64,000 bases of DNA from Isoetes taiwanensis (taxonomy: Eukaryota > Streptophyta > Lycopodiopsida > Isoetales > Isoetaceae): contig JAJEKV010000085.1 in assembly GCA_021234155.1 (NCBI GenBank), forward strand, positions 1,870,896 to 1,934,895. The letters run 5' to 3'. Positions 1 through 64,000 of this stretch are shown here, one piece after another. The translations under genes and the position numbers were made by a program. The stretch's first letter is position 1. The number at the start of each line of letters is the position of its first letter. The notes under the pieces are model-generated. The model ran no database searches. It saw only the letters and a list, made by a program, of their open reading frames with translations, and had not been told where the DNA came from.

Positions 1-25
1 AGCAATCAACGCAAGGCTCGTCCAG

Positions 26-406
26 ATGAGGAACCAGGTGCATCAGCTGATCCACTGGGCCACCCTATTGATGAATGCCCAAGAATATGCACCTGCTCCA
101 CCACCACCTCCACCGCTAGCTCAGCAAGGCATCGAGGAAGGTCCACAGCAGGAGGGGCAGGACAATCAGGGGAATGTCAGAGACAGGAAGAGGAAAAGGA
201 GAAACAGAAGGAGTCCAACACCACCTAGCTCCAGTTCATCAGACACTTCAGACAGCCATGACAGTTCTAGCTCAGATAGTGAGTCCGACACTCCACAGGT
301 AAGAGCCAGGGCAAGGAAGGAAGACGATTATCAAAAGAAAGTTGACAGTGCTATGAGCAATGTGTGGAAGACTAGGAAGTTGGGTCAGTTCCTCGTGGAA
401 GGATAG
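26..406 (+). pseudogene. gag-region fragment of the Gypsy element
   Basis: An open stretch of 126 codons with a run of seven prolines, a basic patch (RKRKRRNRR) and a serine/aspartate-rich tract. Such low-complexity charged linkers are common in the middle of plant chromovirus gag. It lies upstream of, and on the same strand as, the CCHC knuckle, so I read it as gag. No conserved capsid motif is recognisable. The frame closes at 406 and gag continues in broken frames. Confidence 0.6.
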
Positions 407-1029
407 GTCGTATGGAGGCGTAAGCCCGGCTTGATTTAGATGGAAGAGTTCGCAACTCTTATGGCATGAAGGATAAGGATATAGGGAAAGTTGCTACAAA
501 GAAACTTGATAGGAGCAAGAGAATCTGGTGGAAAGGCTACGCAAAGTCCAACAAGCTCAAAAGGAACAGCTTGCATTCAAGACCTTCAAAGAAGGCCTTT
601 CGCAGACATTATGTGCCCAGTCACATACTAGCAAAGATCCCAAAGAGCTCTACAGATTGAACCAAGGTACCTTGTCGTAAGCAAAGTACACAGAGGAATT
701 CATGCGACTTCAAAGCTCCATGTTCCCGGAGTTTCGAAAGGCAAGCGGTTGAAACTTACATTGAGGGATTGAACAAAGAATATCAAGAGGCTAGTCCCAG
801 CGATCAACCCTAAGTCAAGAGCGTAATGAGGATAAAGCCATAAGTTTGAAGAAGCTCCAAAGAACGCCAGTGAGAGACAAATCGCCTTCAAAGGAAAGTC
901 ACGACAAAGTACCAAGGGCAGCAACAGAGTAAGCAATCGGCAACTACGCCATCAGGAGGCCAGCAGCAAGGAAGAGCTCAGGGTAAGAACTTTGGGGACC
1001 GTAAGCCGCAGAATGCATCAGGGGGCAGC
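407..1029 (+). pseudogene. degenerate remainder of gag
   Basis: This interval joins the gag fragment to the zinc-knuckle ORF. It is A/G-rich, like the flanking coding strand, and holds only short open pieces (for example 466-660, lysine/arginine-rich) interrupted by stops. I interpret it as decayed gag from position alone. No motif supports any single frame. Confidence 0.45.
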
Positions 1030-2562
1030 ATGTTAAAGTGTATTCTAGACAGCCTGACGAAAGAGAAGAGACAGGAATGTATTGAGAAGAAGCTATGTTT
1101 CAGGTGCTTCCAGCCAGGGCACCGAACACATGATTGCCCATTCGTCATGCAGGCAGCCTTGGCAGAGCTTATGGATTGGGATTCACCAACAGAAGCGGAT
1201 GAGGACGACGACCAGCATGAGGTCCAGGACTTCATAGATGGTGAGTGCCACATATGTGCAAACATTGAGTCAGATGACATTGAAAGTCAGTCAACAGTCA
1301 TTGCGGCTGAGGGGATCATAGATAGCAGTCCATATCTAGTATTGATAGACACAGGTAGCTTGCACAACTTCGCCTCTCCTAGGCTGGCTGCCCTAATGAA
1401 GAACAAGGTATTGAAGTCTAAGCCAAGGCCAGTTGCTATGGCAAACGGCGCCATTCGGCACACTAAGGGAAGGAGGATTACATTCGACATAGACCTTAGT
1501 GGAAGTAAGTGGCCGATGGGGGCGGAGGTTATGGAGATTGGAAGGTATGACCTCATAGTAGGAATGGAGTTCCTAAAGCCAGCGAAAACCATGATAGACT
1601 GCGACCGCAATGAAGTCGCCATGACAGCACCGGACGGCACCAAATTCATAGTGAGAGGTAAGAAGACAGCTTCTTCTATGCAGTGTATTTCTTTGAAGCA
1701 GCTAAGGAAAAGTATAGAAAGAAATAAGGTGGATTACATTTTGAGATTGGAGGCAATTGAGCCCAATAAGCAGGATGGGAACGACCAAAAGGGGAAGCAC
1801 TTGCCCAAGCCAGTAGCAAGGCTTATTTCGGAATTCAAGGATGTATTTCCGGATGAAATCCGGCAACTACCACCTTATAGGGGTGTGGAGTGTGAGATCA
1901 CACTAGCACCAGATGTTAAGCCTACCAGCAAGGCACCGTACAGGATGAGCACACCGGAATTGATTGAGCTCAAGAAGCAACTCCAGGAATTGCTTGAGCT
2001 TGGTTTTATTAGAGCAAGTGTGTCTCCTTTTAGAGCACCCATACTCTTCGTGAAGAAGAAAGATGGCAGTTTAAGAATGTGCATAGACTATCGCCAGCTC
2101 AACAAGCAGACGATAAAGAATAAGTATGCATTGCCAAGGGCAGATGATTTAATGGACCAGCTCCAAGGAGCAAAGGTATTCTCTAAGATTGATTTGAGGT
2201 CAGGGTACCACCAAATAAGAATAAAAGAAGAGGATATCCATAAGACCGCCTTCAGAACGCGGTATGGTCACTTTGAGTTTACAGTAATGCCCTTTGGATT
2301 GTCGAATGCTCCAGCAACTTTTATGCGCCTCATGAATGACATCTTCAGGGATTTTCTAGATGAGTTTGTCATTGTCTTCTTCGACGACATTCTAGTCTAC
2401 AGCAAGTCCATTGAAGATCATAGTCAGCATTTGAGAAGGGTGTTAGAAAAGTTGAGGCGGCATCGTTTGTATGGAAAGCTCTCCAAATGCCACTTTGCTA
2501 CTGAAAGAGTGGAGTACTTGGGCCATGTCATATCGGCGGAAGGGATCTCCACCGACCCATAA
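1030..2562 (+). pseudogene. Gypsy gag C-terminus, protease and reverse transcriptase (pol part 1)
   Basis: The 510-codon frame starts just before a nucleocapsid CCHC knuckle (C23, C26, H31, C36). An acidic linker follows, then a retropepsin active site (LIDTGS, D107) and a reverse transcriptase. Visible RT landmarks are the YRQLN fingers motif, the SGYHQI/KTAF region, MPFGL, and the FFDDILVYS catalytic loop (D452-D453; the usual Y is F). The frame stops at TAA 2560-2562 inside the RT thumb/connection. Homologous sequence resumes 40 bases later in another frame, so the polyprotein is broken. In an intact element it would supply protease and RNA-dependent DNA polymerase activity in the virus-like particle. 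Confidence 0.92.
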
Positions 2563-2600
2563 AGATCGGGCGATGAGTAGATTGGCCAGCTCCAAAGAAT

Positions 2601-4607
2601 GTGGCAGTAAGAAGCTTTCTAGGTCCGGCGGGGTTATTACAGGAAGTTCGCGTGAAGGACTTAGCCAAGTGGGCGTCCCCTTTGACGGACCTCACTAAGA
2701 GTGTTAAGGTGAAAGATTGGAGAACACATTGGTTAGAAAATGTTCAAGCTTCATTTGAAAAGCTTAAAGAGGCCTTAACAACAGCACCAGTGCTAGTTCT
2801 GCCAGATCCAGACAAGGACAAGATAGTAGCAACAGATGCAAGTAAGATAGCAACAGGTGGAGTCCTTATGCAAGAAGGAAGAGTAATAGCTTATGATTCC
2901 AAGAAGTTGAATGACACCGAGCAGCGCTATCCAACCCATGATCAGGAACTTCTAGCTATTGTCAGAGCTCTTCATATTTGGAGGCATTATTTGCTTGGGA
3001 GGAAGTTTCAGTTAGATACTGATCACCAGAGCCTCCAATACATCTTTACCCAACCACTTCTGAATCTAAGACAAAGGAGGTGGATGGAATTCCTAGAAGA
3101 GTATGACTTTGAGATTGCTTATAAGCCAGGTAAGTTGAACGTGGTCGCCGATGCTCTTTCTAGAAGACCTCTTGAGACGAGAACTCATTGTAATGCTATA
3201 TCAACTCTTTCGAGTGGATATGGCAAGAAAATTGAAGAGACACTACCATCTGATGGTGATTTCAAGGAGGTATGGGAAAGCCTTTCTAGAGAGGCTAGAA
3301 CAGATAAGGAACGGGAGGCCTTCAAGCATTATAAGAAGGAAGGCAACTTGTTGTATCATAAGCATAAGTTGTGTGTGCCCGAATCATCAGGGGTAAGGAA
3401 GCTAATTCTTCATGACACACACAACAGCCCAATAGCAGGGCATGCAGGGTTTATGAAGACCTACTTCAAGATTCGAAGTAGCTACTTCTGGCCGGGAATG
3501 AAGAAGCAGATAGCAAGATATATTCGTGAGTGCCAGTTGTGTCAGCAAACCAAAGCGGAGCAGCTTCGAATTCCAGGAGCTTTGGAACCTCTAGCAGTGC
3601 CGAATGCGAAGTGGGAAGTGGTAAGTATGGATTTTATCACAGGACTTCCCAAGACTCTTCGAGGCAAGGATGCATTGATGGTCGTAGTAGACAAATTATC
3701 TAAGATGGCACATTTTGTGCCTTGTAGAACTACCGACACAGCATTAGATACTGCCAAGCTATTTGTGAAGGAGATTTTTAGGCTCCATGGCATGCCTCGG
3801 GAGATAATATCTGATAGAGATTCCAAGTTTATGAGTGCTTTTTGGCAGGACCTCTTCAGCACCATTCAGACGAAGCTCTCCATGAGCACGGCATATCATC
3901 CCCAAACAGATGGTCAGACGGAGAGGACGAATCGAATCATTGAAGATATGCTTAGAAGCTTTGTGTGGAATAAGCAGTCCAAGTGGGATGAGTATATCCA
4001 CTTGGTGGAATTCGCCTACAATAGTGCCAAACAGGAGTCATCTCAGATGTCTCCTTTCATGGTAAATTACGGGTACCAGTGCTTAACCCCGGACACTTGG
4101 CACAATCCCGTGTCAAAGATTGAAGTGTCCCAACAGATGCTAGGAGATATGCAGCAGTTGGTGGAAGAAGTGAGGGGTTACCTCCTAGCAGCAAGAAGTC
4201 GGCAGAAGAGTGTAGCCGACAAGCACAGGACAGTAAGAGAGTTCAAAGTAGGCGATAGCGTGTGGTTGAAGATCAAGGTCAAGCAAGGTAAGCTTCGGAT
4301 TGGGAGTTGCAAGAAGCTTGCCCCTCGATGGGCTGGTCCGTTCAAGATTTTGGAGAGAGTGGGCTCCCAAGCCTACAAGTTGGACCTTCCGGCCCATCTC
4401 AAAGTTCACAAGGTTTTCCACGTAAGTTTATTGAAAAGGCACAATCCTAACCCTGATGAGGTTTTGGATACTCCAACGTTGTTGGAAATGACTGAGGAGC
4501 AGGTTGAAATTGCGCCTGAGTTACTTAGAAGACTAGGAGGTCTCAGTTCCTCCAGTATTTGGTCAAGTGGAAGCACTTGCCCGTGGAAGACGCGACATGG
4601 GTATTGA
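2601..4607 (+). pseudogene. Gypsy RNase H and integrase (pol part 2)
   Basis: The 668-codon frame continues pol after the break. It holds the end of the RT connection (VRSFLG), an RNase H domain (ATDAS D79, E116, DTDH D139), and an integrase with a zinc-binding HHCC module (H274, H281, C311, C314). The integrase core has D344 (SMDF), D405 (SDRD) and E441 (QTER), i.e. D,D35E spacing. A C-terminal region leads to the VFHVSLL motif that precedes chromodomains. The last ~20 codons are out of frame: the true chromodomain reads on in a different frame from ~4547. The element inserts cDNA into chromatin; this copy cannot make a continuous pol protein. Confidence 0.93.
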
Positions 4608-4702
4608 AGCAGGATTTGGAGAAGCAATACCCAGATTTCATGAAGGAGTTTGATGGGCAAGTCGTCTCCGACTTGGTCGACCCCGACTTGCCAGGAGGTT
4701 AG
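4547..4702 (+). pseudogene. Gypsy integrase-linked chromodomain (frame-shifted end of pol)
   Basis: In the frame ending at TAG 4700-4702 the translation contains the chromodomain core YLVKWKHLPVEDATW, followed by an acidic tail closing on DPDLPGG. Chromodomains after integrase target chromoviruses to modified histones. One of the usual aromatic-cage residues (W in KWK) is visible. A frame change near 4540 separates it from the integrase frame. Confidence 0.85.
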
Positions 4703-4739
4703 CTTAGTATATTTCTTAGTTAGCCTCTAGTTCTGGCAG

Positions 4740-5160
4740 ATGTATTCTAGCTAGTGGAATACATAGGCCAGAATCTTGGAACATGTGGGCGATGATGAGA
4801 TAAGCCTTTAAGGCGTTCTCTAGGCCAACATGCACCAAGAGGTGCGCATGACCAATAGGGTCATACGAGAGAGAGAGGAAAGGCATGGTGCGCGATGATG
4901 GGACATCGGTCGGATGCTCTCTATGCCACGATGTGGGGGTCGCACACCTGGCCATAGGGGGGTCATGGTGAAGGTTAAAGTGATCATGTGCGATGATGGG
5001 ATCGTGAGACGTTCCCTAGCTTAAAACCCTTGGGGCATGATGCACTAGGGGTACTCGGCACCGGGTAACCGAGTACAAGGTAGCACTTGATCATGGGCGA
5101 TGATGGGATCATCTTAAATGGTCCTTAAGCTCAAATCCGAAAGGGCCATGATCGAGTGCA
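4740..5160 (+). repeat. degenerate ~100 bp tandem repeat in the Gypsy 3' spacer
   Basis: The phrase GCGATGATGGGA, or a one-to-two-base variant, recurs near 4789, 4890, 4990 and 5097, i.e. every ~100-107 bp. Related flanking words such as 'cttaa' and 'gagtgcaagg' also recur. It lies in the non-coding spacer between pol and the LTR. I see no coding capacity. Confidence 0.55.
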
Positions 5161-5521
5161 AGGTATTGGTAAGGGGGGTGGTCCCCTAAAACCACAAACT
5201 TATTAATTAAACTAACGTAATGTGCTCCTTATGCAGGAAAGTGAGAAGGGAGCATCGAGGTGGGGCGCATTACGAGAAGATGGGGGAACCATAAATTAGA
5301 TTATGAACCCTAATAACTCTTATAATAATGTTTTGAATTATTGTAAGAAGTAAACATGTTAAGGCTATATAATTTTGTATAAGTACTAATATAGCCTAAA
5401 TTTTGACATTAACTCTTTAATAGGAAGTTGATCGTTTAAATTTAAGTGTATGTTCTTGTGTTGTTTTGCAGGATAGATTAGGCTCGTCACCTTAGCGCAA
5501 TGTTGAGGACATCATTGTCCT

Positions 5522-5534
5522 AAGGGGGGGAGAA
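5522..5534 (+). other. polypurine tract of the Gypsy element
   Basis: The purine run AAGGGGGGGAGAA sits immediately before the TG that opens the 3' LTR. That is the position and composition of the plus-strand primer for reverse transcription. Confidence 0.88.
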
Positions 5535-7162
5535 TGTGACGTTCCAGGGGAATATACGCCATAAATACGTATATTCCTGGACCCGTCACCATACAAGTCT
5601 ACCTATGTAGCCTTGTATGCCTTAGAAAGTGGCAAGGGGTGCACATCTAAGTTAAGTGTTTAACTTAGATAACCTTAGGATAAGGCCCATTTCCACATGG
5701 CCTTATCCTATTGGGCAACCGCCACACGGCCTCATCCTAGTGGTGCCACGTGGCATCCCATGTGGCCCCATACCTATATGAGCTCTAACCCTAACCCTAG
5801 ACCCTTTTCCCTGACCTAGCACCTGAACTTTCATCTACGTGCCCGAAACCCCGTTTCGAGCACCGTTCGTCATAGTCTAGCCTGGAGCAGCAGCCCCTGG
5901 AAGGTGTGTATGATCGTAGAGGGAGCAAGCCTTCGACCCACGTCAAGGAGCATGGAGACGCCCGGGATGGGAGGAAGCGCTTCTGGAGGAGGTAGGTTGA
6001 GTAGAGTTCACGTTAGTTCACTTGGAAGTTAGCATTCCAGGTGGGTTAGTATTGTGTGTCTAGAGTAGAGCTACCCTAGATCCTTTATTGAACATCTTGA
6101 ACCCTAATCAAGGAACCCTAACTGATAGTTAGATATGTATGATTAGATTAAGATGTTCATATGATATTGTTCATGATGATTATGTGATGATGGTTGATCA
6201 TGTTGTTCCTCTTGTGTTGGGAAGGGGGGTAGAGACCTAGGGCCATATGTAGTATGCTCCTAGTGTAGATCCCTTAGTTCCTATTAGTTGCGGCCTGTGC
6301 ATAGGAACCCACCGGGCTATGGAAGCTATGATGTGACTCAGCACTACACAACGGGGCTAGAGGCAATATGGAGGGTGGATCCCTGCCGAGTGGGGGCTTC
6401 GGGGGATCCCACAGTCGGCTAGGCTTATGGTCAGTCACTTCGTGTGGGCCGAGCATGGGTCCGACACCTCCTGGGGCAATGGTGTCGCCCTGCCTCTCAA
6501 GAGTTGCAAGTGTCAGCTTGGCTCTTGTTTTGGGGGGTTCAGTCGGGTACGAATCGTGTGTCGCCACGATTCTCTAGCCGCCCGTGGAGCCTCTAGACCC
6601 CGGGGAGGGGAGATGCAACCCTTCCTAACTCGTCGGACCGGGGAGATGCAACCTGGAGTAGTCCCGATGGGTGATGCCATGGGATTGCGTATCCGGAAGG
6701 TTAGAGTCATGCCACAACTTGGTCTAGCCCATCTGCAAAGTATGCACAGGAGGGGCGGATGGAGTGGTCAACCCTAGCCATTGTCTTATGCCAGCCCCGC
6801 CATTGTTATGACTCGGTCTGCTCTATCTTGAGGCCTATCTAGTCAGTCGATTCCCTCATGTGTCGGAGCCACGGGTAGGAGCCCCATGTTTTATGGCATA
6901 TGATTATGTTCTTTGCATCTATGGATATGCGATTGAGCTACCCTTCGAGGTAGTATGTTGTATGGTATTGTTAGTTCTGACGTGTTTATGCTTCCGCTGT
7001 GATAGGAGCCCATAGGGGAAGGGCACGCAAGACACCTTCGTGTCCCCTTCCCGCACTACGATCATCTCAGAGTGCGGGATAGACGGAGGGCCCGTGCGGT
7101 TGCAGGACCGGATGGGGGATTTCCTACGGCCGGGCGCCGTATGTTTAGCAAGGAGCGTTACA
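5535..7162 (+). repeat. 3' LTR of the Gypsy element
   Basis: It begins TGTGACGTTCC directly after the polypurine tract and ends GGAGCGTTACA, so the ends are TG...CA and form a short imperfect inverted repeat. Length is 1628 bp. It carries no supported gene; open stretches around 6270-6780 are chance frames in GC-rich sequence. The second LTR in this window (56879-58469) is a diverged relative on the other strand. Confidence 0.88.
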
Positions 7163-7978
7163 ATTTAATTCATCCAGCTCCTGCATGAAGCAGCACCATG
7201 TGGCCTTACCATACTGAATCCGAGGTCACAGATCTTTGATACAACCAACCTGTATGTCTTACAAATCAATCTTCTTAATGAACATGGTCGGAGTTGTCGC
7301 TAGTCTGTCTGATGCCATTACTAATGGCTATCAGATCAGCTCCATTATTGAGAAACTTGCTTATATTGAGTGCAACACGATATATGGCTGCAATTGCCAA
7401 TCTGATTTCTGGATGCAATTTTTATTTCATAGCCATACATTTTTCCACAATAGCATATATCTATCTGCTACTTCTAAATCGAATGACAAATTTGGTCTTT
7501 CTGCAATATGATGACCCAAATACTTCAATTCCAAATGAATGCTTTCATTTTTTGCAGCCAGTTAAACAGAGCTTACAGAGCTTGACCAAGATCTCTCCAA
7601 GTTAAATTTCAAGACCCATAAAGCAGAACATGCCTCAGAAGTAGAGTTTGAGACCCATTAAATGAAACAGAGTTAAGAAGTCTGATTTCATCCTCTCAGG
7701 TTCGATTTATAAATTTGCAGCCAAAAATTTTCAATTTGTAGCCATAGAATCATGATTTCGCCCCATTAAAGAGGCAAAAGGATTAGAAAACTCTGTTATG
7801 GGGCATTTCGTCAAATTTGCACTGAATACTGTACTCGGTATGAGCTACTTGATTAAATGTTCAGGCATTTGGTGTCAGATTGAATTAGTATAATCTCTTG
7901 CATTGCAGATCATATATATAATATGAATTTTTGCTTTATTCCTAAGTTTCTTGAATATGAATTTGTTTGTGGTCTATT
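7150..7978 (+). repeat. ~0.8 kb direct repeat, copy 1
   Basis: From about 7170 to 7978 this sequence matches 8819-9618 at high identity (long exact blocks, e.g. around 7375-7560 versus 9010-9200). The shared block starts near 'tttaa(t/c)tcatccag' and ends at 'tttgtttgtggtctat'. The Gypsy LTR abuts the left end of this copy. Short open frames in both copies differ in phase or contain substitutions; I do not call a gene. Confidence 0.8.
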
Positions 7979-8818
7979 ATTGAGCTTAGATATAAATTTC
8001 TGCCCTGCTGTTAAACATCCCAGCTCAATAAGCTCTCACAAAAAAACATCCTGGCAAATAGAGCTGGGTCTGAAAGGTTAATTTGTAGACCTTCTGTTCC
8101 TTTTTCTTCTCCTCTGCTTCAGACTTAGGATCAAGCCTATTTTCAAGCTTAATGGGTCAATCTATATGTTCAATGAGAATTATAGATTTGTTGTCAATCT
8201 TCTCCAAAAGCTTTCTGAGCTGGTTATTCCTATTACCCTCTGTTAATTACGAACCATAGACATCATATACCATGCAATTAGCTATGGCACCAACCAGGCT
8301 CTTGCAATCTTTGTGTAAAAATCCTTGCCTTTTAAAAATGCATGAATGACGGTGGGATTAGGTCTCCTAATCTATCAATATTGTGCTCTGCCCTAGACTT
8401 GAGCAACGGATTTGAGTTGCACAGCCTACAAACATTAAGCATATTCCAATTGGTATACTAGGATTGAAGTATTTTGTTATGTCGAGAGGCTTCTTCAAGA
8501 AGGATCAAGGGGGTTGCAGAGAATCAACAAACGCTGAAGACAATTGCTTTGTGCAACCATTTGAATGATCCAAGCGAAAGAATTGCTTACGAGGCTCTGC
8601 TAACAGTGGCACAACTGTTTTCGGTTGTTGAACTCACTCTTGAACTATGTTGACTCGGTTGGGCGCTCCCTACTGTACTCAAGGATCCCAGAGGCCCATT
8701 TCTGGTTATTGCCTATGGGCGCTGCAAGCCAAATCACCAAACACAAACAGGGCCTTCTAAATCCAGAAAAGAAACTCAGGAATCCATGCCTTAATAAGCT
8801 ATTCGTCGATTACTCATA
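7979..8818. other. spacer between the two direct repeats; no gene seen
   Basis: AT-rich sequence with no supported gene. Around 8075-8340 the minus strand gives short retroelement-like frames, too weak to name. A short open frame at 8625-8819 has no recognisable motif. Confidence 0.4.
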
Positions 8819-9618
8819 GATTTAACTCATCCAGAGCGCCATGTGGCCTTACCATACTGAATCCGAGATCATAGATCTTTGATAGAACCTGTATGTCTTA
8901 CGAAGCAACCTTCTTAATCAACATGGTCGGAGTTGTTGCTGGTCTCTTTGATACCATTACTAATGGCTATCAGATCAGCTCCATTATTAAGAAACTTGCT
9001 CATCTTGAGTGCAACACGATATATGGCTGCAATTGCCAATCTGATTTTTGGATGCAATTTTTATTTCATAGCCATACATTTTCCCACAATAGCATATATC
9101 TATCTGCTACTTCTAAATCGAATGACAAATTTGGTCTTTCTACAATATGATGACCCAAATGCTTCAATTCCAAATGAATGCTTTCATTTTTTGCAGCCAG
9201 TTAAACAGAGCTTACAGAGCTTGACCAAGATCTCTCCAAGTTAAATTTCAAGACCCATAAAGCAGAACATGCCTCAGAAGTAGAGTTTGAGACCCATTAA
9301 ATGAAACGGAGTTAAGAAGTCTGATTTCATCCTCTCAGGTTCGATTTATATGTTTGCAGCCAAAAATTTTCAATCTGTAGCCATAGAATCATGATTTCGC
9401 CCCATTAAAGACGCAAAAGGATTTGGAAACTCTGTTATTGGGCATTTCGTCAAATTTGCACTGAATACTGTACTCAATATAAGCTACTTGATTAAATGTT
9501 CAGGCATTTGGTGTCGGATTGAATTACTATCATCTCTTGCATTGCAGATCATATATATAATATGAATTTTTGCTTTATTCCTAAGTTTCTTGAATATAAA
9601 TTTGTTTGTGGTCTATAA
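8819..9618 (+). repeat. ~0.8 kb direct repeat, copy 2
   Basis: Second copy of the repeat described at 7150-7978; copy starts are ~1.65 kb apart. It lacks the adjacent Gypsy insertion and has a slightly shorter left end. Ends are not TG...CA and no target duplication is evident, so it is a duplicated segment rather than a clear LTR pair. Confidence 0.8.
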
Positions 9619-9834
9619 TCATTCATTATCGGTAACAATAAATATAAATGCAGGAAGTCTACAGAAATTAGATCGATCTCCAGACATGAACGACCGGATT
9701 TCGCCTAACAAATAGAAAGGGATAGCCTTGAGTGCAACGTCTATCTTGGTATTTTATACATGGTCCTCTATCCTGCATTTTTTTTTCCTTTCATTCAGAC
9801 TTTTACTACCATTTTCGCCTATTTGCAGCTCTTA

Positions 9835-9881
9835 TGACAAGAACCACCCAATGGGAAAACAAAGAGGTCGCCCTAGGTACG
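9835..9881 (+). other. isolated exon-like segment encoding an AT-hook
   Basis: A pyrimidine-rich tract ending in TTTGCAG precedes a short open stretch whose translation ends KQRGRPR, the AT-hook core that binds the minor groove of AT-rich DNA. A GTACGT-like donor follows at once. A second segment of the same design lies at 40900-40987. No flanking exons are identifiable, so this is an exon fragment or coincidence. Confidence 0.35.
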
Positions 9882-10019
9882 TGCATTTACAAACATGACA
9901 AATGAATTCCATTCCTTTAGACATTGTTTTTTATTTGAATAGTCTCTTCTGCATTTGCTCCTGAACAGATTAGCCATAGTTGCCTCAAGCAATAATGATA
10001 GTAACAAAGCAAAAATTTA

Positions 10020-10095
10020 TGGGCACCGCACCGATGGTCGCACCTGGGTTCAACTCCCAGGGATGCACAGGCCATATGATTATTAGAGCTCGAAT
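10020..10095 (+). other. tRNA-like B box, possible SINE remnant
   Basis: GGTTCAACTCC at 10047-10057 fits a pol III B box and is embedded in a short stem (CTGGG...CCCAG). No convincing A box or full cloverleaf is present, so I do not call a tRNA gene. Confidence 0.3.
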
Positions 10096-10099
10096 TAGC

Positions 10100-10963
10100 T
10101 TTTTCTATCACTCTCCCACCACGTCAGCAATAGGTATTTTTTTTTAAAACCGTGGGTTCTTCCTTCCGGCAAAGCTCCATCTGTTCGCTTGGCAAACGCT
10201 CGGATAAAGATACAGTTGTGCATATAAGCTTATATTAAGGCCGTCGTCATCAAGTCTAAATAAGGTAAATCTTTTGCTTGCTTTAATTCCAAGCTTCGAT
10301 TTAAAGTATCAAATAGCTTGAAGCGTGTTGCTGGCACAGTGTTTGGCAAATTGCTCTGTAAACAGGGTAAAAAAATTTATGGGTACGATTTGAAGCTTTT
10401 GCTTCCCTGGCACATATAAATTTCCCCATTAAAGCGTACGGTGGATGTCACAATAGCTCGGTTACAGTTAAAATCCTTGCTGCCCATTAAAGCCTACAAT
10501 TCTGAGGCAGAGTTCCATGGTCCCAGCCAGCCTTTGGAGCCACAATCCGAATTGTTTCCCTGAACTAGATGGCTGAAGCGTAAACAAGGAAAGTTTTTGC
10601 TAAGGTTATCCCAAATGATTCGGTGGGCATGTTGCAGCATGAACTGGCTCCAAAGATTGAAATTTGTGACGGAACTGAGGCAAAAATACCTGAACTGAGG
10701 CTCGTGCACCTGATTTGTAGGCTCCAAAACAAACCCTTGTTGATATCTGCTTTTTCTACTCATTTTCTCTCTGGCTTCCATCCCTGTCTCATTTCAAATC
10801 CCACGAAAGTCAAGAGTTATGGTGTAGATAACGCCCTGCCCCTCAGACGTTACCTACAAAAAACTTTTCGGGCCAACGAAAATGCCTCGGGCGTGCGCGC
10901 CCTTAACGCCCTTGGTTCGAGGGTTTGCTGCACGCACAGATCGAAGAGAGGAGAGGAGCCGGA
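10100..10963 (+). promoter_or_regulatory. upstream region of the recombinase-like gene
   Basis: No other gene is recognised here, so it should contain the promoter and 5' leader of the gene starting at 10964. I cannot define a TATA box or start site with confidence. The open stretch 10623-10991 has no motif and overlaps the leader. Confidence 0.35.
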
Positions 10964-13900
10964 ATGGGAGCAGAAGGAGCAAGCGACATGATGGCTTCAG
11001 AGGACGCCGGAATGGCGCCATCATTTTGTTTAGGGTCGGAATGTGCTGTTTTAGATCTATCATCTGAGAATCCTTTGATTTCTCAAGATGCTCTGATGGC
11101 TAAAGAACAGCATAAGATCAGTGAAGGGAAGAAGACGCCTGCTAAAATGAGCAAGAATCGCCAGAAGAGGACAGTTGCAAATAAGCTTTGTGCCATTCCC
11201 AAGAAATCTCGAGTTTCTTCAGAGTTTTTAGCAGTAGATGCATTGCCAGTTGATCTCATTGACTCTGATTCTGAATCAGAATCAGATGTTGAAGAATCTG
11301 ATGGTAGAAACAACAAGAAATCAGGTAAATCAGGTTTTCTTGATGCTGATGCAAGAATGGCTCTCACTATGAAGAAGAAGGCCAGTACTGAGAGAAAAGA
11401 TAATGCTTATGCTGAGAGATATTATGAATGGAGGAGAGAATATGGTGGAAAATTGTTTGGAGTATCTTCATCATTTCAAAAACGAATTCAAGAGTTCAAT
11501 ACACTGGAGATCCGTGAGTTTGGTCAGCATCTTGTGTATTTTTTGCAGCAAGTTGTACAAAGAAATGGAAAGATGTATAAAGCAACGACAATAAAGGATT
11601 TCTTGACTACTTTTGGAAGGTTAGTTACCTGATATTCTAAGTTTGGTTCAATTATAGCTTATATTAGTTTAAGGTTGAGAATTCTTAGATATTTTAAGTT
11701 TAACTTACAGCCTTATAATAGCCATGCAAGGGAAAATCGTGGAAGGAGAATGCTTTAAATAGAATAGGCATGCCCTTTCTTGAATAGGCCTTCTTTTCTT
11801 TCTATTTAAATGAAAAGTTGAAAAATACTCAAAATCTATGCAATATTTCAGAGCTAAATATGTGTGCATGCATCCGGGTACATGGATCTGCACTCTAATG
11901 CTGTGAATGCCTGTTGTATTTGCTATCATTGGTTAAAACACTGGCCATTGGGGAACAATATTTCAGAGGTAAATATGGGTGCATGCATCCGGGTACATGG
12001 ATCTGCACTCTAATACATGGATCTGCACTCTAATCCGGGTACATGGATCTGCACTCTAAACATGGGTGCATGCATGCGGTTACATGGATCTGCACTCTTA
12101 TATCTTGATGGGATGTGTAACTTTGGGAAAAGCAGCATAGAATAAAAACTGTGGTTGTGTAACTTAGATCAGCATGCTGAAACAAGATTAGACATAGTGT
12201 AGCAATGCTTTGAACAGCCTAGTTTCTGCAATTTACATATGCTTCTTAGAATGCACAAATCGGCTGAGCTACATGTTATTGTCCATGTTATTGTTTATTT
12301 TGATTGTCCATGTTATTGTTTATGTTCAGATTGTTGCGAGAAGGAAGAAATGACCGTATACGTACCACGGGTCAAGATGAGCCAGATATCAATGTATTTG
12401 AGCATCCGTTTTTTGCTGCAGCGAAAGAGGCAGCTAACAAAGTGATAGCAGATATTATGGCAAGGCAGCCAAGAAATCCGGATTCCTTTAATATGATAAC
12501 TGATAAGGTAATTAAGATGTTTTCATTTCTGCAACTAGATTAAGTAGATGCTTGTATTTTACATGTATTTTAGATGTAAGGTTTGTACTATTACAGGTGA
12601 TTGTGAAGGTCTTGGCAGCGGAAGAGTTTTCGCCATCGACTCCAAATGGCCTTCTTAATCGGGTTATTTTCTATTGTATAACCAATTTTTTGATTCGTGG
12701 GGGAAAGGAGTTGTGGAATGTGGTCTACAGCGACTTTCAATTGATGCAAGATCGTTACGGGCGATTTGTTAGGTGAGTTTTTTATTTTCCTTTTGTGTGT
12801 GTTGCTACTGTTGTAATAATTAATCTTTGCTATAATGTGTCCATACAGGTTTATGCAAAGGCCTTGTAAAAATCGTCCAGGTGATCTGAATAATTGCAAA
12901 GAATCAGACCTAAGAAAGCCTGTTGAGGTGTACGAAACAGTTAACGAAGACTTATATAAGACTTTTGAAAAGTATATTTCTCGACTTCCACCAGTGGACG
13001 ATGGAGAAGATGTTTGTGATCGCCATTTTCTCAAGGCTAGTAAGACGTTTGTTGCTGGAGGATCAAGTTGCTGGTATGCTAAGACAAATTTAGGGTGGAA
13101 CAAAATTTTCAAAGTTGGAAAGATCATGGGCAATATAGCTGGTATTCTTTCATCCCTTTTGTCGTTGTGAAGTTTTCAAAATTTGAAGGCTAATTTTTTT
13201 TGTTTTGCTGATAGGCCTCAAGATAAGCAACAAGACATTGCGTCACTATGCAGTCACAAGAGCTCGCCAACAAGGAATTCCTGATGACAATCTTAAGGAT
13301 TTAACTGGGCATAAACGTGTCGATACACTTCGTAACTATGACCATTCAGGTAAATTACTTTACAATGATGTTTTTTTGTACATTTACAATGATATTTGTT
13401 TGACAGGAAAGCAAGCCATGATGGCAATGCAAGCAAGCATTATGCCAGGCGGAAAGCCTTACGCTGCCACTCTTGCAATGTTACAAGAAAAACGTGAGTA
13501 TTTATGACTCATTTGTTATGCCTGTTCTTCTTCTTCTATTTTCTTATCATTATTCGATTCATATAGTCAATGCACCAGACGAGAATGTTGAAACGCCCAT
13601 TGCTGTTCCGCAATTAGTTCTTGCCTTGGGAGAACGCGAAGTGTTAAAACTGCCTTCTAAGCAGCGATCTGAGGAGCAGGTTCAGCAGCGAGCTGAGGAG
13701 CAGGTTCAGCAGCAACCTGAGGAGCAGGTTGAGGAGATTTTGCATCAATCTCGACAGCAAATGGAACATGTGCAGCAAATTTCTCCTCGGCCACAAATTG
13801 CAATGCAGCAGGAGGCAACAAATCAGACTGGTAATGATATAATTTCATGCCTTTGAATACTTAAATTTCATGTGTGTTTTACTTATAGATGGCCAGCTGA

Positions 13901-16900
13901 AACCTCAACCTAATTTTCGACCACCATTGGCTAATATGGCAAATGTCGGAGTTCCAAATGTTGGATATCCAGTTCAGAATTCTGCATACCCTCCCCGTGG
14001 ATCCTATTGTTTAAATTTGGTTTTTCCGGGGTTCCGAAAACTTTTTGGATTTTTTTTTTAGGTTAATTTTCTAAGGTTCGAAGGGTTTTGCCAGCCGAAA
14101 AAACTTCCCGATAATCCAAAAATTGGAAAAGCATTTTTGCATAAGATTTGGATGGTTTCGATGTTGGTCAGATTTAGGGATTTCTTCTTTGGGTAAAGCT
14201 TCGATGCGCCGTCACTCTGGAAGCATGTAGCACGGCATGGAGGCCACGATTGCTTTGGTTAGGGTTCGCGATTTGGACATTCGAGATACATGTTTCTATT
14301 TTCTATTCGGAACTATAGCTTGCGGGAGGATTATTGTTTCACATCGATTCTAGAATTGAAGGCAACAAGTCGTTATCAGGAATGATCGGCTTCATGTTGG
14401 GCCAGCTTCTACCTTATGCTAAATTGACCATCACTATCTGCAAATCTCCTAGCAGTTGGTAAGAGTTTTCTTTTTTTTCACGGCATGGGCTTTGTTGAAA
14501 ATCCATTCATCGTCTATTCTTCATGCTTCTCTATGTTTGCTAGCCAAAATTCTTACGGTATGAGATGAAGCATCGAGAGCATTTCTTATGTTAAAATTTC
14601 ATTTTAGGTGTTGCAAAATGCACAGGCTATGTTTTTGATGCTTAGAAATGGCCAGTTCGTTCCTGATACTATCTAGCGTCACGCCAAAGAAAAACATTCT
14701 CCACAAATTTTATAGGTGAGTCATTTTTTCTTTGTTTTTATCTCTATATTTATATGATTCAAACTATATTTGAACGCCGCTTGAAATACCGGCATTCTTA
14801 AGTCGAAAGCATGCCTATTACCCCTACAAATGTGTTTATGATGTTAGCTTTTGACATTATTCATCCTGGTTGTCCTTCCTCGACTTACTTGATTGAAGAT
14901 ATATTTGAGAACGATCTTGATACTAGCTTAGTGGAATTTTATCCATGAATGTAAGTTTTACTTTGATCCGCACTAGAGTATTTGAGGAGAGTTAACTTAT
15001 TTGTTATTCTTGCTATATTTTACTGCCCATGGGAAGTCTATATTCCTCAGGTACCATCATTGCTTATTCCTCAATTACCATCATTGCTCCTTCTGTAGAA
15101 AAGGAGTGTACCGCCGACAAACATCTCCATCATATATATTCTTATATGCCAATGCAGGAAACGACTCAATTTCCATTCTTTCCACAAGGTAAATTAGCTA
15201 TATATTGATGAGTCTCAATCACTATTTCTTTGTTCAATCATTATGGTGACAATCTGCGATTTGGGCCATAACAAAGGTATCCACTTGCATTTTGTAACTG
15301 ACGGAAAAGCTTCAATCTAGAACTTTTATGAGTCGTTTCTTCCATATTTTTGTTACGAAAAGGAGTTTCATTATAGAAGATTAATAAAGCGTGCCATGTC
15401 AATGAAGGCATGCTTTTGGTCTTTGGAAGCTTTTTCCACGGCAATGTCTCTTGGTATATTAAAGTCTACATGCAAGAGAACCAAAGCTTCCAACGGCATC
15501 TAACATCTTACTTTTTGGTGTCAAATCAAAAGGCTTGGTTAGGGGTTTGCATACGATTCTCCAATCACTTTGTTTTTCCAGGTAAGTCCACTTCTTTTCC
15601 ATTTAACAAAGCTTCCAATGGCATCCACATCTTATTTTTTTTAGGTCAAATCAAAAGGCTTGATTAGGGATTTGCATACCATTCTTCAATCACTTTTTGT
15701 TTTTTCCGTGTAAGTCCAAAGATTTTTTCCATTCAATTCACGTCTTTGCTTAAGTTTCTATGGTTTCTTTGTGTCCCATGTTCATGATTATCCAAAAGAG
15801 GCATACACTTTCTTTTATTGGGCTGCCTCTCTTTCTTGATGTGCATGTCGTCTTGCAATTTCACCGTTTGTATTTTTAGGCAAGTCTACTTTTCTTTACA
15901 TTCAGGTACATAAAATAGTTCAAATCCTTCACAGGCCACTTATGATTTCTTTCCTTTTTCTTGCATATATACTAAGCCAGAAGGTTATTTCCAAATTATC
16001 CAAAAAGCCGTGCATTACTACCTCTCTTTCTTGCTGTGCATGTGGGCATCATTTTTGTTTTGCAAGTAAGGAATGAAAATTTACCATCACATTCTTGGCC
16101 TACGTTGCTGTCATAACAGATAACAGTAAAGCCACAAATCTAAATAATAGGTGTTCACTTCCAGATTTGTGCTCTATCCTAAGACTACAGGATTAATCAT
16201 GCATCATCGAAGAAGATGCAAAAACTCCTATCGCCTTTGTCCACAACGTATACCTCATCGAAGATACCATTGTGGATATCTATACAAAAATTGAGGGCAT
16301 AGAGAAGGCTGTAGAAGTTTCTCAAGATTTGCCAAGAACAGCTATGATCTCATACGGTAAGTTTTCCCCTTGAATTATTTGTCTTCCCATACCATACCAT
16401 GATTGCTCATACTCGGCATTCTTCTTAGGTGTTTTGATACATTAGCACATTGACTAGGATGAAGCCAGAATGGCAAGGTAAGTGCCCTCCAGACTTCATC
16501 ATCCAATCATTATTCTTCTTTCTCTTACGAAGACGGTTTGACACTCTCGAAAATCACAGCATCAATGACAACATTTTGAATAACCTCTTCACAATGGCTG
16601 TTGCTTGATACAAAATATGGAGATCCGAAATATCCTTCAAATGGAGCAGAGAAGTCTGTTCTTTGAATAACCTCTGACAGTGATCAACATGGAATTTGCA
16701 GGGTGCTCAACTTCTGCTTCCAGCTTTTACCTAGGGTTTGCCTAATAAGCATTTTGAAGAGATCAAGGCCTAATGCATTTTCTAAGAAGCAGCAATAGTT
16801 ATTCTCTAGGTAAGTGTTTACAAAGCTAGAATAGATTGCCGCTCCCACAGATCTTGAAGATATGAGTTACTCTTTCAGGATAAAAGATCTCAGAGATGCA

Positions 16901-18692
16901 CAAGGTCAGGTCTTAGGATTAAAAATATTATGCTGTTTTGGAGAGACTCAAATACTACACTTACCCTGTTCTAAGTATATGGCGAATCTTCCTTCACAGG
17001 CTGTCAAAGGCTTCGTTATATGTGGACATACTATTATTTTTATGCTGTTGCTACAGGAAGTTAATGCGGTAAGTTAATTCTGTTGTGTTTTCTCAATCCT
17101 TTGCTTCATCCAAATGCTTTTGGAGAGACCCTGCGTGCTTTGTGTAGATGCTTTTTAGATAGATAATATTTCGCAAATGATGTATAAGGAGTTTACAGTA
17201 GTGGATATACTAGAATAGTAATAGCTTTTATTTTGTGCAGGCCATTTCTACATATGTTCAGTTAGACCAGATAATCCTCAAGGCACCAAATCCAAAAGTT
17301 ACCTACATGTGGAGCATCAGAATTCAATCAAGTACAATGCAACGTATTTCGTGATTTCATATCTTCTGTTTGACATGAAGACATCATAGCACATCGACTT
17401 CCATTTATTCCCAATATTGGATCAGTGAGCTCTACATTTTTTTGTGAAGAGATTTGTTTATTTATTCTATTTTCTTTTGTCTCAGGTACATAGTGCGTAA
17501 TCTTCAAGTACGCCTACATGCTGTTTTATGTTGTGTAATTCATTTCCATACTGTATCTGGATATGACCAAGTTGATATTCTATCTTATTCACATGTCTTA
17601 TCAGTTCTCTAAGAAATATTATCCATGCATATACGCTCTGCTTCAATAAAAATTAGCAGAGGTGCACATTGCTATGGTATACAGTAATGTCCTATTGAAA
17701 TGTGTCGTGACTTTTAGCAACCTTAATTAATCTGTTATCTAAATATTTCTCTTGCAGAGAATATGAGACCAGCATTCAACTCCAATGTTCTCGCGTAAAC
17801 ATTAATCCATTACAAACATTACTCCATTAGAGTTGGCATTAAGTTGAACGCATATCCACCTGACCACAACAGATAATTACTGTAATTTGTAATTTCTAGC
17901 TTTTGTGAACATAACTACTGGGTTTATTGAACATCGAAAATACATCCTTGCCATACAGTTCTTTCTTAACATGGAAGAACATCTTCACATCGCCGATCTA
18001 CAAATCATTCAGAATACACATTGCATTACACACAAGAAAAAAATTAGCATTTAAAGTTACACATTGCACTTTAAGCGTTTCATGCTTTCAAGTGCAAAGA
18101 TTCTAATATTAGTCTTGATATTATCCAATAGGTTCACATCATCAACTTAATCTCTACATGCTAGCATGCCAAAATGTTTAAATAAGGACTACAATCCAAA
18201 TTCACCTTAAATCAACCAACTTATACCACCCACTCCAACAACATAGTCCTTTATAATATACAGCCAGTCAACAATAACCTTCATGCCATTCGTATCGTCA
18301 AGCTAATATCCTAAATAATACCTACCACTCCTCATCCCTAACACACATTACCCCAACGTCATAGATTGCATTACTCTTCAAACTATTCCTCAACCACACA
18401 TCAACAAATCACATCCTTACAAAAACACAACAAAATACAGCTATTCGTACATAATCCAACAAAAAAATTCATTGTTCTACCCAGCCATCACATGACCATC
18501 TCTTCAAATCTACAAAAGCCCGGCAACGCCGGGCACCACACCTAGTTTAGTTTTAATTTCTCATTCTATTGGTACGTTTTTTTCATTCTGTTGGTACGTT
18601 CTATTGGTGTTCAAATTTCTGATTTTATTGATTGTAAATGCTTGTATGGGCAGAAAAATCCTTGGATAGATGGCAGCGATTATGATCTGTAA
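10964..18692 (+). CDS. Crypton/DUF3504-like tyrosine recombinase-domain protein, multi-exon
   Basis: Exons by GT/AG sites and phase: 10964-11619, 12330-12507, 12597-12772, 12849-13141, 13215-13349, 13407-13493, 13567-13830, 13889-14001. They join without a stop into 634 codons. The N-terminus is charged and Asp/Ser-rich. A helical region follows, then a tyrosine-recombinase core: FLIRGGKEL with R312 (Arg I, like the xxLRxxEL box), NKTLRH with K441 and R444 (HxxR, His replaced by Lys), TGH with H467, and NYDHS with nucleophile candidate Y476. The tail is Gln/Glu-rich with three 'EEQVQQ'-type repeats. DUF3504 proteins (ZMYM, QRICH1, KCTD1 relatives) derive from Crypton transposases. A Helitron (14002-18545) sits in the last mapped exon. 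Removing it leaves an open frame to TAA 18690-18692, though an intron is likelier there, with a final exon encoding NPWIDGSDYDL. The chosen ATG follows a TTG-initiated extension. Function unknown; perhaps a domesticated DNA-binding protein. Confidence 0.8.
11860..12105 (+). repeat. ~20 bp tandem/dispersed repeat in intron 1 of the recombinase-like gene
   Basis: The word ACATGGATCTGCACTCTAAT and close variants occur five times (about 11880, 11994, 12015, 12041, 12084). Most copies are preceded by 'gggtgcatgcatccgggt'. It lies wholly in the 710 bp first intron. Confidence 0.8.
14002..18545 (+). mobile_element. non-autonomous Helitron inserted in the recombinase-like gene
   Basis: The 3' end is diagnostic: stem GCCCGGC-AAC-GCCGGGC (18518-18534), 11 nt, then CTAG, followed by T. 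The proposed 5' end is TC at 14002 preceded by A, giving the A|T target typical of Helitrons and restoring the host frame when removed. Length ~4.5 kb. The interior is AT-rich with many exon-like islands bounded by GCAG and GTAAG, but no Rep or helicase frame is visible, so it is non-autonomous. The 5' boundary is inferred from target-site logic and weak resemblance to the other Helitron 5' ends. Confidence 0.75.
15480..15730 (+). repeat. ~120 bp tandem duplication inside the Helitron
   Basis: The block containing 'gcttccaa(c/t)ggcatc', 'tcaaatcaaaaggcttg(g/a)ttaggg(g/a)tttgcata' and 'caatcacttt' occurs twice in succession, starting near 15485 and 15611. Each copy ends in a pyrimidine tract and a GTAAGTCC-like donor. 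Confidence 0.75.
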
Positions 18693-19104
18693 TATTTGTA
18701 TAGATGGCAGCAGTAATATGATGTGTATACATGGCAGCATGGCAAGTTACAGCAGTGGAAAATATGGAAGTTGGGAAACAGCTTTAGTTACAGCACAGTT
18801 GTAAAAAATATGGCACTTGTGAAAAAATATGGCAGTTGTGAATATGACTTGAAACTGTGATAAGTAATTACTGTCATAATCTGTAATAATGTTTTGATAA
18901 TACTCTAACACTCTAGGATTTTATGAGATTATATCTAACACTCTAGGATGTTATGAGAGAAAGAGTAGAAGTTGTGGGCCAATGAGCTGTTACTAGCTGG
19001 TAACAGCACTTTAATGGACGGCTGAGATTAGATCTCAGCCTGTAAACCAGAGAACCAGGGCGTTAAGGTTTCTGATCATCTTTTGCCTTATTTATTTGAA
19101 AAAA
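18693..19104 (+). other. 3' flank of the recombinase-like gene; no gene seen
   Basis: AT-rich sequence with imperfect repeats of 'gatggcagca' and 'atatggca(c/g)ttgtgaa', followed by two copies of 'tctaacactctaggat(t/g)ttatgaga'. Consistent with a 3' UTR and intergenic DNA. It ends at the A that precedes the next Helitron. Confidence 0.45.
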
Positions 19105-22100
19105 TCTACTTAAAATATTTTTGGGGATTCTGGCTCACGCCGGAGTGACGCCGGAAAAAGCATCGATTTCCGGCGAAAGCGTCAATTTCCGGCGAAAGCG
19201 TGACTTTTGGAAGATTTTTTTGTTTTCCGGCAAATTTTCCGGCCCCTTTCCCCTCTCATATCCGTTCCTCTTTGTTCGCCTCCACTCTTCTCTGCGAAAC
19301 GGCAGCACTGCCTGCCATAATAATACTGGATTCTCCTCCTGCAATGGAGTTTAAATCCTTCCTTAAAATTTACCCTAACCGGAAGAGCAATCGGTGCAAG
19401 CAGCATTTTTTCCTAAGCGCAATCGGTGTAGCAGCATTTCTTCCTGAGGGGGTCGGCATCGCTGTATGGGCGGGTCAGATAACGGACAGGCAGGGATTTC
19501 CCAGTTTTCGCCACAAGCAGGTCAATGTGTTTTCTCTTCCGGCTCCATCGTGGGTTTGAAGATAAGATCTAACTTAACCTCTCTCATTTTTTTGCAGCTG
19601 ATTCGGCTACACAAAGAAACGTTAAGGTAAATTTTTTCTTCATTCTCTGTTTTTTACGTTTGTTTTGAGGTTTCATTCCAGAGTGCAGTTACAGGAACAT
19701 CGCCATTACAACTTCTCTCTTTGGACAACTCGAATCCTAAGGCCTCAGGCAGCACCAGATTCGTCCAGCATCAGATAAAATGCTTTCGGTGGGAGCATAA
19801 ACGAAAAGCAAAATGAGGAAGACAAGAAGCAAGCGGATTCTGACGGCTGGATTTTCTTAGAACGGCCGGATTTAGGTAGAAAATTGAAGCAAATTCCACT
19901 ATTTTGTTTAGGTACGTTTTTGCTTTTCCTAATTGCTGAAACTGCTGTGACAAAGCAGAGGACGCTGAAGTATTATTTCTGGGTTTGGTTAATCGGCCAT
20001 AGCAAAGGTGAGCGGTGGGAAATACAGCCCGTTACATGGATAATGCCTAAAGAACCATGTTCCTAGCTCTTCAAATCCATTTTCAGGTCGAGTTCTTGAC
20101 AAATTCCCGTCGCTTTCTCCACAATGGAGGCTCTGAACAAGACTGCAACGGATATGCACTGGATCTCCAGGTGCTGCGATGGATGTGCATGGCTAATCTG
20201 CTTTGGCCTGCTCTGATCTTTGTTTTTTGGATACTGCATGTGCTTTTGTTATGGAATCCATCACAATCCAGCATAGTTGCTTTAATCTTCTGTAGCTAAT
20301 GATTTTAACTTGCAGCCACCATCTTCTTTTAGAACTTTCTAGGACTGAAGCCACCACTGGCAGAAAATGGCGGAGGCTTTTGCAATCGAGAACAAGGAGG
20401 TAACTCAGAAAGTAATGAAGCAGAGTCGTATTCTTCTAGAAAACTCAAGTAAATGGTTTATTACAACTGGTCGCCATTTTCTGCCAGTGGTGGCTGCAGT
20501 CTGTAGTTAAAATTGATTTTAACTTGCAGGGGCACTAAAAGAAAAGTGCTATCTTCTGTAGCAACCATTCTTTTTGTTCAGGGTACCGGCATATGCTGGC
20601 AATGACAAACAGTATGTTATTAGATCACTATTTCGTTTAGAAAAAGAATGTGGTTGCAGTCACTCTACATTGTCCTGTGTTGCAGTGATTGAACTAAGGA
20701 AGCTTAGATCAAACCAGCTGTGCCATAAGTGCTTACCATATGTGTCTGCTCGCCTTCTAGAAACCCTCCGTTTGTAAGCTGAAGGCATAATTTATTCTGA
20801 GATTTATCAAACAGCATGCAGAAATGATATTTGGTACTCTGGTGAACATCCTTTCAGTAAAAGGACTCCTTTTGCATGCGCTGTTGCAAGGCTTAAAGCC
20901 CTTTTGACTCCTGTCTATTTTTCCATATCTTCAACTTTTCCTGCATCCAAGGAAGAGATTTGCATTGCCATGGGTGAATTTTCTACATTTAGGAAAAGTT
21001 CCATTTTTTTGAGGCATAATTTAAACCTTTATCTAAATGTTCTTTTCCTCTATAGGTTGCTTCATAGCTCTATTATTTGATAAGTTGTTGGACTTCGTTA
21101 TTGTTGTTTGTAAGTTCTATTTCATGCCCTTTGCTGCAACATGTCATTTCTTCTTCCCCTTTTAACCAGTCTGAGACCCATGGGCGCTTCACTAAGCAGA
21201 TGAATATCAAAAAAGTCTTGCTGGCCAAGTTCTTCACTCCAGTTTAACTGCCATTTTCATGTTCAAAGATTATGATATGCTATTATAATTTAAGCACAAA
21301 CATCTACCTTGCTAATTCAGTGGCATCTGATTATTTGCCTTATCTGTATAAAGTTCCAGAAAGTGTTATTTTCTGTTTTTCACTGGTTATTTTATGGCTC
21401 TACAAGGACGGAGGGTTTAAACTTTAAGGGCATGTTCACAGGCTTCATGCAAGTGCTTCTCTCTTATCTGTATCTTGGAACAGAACTGTGATTTCAGAAT
21501 CTCATTCCACACAGCTTATTGTTGATAATCCAGCAGGAATTCTTGCTCCCACAAACAAAGCGATCATAGCGGCTTTATCTATACATTAACGTATGATATT
21601 CAAAAAATGCTTTAGTTTACATCTTATTGTTAAACATATATGCCATATTTGGCAGGAAGGAGGCTGCAGAAGAGTCGAGAAGAATGAATACCTATCAAAA
21701 TTCAATAGCATCTAGAATTAGGTTAAATAATGCAAAAGGTTATTCAAGATCAAAGTGTAACTAAGTTTGTATGCATTGTTTAATTTTAGTTATTTAAAGT
21801 ACATTTTGTACATTATCTTTGTTAAGTTTGATTCTAGGACTAAGTAACATGTATTTTGCTGCGACAGGTCATCTTTAATGTGCGGTGCGATGAGGTCATC
21901 TTGGCCTCATATGCACGAACATTGCAAAAACAAACTAACACTTTTTGTTAAAACCCTCACAATCCCATAAAACCCTTGCACAGACCGACCAACGCTCAAC
22001 CAGAGCAAGGGCGAACGCATGCATTCAAGGTTCAAGATACCAATAAACGTAGATGAGACATCAACTTGCAATATTCCAAAGCAGTCCGAGCTGGCAAAGT

Positions 22101-22517
22101 TGACAATAGAGACTAGCATGATTATATGGGACGAGGCCCTAATGATGCATAAACATGTTTATGAAGCACTGGATAGAGCACTTTGTGACACGATGTCATG
22201 TGAAAGATTATTTGGGGGACTCATTGTTGTTTCGGAAGGAGATTTTTGCTTCCTCGAAGCACGCCTATATATGGATCATGTTGGGATCACCATAAATATG
22301 TAAGTGATGAACCATATCCATTCTTGCAAGCATCAACCTATAGTGTTGTTGGAAGTTGCACAAATGGATGTGCAAGCATCAACCTATATGTTGTTGGAAG
22401 TTGCACAAATGGATGTTAAAGGCCAAGTAAAAACACAGTCGGGGACATTAGCGAAGCCGAACGCCAAAGTAAAACACATTGGGACATTAGCAGTTAGCGG
22501 CCGCACACATTTACTAG
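19105..22517 (+). mobile_element. Helitron array, unit 1
   Basis: Starts TCTACTTAAAA after an A and runs into 'cacgccgg' motifs shared with units 2 and 3. Ends CTAG at 22514-22517, immediately abutting the TC of unit 2. The terminal hairpin is degenerate (palindrome GCGGCCGC at 22497-22504), but the 3' consensus 'ggacattagc' and 'tttactag' are kept. Length 3413 bp. It retains a helicase fragment at 22019-22303. Other exon-like islands, e.g. 19681-19800, match unit 3 around 36560-36665. Confidence 0.78.
22019..22303 (+). pseudogene. PIF1-like helicase fragment of a Helitron RepHel
   Basis: The ~95-codon frame includes the Helitron/PIF1 helicase stretch: 'HSRFKIPI', then 'KQSELAKL', a Walker-B-like 'IIWDEA', 'ALDRAL' and a 'FGG...GGD'-like segment reading SEGD. 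This is the part between motifs I and III of the SF1B helicase. Rep endonuclease, the Walker A loop and later motifs are missing. It shares the element's strand and lies ~210 bp before the 3' terminus, so it is a deletion remnant of an autonomous ancestor. Confidence 0.75.
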
Positions 22518-25500
22518 TCTACTTACTTAAAAAGTTTTTGCCCTTTCTCTCTCACGCCGGGTTCCCCTTTCCGGCCGCTGGATGTTACGCTTTTTCCGGC
22601 ACAAAAACGGTTTTCCGGCCAAAACTTCTTCTTCCTAACATATTTTTTTGCTTCCGTTTATTTTTCCGGCAGCAACTTTATCTCTCTTGGTTGTGGGCGG
22701 CCCGTAGGTTAAGGTAGCATGGCGGGTCGCAAAGCAGAGCACAGCAATCCGGCGATGTCTTGGTTTTTCGGCACTTCACCCTCCCTCGAACGTTTTATTA
22801 TTCTAACGTTTTGTTCCTTTCTTACAAACGGCAGTAGCAAGAGCAACGTTATGGAGTCGTTCAGCTTAATCCATCTGTTTTTTCCTTCCTCAGTCTATTG
22901 AGCGATGCTGAGGTCGGACACAAAACCTTAATCCGTCTGCTTTTGACAATATTATTTCAGAGATGGAAATCAGACACCCAGTTTGGAGATTGTGAGTTTG
23001 TATTGTTACAAAGATAGTCCAGATAGCAACCATTTGGATATTCAAGGAAGTGCTGATGTTAAAAGGCATGCAGGTTGGCTCTGAAGAACAGAACAGAGGT
23101 AAATGGTGAAGATCCGGCTATGGCATAACTGGGTTTGTGCAAAACGTATATACTGATAGAGATCACATCAAAGAAAACTCAATCGATGGGGAAGCTTTTG
23201 ATAAATCTAGCATTCTTTTTGGATTCACGTGATGTTAAAGCAAATCGTGTTTGGCACGCTCTCCAAGCCACCGATAACCGCTTAAGATTGGTGCCTTATT
23301 CGGATCTAGGAAGTAAATTGATAGTTTATGACATGCGACCAATGATTTTGTATCTAATGTGCAAAGCCAAACAAAGGCGTACTGCGTCTTGATTATGCAA
23401 GGAACTCCCCGGATATAGTGTTATGACAGAGGTAACAACCATCTTTGTAATACAACTTTGCATTTGCATCTGTGATATGGAGGCATGGTTCTTGTTCCAT
23501 GCAAATTGTAAGTGTTTTTCTCGCTTGAATTTCTTTGTCCATCTCTCATTATGCGGCCCCGATGATGATCGTGTTAATGCCATGTATAGAGATTGGTCGC
23601 CTCTTAGCCACAAGTAAAATGAAAACGTGGTATTTGCCTGCTGCATTATCTAAAGGGCAAGTATGCCATGGGAATCCACCTCAAATTAGGCAAGACAACC
23701 AAACTGATGCCAACATGATATGAGGTATTCAAATATATTTATGCATTTTGAAGAAAAAGCAGTTCAGGATCTCTAACATAAATCAGGAGCTCCCATCGTT
23801 TTTCCTTCTTCAAAATGCAGAAGCAAGGCATTTGTGCAGCATGAGAGCTTCATCGAGCAGAGCTATCTCATCCGGCATCCGGTACACCTTATCCGACAGC
23901 AAGCAGGTAATTTATTAACCTTTTTTCTTTAGAGATTTTTCTTTTTAAATTAGCAACGCATTGGGGCTATCCACCAATGCTATCCAGCTTATGTTCCAAA
24001 GGGATCCATTGCAGATTGAGTCGTCATGGCAGCTGGTTCATGTTTCTGATTTGTGAAACGGCACCATCGCCAGGTTTTTATGCTGGGTTCCAGTGAGCAA
24101 ATCGATACTCCTACAATATACCTGTAATGGGTGCACGCTTTCGGTTTGCCAATTGACTGTTGGTGAGGTTCTACAGCATTTTGGTGGTTTTGGAAGTAGT
24201 CCTTCCATTGTAGGTTGCTGCTCATGTAGTTCTTTTTTCTTGATTGTCTAATTGAGAAGTTGATTCTTAAATAATGCTCCATTTTGCAGATTTGAGGCAA
24301 GTAAGGCGGCAGCAACAGCATGCAACCAAGTAGGCAACAAGAGATTTTCATTTGACATTTTTGTTTGTTTTGCTAATCGTCTTTTGCAAGTTCTGTTGCT
24401 GCAAGATTCGTTGTTGCAGGGCAGTGTCCATAACGTATTTCTTTATGTCTTCTTTGCATGTTCAAAATCCAGTATTGTGTGCTTATTTCTTTGTGTTGGT
24501 TTTAGTCTGGATTTGATGCAGATGTCTCAATATTCCTGTGCCTTTTTTATTAACAGAGATGGAGTAATGGGTAGCAATCGGTGACTTGATTTCTGGACAA
24601 GAACATTTTGGAATCTGCCAGATGAGTCCACAAGGTAGTTTTCTTCTTCGAGAGATCATAGGGTCCATATACGGACACCTTTCTTAAACATATTTTTTAT
24701 CTGTTTACTAATTTCCTTCGTGCTTATTTTCATAGCAAAGCTCATGCAGTCTTGCCAGGTACTTTGGTGCCCATTCCTAAATGCTTAGTGCAAAGTTATT
24801 GCAGCTTGACCAGTGAAACAGGTGAAGCATCTTCAATATTTTCATTGTTTGTCACTTAAGGATAGCATTTTTTACACGTGATGTTATGCAAACCCAAATC
24901 TGGTCCTGCTATACCCATAAATCTGGCATTTCGTAATGATGGAAGAGATATGGAAATGGTATCTTGCTTCTGATGCATCTTCATTTACATGATATGCTTC
25001 TGTTCTACTCTTTTACGTTATTATTGTTCAACTATCTATTGTATTATTCTCCTTGCATAGCTTACATTGCTACAGTTCTCTATTTCTTTACAGGCTGGTG
25101 CTGGAGCAACCGTTTTGGCCTAACAGTCAGGCATGGCCGGATATGCATGAAGATCAAGCCGCTGGAGCAGGTAGAACCCTTAATACCTCTGTTTAATTAT
25201 TTGTTATACTTATATTCAGACGAGGCTGCCTTCCACCAATGAATCCATCTTAAATACATTGTGGTTTTTTATTTGCTACTTGCATTGTCATAACAGATAG
25301 GTGCTAAGCAACTGAGTATATGTATGTCAATCTTACAGAGCAAGGGCAGAGCAAGCAAGAGCAAGAGCAATTTTGAAGCGGATTTCATAGGGCAGAAGAG
25401 TCGCTGAAGCAGGTATGAAACATATCAGAAACAAGGGTGCTTGAGACATGGAGTGCTTGAAACAGTAGTGCTTGAAACATATCATTTACTTAACTCTTGC

Positions 25501-25520
25501 ATTTTGAACACGATTGCAAA

Positions 25521-25564
25521 TTAAACGGGAGTGTTGCATCACTCCCGTTTCAAAGATTCCCTTT
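25521..25564 (+). repeat. left TTAA duplication and terminal repeat of the nested transposon
   Basis: TTAA (25521-25524) precedes ACGGGAG, which opens a perfect 9 bp-arm hairpin ACGGGAGTG-TTGCAT-CACTCCCGT (25525-25548). A subterminal AAAGATTCCC (25552-25561) follows. The inverted counterparts occur at the right end. Confidence 0.82.
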
Positions 25565-26596
25565 AAAAAAACACCAAGTTTCTAAAATAAGCCTTTTTTG
25601 ATAGTTGTTAAGAATTTCTAGAGGTTTGCATTTTTTTTCATGCCATTTTGGCCCATTATTAGACGAAAACTTTGTACTTATGAAACAGAAATCATAAAAA
25701 TAGCGAAATTTAGGCATAGACTTGAAGAGACTGAAAGCATTACAAAAAACAAGCACCAGAATAGAAAGGAAAAAAAAGTACTATGTTTTTAATAAATTGT
25801 TGTACATCAATATTGAAGATTCATTGTAATAAATAATGATAATTTTAATATCACGATGTCAAAGATCTACATCATAGTCCTCCTCATTCTTTTTTCTTTG
25901 CTCTCGCCATCTCGTCATACATTCTATCCGCTCCTTTGCTTTGGAGACTTGAGTTTTGTATCCTCCTTGTCCTTCCGGAATGGTAGCTAAAGCTACTTCT
26001 TTAAGCTCTGCAAAGGTTGCCTCATCGTCTAGTGAGCTGGAGAATGGAGGTCAGATCTCGAGGATGTTAGTTTAGCATAATCGGATGAAGACTTGGCCCC
26101 TAGCTCTTGATGTTCATCCTGGTAAAGTAGGTAAGGCAAACCGATCTCATCTTCACAAAATTAACGAAGATCCTTATCAATATCCACGGCTACACAGTTG
26201 CGGCCCTTCTTAAGTGCACATGCGATAGTAGTACCAGAACCAGAGAAAGCATCAAGCACCCAGTCTCCTGGACGCGAGAACATGTCCAGGAGATGGTTGA
26301 TGAGCTTTTGTGGTTTCTGGTAGTGATTCACAATCCTGCCTTGTGCAGTTGGGTCCTGCAATTTCTGTAAACTCAAGGACGTTTGAGAAGTTTTGACAGG
26401 CGGCAGTGTTGAAGTGTTCCATGGTCCTCTTCCTATCAAAACTCCAATAAGCTACATGAAGGTACTCTACCTTGCTAAGCAACCTTGGTCCTCCACCATG
26501 GTAGTTGATGTTCATTTTGTACCTAGTAAAACATTTAAAGTGATGTTTACTTAGCAAAAACAAGAACACACTTCGAAAACCAGAAGCAGGAAATAC

Positions 26597-26649
26597 TATT
26601 CCGGAATACACTACGTAATCAAAGAGAAAAGTAACTGTATTCTGGAATA
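26597..26649. repeat. two solitary GTATTC/GAATAC palindromes in a methyltransferase intron
   Basis: TATTCCGGAATA at 26597-26608 and TATTCTGGAATA at 26638-26649 both lie in the intron 26523-26657. They share their cores with the 41 bp arrays. Confidence 0.8.
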
Positions 26650-27392
26650 AGACTTACCAGACAAGGTTTTCATATCCTGCCTGAACTGGAGAACCAAAGT
26701 GGTTTTTGAAAGCTGATTCTACCAAGCCAGACTGCATGCTCGAATGGAAAGTAACTAAACGCCAATGTTTAGCCGTTGTGATCTGCTTGATTCCATCAAT
26801 AAAAGCATTAAACTCTGAAAATTTGAAGGGCTGGTCGTCATATCTGCTGTCTTTAAGCTTAAACCCGTAGGGAAGATCAGCAATAACCAAAGTGAAGTCC
26901 TGTGGCTTAACCGTTCCGACTAGGTTCGTGCAATCACCATGAATGATTGAATATAAATTGTTTTGATCAAACATGCTGAATCTCTCGTAATCGGATGGTT
27001 CTAACTCAACAGTTCTTCTTTCAGCTAACGACCTCTCTTCCCGTGCTGTTCTAACCAAATGCATGAAGCCCTCGGGAAGGTCTTTGTTTTTCTTTTTGCT
27101 CTGAGAAAAAACATGACAACAACTGTAAGGAGATCGTGTGTGCAAAGGCGAGTAATGTTGAGAGTACTTACCCAGCCCTCAAAATTTGGTGCATATTGCA
27201 CAATTCGCTCGTCAGAAGTGGCTACAGGGTAGAGTTCCTTGCACCTTTCCCATGTCTCTACGTTTAGCTGCTCCATCAAACATGTTTGACATGTTATGGC
27301 GTTCTTTTGGCTGCAAGGCGTTAAGGAAACAATGAGTAAAAAGTAAGAAACAAGGCAAAGAAGAAGAAAAACAAATAAAAGTCAAGCTAAAT

Positions 27393-27406
27393 GTATTCTG
27401 GAATAC
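27393..27406. repeat. solitary palindrome GTATTCTGGAATAC
   Basis: It lies in the same intron as array A, 36 bp to its left, with the same core as array members but without the long flanking arms. Confidence 0.8.
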
Positions 27407-27440
27407 AAACTGGTTAACTGGTGATGTTACCTCGAAACAA

Positions 27441-27676
27441 AATGCATTGTGTATTCCGGAATACACATTGCTTCTCTGAAGAAAGCAATGTGTATTCTGG
27501 AATACACAATACTTTTTTAGAAGAGGACATGTGTATTCCAGAATACACATGGCTTCCTTTACATGTCCATTGTGTATTCCGAAATACACATTGCTTGTAT
27601 CTAGAACGACATTGTGTATTCCTAATACACAAAGGCCCCCAAGTGAAGAAAGGTATGTGTATTCGAATACACTATC
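27441..27676. repeat. hairpin array A: six palindromes, 41 bp period
   Basis: Six copies of a palindrome with arms (a/t)TGTGTATT...AATACACA. Centres are at about 27457, 27498, 27539, 27580, 27622 and 27664, i.e. spaced 41-42 bp. The centre of each differs: CCGG, CTGG, CCAG, CCGA, CCT, and finally a minimal TTCGAA. Spacers are not obviously related. The array fills the intron 27311-27732 of the methyltransferase gene. Because of the regular repeat, both strands stay open for >70 codons, which should not be read as a gene. Confidence 0.9.
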
Positions 27677-28001
27677 TACCATGTTTTGGGACTCTAACGT
27701 CTAAAGAGCAAAGTTTGTGGCAGAGATCTTACTTGTGCAATTCCTTTGACATTTCTTCTAGGCTAAACTCCTTGTCAACAACTTTTTGGAGAAGCCTTTC
27801 CAAAATCTCTGTGTCGGAGAAGCCCTGCATTTCCCTCCAGACGGTAATGGTCATTTCTTTTTTTTGGGCACGCGTCAGGGTTTTTTCTTGGCTGTCTCCT
27901 TGCCCTTGCTCTTTAACTCCCCTCGCTCGAACATTGTGAATATCTGGTCCTGGAGTTCCCAAATCTGTTCAAGCAGATTTCACGTCAAATAGTTGGTTTG
28001 C

Positions 28002-28013
28002 TATTCTGGAATA
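28002..28013. repeat. solitary palindrome TATTCTGGAATA in a 63 bp intron
   Basis: It sits inside the short intron 27965-28027 of the methyltransferase gene, directly upstream (on +) of the GTAAGC donor complement. Confidence 0.75.
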
Positions 28014-29466
28014 CATTTTGTGCTTACCTTGCCATCTCTAAAAGCTAACTGGAACCAGTTGTCGTGGGGAATAAGAGACTGCCTTTTGTTGGCCTCGTCA
28101 TATTTCAGGCAGCATTCAATGGCACACGCCTCCTTAAGCTCCAAGGAAAACGCTGGCTTCTTCAGGTCCTCACCGTACTTTTCCTTGAAAATTACGTACT
28201 CCCTGTGCATAAACCGGATCTTGTCGACAAAGCTCATCTTTAGTTTGTACTTTCGTTATCGATTGTGGGTGTTGGCGATTTTTTGCTCTTCATCCAGTAA
28301 GACCACGGTGAGACGGCCCTGAGGAGGGCGGAGAGGTACCTCGGGTTCTTCTTTTCTTTGTAAAGTTGCCTTCTTGCCTTGAAGCTATGATTCCCTCCCA
28401 AGACGTAGTGAGTGTAGGTGTCAGCATTTTCTCTGTCATACTCCTGGGGGGTTGTGCACTGGTCCCTGTCAACAAGGACAACTATTGGGGCCACATGAGC
28501 ATTTGGATTGCTCCTTATTACATCTTTTCGAGTTCCTCAAGTGATCGGCATAAATTTTTTGCGAACACAGGAAGTGGCCTTTCACCGACTTCATTTTTTG
28601 GAGGAAGCTTCATTGAAGTGGCCCGGCAAATAAATGACACCTTGCACAAACTTGTGCGGGTTAATCTCTTCCATTTTTTTCAGATGTTTTATCAACTTTT
28701 TTTCTTTAATAGCAACACCAGGTGCTTTACCCTTTCCTTCTTCTTCTTAGGTTCCTCGGGGACTTCTATGATTTCAAGTCTGCATGTTTTCCTCTTCTTT
28801 GGTTCTTTAGCAGCTATGGTCTCTCTTAGCGTGCTAAGTTTCTTTGGCGCAGCATGAGGGGTTCTTCCTCCTCTTCTTCCTCAAAACCTTTATCCGATGA
28901 CCTCCCCAAGAACTAGCGTAACTAGGAGAAGGTGGTGATTGCGATCTTTCTCCATCGATTGCTTTCTGACTCACCGACGGAAAGTCCTCGCTTGTCTTTG
29001 GAAAAACTGTTTAATTAATGAACACAGGCTTCGTTTTAGCCGTAGTGTGAAAAAAAATTTGTACAAATGCGGTGGTTGCACACCCGACAATTTTAAAGAA
29101 TGCAAGGTCCACAACAATGAAGCCTTGGGAGGTCTTGAAGGATAGCCTCCCCGTTTGACCTCCTTGTCCCAAGCACCCTGGAGACATCTTTTATTGTCCC
29201 AAGGTTAACAAACATGGAGTCGGCGTACCTTTTTGTTACCAAAGACTTTTACGGGGCGATACAAAACGCGTCGGTGTCTTTATTTTTTCCATCTGCCCCC
29301 TGAGTTACGAACCACTGCGTTTGAAAGTTTTCGTAAATAGCAGGTTCGTCCGTGTCAGCGGTGTGCTTTTGTGATGAGATTTCTTTGATGCCCTCTTGCT
29401 TCCTTCTTCCCTGCCACTGAAACGTTTAAAACAACCATGTTAAGACAGAAATGCAAAAGAAATTTG

Positions 29467-29478
29467 TATTCCAGAATA
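29467..29478. repeat. solitary palindrome TATTCCAGAATA upstream of the methyltransferase exon
   Basis: It lies 51 bp beyond the acceptor of the first recognised methyltransferase exon, between that exon and array B. Confidence 0.75.
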
Positions 29479-29667
29479 ACATTTGCTAATCTTATGCCCT
29501 AAAGGCCAGAAAAAGACAAGAAAACAAGCTAAAATGTTGTCAGTCTAAGTCAATTTCGTGTATCTAAATTAGACTTAACAGAGTAATTTTTAACATAAAA
29601 TGTTATGCATTTGCGACTAAAAAGTGTGTGATTTTAGTAAAAAAAGCAAGCGTTCTCAAAACTACAA

Positions 29668-29984
29668 GCAAAATGTATTCCAGAATACACTTTGCCCATC
29701 AAACGAAGAGCAAAGTGTATTCTGGAATACACTTTGCTCACTGGCGAAGTGCAAAGTGTATTCCGGAATACACTTTGCCTATCGAGACGAGCAAAGTGTA
29801 TTCCCCAATACACTTTGCCCTTTTCAGCGTAGAGTAAAATGTATTCGGAATACACTTTACTCTTCACCCGAAAGGGCAAAGTGTATTCCTAATACACTTT
29901 GCACTTCGCCGATGAGCAAAGTGTATTCCGTAATACACTTTGCTTTTCGCTCGATGGGCAAAGTGTATTCGAATACACTTTGGC
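29668..29984. repeat. hairpin array B: eight palindromes, ~41 bp period, globally palindromic
   Basis: Eight copies of GCAAAGTGTATTC-centre-GAATACACTTTGC, starting at 29668, 29710, 29751, 29791, 29832, 29876, 29916 and 29958. Centres read CCAG, CTGG, CCGG, CCCC, CGG-type, CCT, CCGT, and a final TTCGAA. The 12-14 bp spacers are also inverted repeats of each other about the middle: spacer 1 against reversed spacer 7 matches 11 of 14, and spacer 2 against reversed spacer 6 matches 11 of 13. The whole 317 bp can therefore fold as one long hairpin or as eight small ones. It occupies the interval between the two divergent genes. Confidence 0.92.
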
Positions 29985-30235
29985 CTCTGTAAAAAATCGA
30001 AAAACCAAAGAAAGACGTACTATGTACTTTACATGCTTACCTGTCCATTGTTTTCGCTATGTGAATCGAATACAACAAATATATATATTAATCTAAGAAG
30101 GCGGGCTGGCGACTAAATCTCTGAAGCGGAATATGCAACCGAGGCGCCGAATTTTCCTTTTTAAAGGTAGGCAACTGTCCGGTTGTGTTTTTCTATGTGA
30201 TCACGAATACGTCTTGTCCAAACACTCACGGATAA

Positions 30236-30323
30236 GTGTATTCGGAATAGCATTCTTGCACACACACGCGGAAAATCTTTGCACCTTACGAATACTATTC
30301 GAATAGCATTTGTATTCTCGAAT
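30236..30323. repeat. scattered palindrome relics near the transposase-like gene
   Basis: GTATTCGGAATA (30237-30248), CTATTCGAATAG (30295-30306) and TATTCTCGAATA (30312-30323) lie between array B and the plus-strand gene. They keep the core but have lost the arms. Confidence 0.6.
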
Positions 30324-30379
30324 AGCATTAGTCCAATCGACTTGTGAGTTAGTAACAAGCCCACAATTTTTGCGGTTGT

Positions 30380-33300
30380 TTGAAATGGTTAACCGCCGTG
30401 AACAAACTTCCACCACCATTTGTTTGCCCAAGTACCTCTACTTCGGATGGAACACAAGACGGAGATGCTTCTTCAACACCTACCTCGACAAGGTCTTTGT
30501 TACTTCTAGAAGAAACTCCGAGTCCAGTAACTAGTAGACTGCCACCACCTTTCCAACCCGCTCCAAGTCCAATAGGAAACCGGCTGCCACCACCTTTCCA
30601 ACCCTCACATTTGCCGCGTAGCAATCTTCCACCACCATTTGTTCCATCCCCGACACTACAATGGCTCGACCTCAAAGAAATTTTTGAACGGACTACCTCC
30701 GTAGTTTGTTGTTTCTCCATCTTCACTTACACATGCCGGGAATACAAATTTCGGCGTTCAAGAAGGCTGCGAGATTCTCCATCGTTTCTCCCACCACGAT
30801 TTCACTACAAATGAAGACGACCTGCGGCATCTACTCCTCTTCACACAAACGTGGTGACACATGGGTTTGCAGAATTTCAGTCTGCTATAAGAGAGATGTT
30901 CGATCGAACTCCCTGTGAAGACGCTACAACAACTTTCGCTGGCACATCATATGCTGGCCCATCTCCTTCATTCAACACTTTGCACCTCCGCCTTTTTAGA
31001 GATGCGACTTCACGTGGTTTGTTCTCCTCTACAAGCACGCCACTAAGGGCGAGGAGGTCACCCCCGTGAGTAGAACTCTCTTGAAGATGAAGACACCAAC
31101 GGCGTGCAACGAGATTACATGTTCTCTAGCCATCCACCAAAAAATTTAAGGTGGATTATGGTGTGAGAGCATGCTCCTCTCAAGAAGAAGAAACCTTATG
31201 GACGAGCATAAAATGAGAAGACTTTTAAGAAGTAAATGCTGCTCATTGGGTTGCATCAACAAATTTAACATGTCTAAATTACGAGCAATTAGAGACAACT
31301 ACACCAATGACATTGGCTGACCCGAATGCCTACTTGGCCTATCATGTAAGGCGGACCGCAACACCTTCTTGCACTACATTAACCGGCAAGAAGTTTGCCG
31401 AAATGCTTTATGGTTGTCCACCGCTTTAGGGACTACCGGAATGTCTAGAATACACAAAAGATCGGACAAAAATCCAGCAATTGATGATCATTGTGGACCA
31501 AGAAGAGTTGTAACCATGCATGCCCTTGTCTGCTGTGTGTCATGGATGGAGAAATATTTTAGAGAAACATGTGAGAAGTCGCCTAACAAAGAACATGTAT
31601 CATTTAACCGATAACATCACCAAAAAGATGTTTTTTAATGAGTACAAAGAGACTTGCACTCAACTTCAGCACATCTCTTACTCACACTTCACCAGATTGT
31701 GGAAAAGTGAATTTGGTTTAGTGAAAATTCCGAGGAGACATAGAATGTCTGTTTGCTCAAGGTGTGCAGAATTAAAAAGTCAAAGAGAAACCGCAAAGAC
31801 GTAAGTCGAAAAGAAGTAAGCTCATGTTCTTCAATCTCTCACTTGTTTTAAAAAAATGCTTTGACCTTATTTCTTCTACAGATATTGTGCAACAGAACCT
31901 TGCCAGACATCGTGAACAACAAGCAGCAGAGAGAAGAAAGCTTGCCAAACACAGAAAAAAAGCTCTTGAACGTCCGCTGCAATATATGTCTGTTGTGATT
32001 GATGGAATGGACCAAAAAAAAACTACTCTACCACATTTCTTGAACATTCCTAAAGATGTGCGAGAGGAATGTTTTGTTAAGGTCCACCTTGTAGGAGCTA
32101 TGGTCTTCAAAGGAAGTCTAAAGTGCAAAGTATTTTTGACATATCCAAACTTGCATGGTGACCCGAACCTCACAATTACAATTCTTAACCAGGTCCTGTG
32201 CGAGCAAGAGCAATTACCACCAGTGCTTTACCTGCAACTTGACAATACTACAAGGGAGAACAAGAATCAAACACTCTTTGCATACTGTGCTATGTTAGTG
32301 GAGCTAGGGATCTTTAGAAAAGTGAAGCTCGGTTTTTTACTTGTAGGCCACACTCATGATCAGATTGACCCGGATGTTCAAGAGATTTTACAGTATGCCT
32401 TAGAAGGAAGAAGGCTTTCTCCCTTCCTACATTAGTTCGAATTATTGAAGATTCTTACACTCCCACTCCAGGTGATCGATCTTCTTAAAGAGATGGCGAT
32501 TTCGAGAGAGTTTGTTTTCTCTCAACGTTCGGGAGAGAACAAAGTCGTGAACAAGTTGAATGATCTCACCTTTCAACATCACATCAAGTTCTACTTGAAG
32601 GATGGCGAGTTTCTTCTGAGGGAAAAAGTATACCACAACTAAGGACTGGAGTCCACAAGAGGGATTACGCTTCCTTAAATATATTCCGGACACTTCCTTC
32701 ATAGAACGTCTTTGAACAACTTCCTCTCAAAAATCCTAAGGAGTCCAAGCGTAAGAAAAAAGTACCCCGAGTCATCCTTAAAAGCCATTGAAAATGGAAT
32801 TTCCTCGAGGCTTTAAGTACTTCTTAGAAGAAGATCGGATGTGGTGGAGTAATTTCTTTCTCGAACAAAAAAATTGTTGTGAAAAATATAGCTCTAAGAC
32901 AGGTTGCAAGAACCATTTCGATGGCCTAACACCTTCCATCAACCCCAAAGACCAAGCGAGTCCAAGCAAAGCTACATTAGCACCGCATTAGAAGAAAAGA
33001 TGAGGATCGAGTCATGTACCTCCCGGACCAAGACGCGAGGAATGAACCTCAAGGTAATATCACAGAAATTTGCAAGGGTATGCTAATTGCTCTTCCAACT
33101 GAGGAGGATGACAAAGGTCGACCTTTCTGGATAGCAAAAGTGCTTGACACCGTCAAGGAGGAAGGCTTAGTCACTAAACTCAAGATTCATTGGCTTGCAA
33201 CCGCGATCGAGAAAATGCTTTTGAAGGTAGATATGAGTTAGAAATGAGAAGCCAAGGAAAAGGAAGAAAGTCCAAGAAGGTGGGTTGTAGGGATGAGCTG

Positions 33301-33585
33301 ATCCTTAATGATGTGACTATATTGTGCTATGATTTTAAATTGAAATCTGACAATCGTCTACGCCAGAGGACTATCAATTTGCTTAAAAAAGCTTGTAATT
33401 ACGAAGAAGAGGATGAAGAAGGTGGTGGCAATGCTACACCATCTGTTGATAGTGATGAGGAAGATAACTCAAGCACTTCCTCTAGTGACAGTGAAAAAAG
33501 TGAAGGTGATGAGGATGGTATAAATGAACATGATGACGTCTTGGATCCCTCCTTCATCACTCCTCACACTTTTGCACATAACTGA
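30380..33585 (+). pseudogene. DUF7869-like, transposase-like protein, broken
   Basis: Coding blocks in order: a proline-rich N-terminus with four LPPPFQP-type repeats (30400-30650); a Cys-containing segment (CCSLGC, ~31230) and 'EVCRNAL' (~31385); 31520-31801 with a CSRC zinc-ribbon-like motif; an intron (GTAAGT at ~31801, TTCTACAG at ~31881); then 31882-32435. That last block has VIDGMDQ (D ~32001), LQLDNTTRENKN (D ~32241) and GHTHDQID (~32347), the conserved acidic/histidine core I associate with DUF7869 proteins of plants, cnidarians and oomycetes. Later blocks are 32445-32642, 33014-33241 (possible Tudor/BAH-like 'FWIAKV...IHWLA') and an acidic tail ending 33585. A frame change follows HTHDQID and stops recur near 32440 and 32640. 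The D...D...HTHxxID layout suggests an RNase-H-fold transposase, from context rather than proof. Confidence 0.7.
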
Positions 33586-33884
33586 GTCTTAGAAAAAAAC
33601 TGTAAATTTTGTTGTGAATATGAAGATTGTATCTTCAAATTTTGAGAATACTACAGTTTCAGTTACGGACTAACTTCAATTTTTTGTTAAATATTTTATC
33701 CTCTGAAATTAGGGTTTCTCACGTAAAATATACTTCAAGAACATTCTATTTGCTAAGAAAAATGACACTTTCAAACAGTCAATTCTTTCGTTGCACAAAA
33801 AAATTAGTCACTTTTGGGGGGGTCAAAATAGAATTTCATGCATCTTTTTTTTTTTTAACCTCGTTTTACCCCCTTTTGTAAAAA

Positions 33885-33945
33885 AAAGGGGAATCTTTAA
33901 GGAATATTCCTTTCGCTCTCGTTTCAATGATTTGCTCCCGTTTAA
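33885..33945 (-). repeat. right terminal repeat and TTAA duplication of the nested transposon
   Basis: GGGGAATCTTT (33888-33898) is the inverted counterpart of the left AAAGATTCCC. CTCCCGT ends the element at 33941, and TTAA is at 33942-33945. Between them an AAAGGAATATTCCTT palindrome is present only on this side. The arm that forms the terminal hairpin at the left end is degenerate here. Confidence 0.8.
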
Positions 33946-36050
33946 TACGCAACTTTGTTTTTGCAGGTATCAGATCATTTCATTTGAAGAAAGAGGAATC
34001 GCTGGTACATGGAGCCAAAACGGCTGCCTACAGAATCGATTCTGCTCATGGAAAATGATTCCAGTCCTTCGCAAGAGCGGCACAGGTGCTCTTATGATCC
34101 CAATTATTTGGATTCTTTGCATCCCAAATTTACATTCGTTGGTAAGTAGTAAAATAAATGATCCCTTTTTATGCTTGAAGCCTTTGTGTATATTGCAGGG
34201 GTCGGTTTAGGTCAATCGAGGACATTTACAAATCTGGGAGACTGCTGCACAGCTCAGAAGGGGCTAAAATATTCTGATTCTGTGCATTCTAATCTACGTC
34301 TTCTGTTTTCAAACCCTAAGCAACATGAGGCAAAATTCCAAACATGTTTATAGCTTGCAAATTGAGTCTAAAGCATTCTCGCACGACTAACTACGGTGGC
34401 TAGATTCCAGTACGAATTTCTGCTAAATCATTGGTAAGATCTTTGTATATTTCATATTGTTGAGTTCGATAGCCTGGATTCCAAATACCTATCAGATCTA
34501 AAGTCTGTTACTTTCGTTCCATCAATCCTCTATGGTTCCAACTAGGTTGCAAGAGAGCTCCATAAAATTGTGTGCATCTCACGTTCATTTAGTTCTATCT
34601 GAGGTACGCTCTCATGATAGCCTTGCAAATTTGCTGGACAACTTCTAAATTCTGTTCGATATGTAGATTGCATGTTTCGCAAAGGAAGTGGAATATGTAG
34701 ATTGGTGGGCTTGGCAAAAAGTTTGAGAAATGGTGGAAGCAAATAAGAGGTGGTTTTTTGAGTCTTCATGTGTCCTTTCCTCAATCAGCCTCTCTGCCCA
34801 CTAAATCAGTCGTTCCATAGGTGAGACCAATTGAACATACGTGAAACCAATTGAACATACAGTCTTTTACATTTTGGCAGTATAGATATATTATCTTTCT
34901 GCCCACTAAATCAGTCGTTCTTAAGTGGCTATTGTGACTGTGTGCTCAAGAGGCAGTGCAGAATGAGGTTAGGTTTTAGATATTTTAACAGATTTGGTAA
35001 TAATATTGGTTGTGCTTGATGCAGAAAGGGCGAATTTTAGTTCAGCAGTCTCCAGCATTGGCACTTGCAGCAAAAAGTGTGGATTTGAGTTTTGAAATCT
35101 TGAACACGTAAGTAACTCATGTTTGTCTTTCTCTGTTAAGCACAAAAATTCAAATCCCAACGGCTTTGGAATGATGGGCTTGGGTCTAAATTAAGGAAGC
35201 TCCTTTTCAATATACAGTTTGAATATAGTTTTTGCAACTGAGAAAGGTTTCGTGATGGTTTTTTGATGATTTTTATTTGTAGACAAATATGTTTGCCATA
35301 GTCGCTGAGGAAATCTTGAAGATCTCATTGGTGCTTGAAGACTTTTTCTTAGTAAGCTGTGAAAATGCTCAGGTTTTGATCATGGGATGATTTTTAAAGC
35401 TTTGTAGCTCAGGCGATAGATTCTTTGTCTACACACGTGTCTACACAGTTGGCATGTGTGTCTACACACATGCTTGCTTTCTTGCTTCAAAGGCAGATGA
35501 AGAGGGAGATAGTAGATTCTGGGTAAGATGCTTAACCGACCAAGATCAAAGATGGATTTTCATTTTTTTCACTATTAGAGTATTCAGAACCTCCACACTA
35601 GATCTGCCATTGCATTTCTTAAAATTGACTATTGACTATTGTTATACAAGTTAACATAAATCTACCTTGGATTTTTTAAAACTTATGAGCATTTCATTGG
35701 ATCGTTTTTCAGACTCAATTCTGCTACTCATGCATGTTTTTTATCTGCAACAGGTCATTTTTTCCTTTTAATGCAGTCCAAGATTTAAGAGCTTCAATAA
35801 GAAGATGAGTATAAAAAATTCTTGCTCGCCAGGTTCTGTACCGTGGTCTAAATGCCATCTTCCATGATGACGAACTTTGATTTACAATCTATGTTGTTAA
35901 TAAGTATCTATCTGTCCTATTGCATCATATGTAGTTAACTATCAAAGTTTTATAGTCCTATCAGATTGTTTTAGCCGTTATATATATGCTCAGAAATGTT
36001 TTGAATTCCCTTTCTCTGAAGGCCGAGCAAAAATACATTCCAGGACATTA

Positions 36051-36080
36051 GCTCGGCAACGCCGGGCACCCGTTTACTAG
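36051..36080 (+). other. Helitron 3' hairpin and CTAG terminus (unit 2)
   Basis: GCTCGGC-AAC-GCCGGGC (one G-T wobble) is followed 9 nt later by CTAG. The same module ends unit 3 (39899-39928) and the Helitron at 18518-18545. This is the rolling-circle termination signal. Confidence 0.85.
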
Positions 36081-39000
36081 TCTACTTACTTAAAATGTTT
36101 TTGCCCTTTCTCTCTCACGCCGGTTTCCTCTTTCCGGCAACCGGATGTTACGCTTTTTCCGGCCATGTAACGCTTTTTCCGGCCAAAACGCTTCTTCCAA
36201 CATTTTTTTTTTCTTCTCTTCATTTTCCGGCAGCAACTTTATCTCTCTTGGTTATGGGCGGTGCCCGTCGGTTAACACAGAATAGTGGCGAGAGTTCGCC
36301 AAAGCAGAGCATGGGCACCAATTTCGTCGGGTCTGAAGCGAAAAAGCATTTCCGGCCAGAAAATCATTTTTGGCGTTTCTTTCATCCATGATCATCCTGA
36401 GCCGGGGTGATTCTCCTCCTCCTCCTTCCATGATCTCTTGCTAAAACTTCAAAACGGTAGAAGCAAAATGAACCCCAAAAGGCTCAGGGAGTACCAGCTT
36501 CATCTGGCATTAGGTAGCAGATTTTCCAAAGGCTTTCAGTTCTTTCATTTCTTCATTTGATTTTAAGTTTTAGGTCTTCAGGAGCATCGCCGTTATGCCT
36601 TTTTCCTCTGTATAACTCCAATCTTAAAGGCCTCGGGCAGCACCATCTTCATCCAGCATCGGGTAATATGCTTCTGGACTTCATTTTATTCATGTTTAGA
36701 GGGAAGCTTTTTTTAGATATATGCATTTTTCAGATGCATTTTTCAGAAGCTTGAGCCATTATTTATTCCGGAAGAAACATACCCGCTGGTTTAGGCCGTT
36801 CCCCTGCACTTCAAGCTGTGGATTCGTGGATTTTTACAGAAATATGTTAGCATGTCGAGTTTTGGCGGCCGTAGCTTCAAGTTCCAGGTAGATTTTTTAG
36901 CAGTTCTTTTAGATTTCGACTTTGATAGGATTCGTATATGAGCTCTGTGGACTTGGAGCTTTTTATGTTTTGGAGCAGGTTGTTTTTGGAGGTCCTCGAT
37001 TTTTGGAGGTCCTGTTTCGAGCAAAGTTTTGCCAGCAATAGAGGCTTTCGGCATTGGTGCAAGATCCGTTTGTGCAGAACACATACTGAATTAGCTCCAG
37101 CTTCATTCTATCTGATGAAAGGTTTCCAAGGATGCCATTTCAATTATTAGAAGGTACATAACTCTTCGAAATTTTGAGTTTCTAATCTATGTAATGTCTA
37201 GCAGTAGCTTCAAGATTTGCCAGGAATTCAAGTTTTTTTCTATTCTTAATCATACCTACGCCATTGCTTTCTTCTACCGTTGATTATTTTTGAATCAAGG
37301 CCAAACCCAAGATCTCCTTGCTCAAGCTCCTGCACAAGTTCTATTCTGTCATATCTTACAGTTTTCCTCTTATTTATTATCCATAGACACGAGAAGTATG
37401 AGGACGGACCAATGCCCATGTTTGTCCTGTCTGTGTGCTGTATGTTGGAGGCCTACCAGTCCTGAATGCCAAGGTTATTGAATCTGCATTTAGGCTTGGC
37501 TTGGCATTGCAATGTGAAATTGCATTGAAATCCAAATTTGTTGGAAAGCAATATTTTTATATTGATTTTCCAAAAAGCTACCAAATCTCTCAATTTGATT
37601 TGCTTGCTATACGTCTTCATTCAAGTATGTAGAGGTGGTTCTCAAGCTGGATGACGATTCTCCTCCTCCTCTGCCTTCCATATTTCATTCAGGGCCATAG
37701 GCGCAAGCAAATTAAATTCTAGAGGTCTCATGGAGCTCCGGCATCAGGTAACAGATAAGAAATTACTTGCAGTTCCTTTTTAGCTTCGGTTCATCATTTA
37801 TGTTTAGGTCTTCAGTAGCGAAGCCACTATGTTCAGTCCTCCAAAGAATGATATCATCCGTTGCTCTCTGTGTTTAAGATGGTACATAGACAACGTACTA
37901 GGCTTTTGCTTTCCCTGTAAGCATTAATAATTATCCTTCTCAGCCACTGATGTAGCTACTACATTTGATGTATTATATTGATGTAGCTACTACATCTGAT
38001 GTATTGCATATATTTCTTTCTTTGGTGCAGACTAACTTGAGACTTGGTGAATGATCTAACAGGAGATTTGGTGAATGATCCAAATGCTTATACATAAGGT
38101 AACTGGAATTGACCATATACCAAGTTTGATCTGGCAATGCTCAGATGTAGTTCTTGATGATTCGTATTTTTTGCAGGAGCCCTGAAGTTTTACATTATTT
38201 TGCTGCAATAGATCTATTTCTCCCCAAACAAGCATAACAGAATTGCCTCAGGTATATTTTAGATCACATATTAGGTTTTCCATTGTACCCCCCCTTTGTT
38301 CACAAAGGAATCTTGGGGGTATGCAAGATGTATTTGCAGATGTATTTAGGGGTGTTTGCAAATGTATGTTTTTAGATGCATGCTCTGTTAGGTTAAACAG
38401 AATAGTGAAACAAGATATGAAATAATATCTGAGATAAACATTCTTACTTCTTCCTTAGCACCACATATTACCTTCAGTTTCTTTATTTTTATTCAGACGT
38501 TGACTACATTCTATATTCAGATTAATCAGCTCAAAAGGAACCGAGATATTATTTTGTGTTCATAGCATGTCAGACTATATGCTGAAACGTTTGACAGAGA
38601 ATTTTTTAATTTAGCTTAAGGTTGGGTGCTTTTTCGCAAACTATAAGAGTGAAAGCTGATAATACAGAAGCTTAACCATGTCTAGCATAAGCTCTTACAA
38701 CATTCCAGATGCATGGGTCCATTTGCTTTAGATATCCATGCTTAAAATCCAAATCTCGACGGTTTTGTAGTGATGCACATGCGTCTAAATTAAGGAAGTT
38801 CCATTTGAACATCGCTTCCAAATCTTAAAGTATGAGCTGCAAGACATTATCTTTCAAAAATGTTGTTGTACTCCGTGTTTTTGTTTCAAGGACATGTTTG
38901 CATTCACTTTGTTCTCATTTCTATTAACTGGCAGATGTCCCTTCAATTTGTCCCTTCATTTTCTAAAATAGGAATAAGCTTGCTTTGATGTCAATTGATG

Positions 39001-39928
39001 ATTCTGCTACAGTAAGGGGAATTTCTCCTTCGGAATTTCTAATTATCAGTAGCAGGCTTTTATTTGACATCCGTGTTAATTGTAGAGCTCCATCTACTGT
39101 TAATCATTTTCCTAGGACAGAGACGTGGCCCTGCGCATTTTCTGAAACATGTAAGGTCCGTTTTGTTGATATGTTTCATGTTTTTCCCTAGCCCTAAATA
39201 CTTCGTTTGAAAGACCCAGTTGTTACATGTCATTCTTTTCATGTCATTCTTTTCGTGTTGTGCAGGGGTGGATTCTATATGAGGGCCCCCAAATTCGTTG
39301 GTGCTCAAATCTTTGGAAACGGAAGCTTAGATAGGCCATGTAAATGATATTTGACTCTGCAGAAAGCCATTAGGCAGGGCCGTGATATTTACAGGTATAA
39401 ATATTCTTTCTCTGTATCTGGCTTCTGTTTTGTCTGGCTTTCATTTTGCAAGAGAGCTTGATATCCATACCTATGAAAAAGTGACATGCTTTGTTCTTGG
39501 ACCTTCAAGATACGAAATACATGGAGGATCGATTGTTTATTCCAGTTTCCTTGCAGTACTATCAGTGGTTGCTTGCTTCTTCCCAAGAAAAACTCTAAGA
39601 TAAATTGTAAAAAAATCTTATCTGCAGTTTTGCTGACAAACAAGATTAGAAATAAGATACACAGGCCCAGAAATTGGTTGGCTGCATCTGCTTTGCTGGA
39701 AATCGGTACCGTATAGTGATGCTAGGGACAAGAGGAATCAGGAGTTGCAGTATCAAATTAGATAGTGGTATCAGGAAAAGAAAGACATGAATGCATGCAA
39801 TTTTGAGTTCTGTCTTCCATGATTTCTGCATGAAGATATCAACATTTTGATGTTGGAAGTGATTAATTTTAGAGTGATTCTTACATGCCAGGACATTAGC
39901 CCGGCAACGCCGGGCACACGTTTACTAG
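36081..39928 (+). mobile_element. Helitron array, unit 3
   Basis: Starts TCTACTTACTTAAAATG directly after the CTAG of unit 2. Ends GCCCGGC-AAC-GCCGGGC (39899-39915) plus CTAG 39925-39928, followed by T. Length 3848 bp. It shares its first ~200 bp with unit 2 and internal blocks with units 1 and 2 (e.g. 38750-38825 against 35145-35220). No coding region is recognised; exon-like islands remain unassigned. Confidence 0.8.
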
Positions 39929-42900
39929 TGTGTATTAAATGGTAAAAGTTTTGTTATTAATGTGTAAATTACCATGTATTTTAATCAAAATGATCTCAAA
40001 TGACCATTTTTCTTGATGCCAGACAAACTCGCCTCTATGCCAGACAAACTCGCCCCTAGGACCATAGACAGTGCCCATTCCTATTATATTGGAGGACCAG
40101 AGACCCTGAACACCAGACAAGATTTATTTTGCAGAATCAGCTGATTAGGAGCAATAAAATATATGCGAGGTGCCATATCCCAAAATGAGCTTTTGTGCCA
40201 TAGTTGCATGAGGCATCTATGCATAGTTTCTCTGCCACGATAAATAATGGTGGCTAATGTTCATCCGTATGATCACACTTTCTTGATTGCAAGATATTCA
40301 CTGTTTCTAACCTTAAAAATGAGGATACCAGTCGTTTTTTTTTCAATTGAGATGTACCTTCCTCTCACATTAGAATTTTGGTTCATAAGACCGATGATCT
40401 AGAATTGAACAATAAAAAGCAGTAGCCATAATATGTCCGTCACACCCGAATCTCTTAGGCACAAAGATAAGTGATGTTTTGGTACAAAATATATGCCAAG
40501 TACCATCTCCCAAATATCACCTTCAGGTTCATACATGCAATTTAGTGGGAGTCTTTCGACTACGACCGATCTTTTTTCACGTTGATACACGTGGAAAACA
40601 ATTTTTAAAATCCATGGATATATTGCTTAAGTTTATTAATTTAATGCTTAGTTTGCGTCATTTATGAGCCAGCTTTTTTCGCATCAGTATGCATAATAGA
40701 GGATTCTATAGGCTAAATATTTTTAAGACATCATGCTATCTTTTATTCCAGATTCTCGGAGAACTCTACACCCGCAAATTTGCCTAAATAAAACTGCTAC
40801 TAAACATCCAAATTAGGTGTGCCAGGTATAAACAAAGAATTACAGTATTTCATGATCCCTAAACAATGAAGTAACCTTATCTTACTCTTATCTATGTGTT
40901 AACAACATTGAGAAAGTTGAGGATCACAATGTCGAAGATCACCATGCCCAGGATCAATCAGCAACAAAAAAGAGGGGTCGCCCAAGGTAAACACAATTCG
41001 TACACATATCAATTAAATTTCACTTATCTACTCTCTACCATTTATTCAATTAACATCTTTCATGTTTCACCTCCAAATTAAATACGAAGGGGAAGCACGA
41101 AAAAACACAAATTGTCTCTATCTACAATGGTCTAATGCATTGTGCACGCTGCATACACCACAAAACACAATACGCCATTGCACTAGATACCCAACAATTG
41201 TACTACTGCATGCACAACAGCAACATACCACAACATGCCAACATTTGCTAAATCTCGCATTCATTTGCAACGCACCCATGATACATGCGCTAAATTCTTG
41301 TATATAATAGTTTAATAAAAAAACCTCCCATAAAAATCTTAGTTTTGATTAAAACCTTTTTGTTTTTAACCAAAATTTTGTAAATAACATTTGCAAACGT
41401 AATGGTAGGATGGTGCATTGGTAAATTTCTCTAGAAAATCATAAGGCAAGGTATTTGGGGAGCTATTTCTTTTGCCATGAATTGAGTAACGGACCAAAAG
41501 GCAAAGATAAGAGGATGTATGGGTTTATGTAGCAACTTGAAAGATCTTCAAGTTTAGTGAAATTAAGAACAACGGTTGCTCAACATAATGAAAGTGATTG
41601 TCCAGTTAAACTTTCTATGATAGTAAGAAGTTTGCTAGTAACATTAGAGTTAACCAGGGATGTCCCAGCATAATGTGCAAAATGCATATTAATGAGGTTG
41701 GAAAATGGCTATTGCACATTCTTTTATATCTAGGGGAGGAGCGCCATATTTGATGCAGTTAAAGGGAGAACAAAAAAATGGACTTTGAATCCTTGTTGAA
41801 TCATAGGTTTGATAAGTACATTGAAGAGCTTGGAAGAAGCTCTATCTAATGATCCATTATTATTATTTTTCTACAGCCATGGATTGTTCAGAACTTTGGC
41901 TCAAAGATAAGAGGTCCAGAGCACCCCTTTAGCTCACCTTGGTTCCATCAATGGCGCAGTTGTGTTCTAAACCCGTTCTTCCTTGCTTTTTCTATCAGAA
42001 AATAGGCAAATAGACACTCTTACGAAAGTTTAGATCTTAAGTTACTTGATTGTTCTTGCCTCAAACTGATACTGCTACAAGGACATACATCCATTTATAT
42101 ACCTGCTCCACCAAAAGAGTAGAGATGCACCATCATTGATGCACTATTCCTGAAAGAAAACTCTGTAGACTGAGTTAATACTTTCTGATGCTTGGAAATA
42201 TGACTTAAAACTTGAGAGATGCCATCATAATCGTTTTTATAAAAAAAATTTTGGCAAATTTTGATTATAAGAATGATGGAACATGCGGCATTGTTAGCGC
42301 CCCTCCCCTAGATGACATGGTAATTCTCACATGTGTGCACAATGCATAGCGGGAGCGGGATAACTTAGTGAAAAATGCATGAATCATATGCTGAATGCAT
42401 GACAATTTTCACGTTGAATCTTGGTTCGACAAACTTTTTAAAAACAACAAGCAAATTTCCTACAATTCTCGAATCAGCCTGCTAATCACAAAAGTGAGCC
42501 TACAATTTCCTACAATCTTAATGGGTACCAGAAAATTTCCTGCAGCATATGTTTCAGCCGGAAATCAAAATTAATTTTCATTAATCAGGTCTGCACATAT
42601 GGCTTTCTTGTTCCCTCCATTTCAAGGGCCTTCATGACTGATGGCTGAGCAGCTAGCAGATCTTATTGCAGGGTGGAAGCCGAAGAAGAAGAAGAGCCGT
42701 AAATATTGATGGGATGGGCTGGCCGGATAGGATATGGCCGCCGCCCTCCTCCGTCCAACGAAACGAAAATACCCTTAGGTAAAAAAAAACCCTTGACATG
42801 TACTCTATGCTTTTCCAGACGTTTGCAAATTGCGTTGCTAATTTTCCGCTTCCTTTTTTTTCCCGTCGACAGTTTTCCTTTTAACACAACATTTTGTTCG

Positions 42901-42990
42901 GAAGGGCTTCGGACAAATGTGTGGACAGCATGCAAATTTTCGATTTTGTCCGGAGGTTTGATGGACTTCCTCGGACTTTGCCGAACCAAG
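39929..42990. other. AT-rich intergenic region; no gene seen
   Basis: No supported coding region. It contains a 22 bp tandem pair 'atgccagacaaactcgcc' (40017 and 40038), the exon-like AT-hook segment listed separately, and A/T-rich low-complexity DNA. Open stretches here are short and motif-free. Confidence 0.5.
40900..40987 (+). other. exon-like segment encoding an AT-hook
   Basis: One frame runs through an acidic/histidine-rich stretch (EKVEDHNVEDHHAQDQ) into TKKRGRPR and then meets a GTAAAC donor-like site. The same KRGRPR-then-donor arrangement occurs at 9835-9881. RGRP is the AT-hook core. No partner exon is found, so this may be a relic or a retained exon of an unseen gene. Confidence 0.35.
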
Positions 42991-43013
42991 CGTTGAATGT
43001 ATGATATTGTTGT

Positions 43014-43037
43014 GAAGGAAGGAAGGAAGGAAGGAAG
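43014..43037. repeat. (GGAA)n microsatellite at the 3' tail of the LINE
   Basis: About six tandem GGAA units. On the minus strand this reads TTCC repeats after '...CTCCGTGGACGATAAAAATA', where a LINE on that strand would end. Confidence 0.8.
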
Positions 43038-45450
43038 GTATTTTTATCGTCCACGGAGACCAATCGGTCTATGAGACGCAATACAAAAGCGCAGCAAGCG
43101 GATTACTACCCGGATTAAAAAAACCCCCGCCCCGAAGGGTTTTCGAGGGAAAAACCGTGGCAGCAATCAGCCTGCTGACAAACTGTTCCAATATACGAAA
43201 TGCAAAAACACACAAATATATACACTGATGTAAAATTGCACAGCAGTGCCCGATCGCCGGCAGCGAAGGGGGCAAAGGTGGGCTCGCAGATCCAGTACCT
43301 CCTGTATGTATGACCCCAGAGCACGTACTGACAGTGTGTTCATCAGCAAATGTAGGGGCAAGTCCGCCGTACTAAGGGAACATATATCCGCCCGGATCGG
43401 TGAATCTTTGGGCAACTCGGAAAGTGTGAGACTCATCCTCAATGGCACCGCTTGATGCCCCGACGAGAGTTCGCCCCGGGGCTCCCCAATCCACCGCTTG
43501 TCTCGATCGCGAAGATGGTGGGCACCCACCGAATGGAGGCAATGAGTCCGCGCTTTTCGAGGGCACTTTGGAAACGCAGTAGAGTCTGCGGGCCCGAATA
43601 ACGCGGGTTGATGTGCTCCTTGTAATGGGCGCTTTTGACCTGCTCTAGAGTGCGGGATCCCGTGGCTTGCCAAGGAAGCAAGCGTCCGTGTACTCCAGCC
43701 GTCCACGACGGGCTTTGTCCACCTCGCACGCATCTGTACTCTTTGCACGTTCCATAGCCGCTGCGGGCCCATTGCCACGCAGTAAGCCCGGTGCGGGAGC
43801 CGAGCATCACCCATATTAACCACTTTCGAAAATAGACGATGTGTCTATCAAGGGTCGCCGGCCCCGAAGAGGCAAGAATCCGGCCATGCAGCAGGGAATT
43901 GATAGGGGGTCAAGGTTTCACCCCAAGTGCGGGTGCTAAAAATGCCTTATACGACTGCCTAAGTCATTCCGTGTCGCCATAGTGACCTGACCGGCCCCAA
44001 ACCTCGACCACAAGATAGAAGGGACAACAGACCGGCACCAAACAGATGTGATCGATGGCCCCAATCATAGAGCTCGCTCGGGACTCTTGTTGATCACGAT
44101 GGCATAAAGCGCTTTCCGGGCTTTTGTCACCCGCAGAAGTTTAATGGGCGCCCCCAACAGGCGAGGGAGGGGAACTCCACCCCTAGGTACTTGTAGGTGG
44201 GCGTGACCTCCCAGCCGCCCCCCGATATGTGAGTGAGGGGGGGGTGGGGTGGCGTGAAGAGGATATGAGAACCACCCCGGTCTTGGCGGATTCATGTGCA
44301 TGTCGTGGCCCCGGTGAGAATGTGTCAGGGCACCCGGATGAGACTGCGCAGAAGCTTCGGGGTGTGGGCGGGGAAGGTCAACATCGTCCGCATAGATGAG
44401 CCGGGCGATGACACCGTGCAAAAGTCGTATGCCACCCCCCATGCTTTCGAGAAGCCGGGGCTCTAACCGGTCAATGTAGAGGCCAAAAGTGTTGGTGAGA
44501 GGGGGGCAGCCCTGCCGGGACCCTCGATACTACCGGTGAATGCTTGGCCCGTCGGTGCATCACCGCCAAAACAACTCTCATACGACAGTATATGGCATTA
44601 CGCGCGACAAAAGCGGCAGCCCCAGTTGACGCAGTCTAGCCCATAGCTTTTCCCGGGGGACCACATCAAAAGCCTTTGCGAAGTCCACAAAGCAGCAATA
44701 CAAGTCCTGCCGATGGTTTCTACCGCCTTCAATCGATTACGCAGATAAAGATATGGTCAATCGTTGAGTGGCGGGGTCTAAAGCCTGCTTGTGTGAGGGC
44801 TCGCACATCTGCCGCCGCCCGGGGTCAACTGCTGCTCGAGAATGCCAGCCAACAGTTTGGCAAATACTGAACTGACCATGATCGTCCGGTAATTGGCCGG
44901 ACAGTGTGGGTCGCCCGCCTTGTGAATGTGGACAACCCTGCTTGTGGTCCATTGTCGGGGGAAACCTTCTTGCAATGCTTTGTTGAACAGTGTAGTGAGG
45001 ATCGGCACTGCCGCTGCCCGCCCATTTGAGTAACTTCGGCCGCATACCATCGGTCTCCGCCTTCCCATTAGCCGGTAGTTCGCGGGCCCTCCACAACATC
45101 CTCCTCCCGAGAACCAATGGGGGGCCATCCGGGGGGGTATGGGCGTCTGGCGTCCCCGGGTGGGTCATAGAGCTGCCGCAAATCTTCCCACCCCGGGGTG
45201 TGATGTCCCCGCCCCGGGGTTCGTGATGTCCCCCCGAACATCTCCCCCCGATGCCCGGCAAGGTATCAGCGCCTTGTGTCACTAGCCAGATGCGTGGTGG
45301 CCAAAAGGTTCGGGAGATCCGTGTCCCGGGCCAACATCTCAAACCACGATGCTGCTTAAGGTATTGCTGCCTTTGTGTCCTTCAGCATCCCCACGGCTTC
45401 GATCCAACTGCTCTAGTGTGGGGTGGCAGAATTCTTTGCAAGGCGTCCAT
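43038..45450 (-). pseudogene. LINE reverse transcriptase, degenerate
   Basis: Read on the minus strand. 45130-44780 contains the RT fingers segment (LTTLFNKALQEG, then 'ANYRTI' and 'FAKLLAGILEQQL'). 44720-44620 contains catalytic motif A as FVDFAKAFD with 'VPREKLWARLRQLG'. 44440-44390 contains motif C as RLIYADDVDL. 43810-43200 is a GC-rich C-terminal region. The fingers-A-C order and a YADD-type box are typical of I/Jockey/L1-like non-LTR elements. Frames shift between these blocks, so it is inactive. GC content is far above the surroundings, marking an insertion. No endonuclease or ORF1 is visible upstream; 5' truncation is likely. Confidence 0.85.
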
Positions 45451-45472
45451 GAGCAAATGACCTCCAAACTGA

Positions 45473-45905
45473 AGAAGTACTCATTGGAGCAATAATACAT
45501 AAATTAATTTGATACCATTATGGGTTCTTTACACTCGTTTTTTGCTAAAATTAACAAACCACCTAGTTTTGGGGGTTTTTTATGGAAATGATCATAACTT
45601 TTTGTGATGATCCAAATAAAAATGAGCCCTTCAGAGCTATTGTAAAGGAGGATGAGATCTTTTCATCAAATGTAAGATCATATAAAATGGAGTCTTAAAT
45701 CACAGGTTATGTTATTTTTAATACACGAGAAATTTTAGAGGGATTTACGATACCATAACTTGAGATTTCGGAATCCGATTCAGGAGATGTTAACTTTCAT
45801 GGAAATATCTCAATCTCTTCTAGTATATCTGGGGATCATCACAAAAAGTGCGAATTTCAAGTACTCATTAGAGCAATAATACATAAATTAATTTGATATT
45901 ATTAT
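45473..45905. repeat. ~46 bp direct repeats flanking a 340 bp AT-rich segment with an inverted repeat
   Basis: 'gtactcatt(g/a)gagcaataatacataaattaatttgata' occurs at ~45477 and ~45861. Inside, 'actttttgtgatgatcc' (45597) recurs inverted at 45834-45850. It could be a small rearranged element or foldback remnant. No coding region. Confidence 0.65.
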
Positions 45906-46317
45906 TATCAGGCCAAATAGTAAAAACGTAGGAAAACAAAGGGGGACAACTACGCGTCGGAGGCGGCTGCTCCTAAGGTCTTCCATTCCATCCCATCCTT
46001 CATCCTTCATTACACCTGACAGGATTTCTAGTTTGAAAAAAAAAAAATTAGGTTTGGTCTTGATCTACAAGTTTCAAGCTTCTACGATTTAGTTCTGACC
46101 CCAGCTTCATTTTCTTCTTTAATTTGGGTTTGGACTAGCTCCAAAGTTCGTAAATACTCAAATCGACTGATACAGGATGAAATTGGATCGTATTACAGAT
46201 GCTTCCATTGTTGTCCAAGTGGTCAAGATAAATTGAAGGTTTTAGGCGTCAGATGATGTAACGTATCTGTTATATTTGATCACCTTTTTTCGAAAGGGTT
46301 ATTTCAAAGCTGGTGCC
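45906..46317 (+). promoter_or_regulatory. probable promoter and 5' leader of the C2H2 gene
   Basis: The only DNA between the repeat pair and the ATG at 46318. It contains CT-rich and A-rich tracts but no element I can name with confidence. Confidence 0.35.
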
Positions 46318-48078
46318 ATGAAGGGAAGGCAATGGAGATGGATATGGTATCTTGTATTATCTTCTTTATTTGTGGCCCAACTTTCATTAAGCTTGCCTGA
46401 TGCTGGAATTGTGAGTATTCTTGTGCCATGTGCATATGATGGTGTATTTAAGGACTGTATATGAGTAGGATGATGTGTTGCATTCCACGTCAGGATACAG
46501 GGCAAGGCAGGGGTGCATTGTTCAAGGAAACGAAGTAGGTTGGCATGGCAAGCAATTGAGGAGGTTTGGATATTTTGTTTGTTTAGAAGGATTTTGATTT
46601 CTCTCTTACAATGATAAATAGTTGTCTTTAGCATTTATTGTCATAATTAAATAGGCCAATTGGGCTTTGTTGCAGTATCTTCTACCATTTGTGGAAAATG
46701 TAGGATACAAGATGTCTCCAAATTGCAGGCTGCATCCAAGTAATGATATGTTCCGTGATCAAGAAAACCAGAAGGAACATATGCAGTTACATCGTTGGCA
46801 ATGTGGTTACTGCAGAAAAATTTTCCAGTCTGAAGAGTTTCTTGATCAACATTTCAACAATAGGCATAGTGATATGCTAAATGTTGTACGTCCTTTAATC
46901 TTTTTAACTTCATGAGATTTAGTTCTTGTAGCTTTTGCATATCAGAAACTTGAGTATGTATTCAGATTAGGCGGCATTATAGGGTGTTCAAGGTCCATGA
47001 TCTGTGTCTATCTCAAGTTCATATTCTGTATCAGTAAATTCTCATCTACCTATCAGGATTTGAATACTTTTTTACAATTGGCGCAGAAGGCTATGAAACC
47101 TGAGTTTGACTCTCTCCAGTTTATAATGTGCACTACTGTACCTATATATCAGTAGATCTATTTAGAATGGCCAAGGTAGGAATGGGGATATCCTGAGTCC
47201 AGAGCCTTATATTAGTGCATCCATTCTACATGTTCTTGACTTTATCTTAAGTCTTAGGGCTATAATTAATAATGTGAAGAATCTGCAGACTCGACAAAAT
47301 TGCCTAGCTGATTTATGTGGGCCTCTTCACTGCGACTACATGGAAAATAAAGCTGGACACAAATATAAAAAGGGAAAGTGTAATCAGGGTGCCATGGACC
47401 GTAACCGACATCTATGTGAAGTATAACTTGGCATTTAGTGTTCCTAAAAAAGACATAGAAAAGGTCTAGCACCAAGTTCTGACCATTTTTGCATGCAGAA
47501 CATAGCAAATACCTGCTTTCCATCGTATGGGACATCCCTGGAGATAAAGCTTAATGGTATTATTTTGGAGATAAGAAATATATGAACTTTCTACATTTAT
47601 GATAGGTTTGCATCTGTGCAGATTTTTTCTTACGGCAATTTTGTGATTCTCACACCTGCAAAAAAGGCAAGAAGATTTTCCCTAGGGGAAGTGGAGTAAG
47701 TTCATTAACCATTTTATATCATTTATAGTATAAGTTGGTTATGTACATGCAAATTACACAATTTACAAATCCCATTAGTTGCACTCATGTATGTACTTTA
47801 ATGTTGTTATTAAATTGCCTGCAGAAATGGGAATACAAGGGCTTGTACTATACTGCATGCATATTTGTCTTTATAGTGCTGGCGATCTTTTATGGTGGTT
47901 TATATGCACACAGAAGGTATGATGCTACGTGTTTTAATCCTTTCCACCTTATGTGAGGTCCTTGTTCTCCCTAGCTTGACAATGCAGCTATGTATATTGA
48001 TACAGAGAAACAAACTTGAGCGTAAACTCATTGAAGCATCTCACACGACATACTGTTTCTAAATCGAAGAAGCATTGA
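46318..48078 (+). CDS. membrane-anchored C2H2 zinc-finger protein, seven exons
   Basis: Exons 46318-46410, 46676-46885, 47289-47420, 47499-47556, 47622-47695, 47825-47916 and 48006-48078 have consistent GT/AG sites and phases and sum to 732 nt, a 243-residue protein. It begins with a signal-peptide-like stretch (WYLVLSSLFVAQLSLSLPDAG). A conserved block with 'NCRLHP' and 'DMFRDQE' follows. Then comes a C2H2 finger CGYCRKIFQSEEFLDQHFNNRH, cysteine-rich segments (CLADLCGPLHCDY, NRHLCE, ANTCFP, FLRQFCDSHTC), a transmembrane helix (ACIFVFIVLAIFYGGLYA) and a short basic tail. This order matches, from memory, a conserved single-copy plant family annotated only as C2H2 zinc-finger protein. The secretory signal plus C-terminal anchor imply an endomembrane location rather than a transcription factor. 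Function unknown. Confidence 0.88.
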
Positions 48079-49400
48079 TAATTGAAGATGATGAAAATCA
48101 GCAATGCTTGGTTTACAAGGTCAATCTACTATAATTTTCTGATTATGGCATCAGCATTGATTTACATGTTCCTTCTTTTGGAAATTGTCGTATTGGTAAC
48201 GATCTTTTTTCCCAGCTTTTGCTTTTATCCTGGAGTAGTTATCTCCGAGTATAGCAAAGAGGGTTATTTGTTTGCAGTTAAATTGAGTTGAGCTGTGCGA
48301 CACAGTGCAATCAAGTAGTGTGCTTTTATATTTGCTTTTCTTTGCTCGTTGTAATTTCAACAAAATTCAGGTTAGCAGTTTTAAAAATTCACTGGAAACA
48401 CAATACTTATAGAAGGCCATAAAACGCTCTACGTTTTGTCATAGAAGGCCACAAAATGCCCTTTGTTTTGTCCAATTCCATTATTGTTAAGAGTTACGAT
48501 TCAGGATAGGACCCAATTAGCAATGTCGTAGAAGTTAAAATGCTCCTCTTTGGAAGTTGATGCATATAGCAAAAGTGTATAACTGTCTTTTGAGCCAAGA
48601 ATTGAGGGAATAAACTAATCTTTGTTGAAGACCTTTGTGACATAAACGAAATAACCTGAACAAGGAAGGAAAAATTTTTAGCTAAGAAAGCAACGAATGG
48701 AAAGGGGCTCCGAAGGAATTGGCACCTTTTCCATGAGGTTTAGATGCAAGGCTCAATGGCAGTTGTATTGTAGTGTATGCAGCCATTGGGTTCTCACTCT
48801 TGTCGAGGTTGCATGCAAAAACAGGTAAATAGAGGACTCAATTGTATGCCAAACAAGAGAATTGGGGTAGCCACCATTAATAACAAATTAATAAATGTAT
48901 TTTGGTCATTAACAACAGTATGGCATCCTCTTTTTGTTCTCCGTGGACGATAAAAAATTTATTCTATTTATTGTAAAAATGTTGAGCGGGACAAAAGTGG
49001 CTAGGTTGCATCAACAATTCTTTGATACCGAGCTTCAAACATTCTTATACCTTCCTTCCTTCCTATATGGGCAAAGCAATGTATTTTGTTTCCTAAAGTT
49101 AAATACATTTTTTTAAGGTCTATTTGTAATATGGTCATTGGATTTATGACATCTTATGCACCTTGAGCAAGACAAATATTTCAATGCATTAAGACGGGCA
49201 TGGTTAATGATGTGATTAAATAGATTAAATGCATGGATTGGAAGCATGACTTTTATGTTTGAACTAGAAAAATGCCCAACGTTGCTAGGTTTTTCGTCAA
49301 ACATAAGTCCAAAAGCTGATAAAAATAAAAAGGTACAATTAATGTGGTTACTTCTAGAACTTTATATTCGAACCCCAGGAATAATTAGGAGTACAAGAAA
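48079..49400. other. intergenic DNA with short repeats; no gene seen
   Basis: It contains a 32 bp imperfect tandem pair 'catagaaggcca(t/c)aaaa(c/t)g' (48412, 48440). At 48935-49070 a segment begins 'ctccgtggacgataaaaaa' and ends near 'ccttccttcctat', resembling the 3' tail of the LINE at 43 kb in opposite orientation. No coding region is supported. Confidence 0.5.
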
Positions 49401-49404
49401 TTTA

Positions 49405-49630
49405 TCGCGGCGGCCAAGGCCGCCGCGAACATTTCTTTCGTTCCTAACCTGTTCAATTGAATCTACTAAAATGTCTAATGGTCATAAATTCCCAGCTGGG
49501 CAAGTAATGTTTGGACCACATTTTTACCCTATGCTAGAAGGCTAAGAGCTATATTGAAATACGTTGAAAATAACTTGGTTCCTCGGCCGCGAACATTTCT
49601 CTTGGTTCCTTGGTTGCGAACATTTGGGTG
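49405..49630. repeat. GC-rich perfect palindrome and 'gcgaacattt' repeats
   Basis: CGCGGCGGCC-AA-GGCCGCCGCG at 49406-49427 is a perfect 10 bp-arm hairpin in otherwise AT-rich DNA. '(c/t)gcgaacattt' recurs at ~49425, 49590 and 49617, each time near 'ttggttcct' or similar. Confidence 0.7.
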
Positions 49631-49859
49631 AAGATTGTGCTTGGATCAGCACTATTGCCTTGCGTTCCTGAGCCCATATGATACATGAATGCTGTGGCTA
49701 GCGACAACAATAAAGCTTCAAACTGAACTAACCTCACCTGAGAAAAGCAGAGCATTCTAGGATCTACATGGCAGTAGGAAAATTTGAACTAGGGAACCGT
49801 TCGTTCAAAGTGTTATCTAAGATTTGAAAAATAGGGACTTGTGAGCTAACTAGGTTTAT

Positions 49860-50210
49860 GGTGCCAACGTGGCCGTCAAAATGACGGGCTTGATTTTCGT
49901 CATCGCCCGTCAATCTTTTAGCCCGCCTCTGGGAAAGAAGCCGTAAGGAAGCAGCATTTAGAAGTAAACTAGAAGGGCGCCTTTCGTGTCGGACTGCGTT
50001 TCCTTTTCAAATATTAACAGGTTAATCCGGCTTCTTACTTCTCATTCTTGCATTTAGATCTTTCGTTCTTTCTAGCTCTTCAAATTTGCCGATTCCAGAT
50101 CTTTTTTCCTCTGTTTTTTGCCTAAAATTTGCTTGTTCTTGCTTCAGATCAGATTTCTGCGCATTGTTTCACCACTACAGCGCAAATCCGTTTGTTCTGC
50201 TGCAAAAATC
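49860..50210 (+). promoter_or_regulatory. probable promoter and 5' leader of the SWADQWD gene
   Basis: The region directly upstream of ATG 50211 turns T/C-rich (e.g. 'ttctttctagctcttc', 'cttttttcctctg'), as plant 5' leaders often do. No TATA box or start site can be fixed. Confidence 0.4.
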
Positions 50211-50621
50211 ATGTCGGCCCGCAAAAATGATGAAGAATCAGGTCTTAGCTGGGCAGATCAGTGGGATACTCATAGCAATAGCAACGGCGCGGCTTATCCG
50301 GCGGGCAACAAAGATGGAAAAGAGAAGAATAAGAAGCTTGCAGAATATGAGGAAAAAGTTAAAGCAGCGGCGAGTGCCGGATTTGTGAAGGCTAAATCTG
50401 CAGCTTCTGTTGGCGCAGAAAAGGAAAAGGTTGTTGCAACTGTCGGAGCTCAGAAAGTGAAAGCAGGCACGGCTACTGGCATGAAATGGACCAGAAAAGG
50501 ACTCAGAAATACTCAGAGGAAATTATTCAGCAGTGAAGGCTGCGAGCTGGTCCCCATGACTTTCAACAACTCGAAATTGCAAGCAAGCAGGGCCAGTTTT
50601 CCAGAAACCGCCGGATTATAG
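50211..50621 (+). CDS. small plant-specific protein with a GLSWADQWD motif
   Basis: A single-exon frame of 136 residues. I chose ATG 50211 because the conserved motif (GLSWADQWD, residues 11-19) follows directly; the 31 upstream codons are hydrophobic leader-like sequence with no motif. After the motif come a Lys-rich stretch, a helical Ala/Lys/Val repeat region (KAKSAASVGAEKEKV, then VGAQKVKAGTATG), and a basic end KWTRKGLRNTQRKLF. Small proteins starting near (G)LSWADQWD and ending in a basic K/R tail are, from memory, a widespread uncharacterised land-plant family; the internal repeat is longer here. Possibly coiled-coil. The C-terminal ~20 codons are duplicated downstream at 50852, so the annotated end could be a secondary extension. 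Confidence 0.72.
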   Translation: MSARKNDEESGLSWADQWDTHSNSNGAAYPAGNKDGKEKNKKLAEYEEKVKAAASAGFVKAKSAASVGAEKEKVVATVGAQKVKAGTATGMKWTRKGLRNTQRKLFSSEGCELVPMTFNNSKLQASRASFPETAGL

Positions 50622-50639
50622 TACTAGTAACAAAGAACA

Positions 50640-50935
50640 TTCAATATTCAAAGTTCTATCATGATGAAATTGCAAAAGGTCAGCGAGGAAATGACATTGG
50701 AGATAAAATCATTGAGCTTTTACCTCTAAAGCGTTGGATCATTGCCTCATCCCAATGGTCGCAAAAGCCTCGTTTTTTTCTATGAATATCTTGGGAGATG
50801 GCTCAAGAACCATCCTGCTACAAAGTTTTACCAAGCCAAGAACTGGTAATACTCGAAATTGCAGCAAGCAGGGCTAGTTTTGCAGAAACCGCCAGATTAT
50901 AGTATCGCCAGATTATAGTACCAGATTATAGTATT
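50640..50935 (+). repeat. duplicated 3' end of the SWADQWD gene plus a 12 bp triplet repeat
   Basis: 'ctcgaaattgca(a)gcaagcagggc(c/t)agtttt(c/g)cagaaaccgcc(g/a)gattatagta' is found at 50569-50625 and again at 50852-50905. The second copy is followed by two further 'cagattatagta' units. DNA between the copies has a 47-codon open piece (FYHDEIAKGQRGNDIGDKI...) that reads like coding sequence but is unassigned. Confidence 0.75.
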
Positions 50936-51600
50936 GCTTGCTGTAAAGTTTTATCAGGCCTATCCAATCCGGCGGCGGCGATCCAAGAAGAACAGGGCAG
51001 AATCCTCGGAATCTGCTCAGAAATGTTTTTATGGAGATTCATCCACAAAAACGTGGCATTTAAACGCCAGCCTATCTGCCAGGCTCCAATGCAAGGCTGA
51101 AAGAAGGTTCGAGTTAACCCTAGCAACGGATCTGGACTGCGTTTCAACGTGTCTTCTTGTAATTTTTTTAGGCACTTTTTTTAATCCTCCATATTTTTTG
51201 CCCCGGACAAACTTAAGACAGGTGTCACTTATATGGGAACGAATATAGGATAATATTCTCAAAGCATCTTGCCTATAGCAATTATATAGTTTAGATATGT
51301 TGTCGATAGAATTTGTGCATTATAAATGGTGTTAATTCAAGATGTGAACTCATTGCTCTAAAGAAATCCTTGTTATTTCTAGAACCACAACATTTATAAA
51401 GTTTGCACTTTTGGCTTTTGAATTAGAGATTACACTATTCGCATTTAGAATTTCTTTTTTTCTTTTGGGAAGGATGAAAAAAAAGTTTATTAATCAAAAA
51501 TAGAGATTACAAAATGTACATATCTCATCTAGCTATAAACAAGTGCAAGAAGATGCCATTGGGACACGAGCATGAAGCACTATGTACTTACTCTAGTAGA
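50936..51600. other. intergenic DNA; no gene seen
   Basis: Moderately AT-rich with a poly-A-rich block near 51470-51510. On the minus strand that block would be T-rich and sits near where the adjacent LINE remnant would end. No coding evidence. Confidence 0.4.
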
Positions 51601-53412
51601 GGAGACTAGTTATAAGAGTTAAGCTGAAGATATTGAATCCAAATATAGTCCGTCACGTCTGACTCAAGAGAGGAGCATATATGAGTCGTTAGTATCTTGT
51701 CCTGGCATACAACAATAACATGACAAGTAGTCCAATTCAGATTCACAATCTTGCTGCCTTTGCAAAGCCTGGTTGACCTTACTATGATAGTAAGAGATAC
51801 CTTCCTGCAGAGAGGCCATTTGATCTGCACACTTATCTGAAATTTTGGGAGAATTTGTGGAACATTTCATCACAAGAGAATCCAGATCAATCAAAGAAGG
51901 AAAAAAGACAGAGGCCAAATTAAGAGGAATATCTGACTGGGTTGTTTGGAAAGAAGGGATTATGAGAGAGAATAAATCACACGGTGTGCTCATAGCTAAA
52001 CTAGCATCCTGCTCATCATTAAGGTTAGACAATACCTGATATGAGTTAGAGCATTGTACATGTTGCTGAGTATCTGTTGCTTCATGCTCCTTAGCAGGTT
52101 GACAATCCATTTCACCACTAGAAAAATCCTTAGGATCTTTAAGAGCTGGAATCTTATGGTTTTGCTGAGAATCTTTAGCTGAATGCAAATCTGAGCTCAG
52201 GATCTTCTGAATGGAAGATTCCTTCATGTTCTTGGCTTCAGACTTGGTAATCAAAGGTTGCTTTGCTTTGTCTTGAATTTTTACATTTAGTTATTCTTGA
52301 TAGGGAAGTCCAACAGAGTGTAAGAGCACTGACCTTTATCCTTTTGTTTAGCCTCCTTGATTATCTTATTCAAGCTTAAGCTTAAATTTTCTATAGCAGA
52401 AAGTGATTTATCTGGATCTTACCTTTTACAAGAAGTTAGGGCTCCCCAATTGTAATAGAGCTTTTATTTCTCAAAGAGTGGTAACTGCCCTGATCATCCA
52501 TAAGTCCCTTATCCATTTTTTGTTCTCTAGGTGCCCTCTGCTTTTGAATTCTCTTGAAGCTTCCATTAACTCTTGTCCATTTAAATCTGTCCCCTTCTTG
52601 CAGTTCAAAGAATTGATCCTCACTTCTAACATTAATCTCCCCATTAATACTCAAACGATTTTCCTTAATGTGTATCTGATCTGATTGCTTTTTTGAGGGA
52701 AACTGTTCACCAGGAATTCTGTCTAGAATCTCACTCTTGGAGAAGTTTTGTCCTCTGAATGAACAACTGCAACATCCATATTGTTGTTTGATCTACATTC
52801 AGAATACCAAAAATATCTATGAAGACATTTTTGACATTGAGAAGTAATCCAGACCATCTGAGGGTCAAAGAAGATTCTGAACCAAAGGCATCTTTGAAAG
52901 GAATAGATAGGGGGATATCTTTAGACAGATCCAATTGCACAAAAGATCTAGGAGTCCTTGAAGGAGAGTATTCAGTAGAGATATATGTGCCAATAGAGTT
53001 GAATAGGAGCCTGAAGCATTCTTCATCCCAATATATGGGATTCAACCAAGTAAGGATGTAGAGGCAATGCAAAGGTTGTTCATTTGCTCATTATCAAGTT
53101 TGGGATGCCACTTAAGAAAGGTGAGCTGGGAAGTCTCAAATGTTAGAGGACCATAATTCAGAAATTGGTTGATTTCAGATTTCCACACTCAAGCACGATA
53201 AATAGAAAATTAAGCCAGTAAACAGAATGGATAAAAATTCTTTTGTGTAAATTAAGAAGAAAAGCCCAAAGTCTATCCAATTTTAGGCCACATTTTTGAA
53301 CCTTGACAATATAAAGCCTCAATTTTGGAATAAATAATAGGAAGGTCTAAGGAAATACCATTGTAGATATTCAATTTACGCCGATGGAGATGAAGAGGCT
53401 TGGTCCGCTTAA
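51600..53412 (-). pseudogene. LINE-type ORF1 with DUF4283-like domain, degenerate
   Basis: On the minus strand, 53160-52735 reads 'GPLTFETSQLTFLKWHPKL', a break, then 'LTWLNPIYWDEECFRLLFNSIG' and 'RSFVQLDLSKDIPLSI'. These are the landmarks I associate with DUF4283, the RNA-binding-like domain of plant L1-type ORF1: a W-P pair, YW-E-LF-IG, then a (E/Q)xDLS strand. Downstream, 52254-51664 is a 196-codon Ser/Asp-rich frame ending near 'SCYCCMPGQD', probably the ORF1 tail. Stops and frame changes separate the blocks. No reverse transcriptase is seen. Confidence 0.62.
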
Positions 53413-54062
53413 GGGTGAAATCACACCTGCAGCCGCCCAAAAATGATATTTTTATGTCTTGGGCAAGTCTTCGAGATGCCCAAGAAATCAGTATCACACC
53501 TATGCCTAAGATCAAACTGCCACATCACAAACTTGACCAGAATCGATGAACCCTAAAATCATTCTTGTTGTTCAGATTTTAGTCTCAGATCCCTCCAAAC
53601 CTCAACGGATTAGATTGTTTGCTGTTGAATCAACCACTACGGGCCTCTGCAAGCAAGAAAAATCCGAATTTGCGATTGCCTACTTCGACTTTGGCATTAT
53701 TTCTCCTCGGATTTTTGCTATTCTAGCTCCTCTGCAAGCATCTTTTGCAAGCATCTTTTGCGATTTTGGCTTCATTTTGAGCAAATCCGGCGAGGAAACA
53801 CTCAAATCCATCCTGAATCGCTCAAACAGAAACCCTAATCTTTGCTCTTCGATATCTTGCTGCACTGTTGGCACTTAGCTGGCGGCGCCCAAGATCGTGG
53901 TCAGGGGATAACCCCGCCCAGGAATACGCACCCTGTCCAGGAAATCTTGCGTCTCGGGCACCCTGAGAGTGATAGAGGGGGCGCCCAAGAATTTGAAACG
54001 CAGAAATTTTATTGGTGGATGAAAATTTCATATCCTGGGTGGCCACAAGTGTGATTTCACCC
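53413..54062. mobile_element. PIF/Harbinger-like MITE, 650 bp
   Basis: Terminal inverted repeats GGGTGAAATCACAC(C/T)TG... extend ~28 bp with few mismatches, through a CC(G/A)CCCA block. A TAA target duplication lies on each side (53410-53412 and 54063-54065). TWA duplications with G-rich ends fit PIF/Harbinger non-autonomous elements. The interior has a plus-strand open stretch (53546-53878) of no known family and GC-rich short inverted words ('ttgggc' / 'gcccaa'). No transposase. Confidence 0.8.
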
Positions 54063-54065
54063 TAA

Positions 54066-55054
54066 GTCTCTTATTCAGAGCTGCATCAGAATGGATTTCG
54101 GCATGATCTCGGGAGACACCATAAGGAAATGGTCTCTAACAGGATCAATAGGATGCAGCAAGCCACGGTAGTCCCGATCAACAGAGAGATTATCCCAGCA
54201 GGGAACTTTATGAGAAATGGGATCCATAATATTCTTTTCTTGGAGCAAATTGTCAAAATTTTCAAAGAACAGTATTCTCTGGATTTTCTTGAAAGGATTG
54301 AAGTTGCTGGAGCAGAAAGGGTCGGAGGTCGGAAGCTTAGCAAAGGAGTGAAGAAATGCCAAATTTTTAAGGTTTAAAAGGCTATTAGAATCCATAAGGG
54401 AAAATAGGAGAAAACAACAATCGCACATGCAAAATTCAAAAAGATCCAACGAAACAGGAAAGGGAGAAAATGAAAAGCAGGGGAGAAGGAAACCACTGAT
54501 TAGACTCTAAATTAACCAACAGAGGTCGAAAAACCATCTCAATTGTATCTGATTGTAATCAATCAAACAAAATATGTCAATCCAGAGACAATTAAGGCGA
54601 ATTCCCTTCAAATTGAGCCGAGTCCTGTTGAGAATATACTTCAAGAAATATTTTGAATTCCACCCATTCACAATGAACTCCAAAAATGCCAGAAGGAGCA
54701 ATTCTGCTTGATTCCACAAATTTTTCCAACCAAGAATTTGTAATTTCAACTTCAAATTCCAATGTGCTAGGAACCAAGGTGTATTCTAGAATAAAGAGAT
54801 TATCTGGAAAAACTTGCTGAATGATTAATGAGTTCCAGAATTCAGTACTAGAGCCCTTCAGAAAACCACAGGTAATCCTTGTTTTTCCTCTGATAATTGT
54901 AAAAAATTTTGTGTCCATATAAAACATCAATTCTAAAGAGACAAGGAAATGCTAACCATCTACAAGGGCAACAGACTTAATCCCGGAATTGGATCAACCA
55001 GAGGAGTTTAGAGCACTTTCAAACCAAGAAGAGAGAAATTTTAATAGGACAAAA
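54066..55054 (-). other. DNA upstream of the ORF1 remnant; degenerate minus-strand frames
   Basis: Short minus-strand frames (54449-54075, 54930-54592) are open for 80-125 codons. They may continue the LINE ORF1/5' region split by the MITE. No motif is recognised, so no gene is called. Confidence 0.35.
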
Positions 55055-55339
55055 AATTCAAGAAAATAGGTGCTCAAGATATGGGACCCCATTCATCCCT
55101 TCCTGTTAGAGTCGCTCTCAACCATCCTTGCGGTCCACTTAGTGCGAGCCTTGATGAACGGCTTCTCGATCCGACAACATGCGCCTGAAAATCGCCTTGT
55201 TGATGAAGAGCGGCTCGCGACTGGATTTTCCGCATGTATTCCTACATTTGCTTCGTTAATTCTTGCTTTTGCTAATTTTGTTCGTCTAAATTGACATTTA
55301 TGTCTTATGTCTTCATGGAATCCTTTTTTGTCTTCTCAG

Positions 55340-56200
55340 TTGCAGCTTGTTCATGTAGTCCAATTGTCGGATTTGTTCCTCTCGCCCTTCTAATTCTGGC
55401 GGTTTTTCTATTGCCTTTATCCGATTTTCTCCTTTTGGTCCACATGTTCCATAGTTGGTGGTCTCTTTAGTTCTATTGATGCATTCCACCTTGTCTTTTG
55501 AAGTGTCATTACTTCAGGGCCTAGGGCCTGATCACCAATGTGCCCCTTCATTTCTTCAATCTCAATGTTCCATTGACGTTACTCATTTTTCTATTTTCTT
55601 GTGTCGTCCTTATCTGGCGTTTAGTCTAGTGGTAACACACTAGGTCTAGCAACTATAGGTCTCGAGTTCGAGACCGCCCAGAATTGCACTCTGAACTGTT
55701 GGGTGTCAAAACCCACAGATGCAATGTAAAGTGGTTGGGGGCAGGGCCCAACCAAGCAATGTAGTGTGGTGTGTGGTCACATGTCCAGTTGGATGCTGCC
55801 TAGTGGCGTGACGTTAAAATACTATCTATCTATCTTTATCTTATAGTGGTCTTAGGTTGCACCATTAATCCTGTATAGTTCTGTAAGCCTCTTTAGTGTC
55901 TGCCCTGATATTTGTTCTTGTTTCGACGATCTTGTTTCTTCTTGTGGACTCCTGCACTCCTATTTGTGCTCCATTGCTTCCGTAGATTTTGTTACATTTT
56001 TTCTTACTCACTCTCACCTTATTCCTCCAAGCTGACCATCTCACACTTTCCTTTCCTGAGTTTTTTCTATCATAGTCTTTCAGTTGTCGTTTATTCCAAT
56101 TGCCCAATTTGTCCCTCTCGCCCTTCTATGTCTAGTGGCCGTGTTCTATTGCCTTCAATCATAGTTGTGTCCACTTGTTCTGCTTATTCCATGGTTGGTT
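55340..56200. repeat. ~130 bp direct repeat flanking the SINE
   Basis: 'ccaattg(t/c)c(g/c)(g/a)atttgt(t/c)cctctcgcccttcta' with a further ~90 bp of weaker similarity ('ctattgcctt...gtccac(a/t)tgtt') occurs at ~55360 and ~56095. The T/C-rich surroundings (55.0-56.9 kb) give long open plus-strand frames that look like low-complexity artefacts. Confidence 0.7.
55616..55842 (+). mobile_element. tRNA-derived SINE
   Basis: A tRNA-like head carries an A box (TAGTCTAGTGG, 55622-55632) and a B box (GAGTTCGAGAC, 55664-55674) at pol III spacing. A ~150 bp unrelated body and a (TATC)n tail at 55821-55842 follow. TTATCT just before the head and within the tail is a possible target duplication. The head lacks a proper acceptor stem, so it is not a functional tRNA gene. 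Confidence 0.78.
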
Positions 56201-56878
56201 GGTTGGGTTCATTTATTTTGAGTTTGTTCTTTTAGTCTCATTATTGTTTAGCTTTGTTGTTTTAATTTTCCTTGCTCATAGTTTCGTTGCTCATCTTCTT
56301 GACCTTCAATTTTACTTGTTATATTGGCCTTGTGAGTTAGACGTTCATGCTATCTTTATAGTTTTCTTTATCTAGGTTGCCCGATTCATTAGAGGCTATT
56401 TTCATCACTTCGCTTGTTGGTATCATTTTCCATTTTACTGTTGGTTTCATGCACCCCACACGTTCTTGTGTCTTAATGGTCCCGAGTATTTCCTTGCCTC
56501 ATCAGTTCTATTCATCTTTTATCCCTTATGGCTCCATTTCGTTTCATGTAGTTCTCATCATGCTTTCAGTTGTGTTCAGGCTATGGGGATGTCACATTGT
56601 GTCCCTTGTCCTTTGCTGGTGCATCACTTTTTCAACTCATCATCACTAGCTCCTTCTTGAGATATCAATCAATATTTTTACCATAGTATTCTGGCCTTCT
56701 ATTGTTTAGCCTGTTTGGCACCAAGTCTTCCCTTTATCTGCGTGGTTCTTCTGCTTCTTCAACTCCATTGCTCATACTGTTGTTTTGGTTGATTCCTCAT
56801 TTCTTTGAAGTCCAACTGATTCATTTCGTTGCGTTCATTTTGGTTGCTCTGTTTGCATTGGTTCATTGGGGCTCATGC

Positions 56879-58469
56879 TGTGACGTCCCCTACTCATATA
56901 CGGTGCACTCACCGTATACAAACAGGAGTTCATCCCCCATACCAGCTCCATGCTAATATAGGGCCCTCCACGTATCACTGCAACCTTGAAGAGTTCCAAT
57001 GGGAAGAATGAAGGGGTCCTTTACCCTGTCTCCCTCAGGGCCTACCTAGCTGCGGAAGCGTAAACATACATGTCAGTAGTACATACATCAACATCATATG
57101 ACCATCACGAAGGATGGTCCTCCACATACCTGCATAGACAAAGATCATCACATCACATCGGGAATCCTACCCAAGGCTCAGACTCAAAGGGATGACTGAC
57201 GGCTTGGGTCTCCAGAGTTCATTGCAGACAGAGTTCATGGCAATGGATTTGGCTGGCATAAGAACATGGCATAGGGTTGTCCACTCCATCCGCCCCTCCC
57301 TGCACACTTTGCGTGTAGGGTGAAAAGTGTCGGGACTGACCAGAGCCACGGGATGCATAGCCGAAAGGGCTATTCCTGGGGGTCATCATCCCAGTTCGAT
57401 GGGGCGGTAGGGATCACTCCCTCCGAGAGATCTACATGCCGACTCAAGGTGACTAGAGGGCCACCGCCCGTTATTCGAACCCCACCGGAAAGTCATGAAC
57501 ACCACTTCACAGGGTGTCGAGCCCATGCCTTACCCACACTCGGTGGTAAGCCATTAGACCTAGTCACAATGATCCCGGTGAGCCCTTACACACCGGAGGG
57601 ATCGTTCAAGAGTCGAAACACGAACCTCCTTCTCGGCCCGGTCCGGCCCCTTCACCCACAACCTGGGTGTGGCTCTTGTACACAGGCGAATCTATGGTGT
57701 GCTAGAGAGGCTAATCTAGGAGCATCTACTACCAAGCTTGAAGTCTCTACCCCCTTCCCAATACAAGGAGTTCACGAGAGATACATCATCCATATACATC
57801 ACAGAAGAACTAAAGAACATAGATCTAATCTATATCATAGAGTTAGGTTCTTTAGTTAGAGTCTGGTATCTACTCATCTAGAGATCTAGATAGCTGCTAA
57901 AGGCGATTTAATAGGCTAAACCTACTTGATACAATGACCGGAAAACGGTTTAGACCATTAAATCGACTACATACCTGATCCAAGAGTTGCTCCTCGACGA
58001 CTGAAATTCGACCATCCCACTTGAACCGCTTTCGAATCAAGGGAAACTAATGGTGCCATTCTCTCTGGGGTCCGGGAGGCGGTTTTTGACTCCTAGAGCA
58101 GCCAAAACAGAGCTCTAAAACCCTAGGAACGAAAATGGGCAAGTTAGGGTTCTTCTACTTAAATAGGCAAGGGTTGGGGCTTAGGGTTTCCAATTATCCC
58201 TTTAGGCATGTGGGATAATTGGAAATGGGCCCACTTGCCTTTAATGGCTAGGTGGCCAAATGTGCCTACATGGAAATGTGTGCACCTTAATAAATGTGCA
58301 TGTGCACATTAATAAGAAATGCACATACCTAGCAAGTTGCCCCCTAGGGCTACTCACCGGCTACACGCCGGGCGCATTACACGCGTCGGTTGGAGTGGCG
58401 GTAATGCAGCGTGTTAGACAAGACGATGCGATACGTCCCGGGACCGTATCTTGTCTTTGAAACGCCACA
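56879..58469 (-). repeat. 3' LTR of a second Gypsy element, minus strand
   Basis: On + it reads TGTGACGTCCCC...AACGCCACA, so on the minus strand it opens TGTGGCGTT right after a purine tract and closes GGGGACGTCACA. Its minus-strand end resembles the end of the LTR at 5535-7162 (shared 'atgcttccgc', 'ggagggccc', 'gggggat', 'ccgtat'), indicating the same family. Length 1591 bp. The open + strand stretch 57320-57859 is a chance frame in the LTR. Confidence 0.85.
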
Positions 58470-58482
58470 TTCTCCCCACCTT
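58470..58482 (-). other. polypurine tract of the second Gypsy element
   Basis: On the minus strand AAGGTGGGGAGAA immediately precedes the TG of the LTR. It is the same design as 5522-5534 in the first element. Confidence 0.85.
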
Positions 58483-61400
58483 GAAATGATGCTGTCCGCA
58501 GCATCGTGGGTCTCCCCACCTTGGAATCTTCCTAACACGCAATCAACCCGATGCATACGATATACTACTATTATACTTACACATTTATTAAGATTACCTT
58601 AAGGTAATATTTTTAAATTATTATTACGCCATTACATTATCAAATAACTTGTCAATTCGTAACTTCTATTAAACAGGGTACTTATTAGTCCTCGTTATTA
58701 TAACATTTAGTTTATCACAATTTAACACTTTCATATACAATTATTATTTAAGGTACTCTTCATTCCTTGCAACACATTCCAACAAAATTTGTGTTGCAAG
58801 TGCTCGCACCTTAAAATCCTGCATTAATTTTACAATATCTATAATTACATACTTACTATCTTAATTATTAGAATTACTCTAAGGTAATGTTTAAGACATT
58901 ACTGTACTATTTCATTACCCAATTAACTTATCACTTCATAACTTAATCTACGCAAGGTAATTATTAACCTTACTTAACACAACATTTAAGTTTATCAGTT
59001 TATCAATTTCATACAAAATTAACACTTCTAAGGTACTCTTCATCCCTTGCAACACATTATGACTAAATTTGTGTTGCAAGTTTTCGTAGCTCGACCTCCT
59101 TGCCCTCCGGAGCGCTCTATTGGCCTGCAGGTCGACCTACGTTATTACTATTTTAATTATTAATAAAATTTTGGTTATATGGTGACCACCCCACCTATCT
59201 ACATGGATGCATGGCTAATCTCCCGGCGTAGGAAGAGGGTGAATCTTCCATTATGGCCGTGGAGACAGCGCCTATATGCCTATATGCCGCTCATGCCTAC
59301 ACCTCTAGTTGCCCAGCGTGGAGGATATCCTTCCCGCGTGGGGGGCGTGAAGGATAGCTTCCTCCTATCAAAGCATATATGGGGCTAAAGGTGCCTTTCC
59401 TATCAATGCATTCCTGAATGACCTCCTTTCTCTCGAGGTCGTCTACTTCCGTGGGACAGAAGTAGACTTTCTAATCTACCTTCCACTCGTCCAAGCGGAA
59501 ACGCGGTCATGCCTACATTGACATTACACCACGCCCTAGAGATCACCGTAGCGGTCTCATCATCGGTAACAATGCATGCAACCCCTACCTAGCATAGGTT
59601 GCATGCGTAGATTAAGCTTAACTATACAAGCATTTAATCTACACACAAAACGACATGCCTGAGCCAATTTTTGCTGGCTCCTTTAACGCATGTGATTAAC
59701 ATAATTACCCTAAGGTAATATTTATAAATTAACATTATCACAATATCGGATACATTACTTCCGATAGTACAATTATATTTACTCTAAGCTTTGCAATATT
59801 TAATGACTTTTAGATCGCGATTATTTGAACAATAACCCTGATTTAGACCTATTGTTACATAGACAAGGTTTTAATTATCATACACAAGAATTAGATGTGC
59901 TTCTTATTCTCTTCCTTGGGTCCTGCATTACCCTTGGAAGTATATCCCTAAGATGCACTTAAGTATCTTTGAATTCTATTTTCTATCTATATCTATAAGG
60001 ACCCCAAGGTCATATGGCTATCCTTGGAAGGAATTGCATCCTTGCGAAGGATTAATTAACATGCTACCTCACATTATCGTTGTTATTTAACTTATTTCCG
60101 TATGATACATATACGTACAGTAATTCCATGCAATTATTAGGATCTATATTTAACTTATTTATAAGACACATTAAAGCTTATAATGCATGCGTACGCCTTA
60201 CCTAGGCTAGAATGCATCCATCCATTGAGCGGTCGAGTAATTTGGAGATGACTTGGTGGTTGCATTGCTCCCATAGTTTTGCTCCACTTCATTGGTGTAG
60301 ATAGCTCTTTGCGTCGGGTCTCGCGACGTTGAAGACCTCCCGAGCTATCTATCTATCTATCTTGCGCTCTATTAAGCTTCGCCATTGCCGGAGTGAACTC
60401 TATTCTATGGGTCAGTCAATTCGATGCAAAATACGTTCAATCATAAGATTGAGCCCTCCCACTTTCTTCAAAAAGAAAGTGGTCCTGCCTTCTTCAATGA
60501 CGTTGTACACAACGTCATATCTATTCTCCCCTTAAGAGGTTATATGCTTCTTACTTAGCACATTAATTTACTAGCCTTAGCTAACATATATAACCATCTA
60601 AGATGGATGCACATATTATGTTATCATTTATTTCAATATAGCTATGGGTTACCTACTTAGTTAGAAACGATTCTAAACCACAAGGTTTTGTCATCATGAC
60701 AATTCCTTTTGTCTCAAAAGACTATTTGATTACTATAATTCTTATTTTAGATGTACCTTGCATGTATTATTCTTTTATATTCTAGAGATTCCCCTTTCTT
60801 AGTTATTTAGCTCTTGGAATATTCCTACCAATCGAATTGATGTCATCGTAACAAGTTGGCCTACTTGTTAGATTACTTCTTTTCTTTTTCGGTTGGATTA
60901 TTCTTTTGGAGGTACTAGATTTATACATGGTCAACAATTATCCTAGTAATGATTCCTTCTTAGCGAGGAGATCAATCTCACCAAGTGGTTTCAATACGTT
61001 GGATGTCTGTTAACAATCGTGTATAATTATAGTTACTCCTATGCATTTCCTTCCCAATCCTTGACGCTTAGCTCAATATTGGGGCAATCCTTTTAGCCAG
61101 AATATCTGGAAATGCCTTCTAATCCCAATATGGATGTTACCGTCCATACATTAACCTACTAGGCCCCATGGCCTTAGATCCTTGAGCTTGCTAGAAGCTC
61201 ATCCACTTTCGTTACTGCTTGAAGTAGCAAGGTAACGTTCTTCCGAGTCGCTCGATACTTCAGTCTCCTTGACGGTGGCTCCTCTTTGATGTAGAGGTTG
61301 ACTTTGTTCGTTAGAAGGCTCTCATTGCTGGTGGCCTGATGGTGTAGTTGATCACTTGAATCTTCCATGCCGCTTTTCCAAAGCCTGAAGGTGGCGCCGT

Positions 61401-64000
61401 TGAAAAAGATCTTTCATCTTGAACTCTTTGTCTTGGCAGCTAAAGGACGACTCTGTATCCCATATTGTTTCTTCGACTCCATCGATGTCTCATACGTTGA
61501 GTCCTCTTGTCGCCCCTGCAATTGCCTGACATCTCTTCCTTTGATCTGTTACGCTATGGGAAGGAAGGAATAACAAGGGAACTATACATGCAAAACATAT
61601 AGCTTACCTAATTACAATTACCACTAGAGCTATTAGGTCTCCCTTGTGCCTCCCTTCAAGTTGCACACCTACTCCTTGGCGATGTCATCGGTGTTCCTCT
61701 GGGTGCAATGGTGTTGACGATCTATATCCTCCTATTTGTACGTTGGCTCGTATTCCGGGGTAATTTGTTGATATAAGTGGGCCCTCTGATGTTTGTCGGC
61801 TATGGCACAACACGCTTTGCATCACATTCCAACTAAAGGTGTGCTTGTCGTTGATGCTTCGACATTTCAGTCTGCTTCCTGATCCTGTTTTCGGGCGGTA
61901 GTTGTTCCTCCCGTCGTGATACTTGAAACTATTTGGAGGCGTCTCTTGAGGCTGTGCGCGATTCCTTTGGCTATACTCCTCTGGAGTTGTTCTCTTCTGC
62001 AGTTGTTCTTTGAATCGTCCATCCTTGGGTTCACCAAGTTGCATGCAAGTCCGTGTGCAAGTCATCGGCTCGCCTCGCCTAGATGCTTCTCCATCGAGCT
62101 TCTAATCTTCCTTGTTTGCTCCCCTCGATCACATGGCTTGGACATTGTCACGTTCCGCCATGCTATGCCGTCTTCTTGTCTTGAGGTACCCTCCGGTGAC
62201 TTTGATTGTGCTCGTCAGTTTTGATCCTCCTGTTGCCTCTAGGGAGCTCGTGGAAGAAGTCGGTTGCTAGCACTTCTCCAGCTTTCAGTTCCTGACCTTT
62301 GTCTCTCTATGCATGTCGGCCTCTCTAGCAAGTAAAGCTTCATGGCTCTTCTCCCTGCTGGCGATGTTGTCGGGATGATGGATCCTTATATCTGCGCAGC
62401 TTGATCCTTGAGTTGAAGAAGTACCTGCCTTAGATATGCTCTTGTCGTTGAATAGCCTGGCTATTATCTTGAACTCTCTTTTTGCCGAAGGTGCTTTAGT
62501 TGCTATCCTTGTCGTTAAGGTGTCGAATGCTTCTACCTTGGGCGTTTGACGTGCCACATGTCGGAGATATGATCGGCTTCTTCTCTTCTAATTACTGGTA
62601 GGAGTACCTGACGAAGCCATCACCTAGTTCTTGAAGGCATATCTCCTCATCGCCGTGCCTTTCGTAAGTGCATCTCCATCTAATACACGTGTCATAGCGC
62701 ATCACCCTATATTACCACAAGGTGGAATTATGGTTGTCGAGATGTTGCCTTCTTAGTTGGCTCATTGATGTCGGGGCGTTCCTTCTTCTATTGTTGAGGC
62801 CACTCGTGTCATAAGTTCGTCAAGTGTTGCTGCTGCCACAAGATGTAGTGTTGCGTCCCCGACGATGTCACAGTGCGTACCGATGATCTTGACATGACCG
62901 GTATTATCTCTTATTCGACATTGGGTGGACGAGTTGTCTTCTACTTCGGGCCACTTCCGAAGTGTTTGAGTCGAAGGTTTGCTTGGCCTCTGGTGGCTCT
63001 CCCTCGTACTTGCTCTTCCATTTTGATCTTGGGCTATAGTTGTGCTTCTTTGCTTCCTCTTTTGGTAGTCGAATGAAGGAGCTTCCCTGATCTAAGCGCT
63101 AAATCAGTAAAACATGACTCTAAACTCCTGTTTCTCCACCGTATCTGTGAGCACCGAGATATACAATAGACATATATGCATTTACATTGGGATTTTAATT
63201 CATCGACTTTTTCAAACAACTACGAAGATCTACTTAATTGTTTATACCCTTTTAGGGTTTCCTTCCTCCTATCGCGTTTGATCCTTCGGGTTTTGCTTTG
63301 CATCTTCTTTGTTACGGTTGACTCGTGATTCCTTTGAGATCTTTGCTACTATTGTTGAGCTTCATGTCTCGATCCGGGCTTCGTCCACGCCGATTCATGC
63401 GAAGAGTGTTCGTCGATGTGATCCCTTGAGAAAGATGCTCCTCCTTAATGTGTATATTCGCTGCGTGAGGAATGCGGTGACCGCTCAACGTCCCTACATG
63501 CGGTGTGTGTCGTTGCGGGGGTTGCCGATGTCGCGGTGCCGTTGATCGCTTGAGTAAGATCACCTAGCTGTTTGCGGTTGGGCATTCTTGAATATCTTCG
63601 AAGCTCTAAGATCGTAGTCGGTGAGGCGTGCATTGGCATTCCTCCAGCGAGTTGAATTTCGAGTCGCGACTCACATTGCTTGGGCTTTGCTTCATTCTCG
63701 AGGTGCCTCTCCACGTGCGGAAGTGTGGTAATCTCTATTGTCCCTACCATGGCTCCTTACGGTCCGTCTTTGCATGATTTGTATCTGTTGGCTAGGTCGT
63801 CTCCTCCGTCCTTTGGGTCCTATCCATTCGAATCTTCGCACTCCTTGGGCGTGGTAAGGTCGTCCTTCCTTTGGTTTCTAGGTGTTTTACGGGTCCCGAA
63901 TTCTTGTTCGAGCGGAATATTCTCCTCCTTGATCTTGTCCCTAGTGCTGATATAGGCCTTGAGTGGGAGATGTTCCCCGATATCGTCTCCTCCCTCGTGG
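58483..64000 (-). mobile_element. internal region of the second Gypsy element, running off the window
   Basis: By orientation this should be the 3' interior of the minus-strand element. The first ~2.7 kb is AT-rich and non-coding. 61.1-64.0 kb is richer in GC, with minus-strand frames of 60-126 codons (e.g. 62065-61685, 62557-62285, 63750-63445) that are charged and Arg/Ser/Thr-rich. None shows protease, RT, RNase H, integrase or chromodomain motifs. It is either heavily decayed or a separate insertion; the boundary with any other element is not visible. Confidence 0.5.
58560..59090. repeat. ~280 bp tandem repeat, two degenerate units
   Basis: 'aaggtactcttcat(t/c)ccttgcaacacatt' occurs at 58750 and 59030. 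Each unit is preceded by related AT-rich text ('ctaaggtaat', 'taacttatcac', 'aacatttaagtttatca') and followed by 'aaatttgtgttgcaag'. A partial third start appears near 59708. Confidence 0.7.

Follow-up and report, generated by a model that had tools for sequence, protein, structure and literature searches.

Does a locus of Isoetes taiwanensis, in which a transposase-like gene and a gene for a ParB-like methyltransferase lie between inverted ends, represent a eukaryotic DNA transposon equipped with a DNA amino-methyltransferase of its own, and on what might such an enzyme act? The locus lies in a 64,000-nucleotide stretch of contig JAJEKV010000085.1, here called the window. It belongs to a large family of DDE-type DNA transposons, and it is near certain that both the element and its gene pair are real.

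Ends, target sites and copies of the element

The left end recurs in the genome (40 scored matches among 1133 candidates; 12 of the 40, one of them the window, are 100% identical) and is therefore not a chance sequence. In all 20 copies fetched, a sample chosen for a nearly perfect left end, the match to the window has its left limit at 25499–25507, and its right limit is 33959–33963 wherever the right end appears among the matches listed (L029 was omitted from the copy alignment, and the right end of L025 was read in a separate comparison of ends). This comparison corrects the span of the element to 25507–33959 (8453 bp), placing the true ends approximately 18 bp outside the limits of 25525 and 33941 given in the original prediction. 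The inverted ends are about 25 bp long (AACA...ATTAAACGGGAG), with the left terminal repeat AACACGATTGCAAATTAAACGGGAG at 25507..25531 on the plus strand, where the homology of the copies begins, and the right one at 33935..33959 on the minus strand (AACAAAGTTGCGTATTAAACGGGAG), where it stops. As predicted, two TTAAACGGGAG ends are present at 25521 and 33935 and nowhere else in the window, and the subterminal block AAAGATTCCC occurs once in each direction, at 25552..25561 (plus) and 33889..33898 (minus). Close to their left ends, L031, L032, L039 and the divergent family S4 also have AAAGATTCC; a terminal-repeat finder returned no ends for L031 and L032, which were then read by eye.

The original prediction took TTAA to be the flanking target site, and TTAA does adjoin ACGGGAG at both ends, as might be expected of a TTAA-specific transposon of the piggyBac, Kolobok or Sola3 type. 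However, TTAA lies within the inverted repeat (L039 has TTGA at the same place) and the duplications outside it are variable. In the window they consist of TTTG, read from the sequence at 25503..25506 and 33960..33963, while other copies, read by eye, are flanked by other 4-bp sequences; perfect 4-bp duplications of no fixed sequence were present in 22 of 23 complete elements, TTAA being the duplication in one alone (L023). The limits of the copies and their variable flanks reject TTAA as the target-site duplication and, with it, a transposon of TTAA type, to which we attach a vanishingly small probability. A TTAA duplication is found in Sola3, and a 4-bp duplication in Sola1 and Sola2. Kolobok and piggyBac duplicate TTAA according to PMC9587614, and the available parts of PMC4455052 and PMC10294476 give no sequence features of Sola for comparison. 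Alignment of empty sites, proposed as a check, yielded a paralogous case: the Gypsy-like sequence into which L025 inserted runs on without a break in the window, at 78% identity and with GATA present once.

Both genes, in divergent orientation, were present in 17 of the 17 copies with both ends among the 20 fetched, and the methyltransferase was matched on the same strand in all 20. The pair was likewise found at four of four loci chosen by the transposase alone, one of them truncated, and the best 150 × 150 genome matches included 24 pairs co-located within 15 kb, 21 of them divergent, versus 0.4 expected. When the methyltransferase frame at 26657..27178 was compared with its own genome, each of the 150 matches scored, the best 150 of 2708 candidates, was positive. 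Co-occurrence extends down to approximately 40% protein identity: at L039, the S5 locus, the transposase is 75% identical to P0003 and pieces of the methyltransferase are 37–72% identical, while the S4 methyltransferase is approximately 40% identical. The linkage was seen in this one genome and not outside it, two relatives elsewhere being without genomic context. Ten pieces of the element, scanned against Pfam, revealed neither a third gene nor a reverse transcriptase. The main refutation to which the original prediction lay open was that other copies would share the ends without both genes; because the pair recurs between the same ends elsewhere, that refutation failed for the copies sampled, and the view of a eukaryotic DNA transposon with its own predicted DNA amino-methyltransferase is supported.

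Two divergent genes under purifying selection

The gene on the plus strand (30380..33585, limits approximate, frames broken in the window copy) encodes a proline-rich N terminus, a DUF7869 core and an acidic C terminus. Its catalytic frame (31776..32432, with IDGMDQ, QLDN and GHTHDQID) matched PF25273 at E 2.1e-35 (122.5 bits versus a curated cut-off of 26), confirming the DUF7869 identity proposed earlier. Two residues of the acidic triad, D450 and D492, are invariant and the third, D369, is present in at least 90% of 43 sequences selected among the 120 listed. Together with inverted ends and short target duplications, this triad agrees with a DDE/RNase H-like transposase. No other transposase family exceeded its Pfam cut-off in five DUF7869 proteins; in a separate comparison retroviral integrases and mariner made up most of the list, which leaves room for other families. 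The DUF7869 protein would be the one that moves the element. Ferns, a liverwort and animals also have PF25273 proteins, which share the D..D..GHTH..D core, invariant or nearly so, and we know of no methyltransferase linked to them. Our literature search found no paper naming DUF7869 and no described DUF7869 element. Carriage by viruses was also considered and rejected: of 94 pattern-matching stretches in viral contigs, alignment with DUF7869 proteins showed none to be a relative.

The methyltransferase gene occupies several exons on the minus strand (25859..29425, outer limits approximate), its frames broken here by decay or assembly error; open frames are found in subfamilies S3 and S4. An exon at 26164..26451 contains DAFSGSGTT, which we take to be the SAM-binding motif I, and matched PF01555 at E 9.9e-16 (58.8 bits versus a cut-off of 26.7), in agreement with the predicted amino-methyltransferase. 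Catalytic motif IV (DLPYG) lies in the minus-strand frame 26657..27178, identified from frame reading and own-genome matches, and motif IV precedes motif I, the beta-class arrangement. D-L/I-P-Y-G and FSGSGTT are present in the window, L031, L032 and S4 (of the two S4 copies, both have DIPYG, and FSGSGTT was seen in one). A ParB/sulfiredoxin-like segment (HYVLGGNHSFKARRQL) was placed at 28243..28536 on the minus strand through weak matches of its relatives. The original ParB label is plausible, but profile support is weak (best E 0.0061–0.69): relatives gave sub-threshold matches to DUF6551 (E 0.0061), to a 'ParB-like partition protein' of PHROG (E 0.007 and 0.1) and to sulfiredoxin (E 0.69, outranked by two unrelated enzymes), and the window piece itself had no Pfam match. 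A structure model of the protein (P0002) failed, with a mean pLDDT of 42.6. Two weak methyltransferase relatives occur in viral contigs (L001 and L002), in whose listed frames no ParB-like part was seen by eye (the L002 frame ends at the contig end), and one scan of genome contigs returned no bacterial relatives of this part among 58 pattern-matching stretches. The methyltransferase is quite probably active on DNA.

Both genes are under purifying selection between subfamilies. With comparisons of saturated dS and the 'TP C-term' rows (wrong frame, internal stops) left out, dN/dS was 0.06–0.24 for the motif IV exon, 0.02–0.25 for the motif I exon, 0.10–0.23 for the ParB-like exon and 0.02–0.22 for the transposase core; one of the two analyses used three of ten S1 and three of eight S2 copies. 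The methyltransferase might instead be a captured passenger without function, as frame-breaking indels are abundant in S1 copies (across 10 copies, the methyltransferase exons hold 307 small indels, of which 282 are not multiples of three, reflecting either decay or long-read assembly error) and dN/dS rises to 0.61 within S1 and 0.47 within S2. However, its catalytic motifs are retained, it accompanies the transposase down to the protein identity given above, and the low values between subfamilies largely refute this explanation, which we reject as highly improbable. We have scarcely any doubt that the element possesses two selected genes.

Palindrome arrays and their possible partners

The element also contains palindromes of the form TGTATT-n-AATACA, absent from the original prediction, and all 15 in the window fall within it. 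Seven form an array at 27392..27671, in a methyltransferase intron and mostly at approximately 41-bp spacing, and eight form a second at 29674..29977, between the divergent genes and at a similar spacing of about 41 bp. GTATN6ATAC occurs 10 times versus 0.57 expected from shuffles, and GTGTATTCCGGAATACAC has 2585 sites in the genome versus none for the reversed control. Across 23 sequences, 228 units were admitted on condition that four of six inner pairs matched; pairs 7 and 8, unused in that selection, were complementary in 161 of the 228 units versus 111 and 119 expected, while pair 5 had no excess of complementarity (168 versus 164), pair 2 had 13 non-complementary double changes, and paired changes of the arms are partly inherited among related units. 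The S3 palindrome is GTATTCCGGAATAC. In S4 the GTAT...ATAC frame is that of S1 with a different inner six bases: GTATGAATTCATAC, allowing up to two mismatches, has nine sites in each of two elements (in L034, nine sites of this type versus 0.09 expected), three in a methyltransferase intron neighbouring, and not identical with, that of the window array and six upstream of the transposase frame.

The palindromes are likely sites of an element-encoded protein, although they could alternatively bind a host factor. That the protein in question is the methyltransferase falls somewhat short of an even chance. The transposase is an unlikelier partner, for which the palindromes would be internal binding or enhancer sites while the methyltransferase does something else, such as marking the ends or host chromatin. 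Plant transposases commonly bind repeated motifs, and the second array adjoins the starts of both genes; however, the arrays lie away from the ends and one is within the methyltransferase gene. Because L039 retains the S1 palindrome despite the divergence of both its proteins, matching protein to motif cannot separate the two candidates. The units might also be hairpins (of RNA in introns, or of DNA) or by-products of unequal repair with no protein partner, in keeping with their dyad symmetry, their paired arm changes and the intronic position of one array, but this is rather improbable given that the GTAT...ATAC frame is constant in both families while the centre changed, and that clusters lie between genes as well as in introns. 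Small indels are enriched approximately 4- to 5-fold at palindrome centres, an excess that may reflect biology or, given the assembly method, nanopore errors. Such indels, with the palindromic sites, would fit a restriction-modification-like pair in which the methyltransferase shields the sites from a nuclease made by element or host; this is very unlikely, since the scan of 10 pieces revealed no nuclease gene beyond the transposase and the indels may be sequencing errors.

For the idea that the element marks or protects its own DNA, the arrays provide a concrete candidate target. By analogy with VANC and the VANDAL arrays, we give balanced credence to a self-marking or anti-silencing module with the DNA methyltransferase as likely effector. 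The ParB/Srx-like methyltransferase would recognise the element's own GTAT-N6-ATAC palindromes and methylate adenine, or less likely cytosine N4, at or near them; the mark or the bound protein would prevent host silencing from shutting off the two genes, feed back on their expression, or do both. More tentatively, this could amount to a self-targeted, type-II-like modification, the enzyme reading the palindrome of its family and writing 6mA (or 4mC), with protein and palindrome co-diverging to give each family a private epigenetic address.

Relation to known elements and significance

VANDAL transposases are Mutator-like. A close parallel to the arrays is VANDAL21 of Arabidopsis, whose accessory protein VANC21 lowers DNA methylation and in whose group short, family-specific motifs are amplified as tandem repeats in accessory-gene introns and upstream regions (PMC5735166, in part). 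The present element likewise has an accessory gene, arrays in such locations and a motif that differs between families, but its accessory protein is a predicted methyltransferase, its motif is palindromic and its transposase is different. Methyltransferases are also carried by other mobile elements: the sections of PMC5890265 available describe DIRS retrotransposons with Dam-like adenine methyltransferases and DNMT-bearing retrotransposons in charophytes and dinoflagellates, and mention in a single sentence DNMT-encoding DNA transposons in marine viruses, the latter being DNA transposons like ours. In contrast to all of these, the Isoetes element is a plant DNA transposon of DUF7869 type, whose enzyme combines a beta-class amino-methyltransferase with a ParB/Srx-like part, and its 10 scanned pieces showed no reverse transcriptase, unlike elements of DIRS type. 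The bdelloid rotifer N4CMT is, as here, a eukaryotic case of a permuted amino-methyltransferase of the bacterial PF01555 type, but is a host gene with a chromodomain rather than transposon cargo (PMC8885841, in part). KolobokP, likewise a DDD/E element of eukaryotes, also carries a gene for a second enzyme, in that case a His-Me nuclease, and differs further in its TTAA duplication and long direct repeats (PMC9587614, in part). As far as titles and the opening lines of abstracts reveal, no literature on transposons with such methyltransferases was found, N4CMT apart.

Targeted 6mA or 4mC in land plants is disputed. The family described here is abundant, its amino-methyltransferase is under selection and retains the catalytic motifs, and its candidate target is a precise sequence, so that the question becomes directly testable on native DNA. 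For the DUF7869 proteins of plants and animals, as yet uncharacterised, a likely role as transposases emerges, and self-marking by mobile elements would extend from retrotransposons to DUF7869 DNA transposons. The combination of a bacterial-type DNA-modifying enzyme with candidate palindromic sites suggests that the element may mark or control its own DNA.

Ends, target-site duplications and gene content

A search of the 1,658,258,908-base, 1110-contig genome with 176 bases from 25525, at the left end of the element, gave 40 scored matches among 1133 candidates, 12 of them at 100% identity including the window itself. Of the 39 other match places, twenty were fetched, at 10 kb each (11 at 100% and 9 at 99%); this sample therefore covers only copies whose left end is nearly perfect. 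BLAST homology to the window starts at 25499-25507 in all 20 and stops at 33959-33963 wherever the right end is shown, placing the limits outside the originally predicted 25525..33941. At base level, the element has AACACGATTGCAAATTAAACGGGAG at its left end and AACAAAGTTGCGTATTAAACGGGAG, inverted, at its right. Both ends were present in 17 of the 20 copies, and no right end was found within 10 kb in copies L015, L018 and L019, the last of which (oriented) carries a ~3.2-kb insertion near its left end (~807-4061).

Perfect 4-bp target duplications, read by eye, flank 16 of the 17 two-ended copies (CACT, AAAA, TACA, AGAA, ACCA, AATC, GAAT, ATTC, TTAA, ATTT, GATA, ATGT, ACCA, TAGC, CCTC and ACCT), the sole imperfect one being GATG/GATA. 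With the window element (TTTG/TTTG) and five further complete elements (ATAT, CTTA, AACT, GTAG and AATT), perfect duplications occur in 22 of 23 complete elements. As they vary and are TTAA only once, the TTAA taken in the original prediction for the flanking target-site duplication is part of the inverted repeat. A paralogous empty site was found for L025, a copy inserted in Gypsy-like sequence: its uninterrupted relative in the window (3787-4631, 78% identical) has a single GATA at the insertion point. Elsewhere in the window, a direct repeat (7192-7977 / 8835-9616; 786 columns, 95% identity, 35 mismatches, one gap opening) perhaps represents LTRs or a partial retrotransposon duplication.

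The methyltransferase is present in all 20 fetched copies, and both genes recur between the same ends, divergently oriented in 17/17 copies with both ends (a sample with nearly perfect left ends); shorter gene-less derivatives may exist among the unscored left-end candidates. At four loci selected by DUF7869 alone (L033, L034, L038 and L039), methyltransferase sequence adjoins in every case; L038 gave no methyltransferase match to the tblastn query, the sole trace of the gene there being a first-exon frame identified by eye. The same locus has a 987-aa open transposase frame on the reverse strand (5492-8452), with proline-rich repeats (RLPPPFxPSP) at its start. Among the best 150 matches of each gene, 24 pairs lie within 15 kb versus 0.4 expected, 21 of them divergent.

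Palindrome arrays and the divergent family S4

All 15 TGTATT-n-AATACA palindromes of the window lie inside the element, in arrays of 7 and 8 units at ~41-bp spacing within a methyltransferase intron (27392-27671) and between the divergent genes (29674-29977). GTATN6ATAC occurs 10 times versus 0.57 expected, and the perfect 18-base palindrome is found at 2585 places in the genome (reversed control, 0). Across 228 units from 23 sequences, admitted with at least 4 of 6 core-adjacent pairs matching, pairs 7 and 8, which lie outside this filter, were complementary in 161/228 versus 111 and 119 expected, though related units have changes in common and the paired arm changes are therefore not independent events. 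Farther out than pair 8 there is little or no excess (at most 86 versus 62, at pair 14), and pair 5 shows almost none.

In the divergent family S4 (L033 and L034), methyltransferase pieces are 38-59% identical, mostly ~40%, and the transposase 45-53%; the ends have their own sequence, AACAACGTC..., and the duplications are again 4-bp. TGTATT-n-AATACA is absent from both S4 elements, each of which has nine sites matching GTATGAATTCATAC with at most 2 mismatches (0.09 expected in L034), three in a methyltransferase intron and six upstream of the transposase frame. This intron neighbours the one used in subfamily S1, and in L039, of an intermediate subfamily, the S1 palindrome sits in the S4-type intron. 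A common GTAT-N6-ATAC frame with an exchanged centre is the pattern expected if a site co-evolves with its reader, whichever protein that reader may be.

Selection, probable exchange of parts and possible copy decay

Between subfamilies S1 and S2, dN/dS was 0.24 for the methyltransferase core and 0.22 for the transposase core. Between the further elements L031 and L032, the exons for the ParB-like part, motif IV and motif I gave 0.04-0.10 and the transposase core 0.05-0.10; values are rough for some distant-locus comparisons, where dS is >1 or saturated. Inside S1 and inside S2 it was 0.47-0.66, as expected of decaying or error-bearing copies. The unequal dS of L031 and L032 (0.25-0.68 in methyltransferase exons versus 0.09-0.10 in the transposase core) indicates that parts were probably exchanged between elements.

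The v1 assembly is described as 1658.30 Mb in 204 scaffolds plus 909 contigs, from Illumina-polished nanopore reads (PMC8566536), which calls for caution with single-base indels in repeats. Compared with the rest of the element, small indels were ~4 to 5 times commoner in palindrome centres (per bp per copy, 0.073 versus 0.015 in 10 S1 sequences and 0.066 versus 0.015 in 7 S2 sequences) and rarer in palindrome arms; the centre indels could stem from DNA breaks or the processing of hairpins, or from nanopore errors where the DNA is modified or palindromic. S1 copies differ from the window by 1.6 substitutions per gap opening, versus 5.8 for other, more diverged repeats at the fetched loci (9 alignments), and the last 250 bp of the right end are near-identical between copies (0.003 substitutions per bp versus 0.03-0.06 inside). 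These patterns may reflect trans-mobilised decayed copies or a polishing artefact.

Relatives, known systems and a proposed role

Two proteins, P0001 and P0002 (Gb_37443 and Gb_10123, the prefix presumably denoting Ginkgo), have a ParB-like plus methyltransferase layout similar to that of the element's protein; in P0001, DIPHG replaces motif IV and the enzyme is perhaps inactive. DUF7869 proteins from a fern and lancelets (P0046, P0080, P0082 and P0084) are annotated with PF00665 (rve), PF02902 (ULP-type peptidase) or PF01753 (MYND). Methyltransferase-bearing mobile elements are already known: DIRS elements are reported to carry Dam-like methyltransferases, charophyte and dinoflagellate retrotransposons contain DNMTs, and DNMT-encoding DNA transposons of marine viruses are mentioned in one sentence (PMC5890265). 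The literature covered, mostly outside subscription papers, yielded nothing on DUF7869 or on beta-class enzymes carried by eukaryotic DNA transposons. The element possibly belongs to an undescribed superfamily.

The array layout is strikingly like that of VANDAL21, whose VANC21 protein is described as binding YAGTATTAY motifs, in tandem arrays in introns and upstream regions, and as lowering DNA methylation of the element (PMC5735166), although this accessory protein differs from the methyltransferase predicted here. Array layout, gene-pair recurrence, selection and sites are observed; we propose that the predicted methyltransferase would bind the palindromes of its own family and methylate in or near them. 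D-x-P-Y in motif IV would favour 6mA. Such binding or methylation may in turn have an anti-silencing or feedback role.
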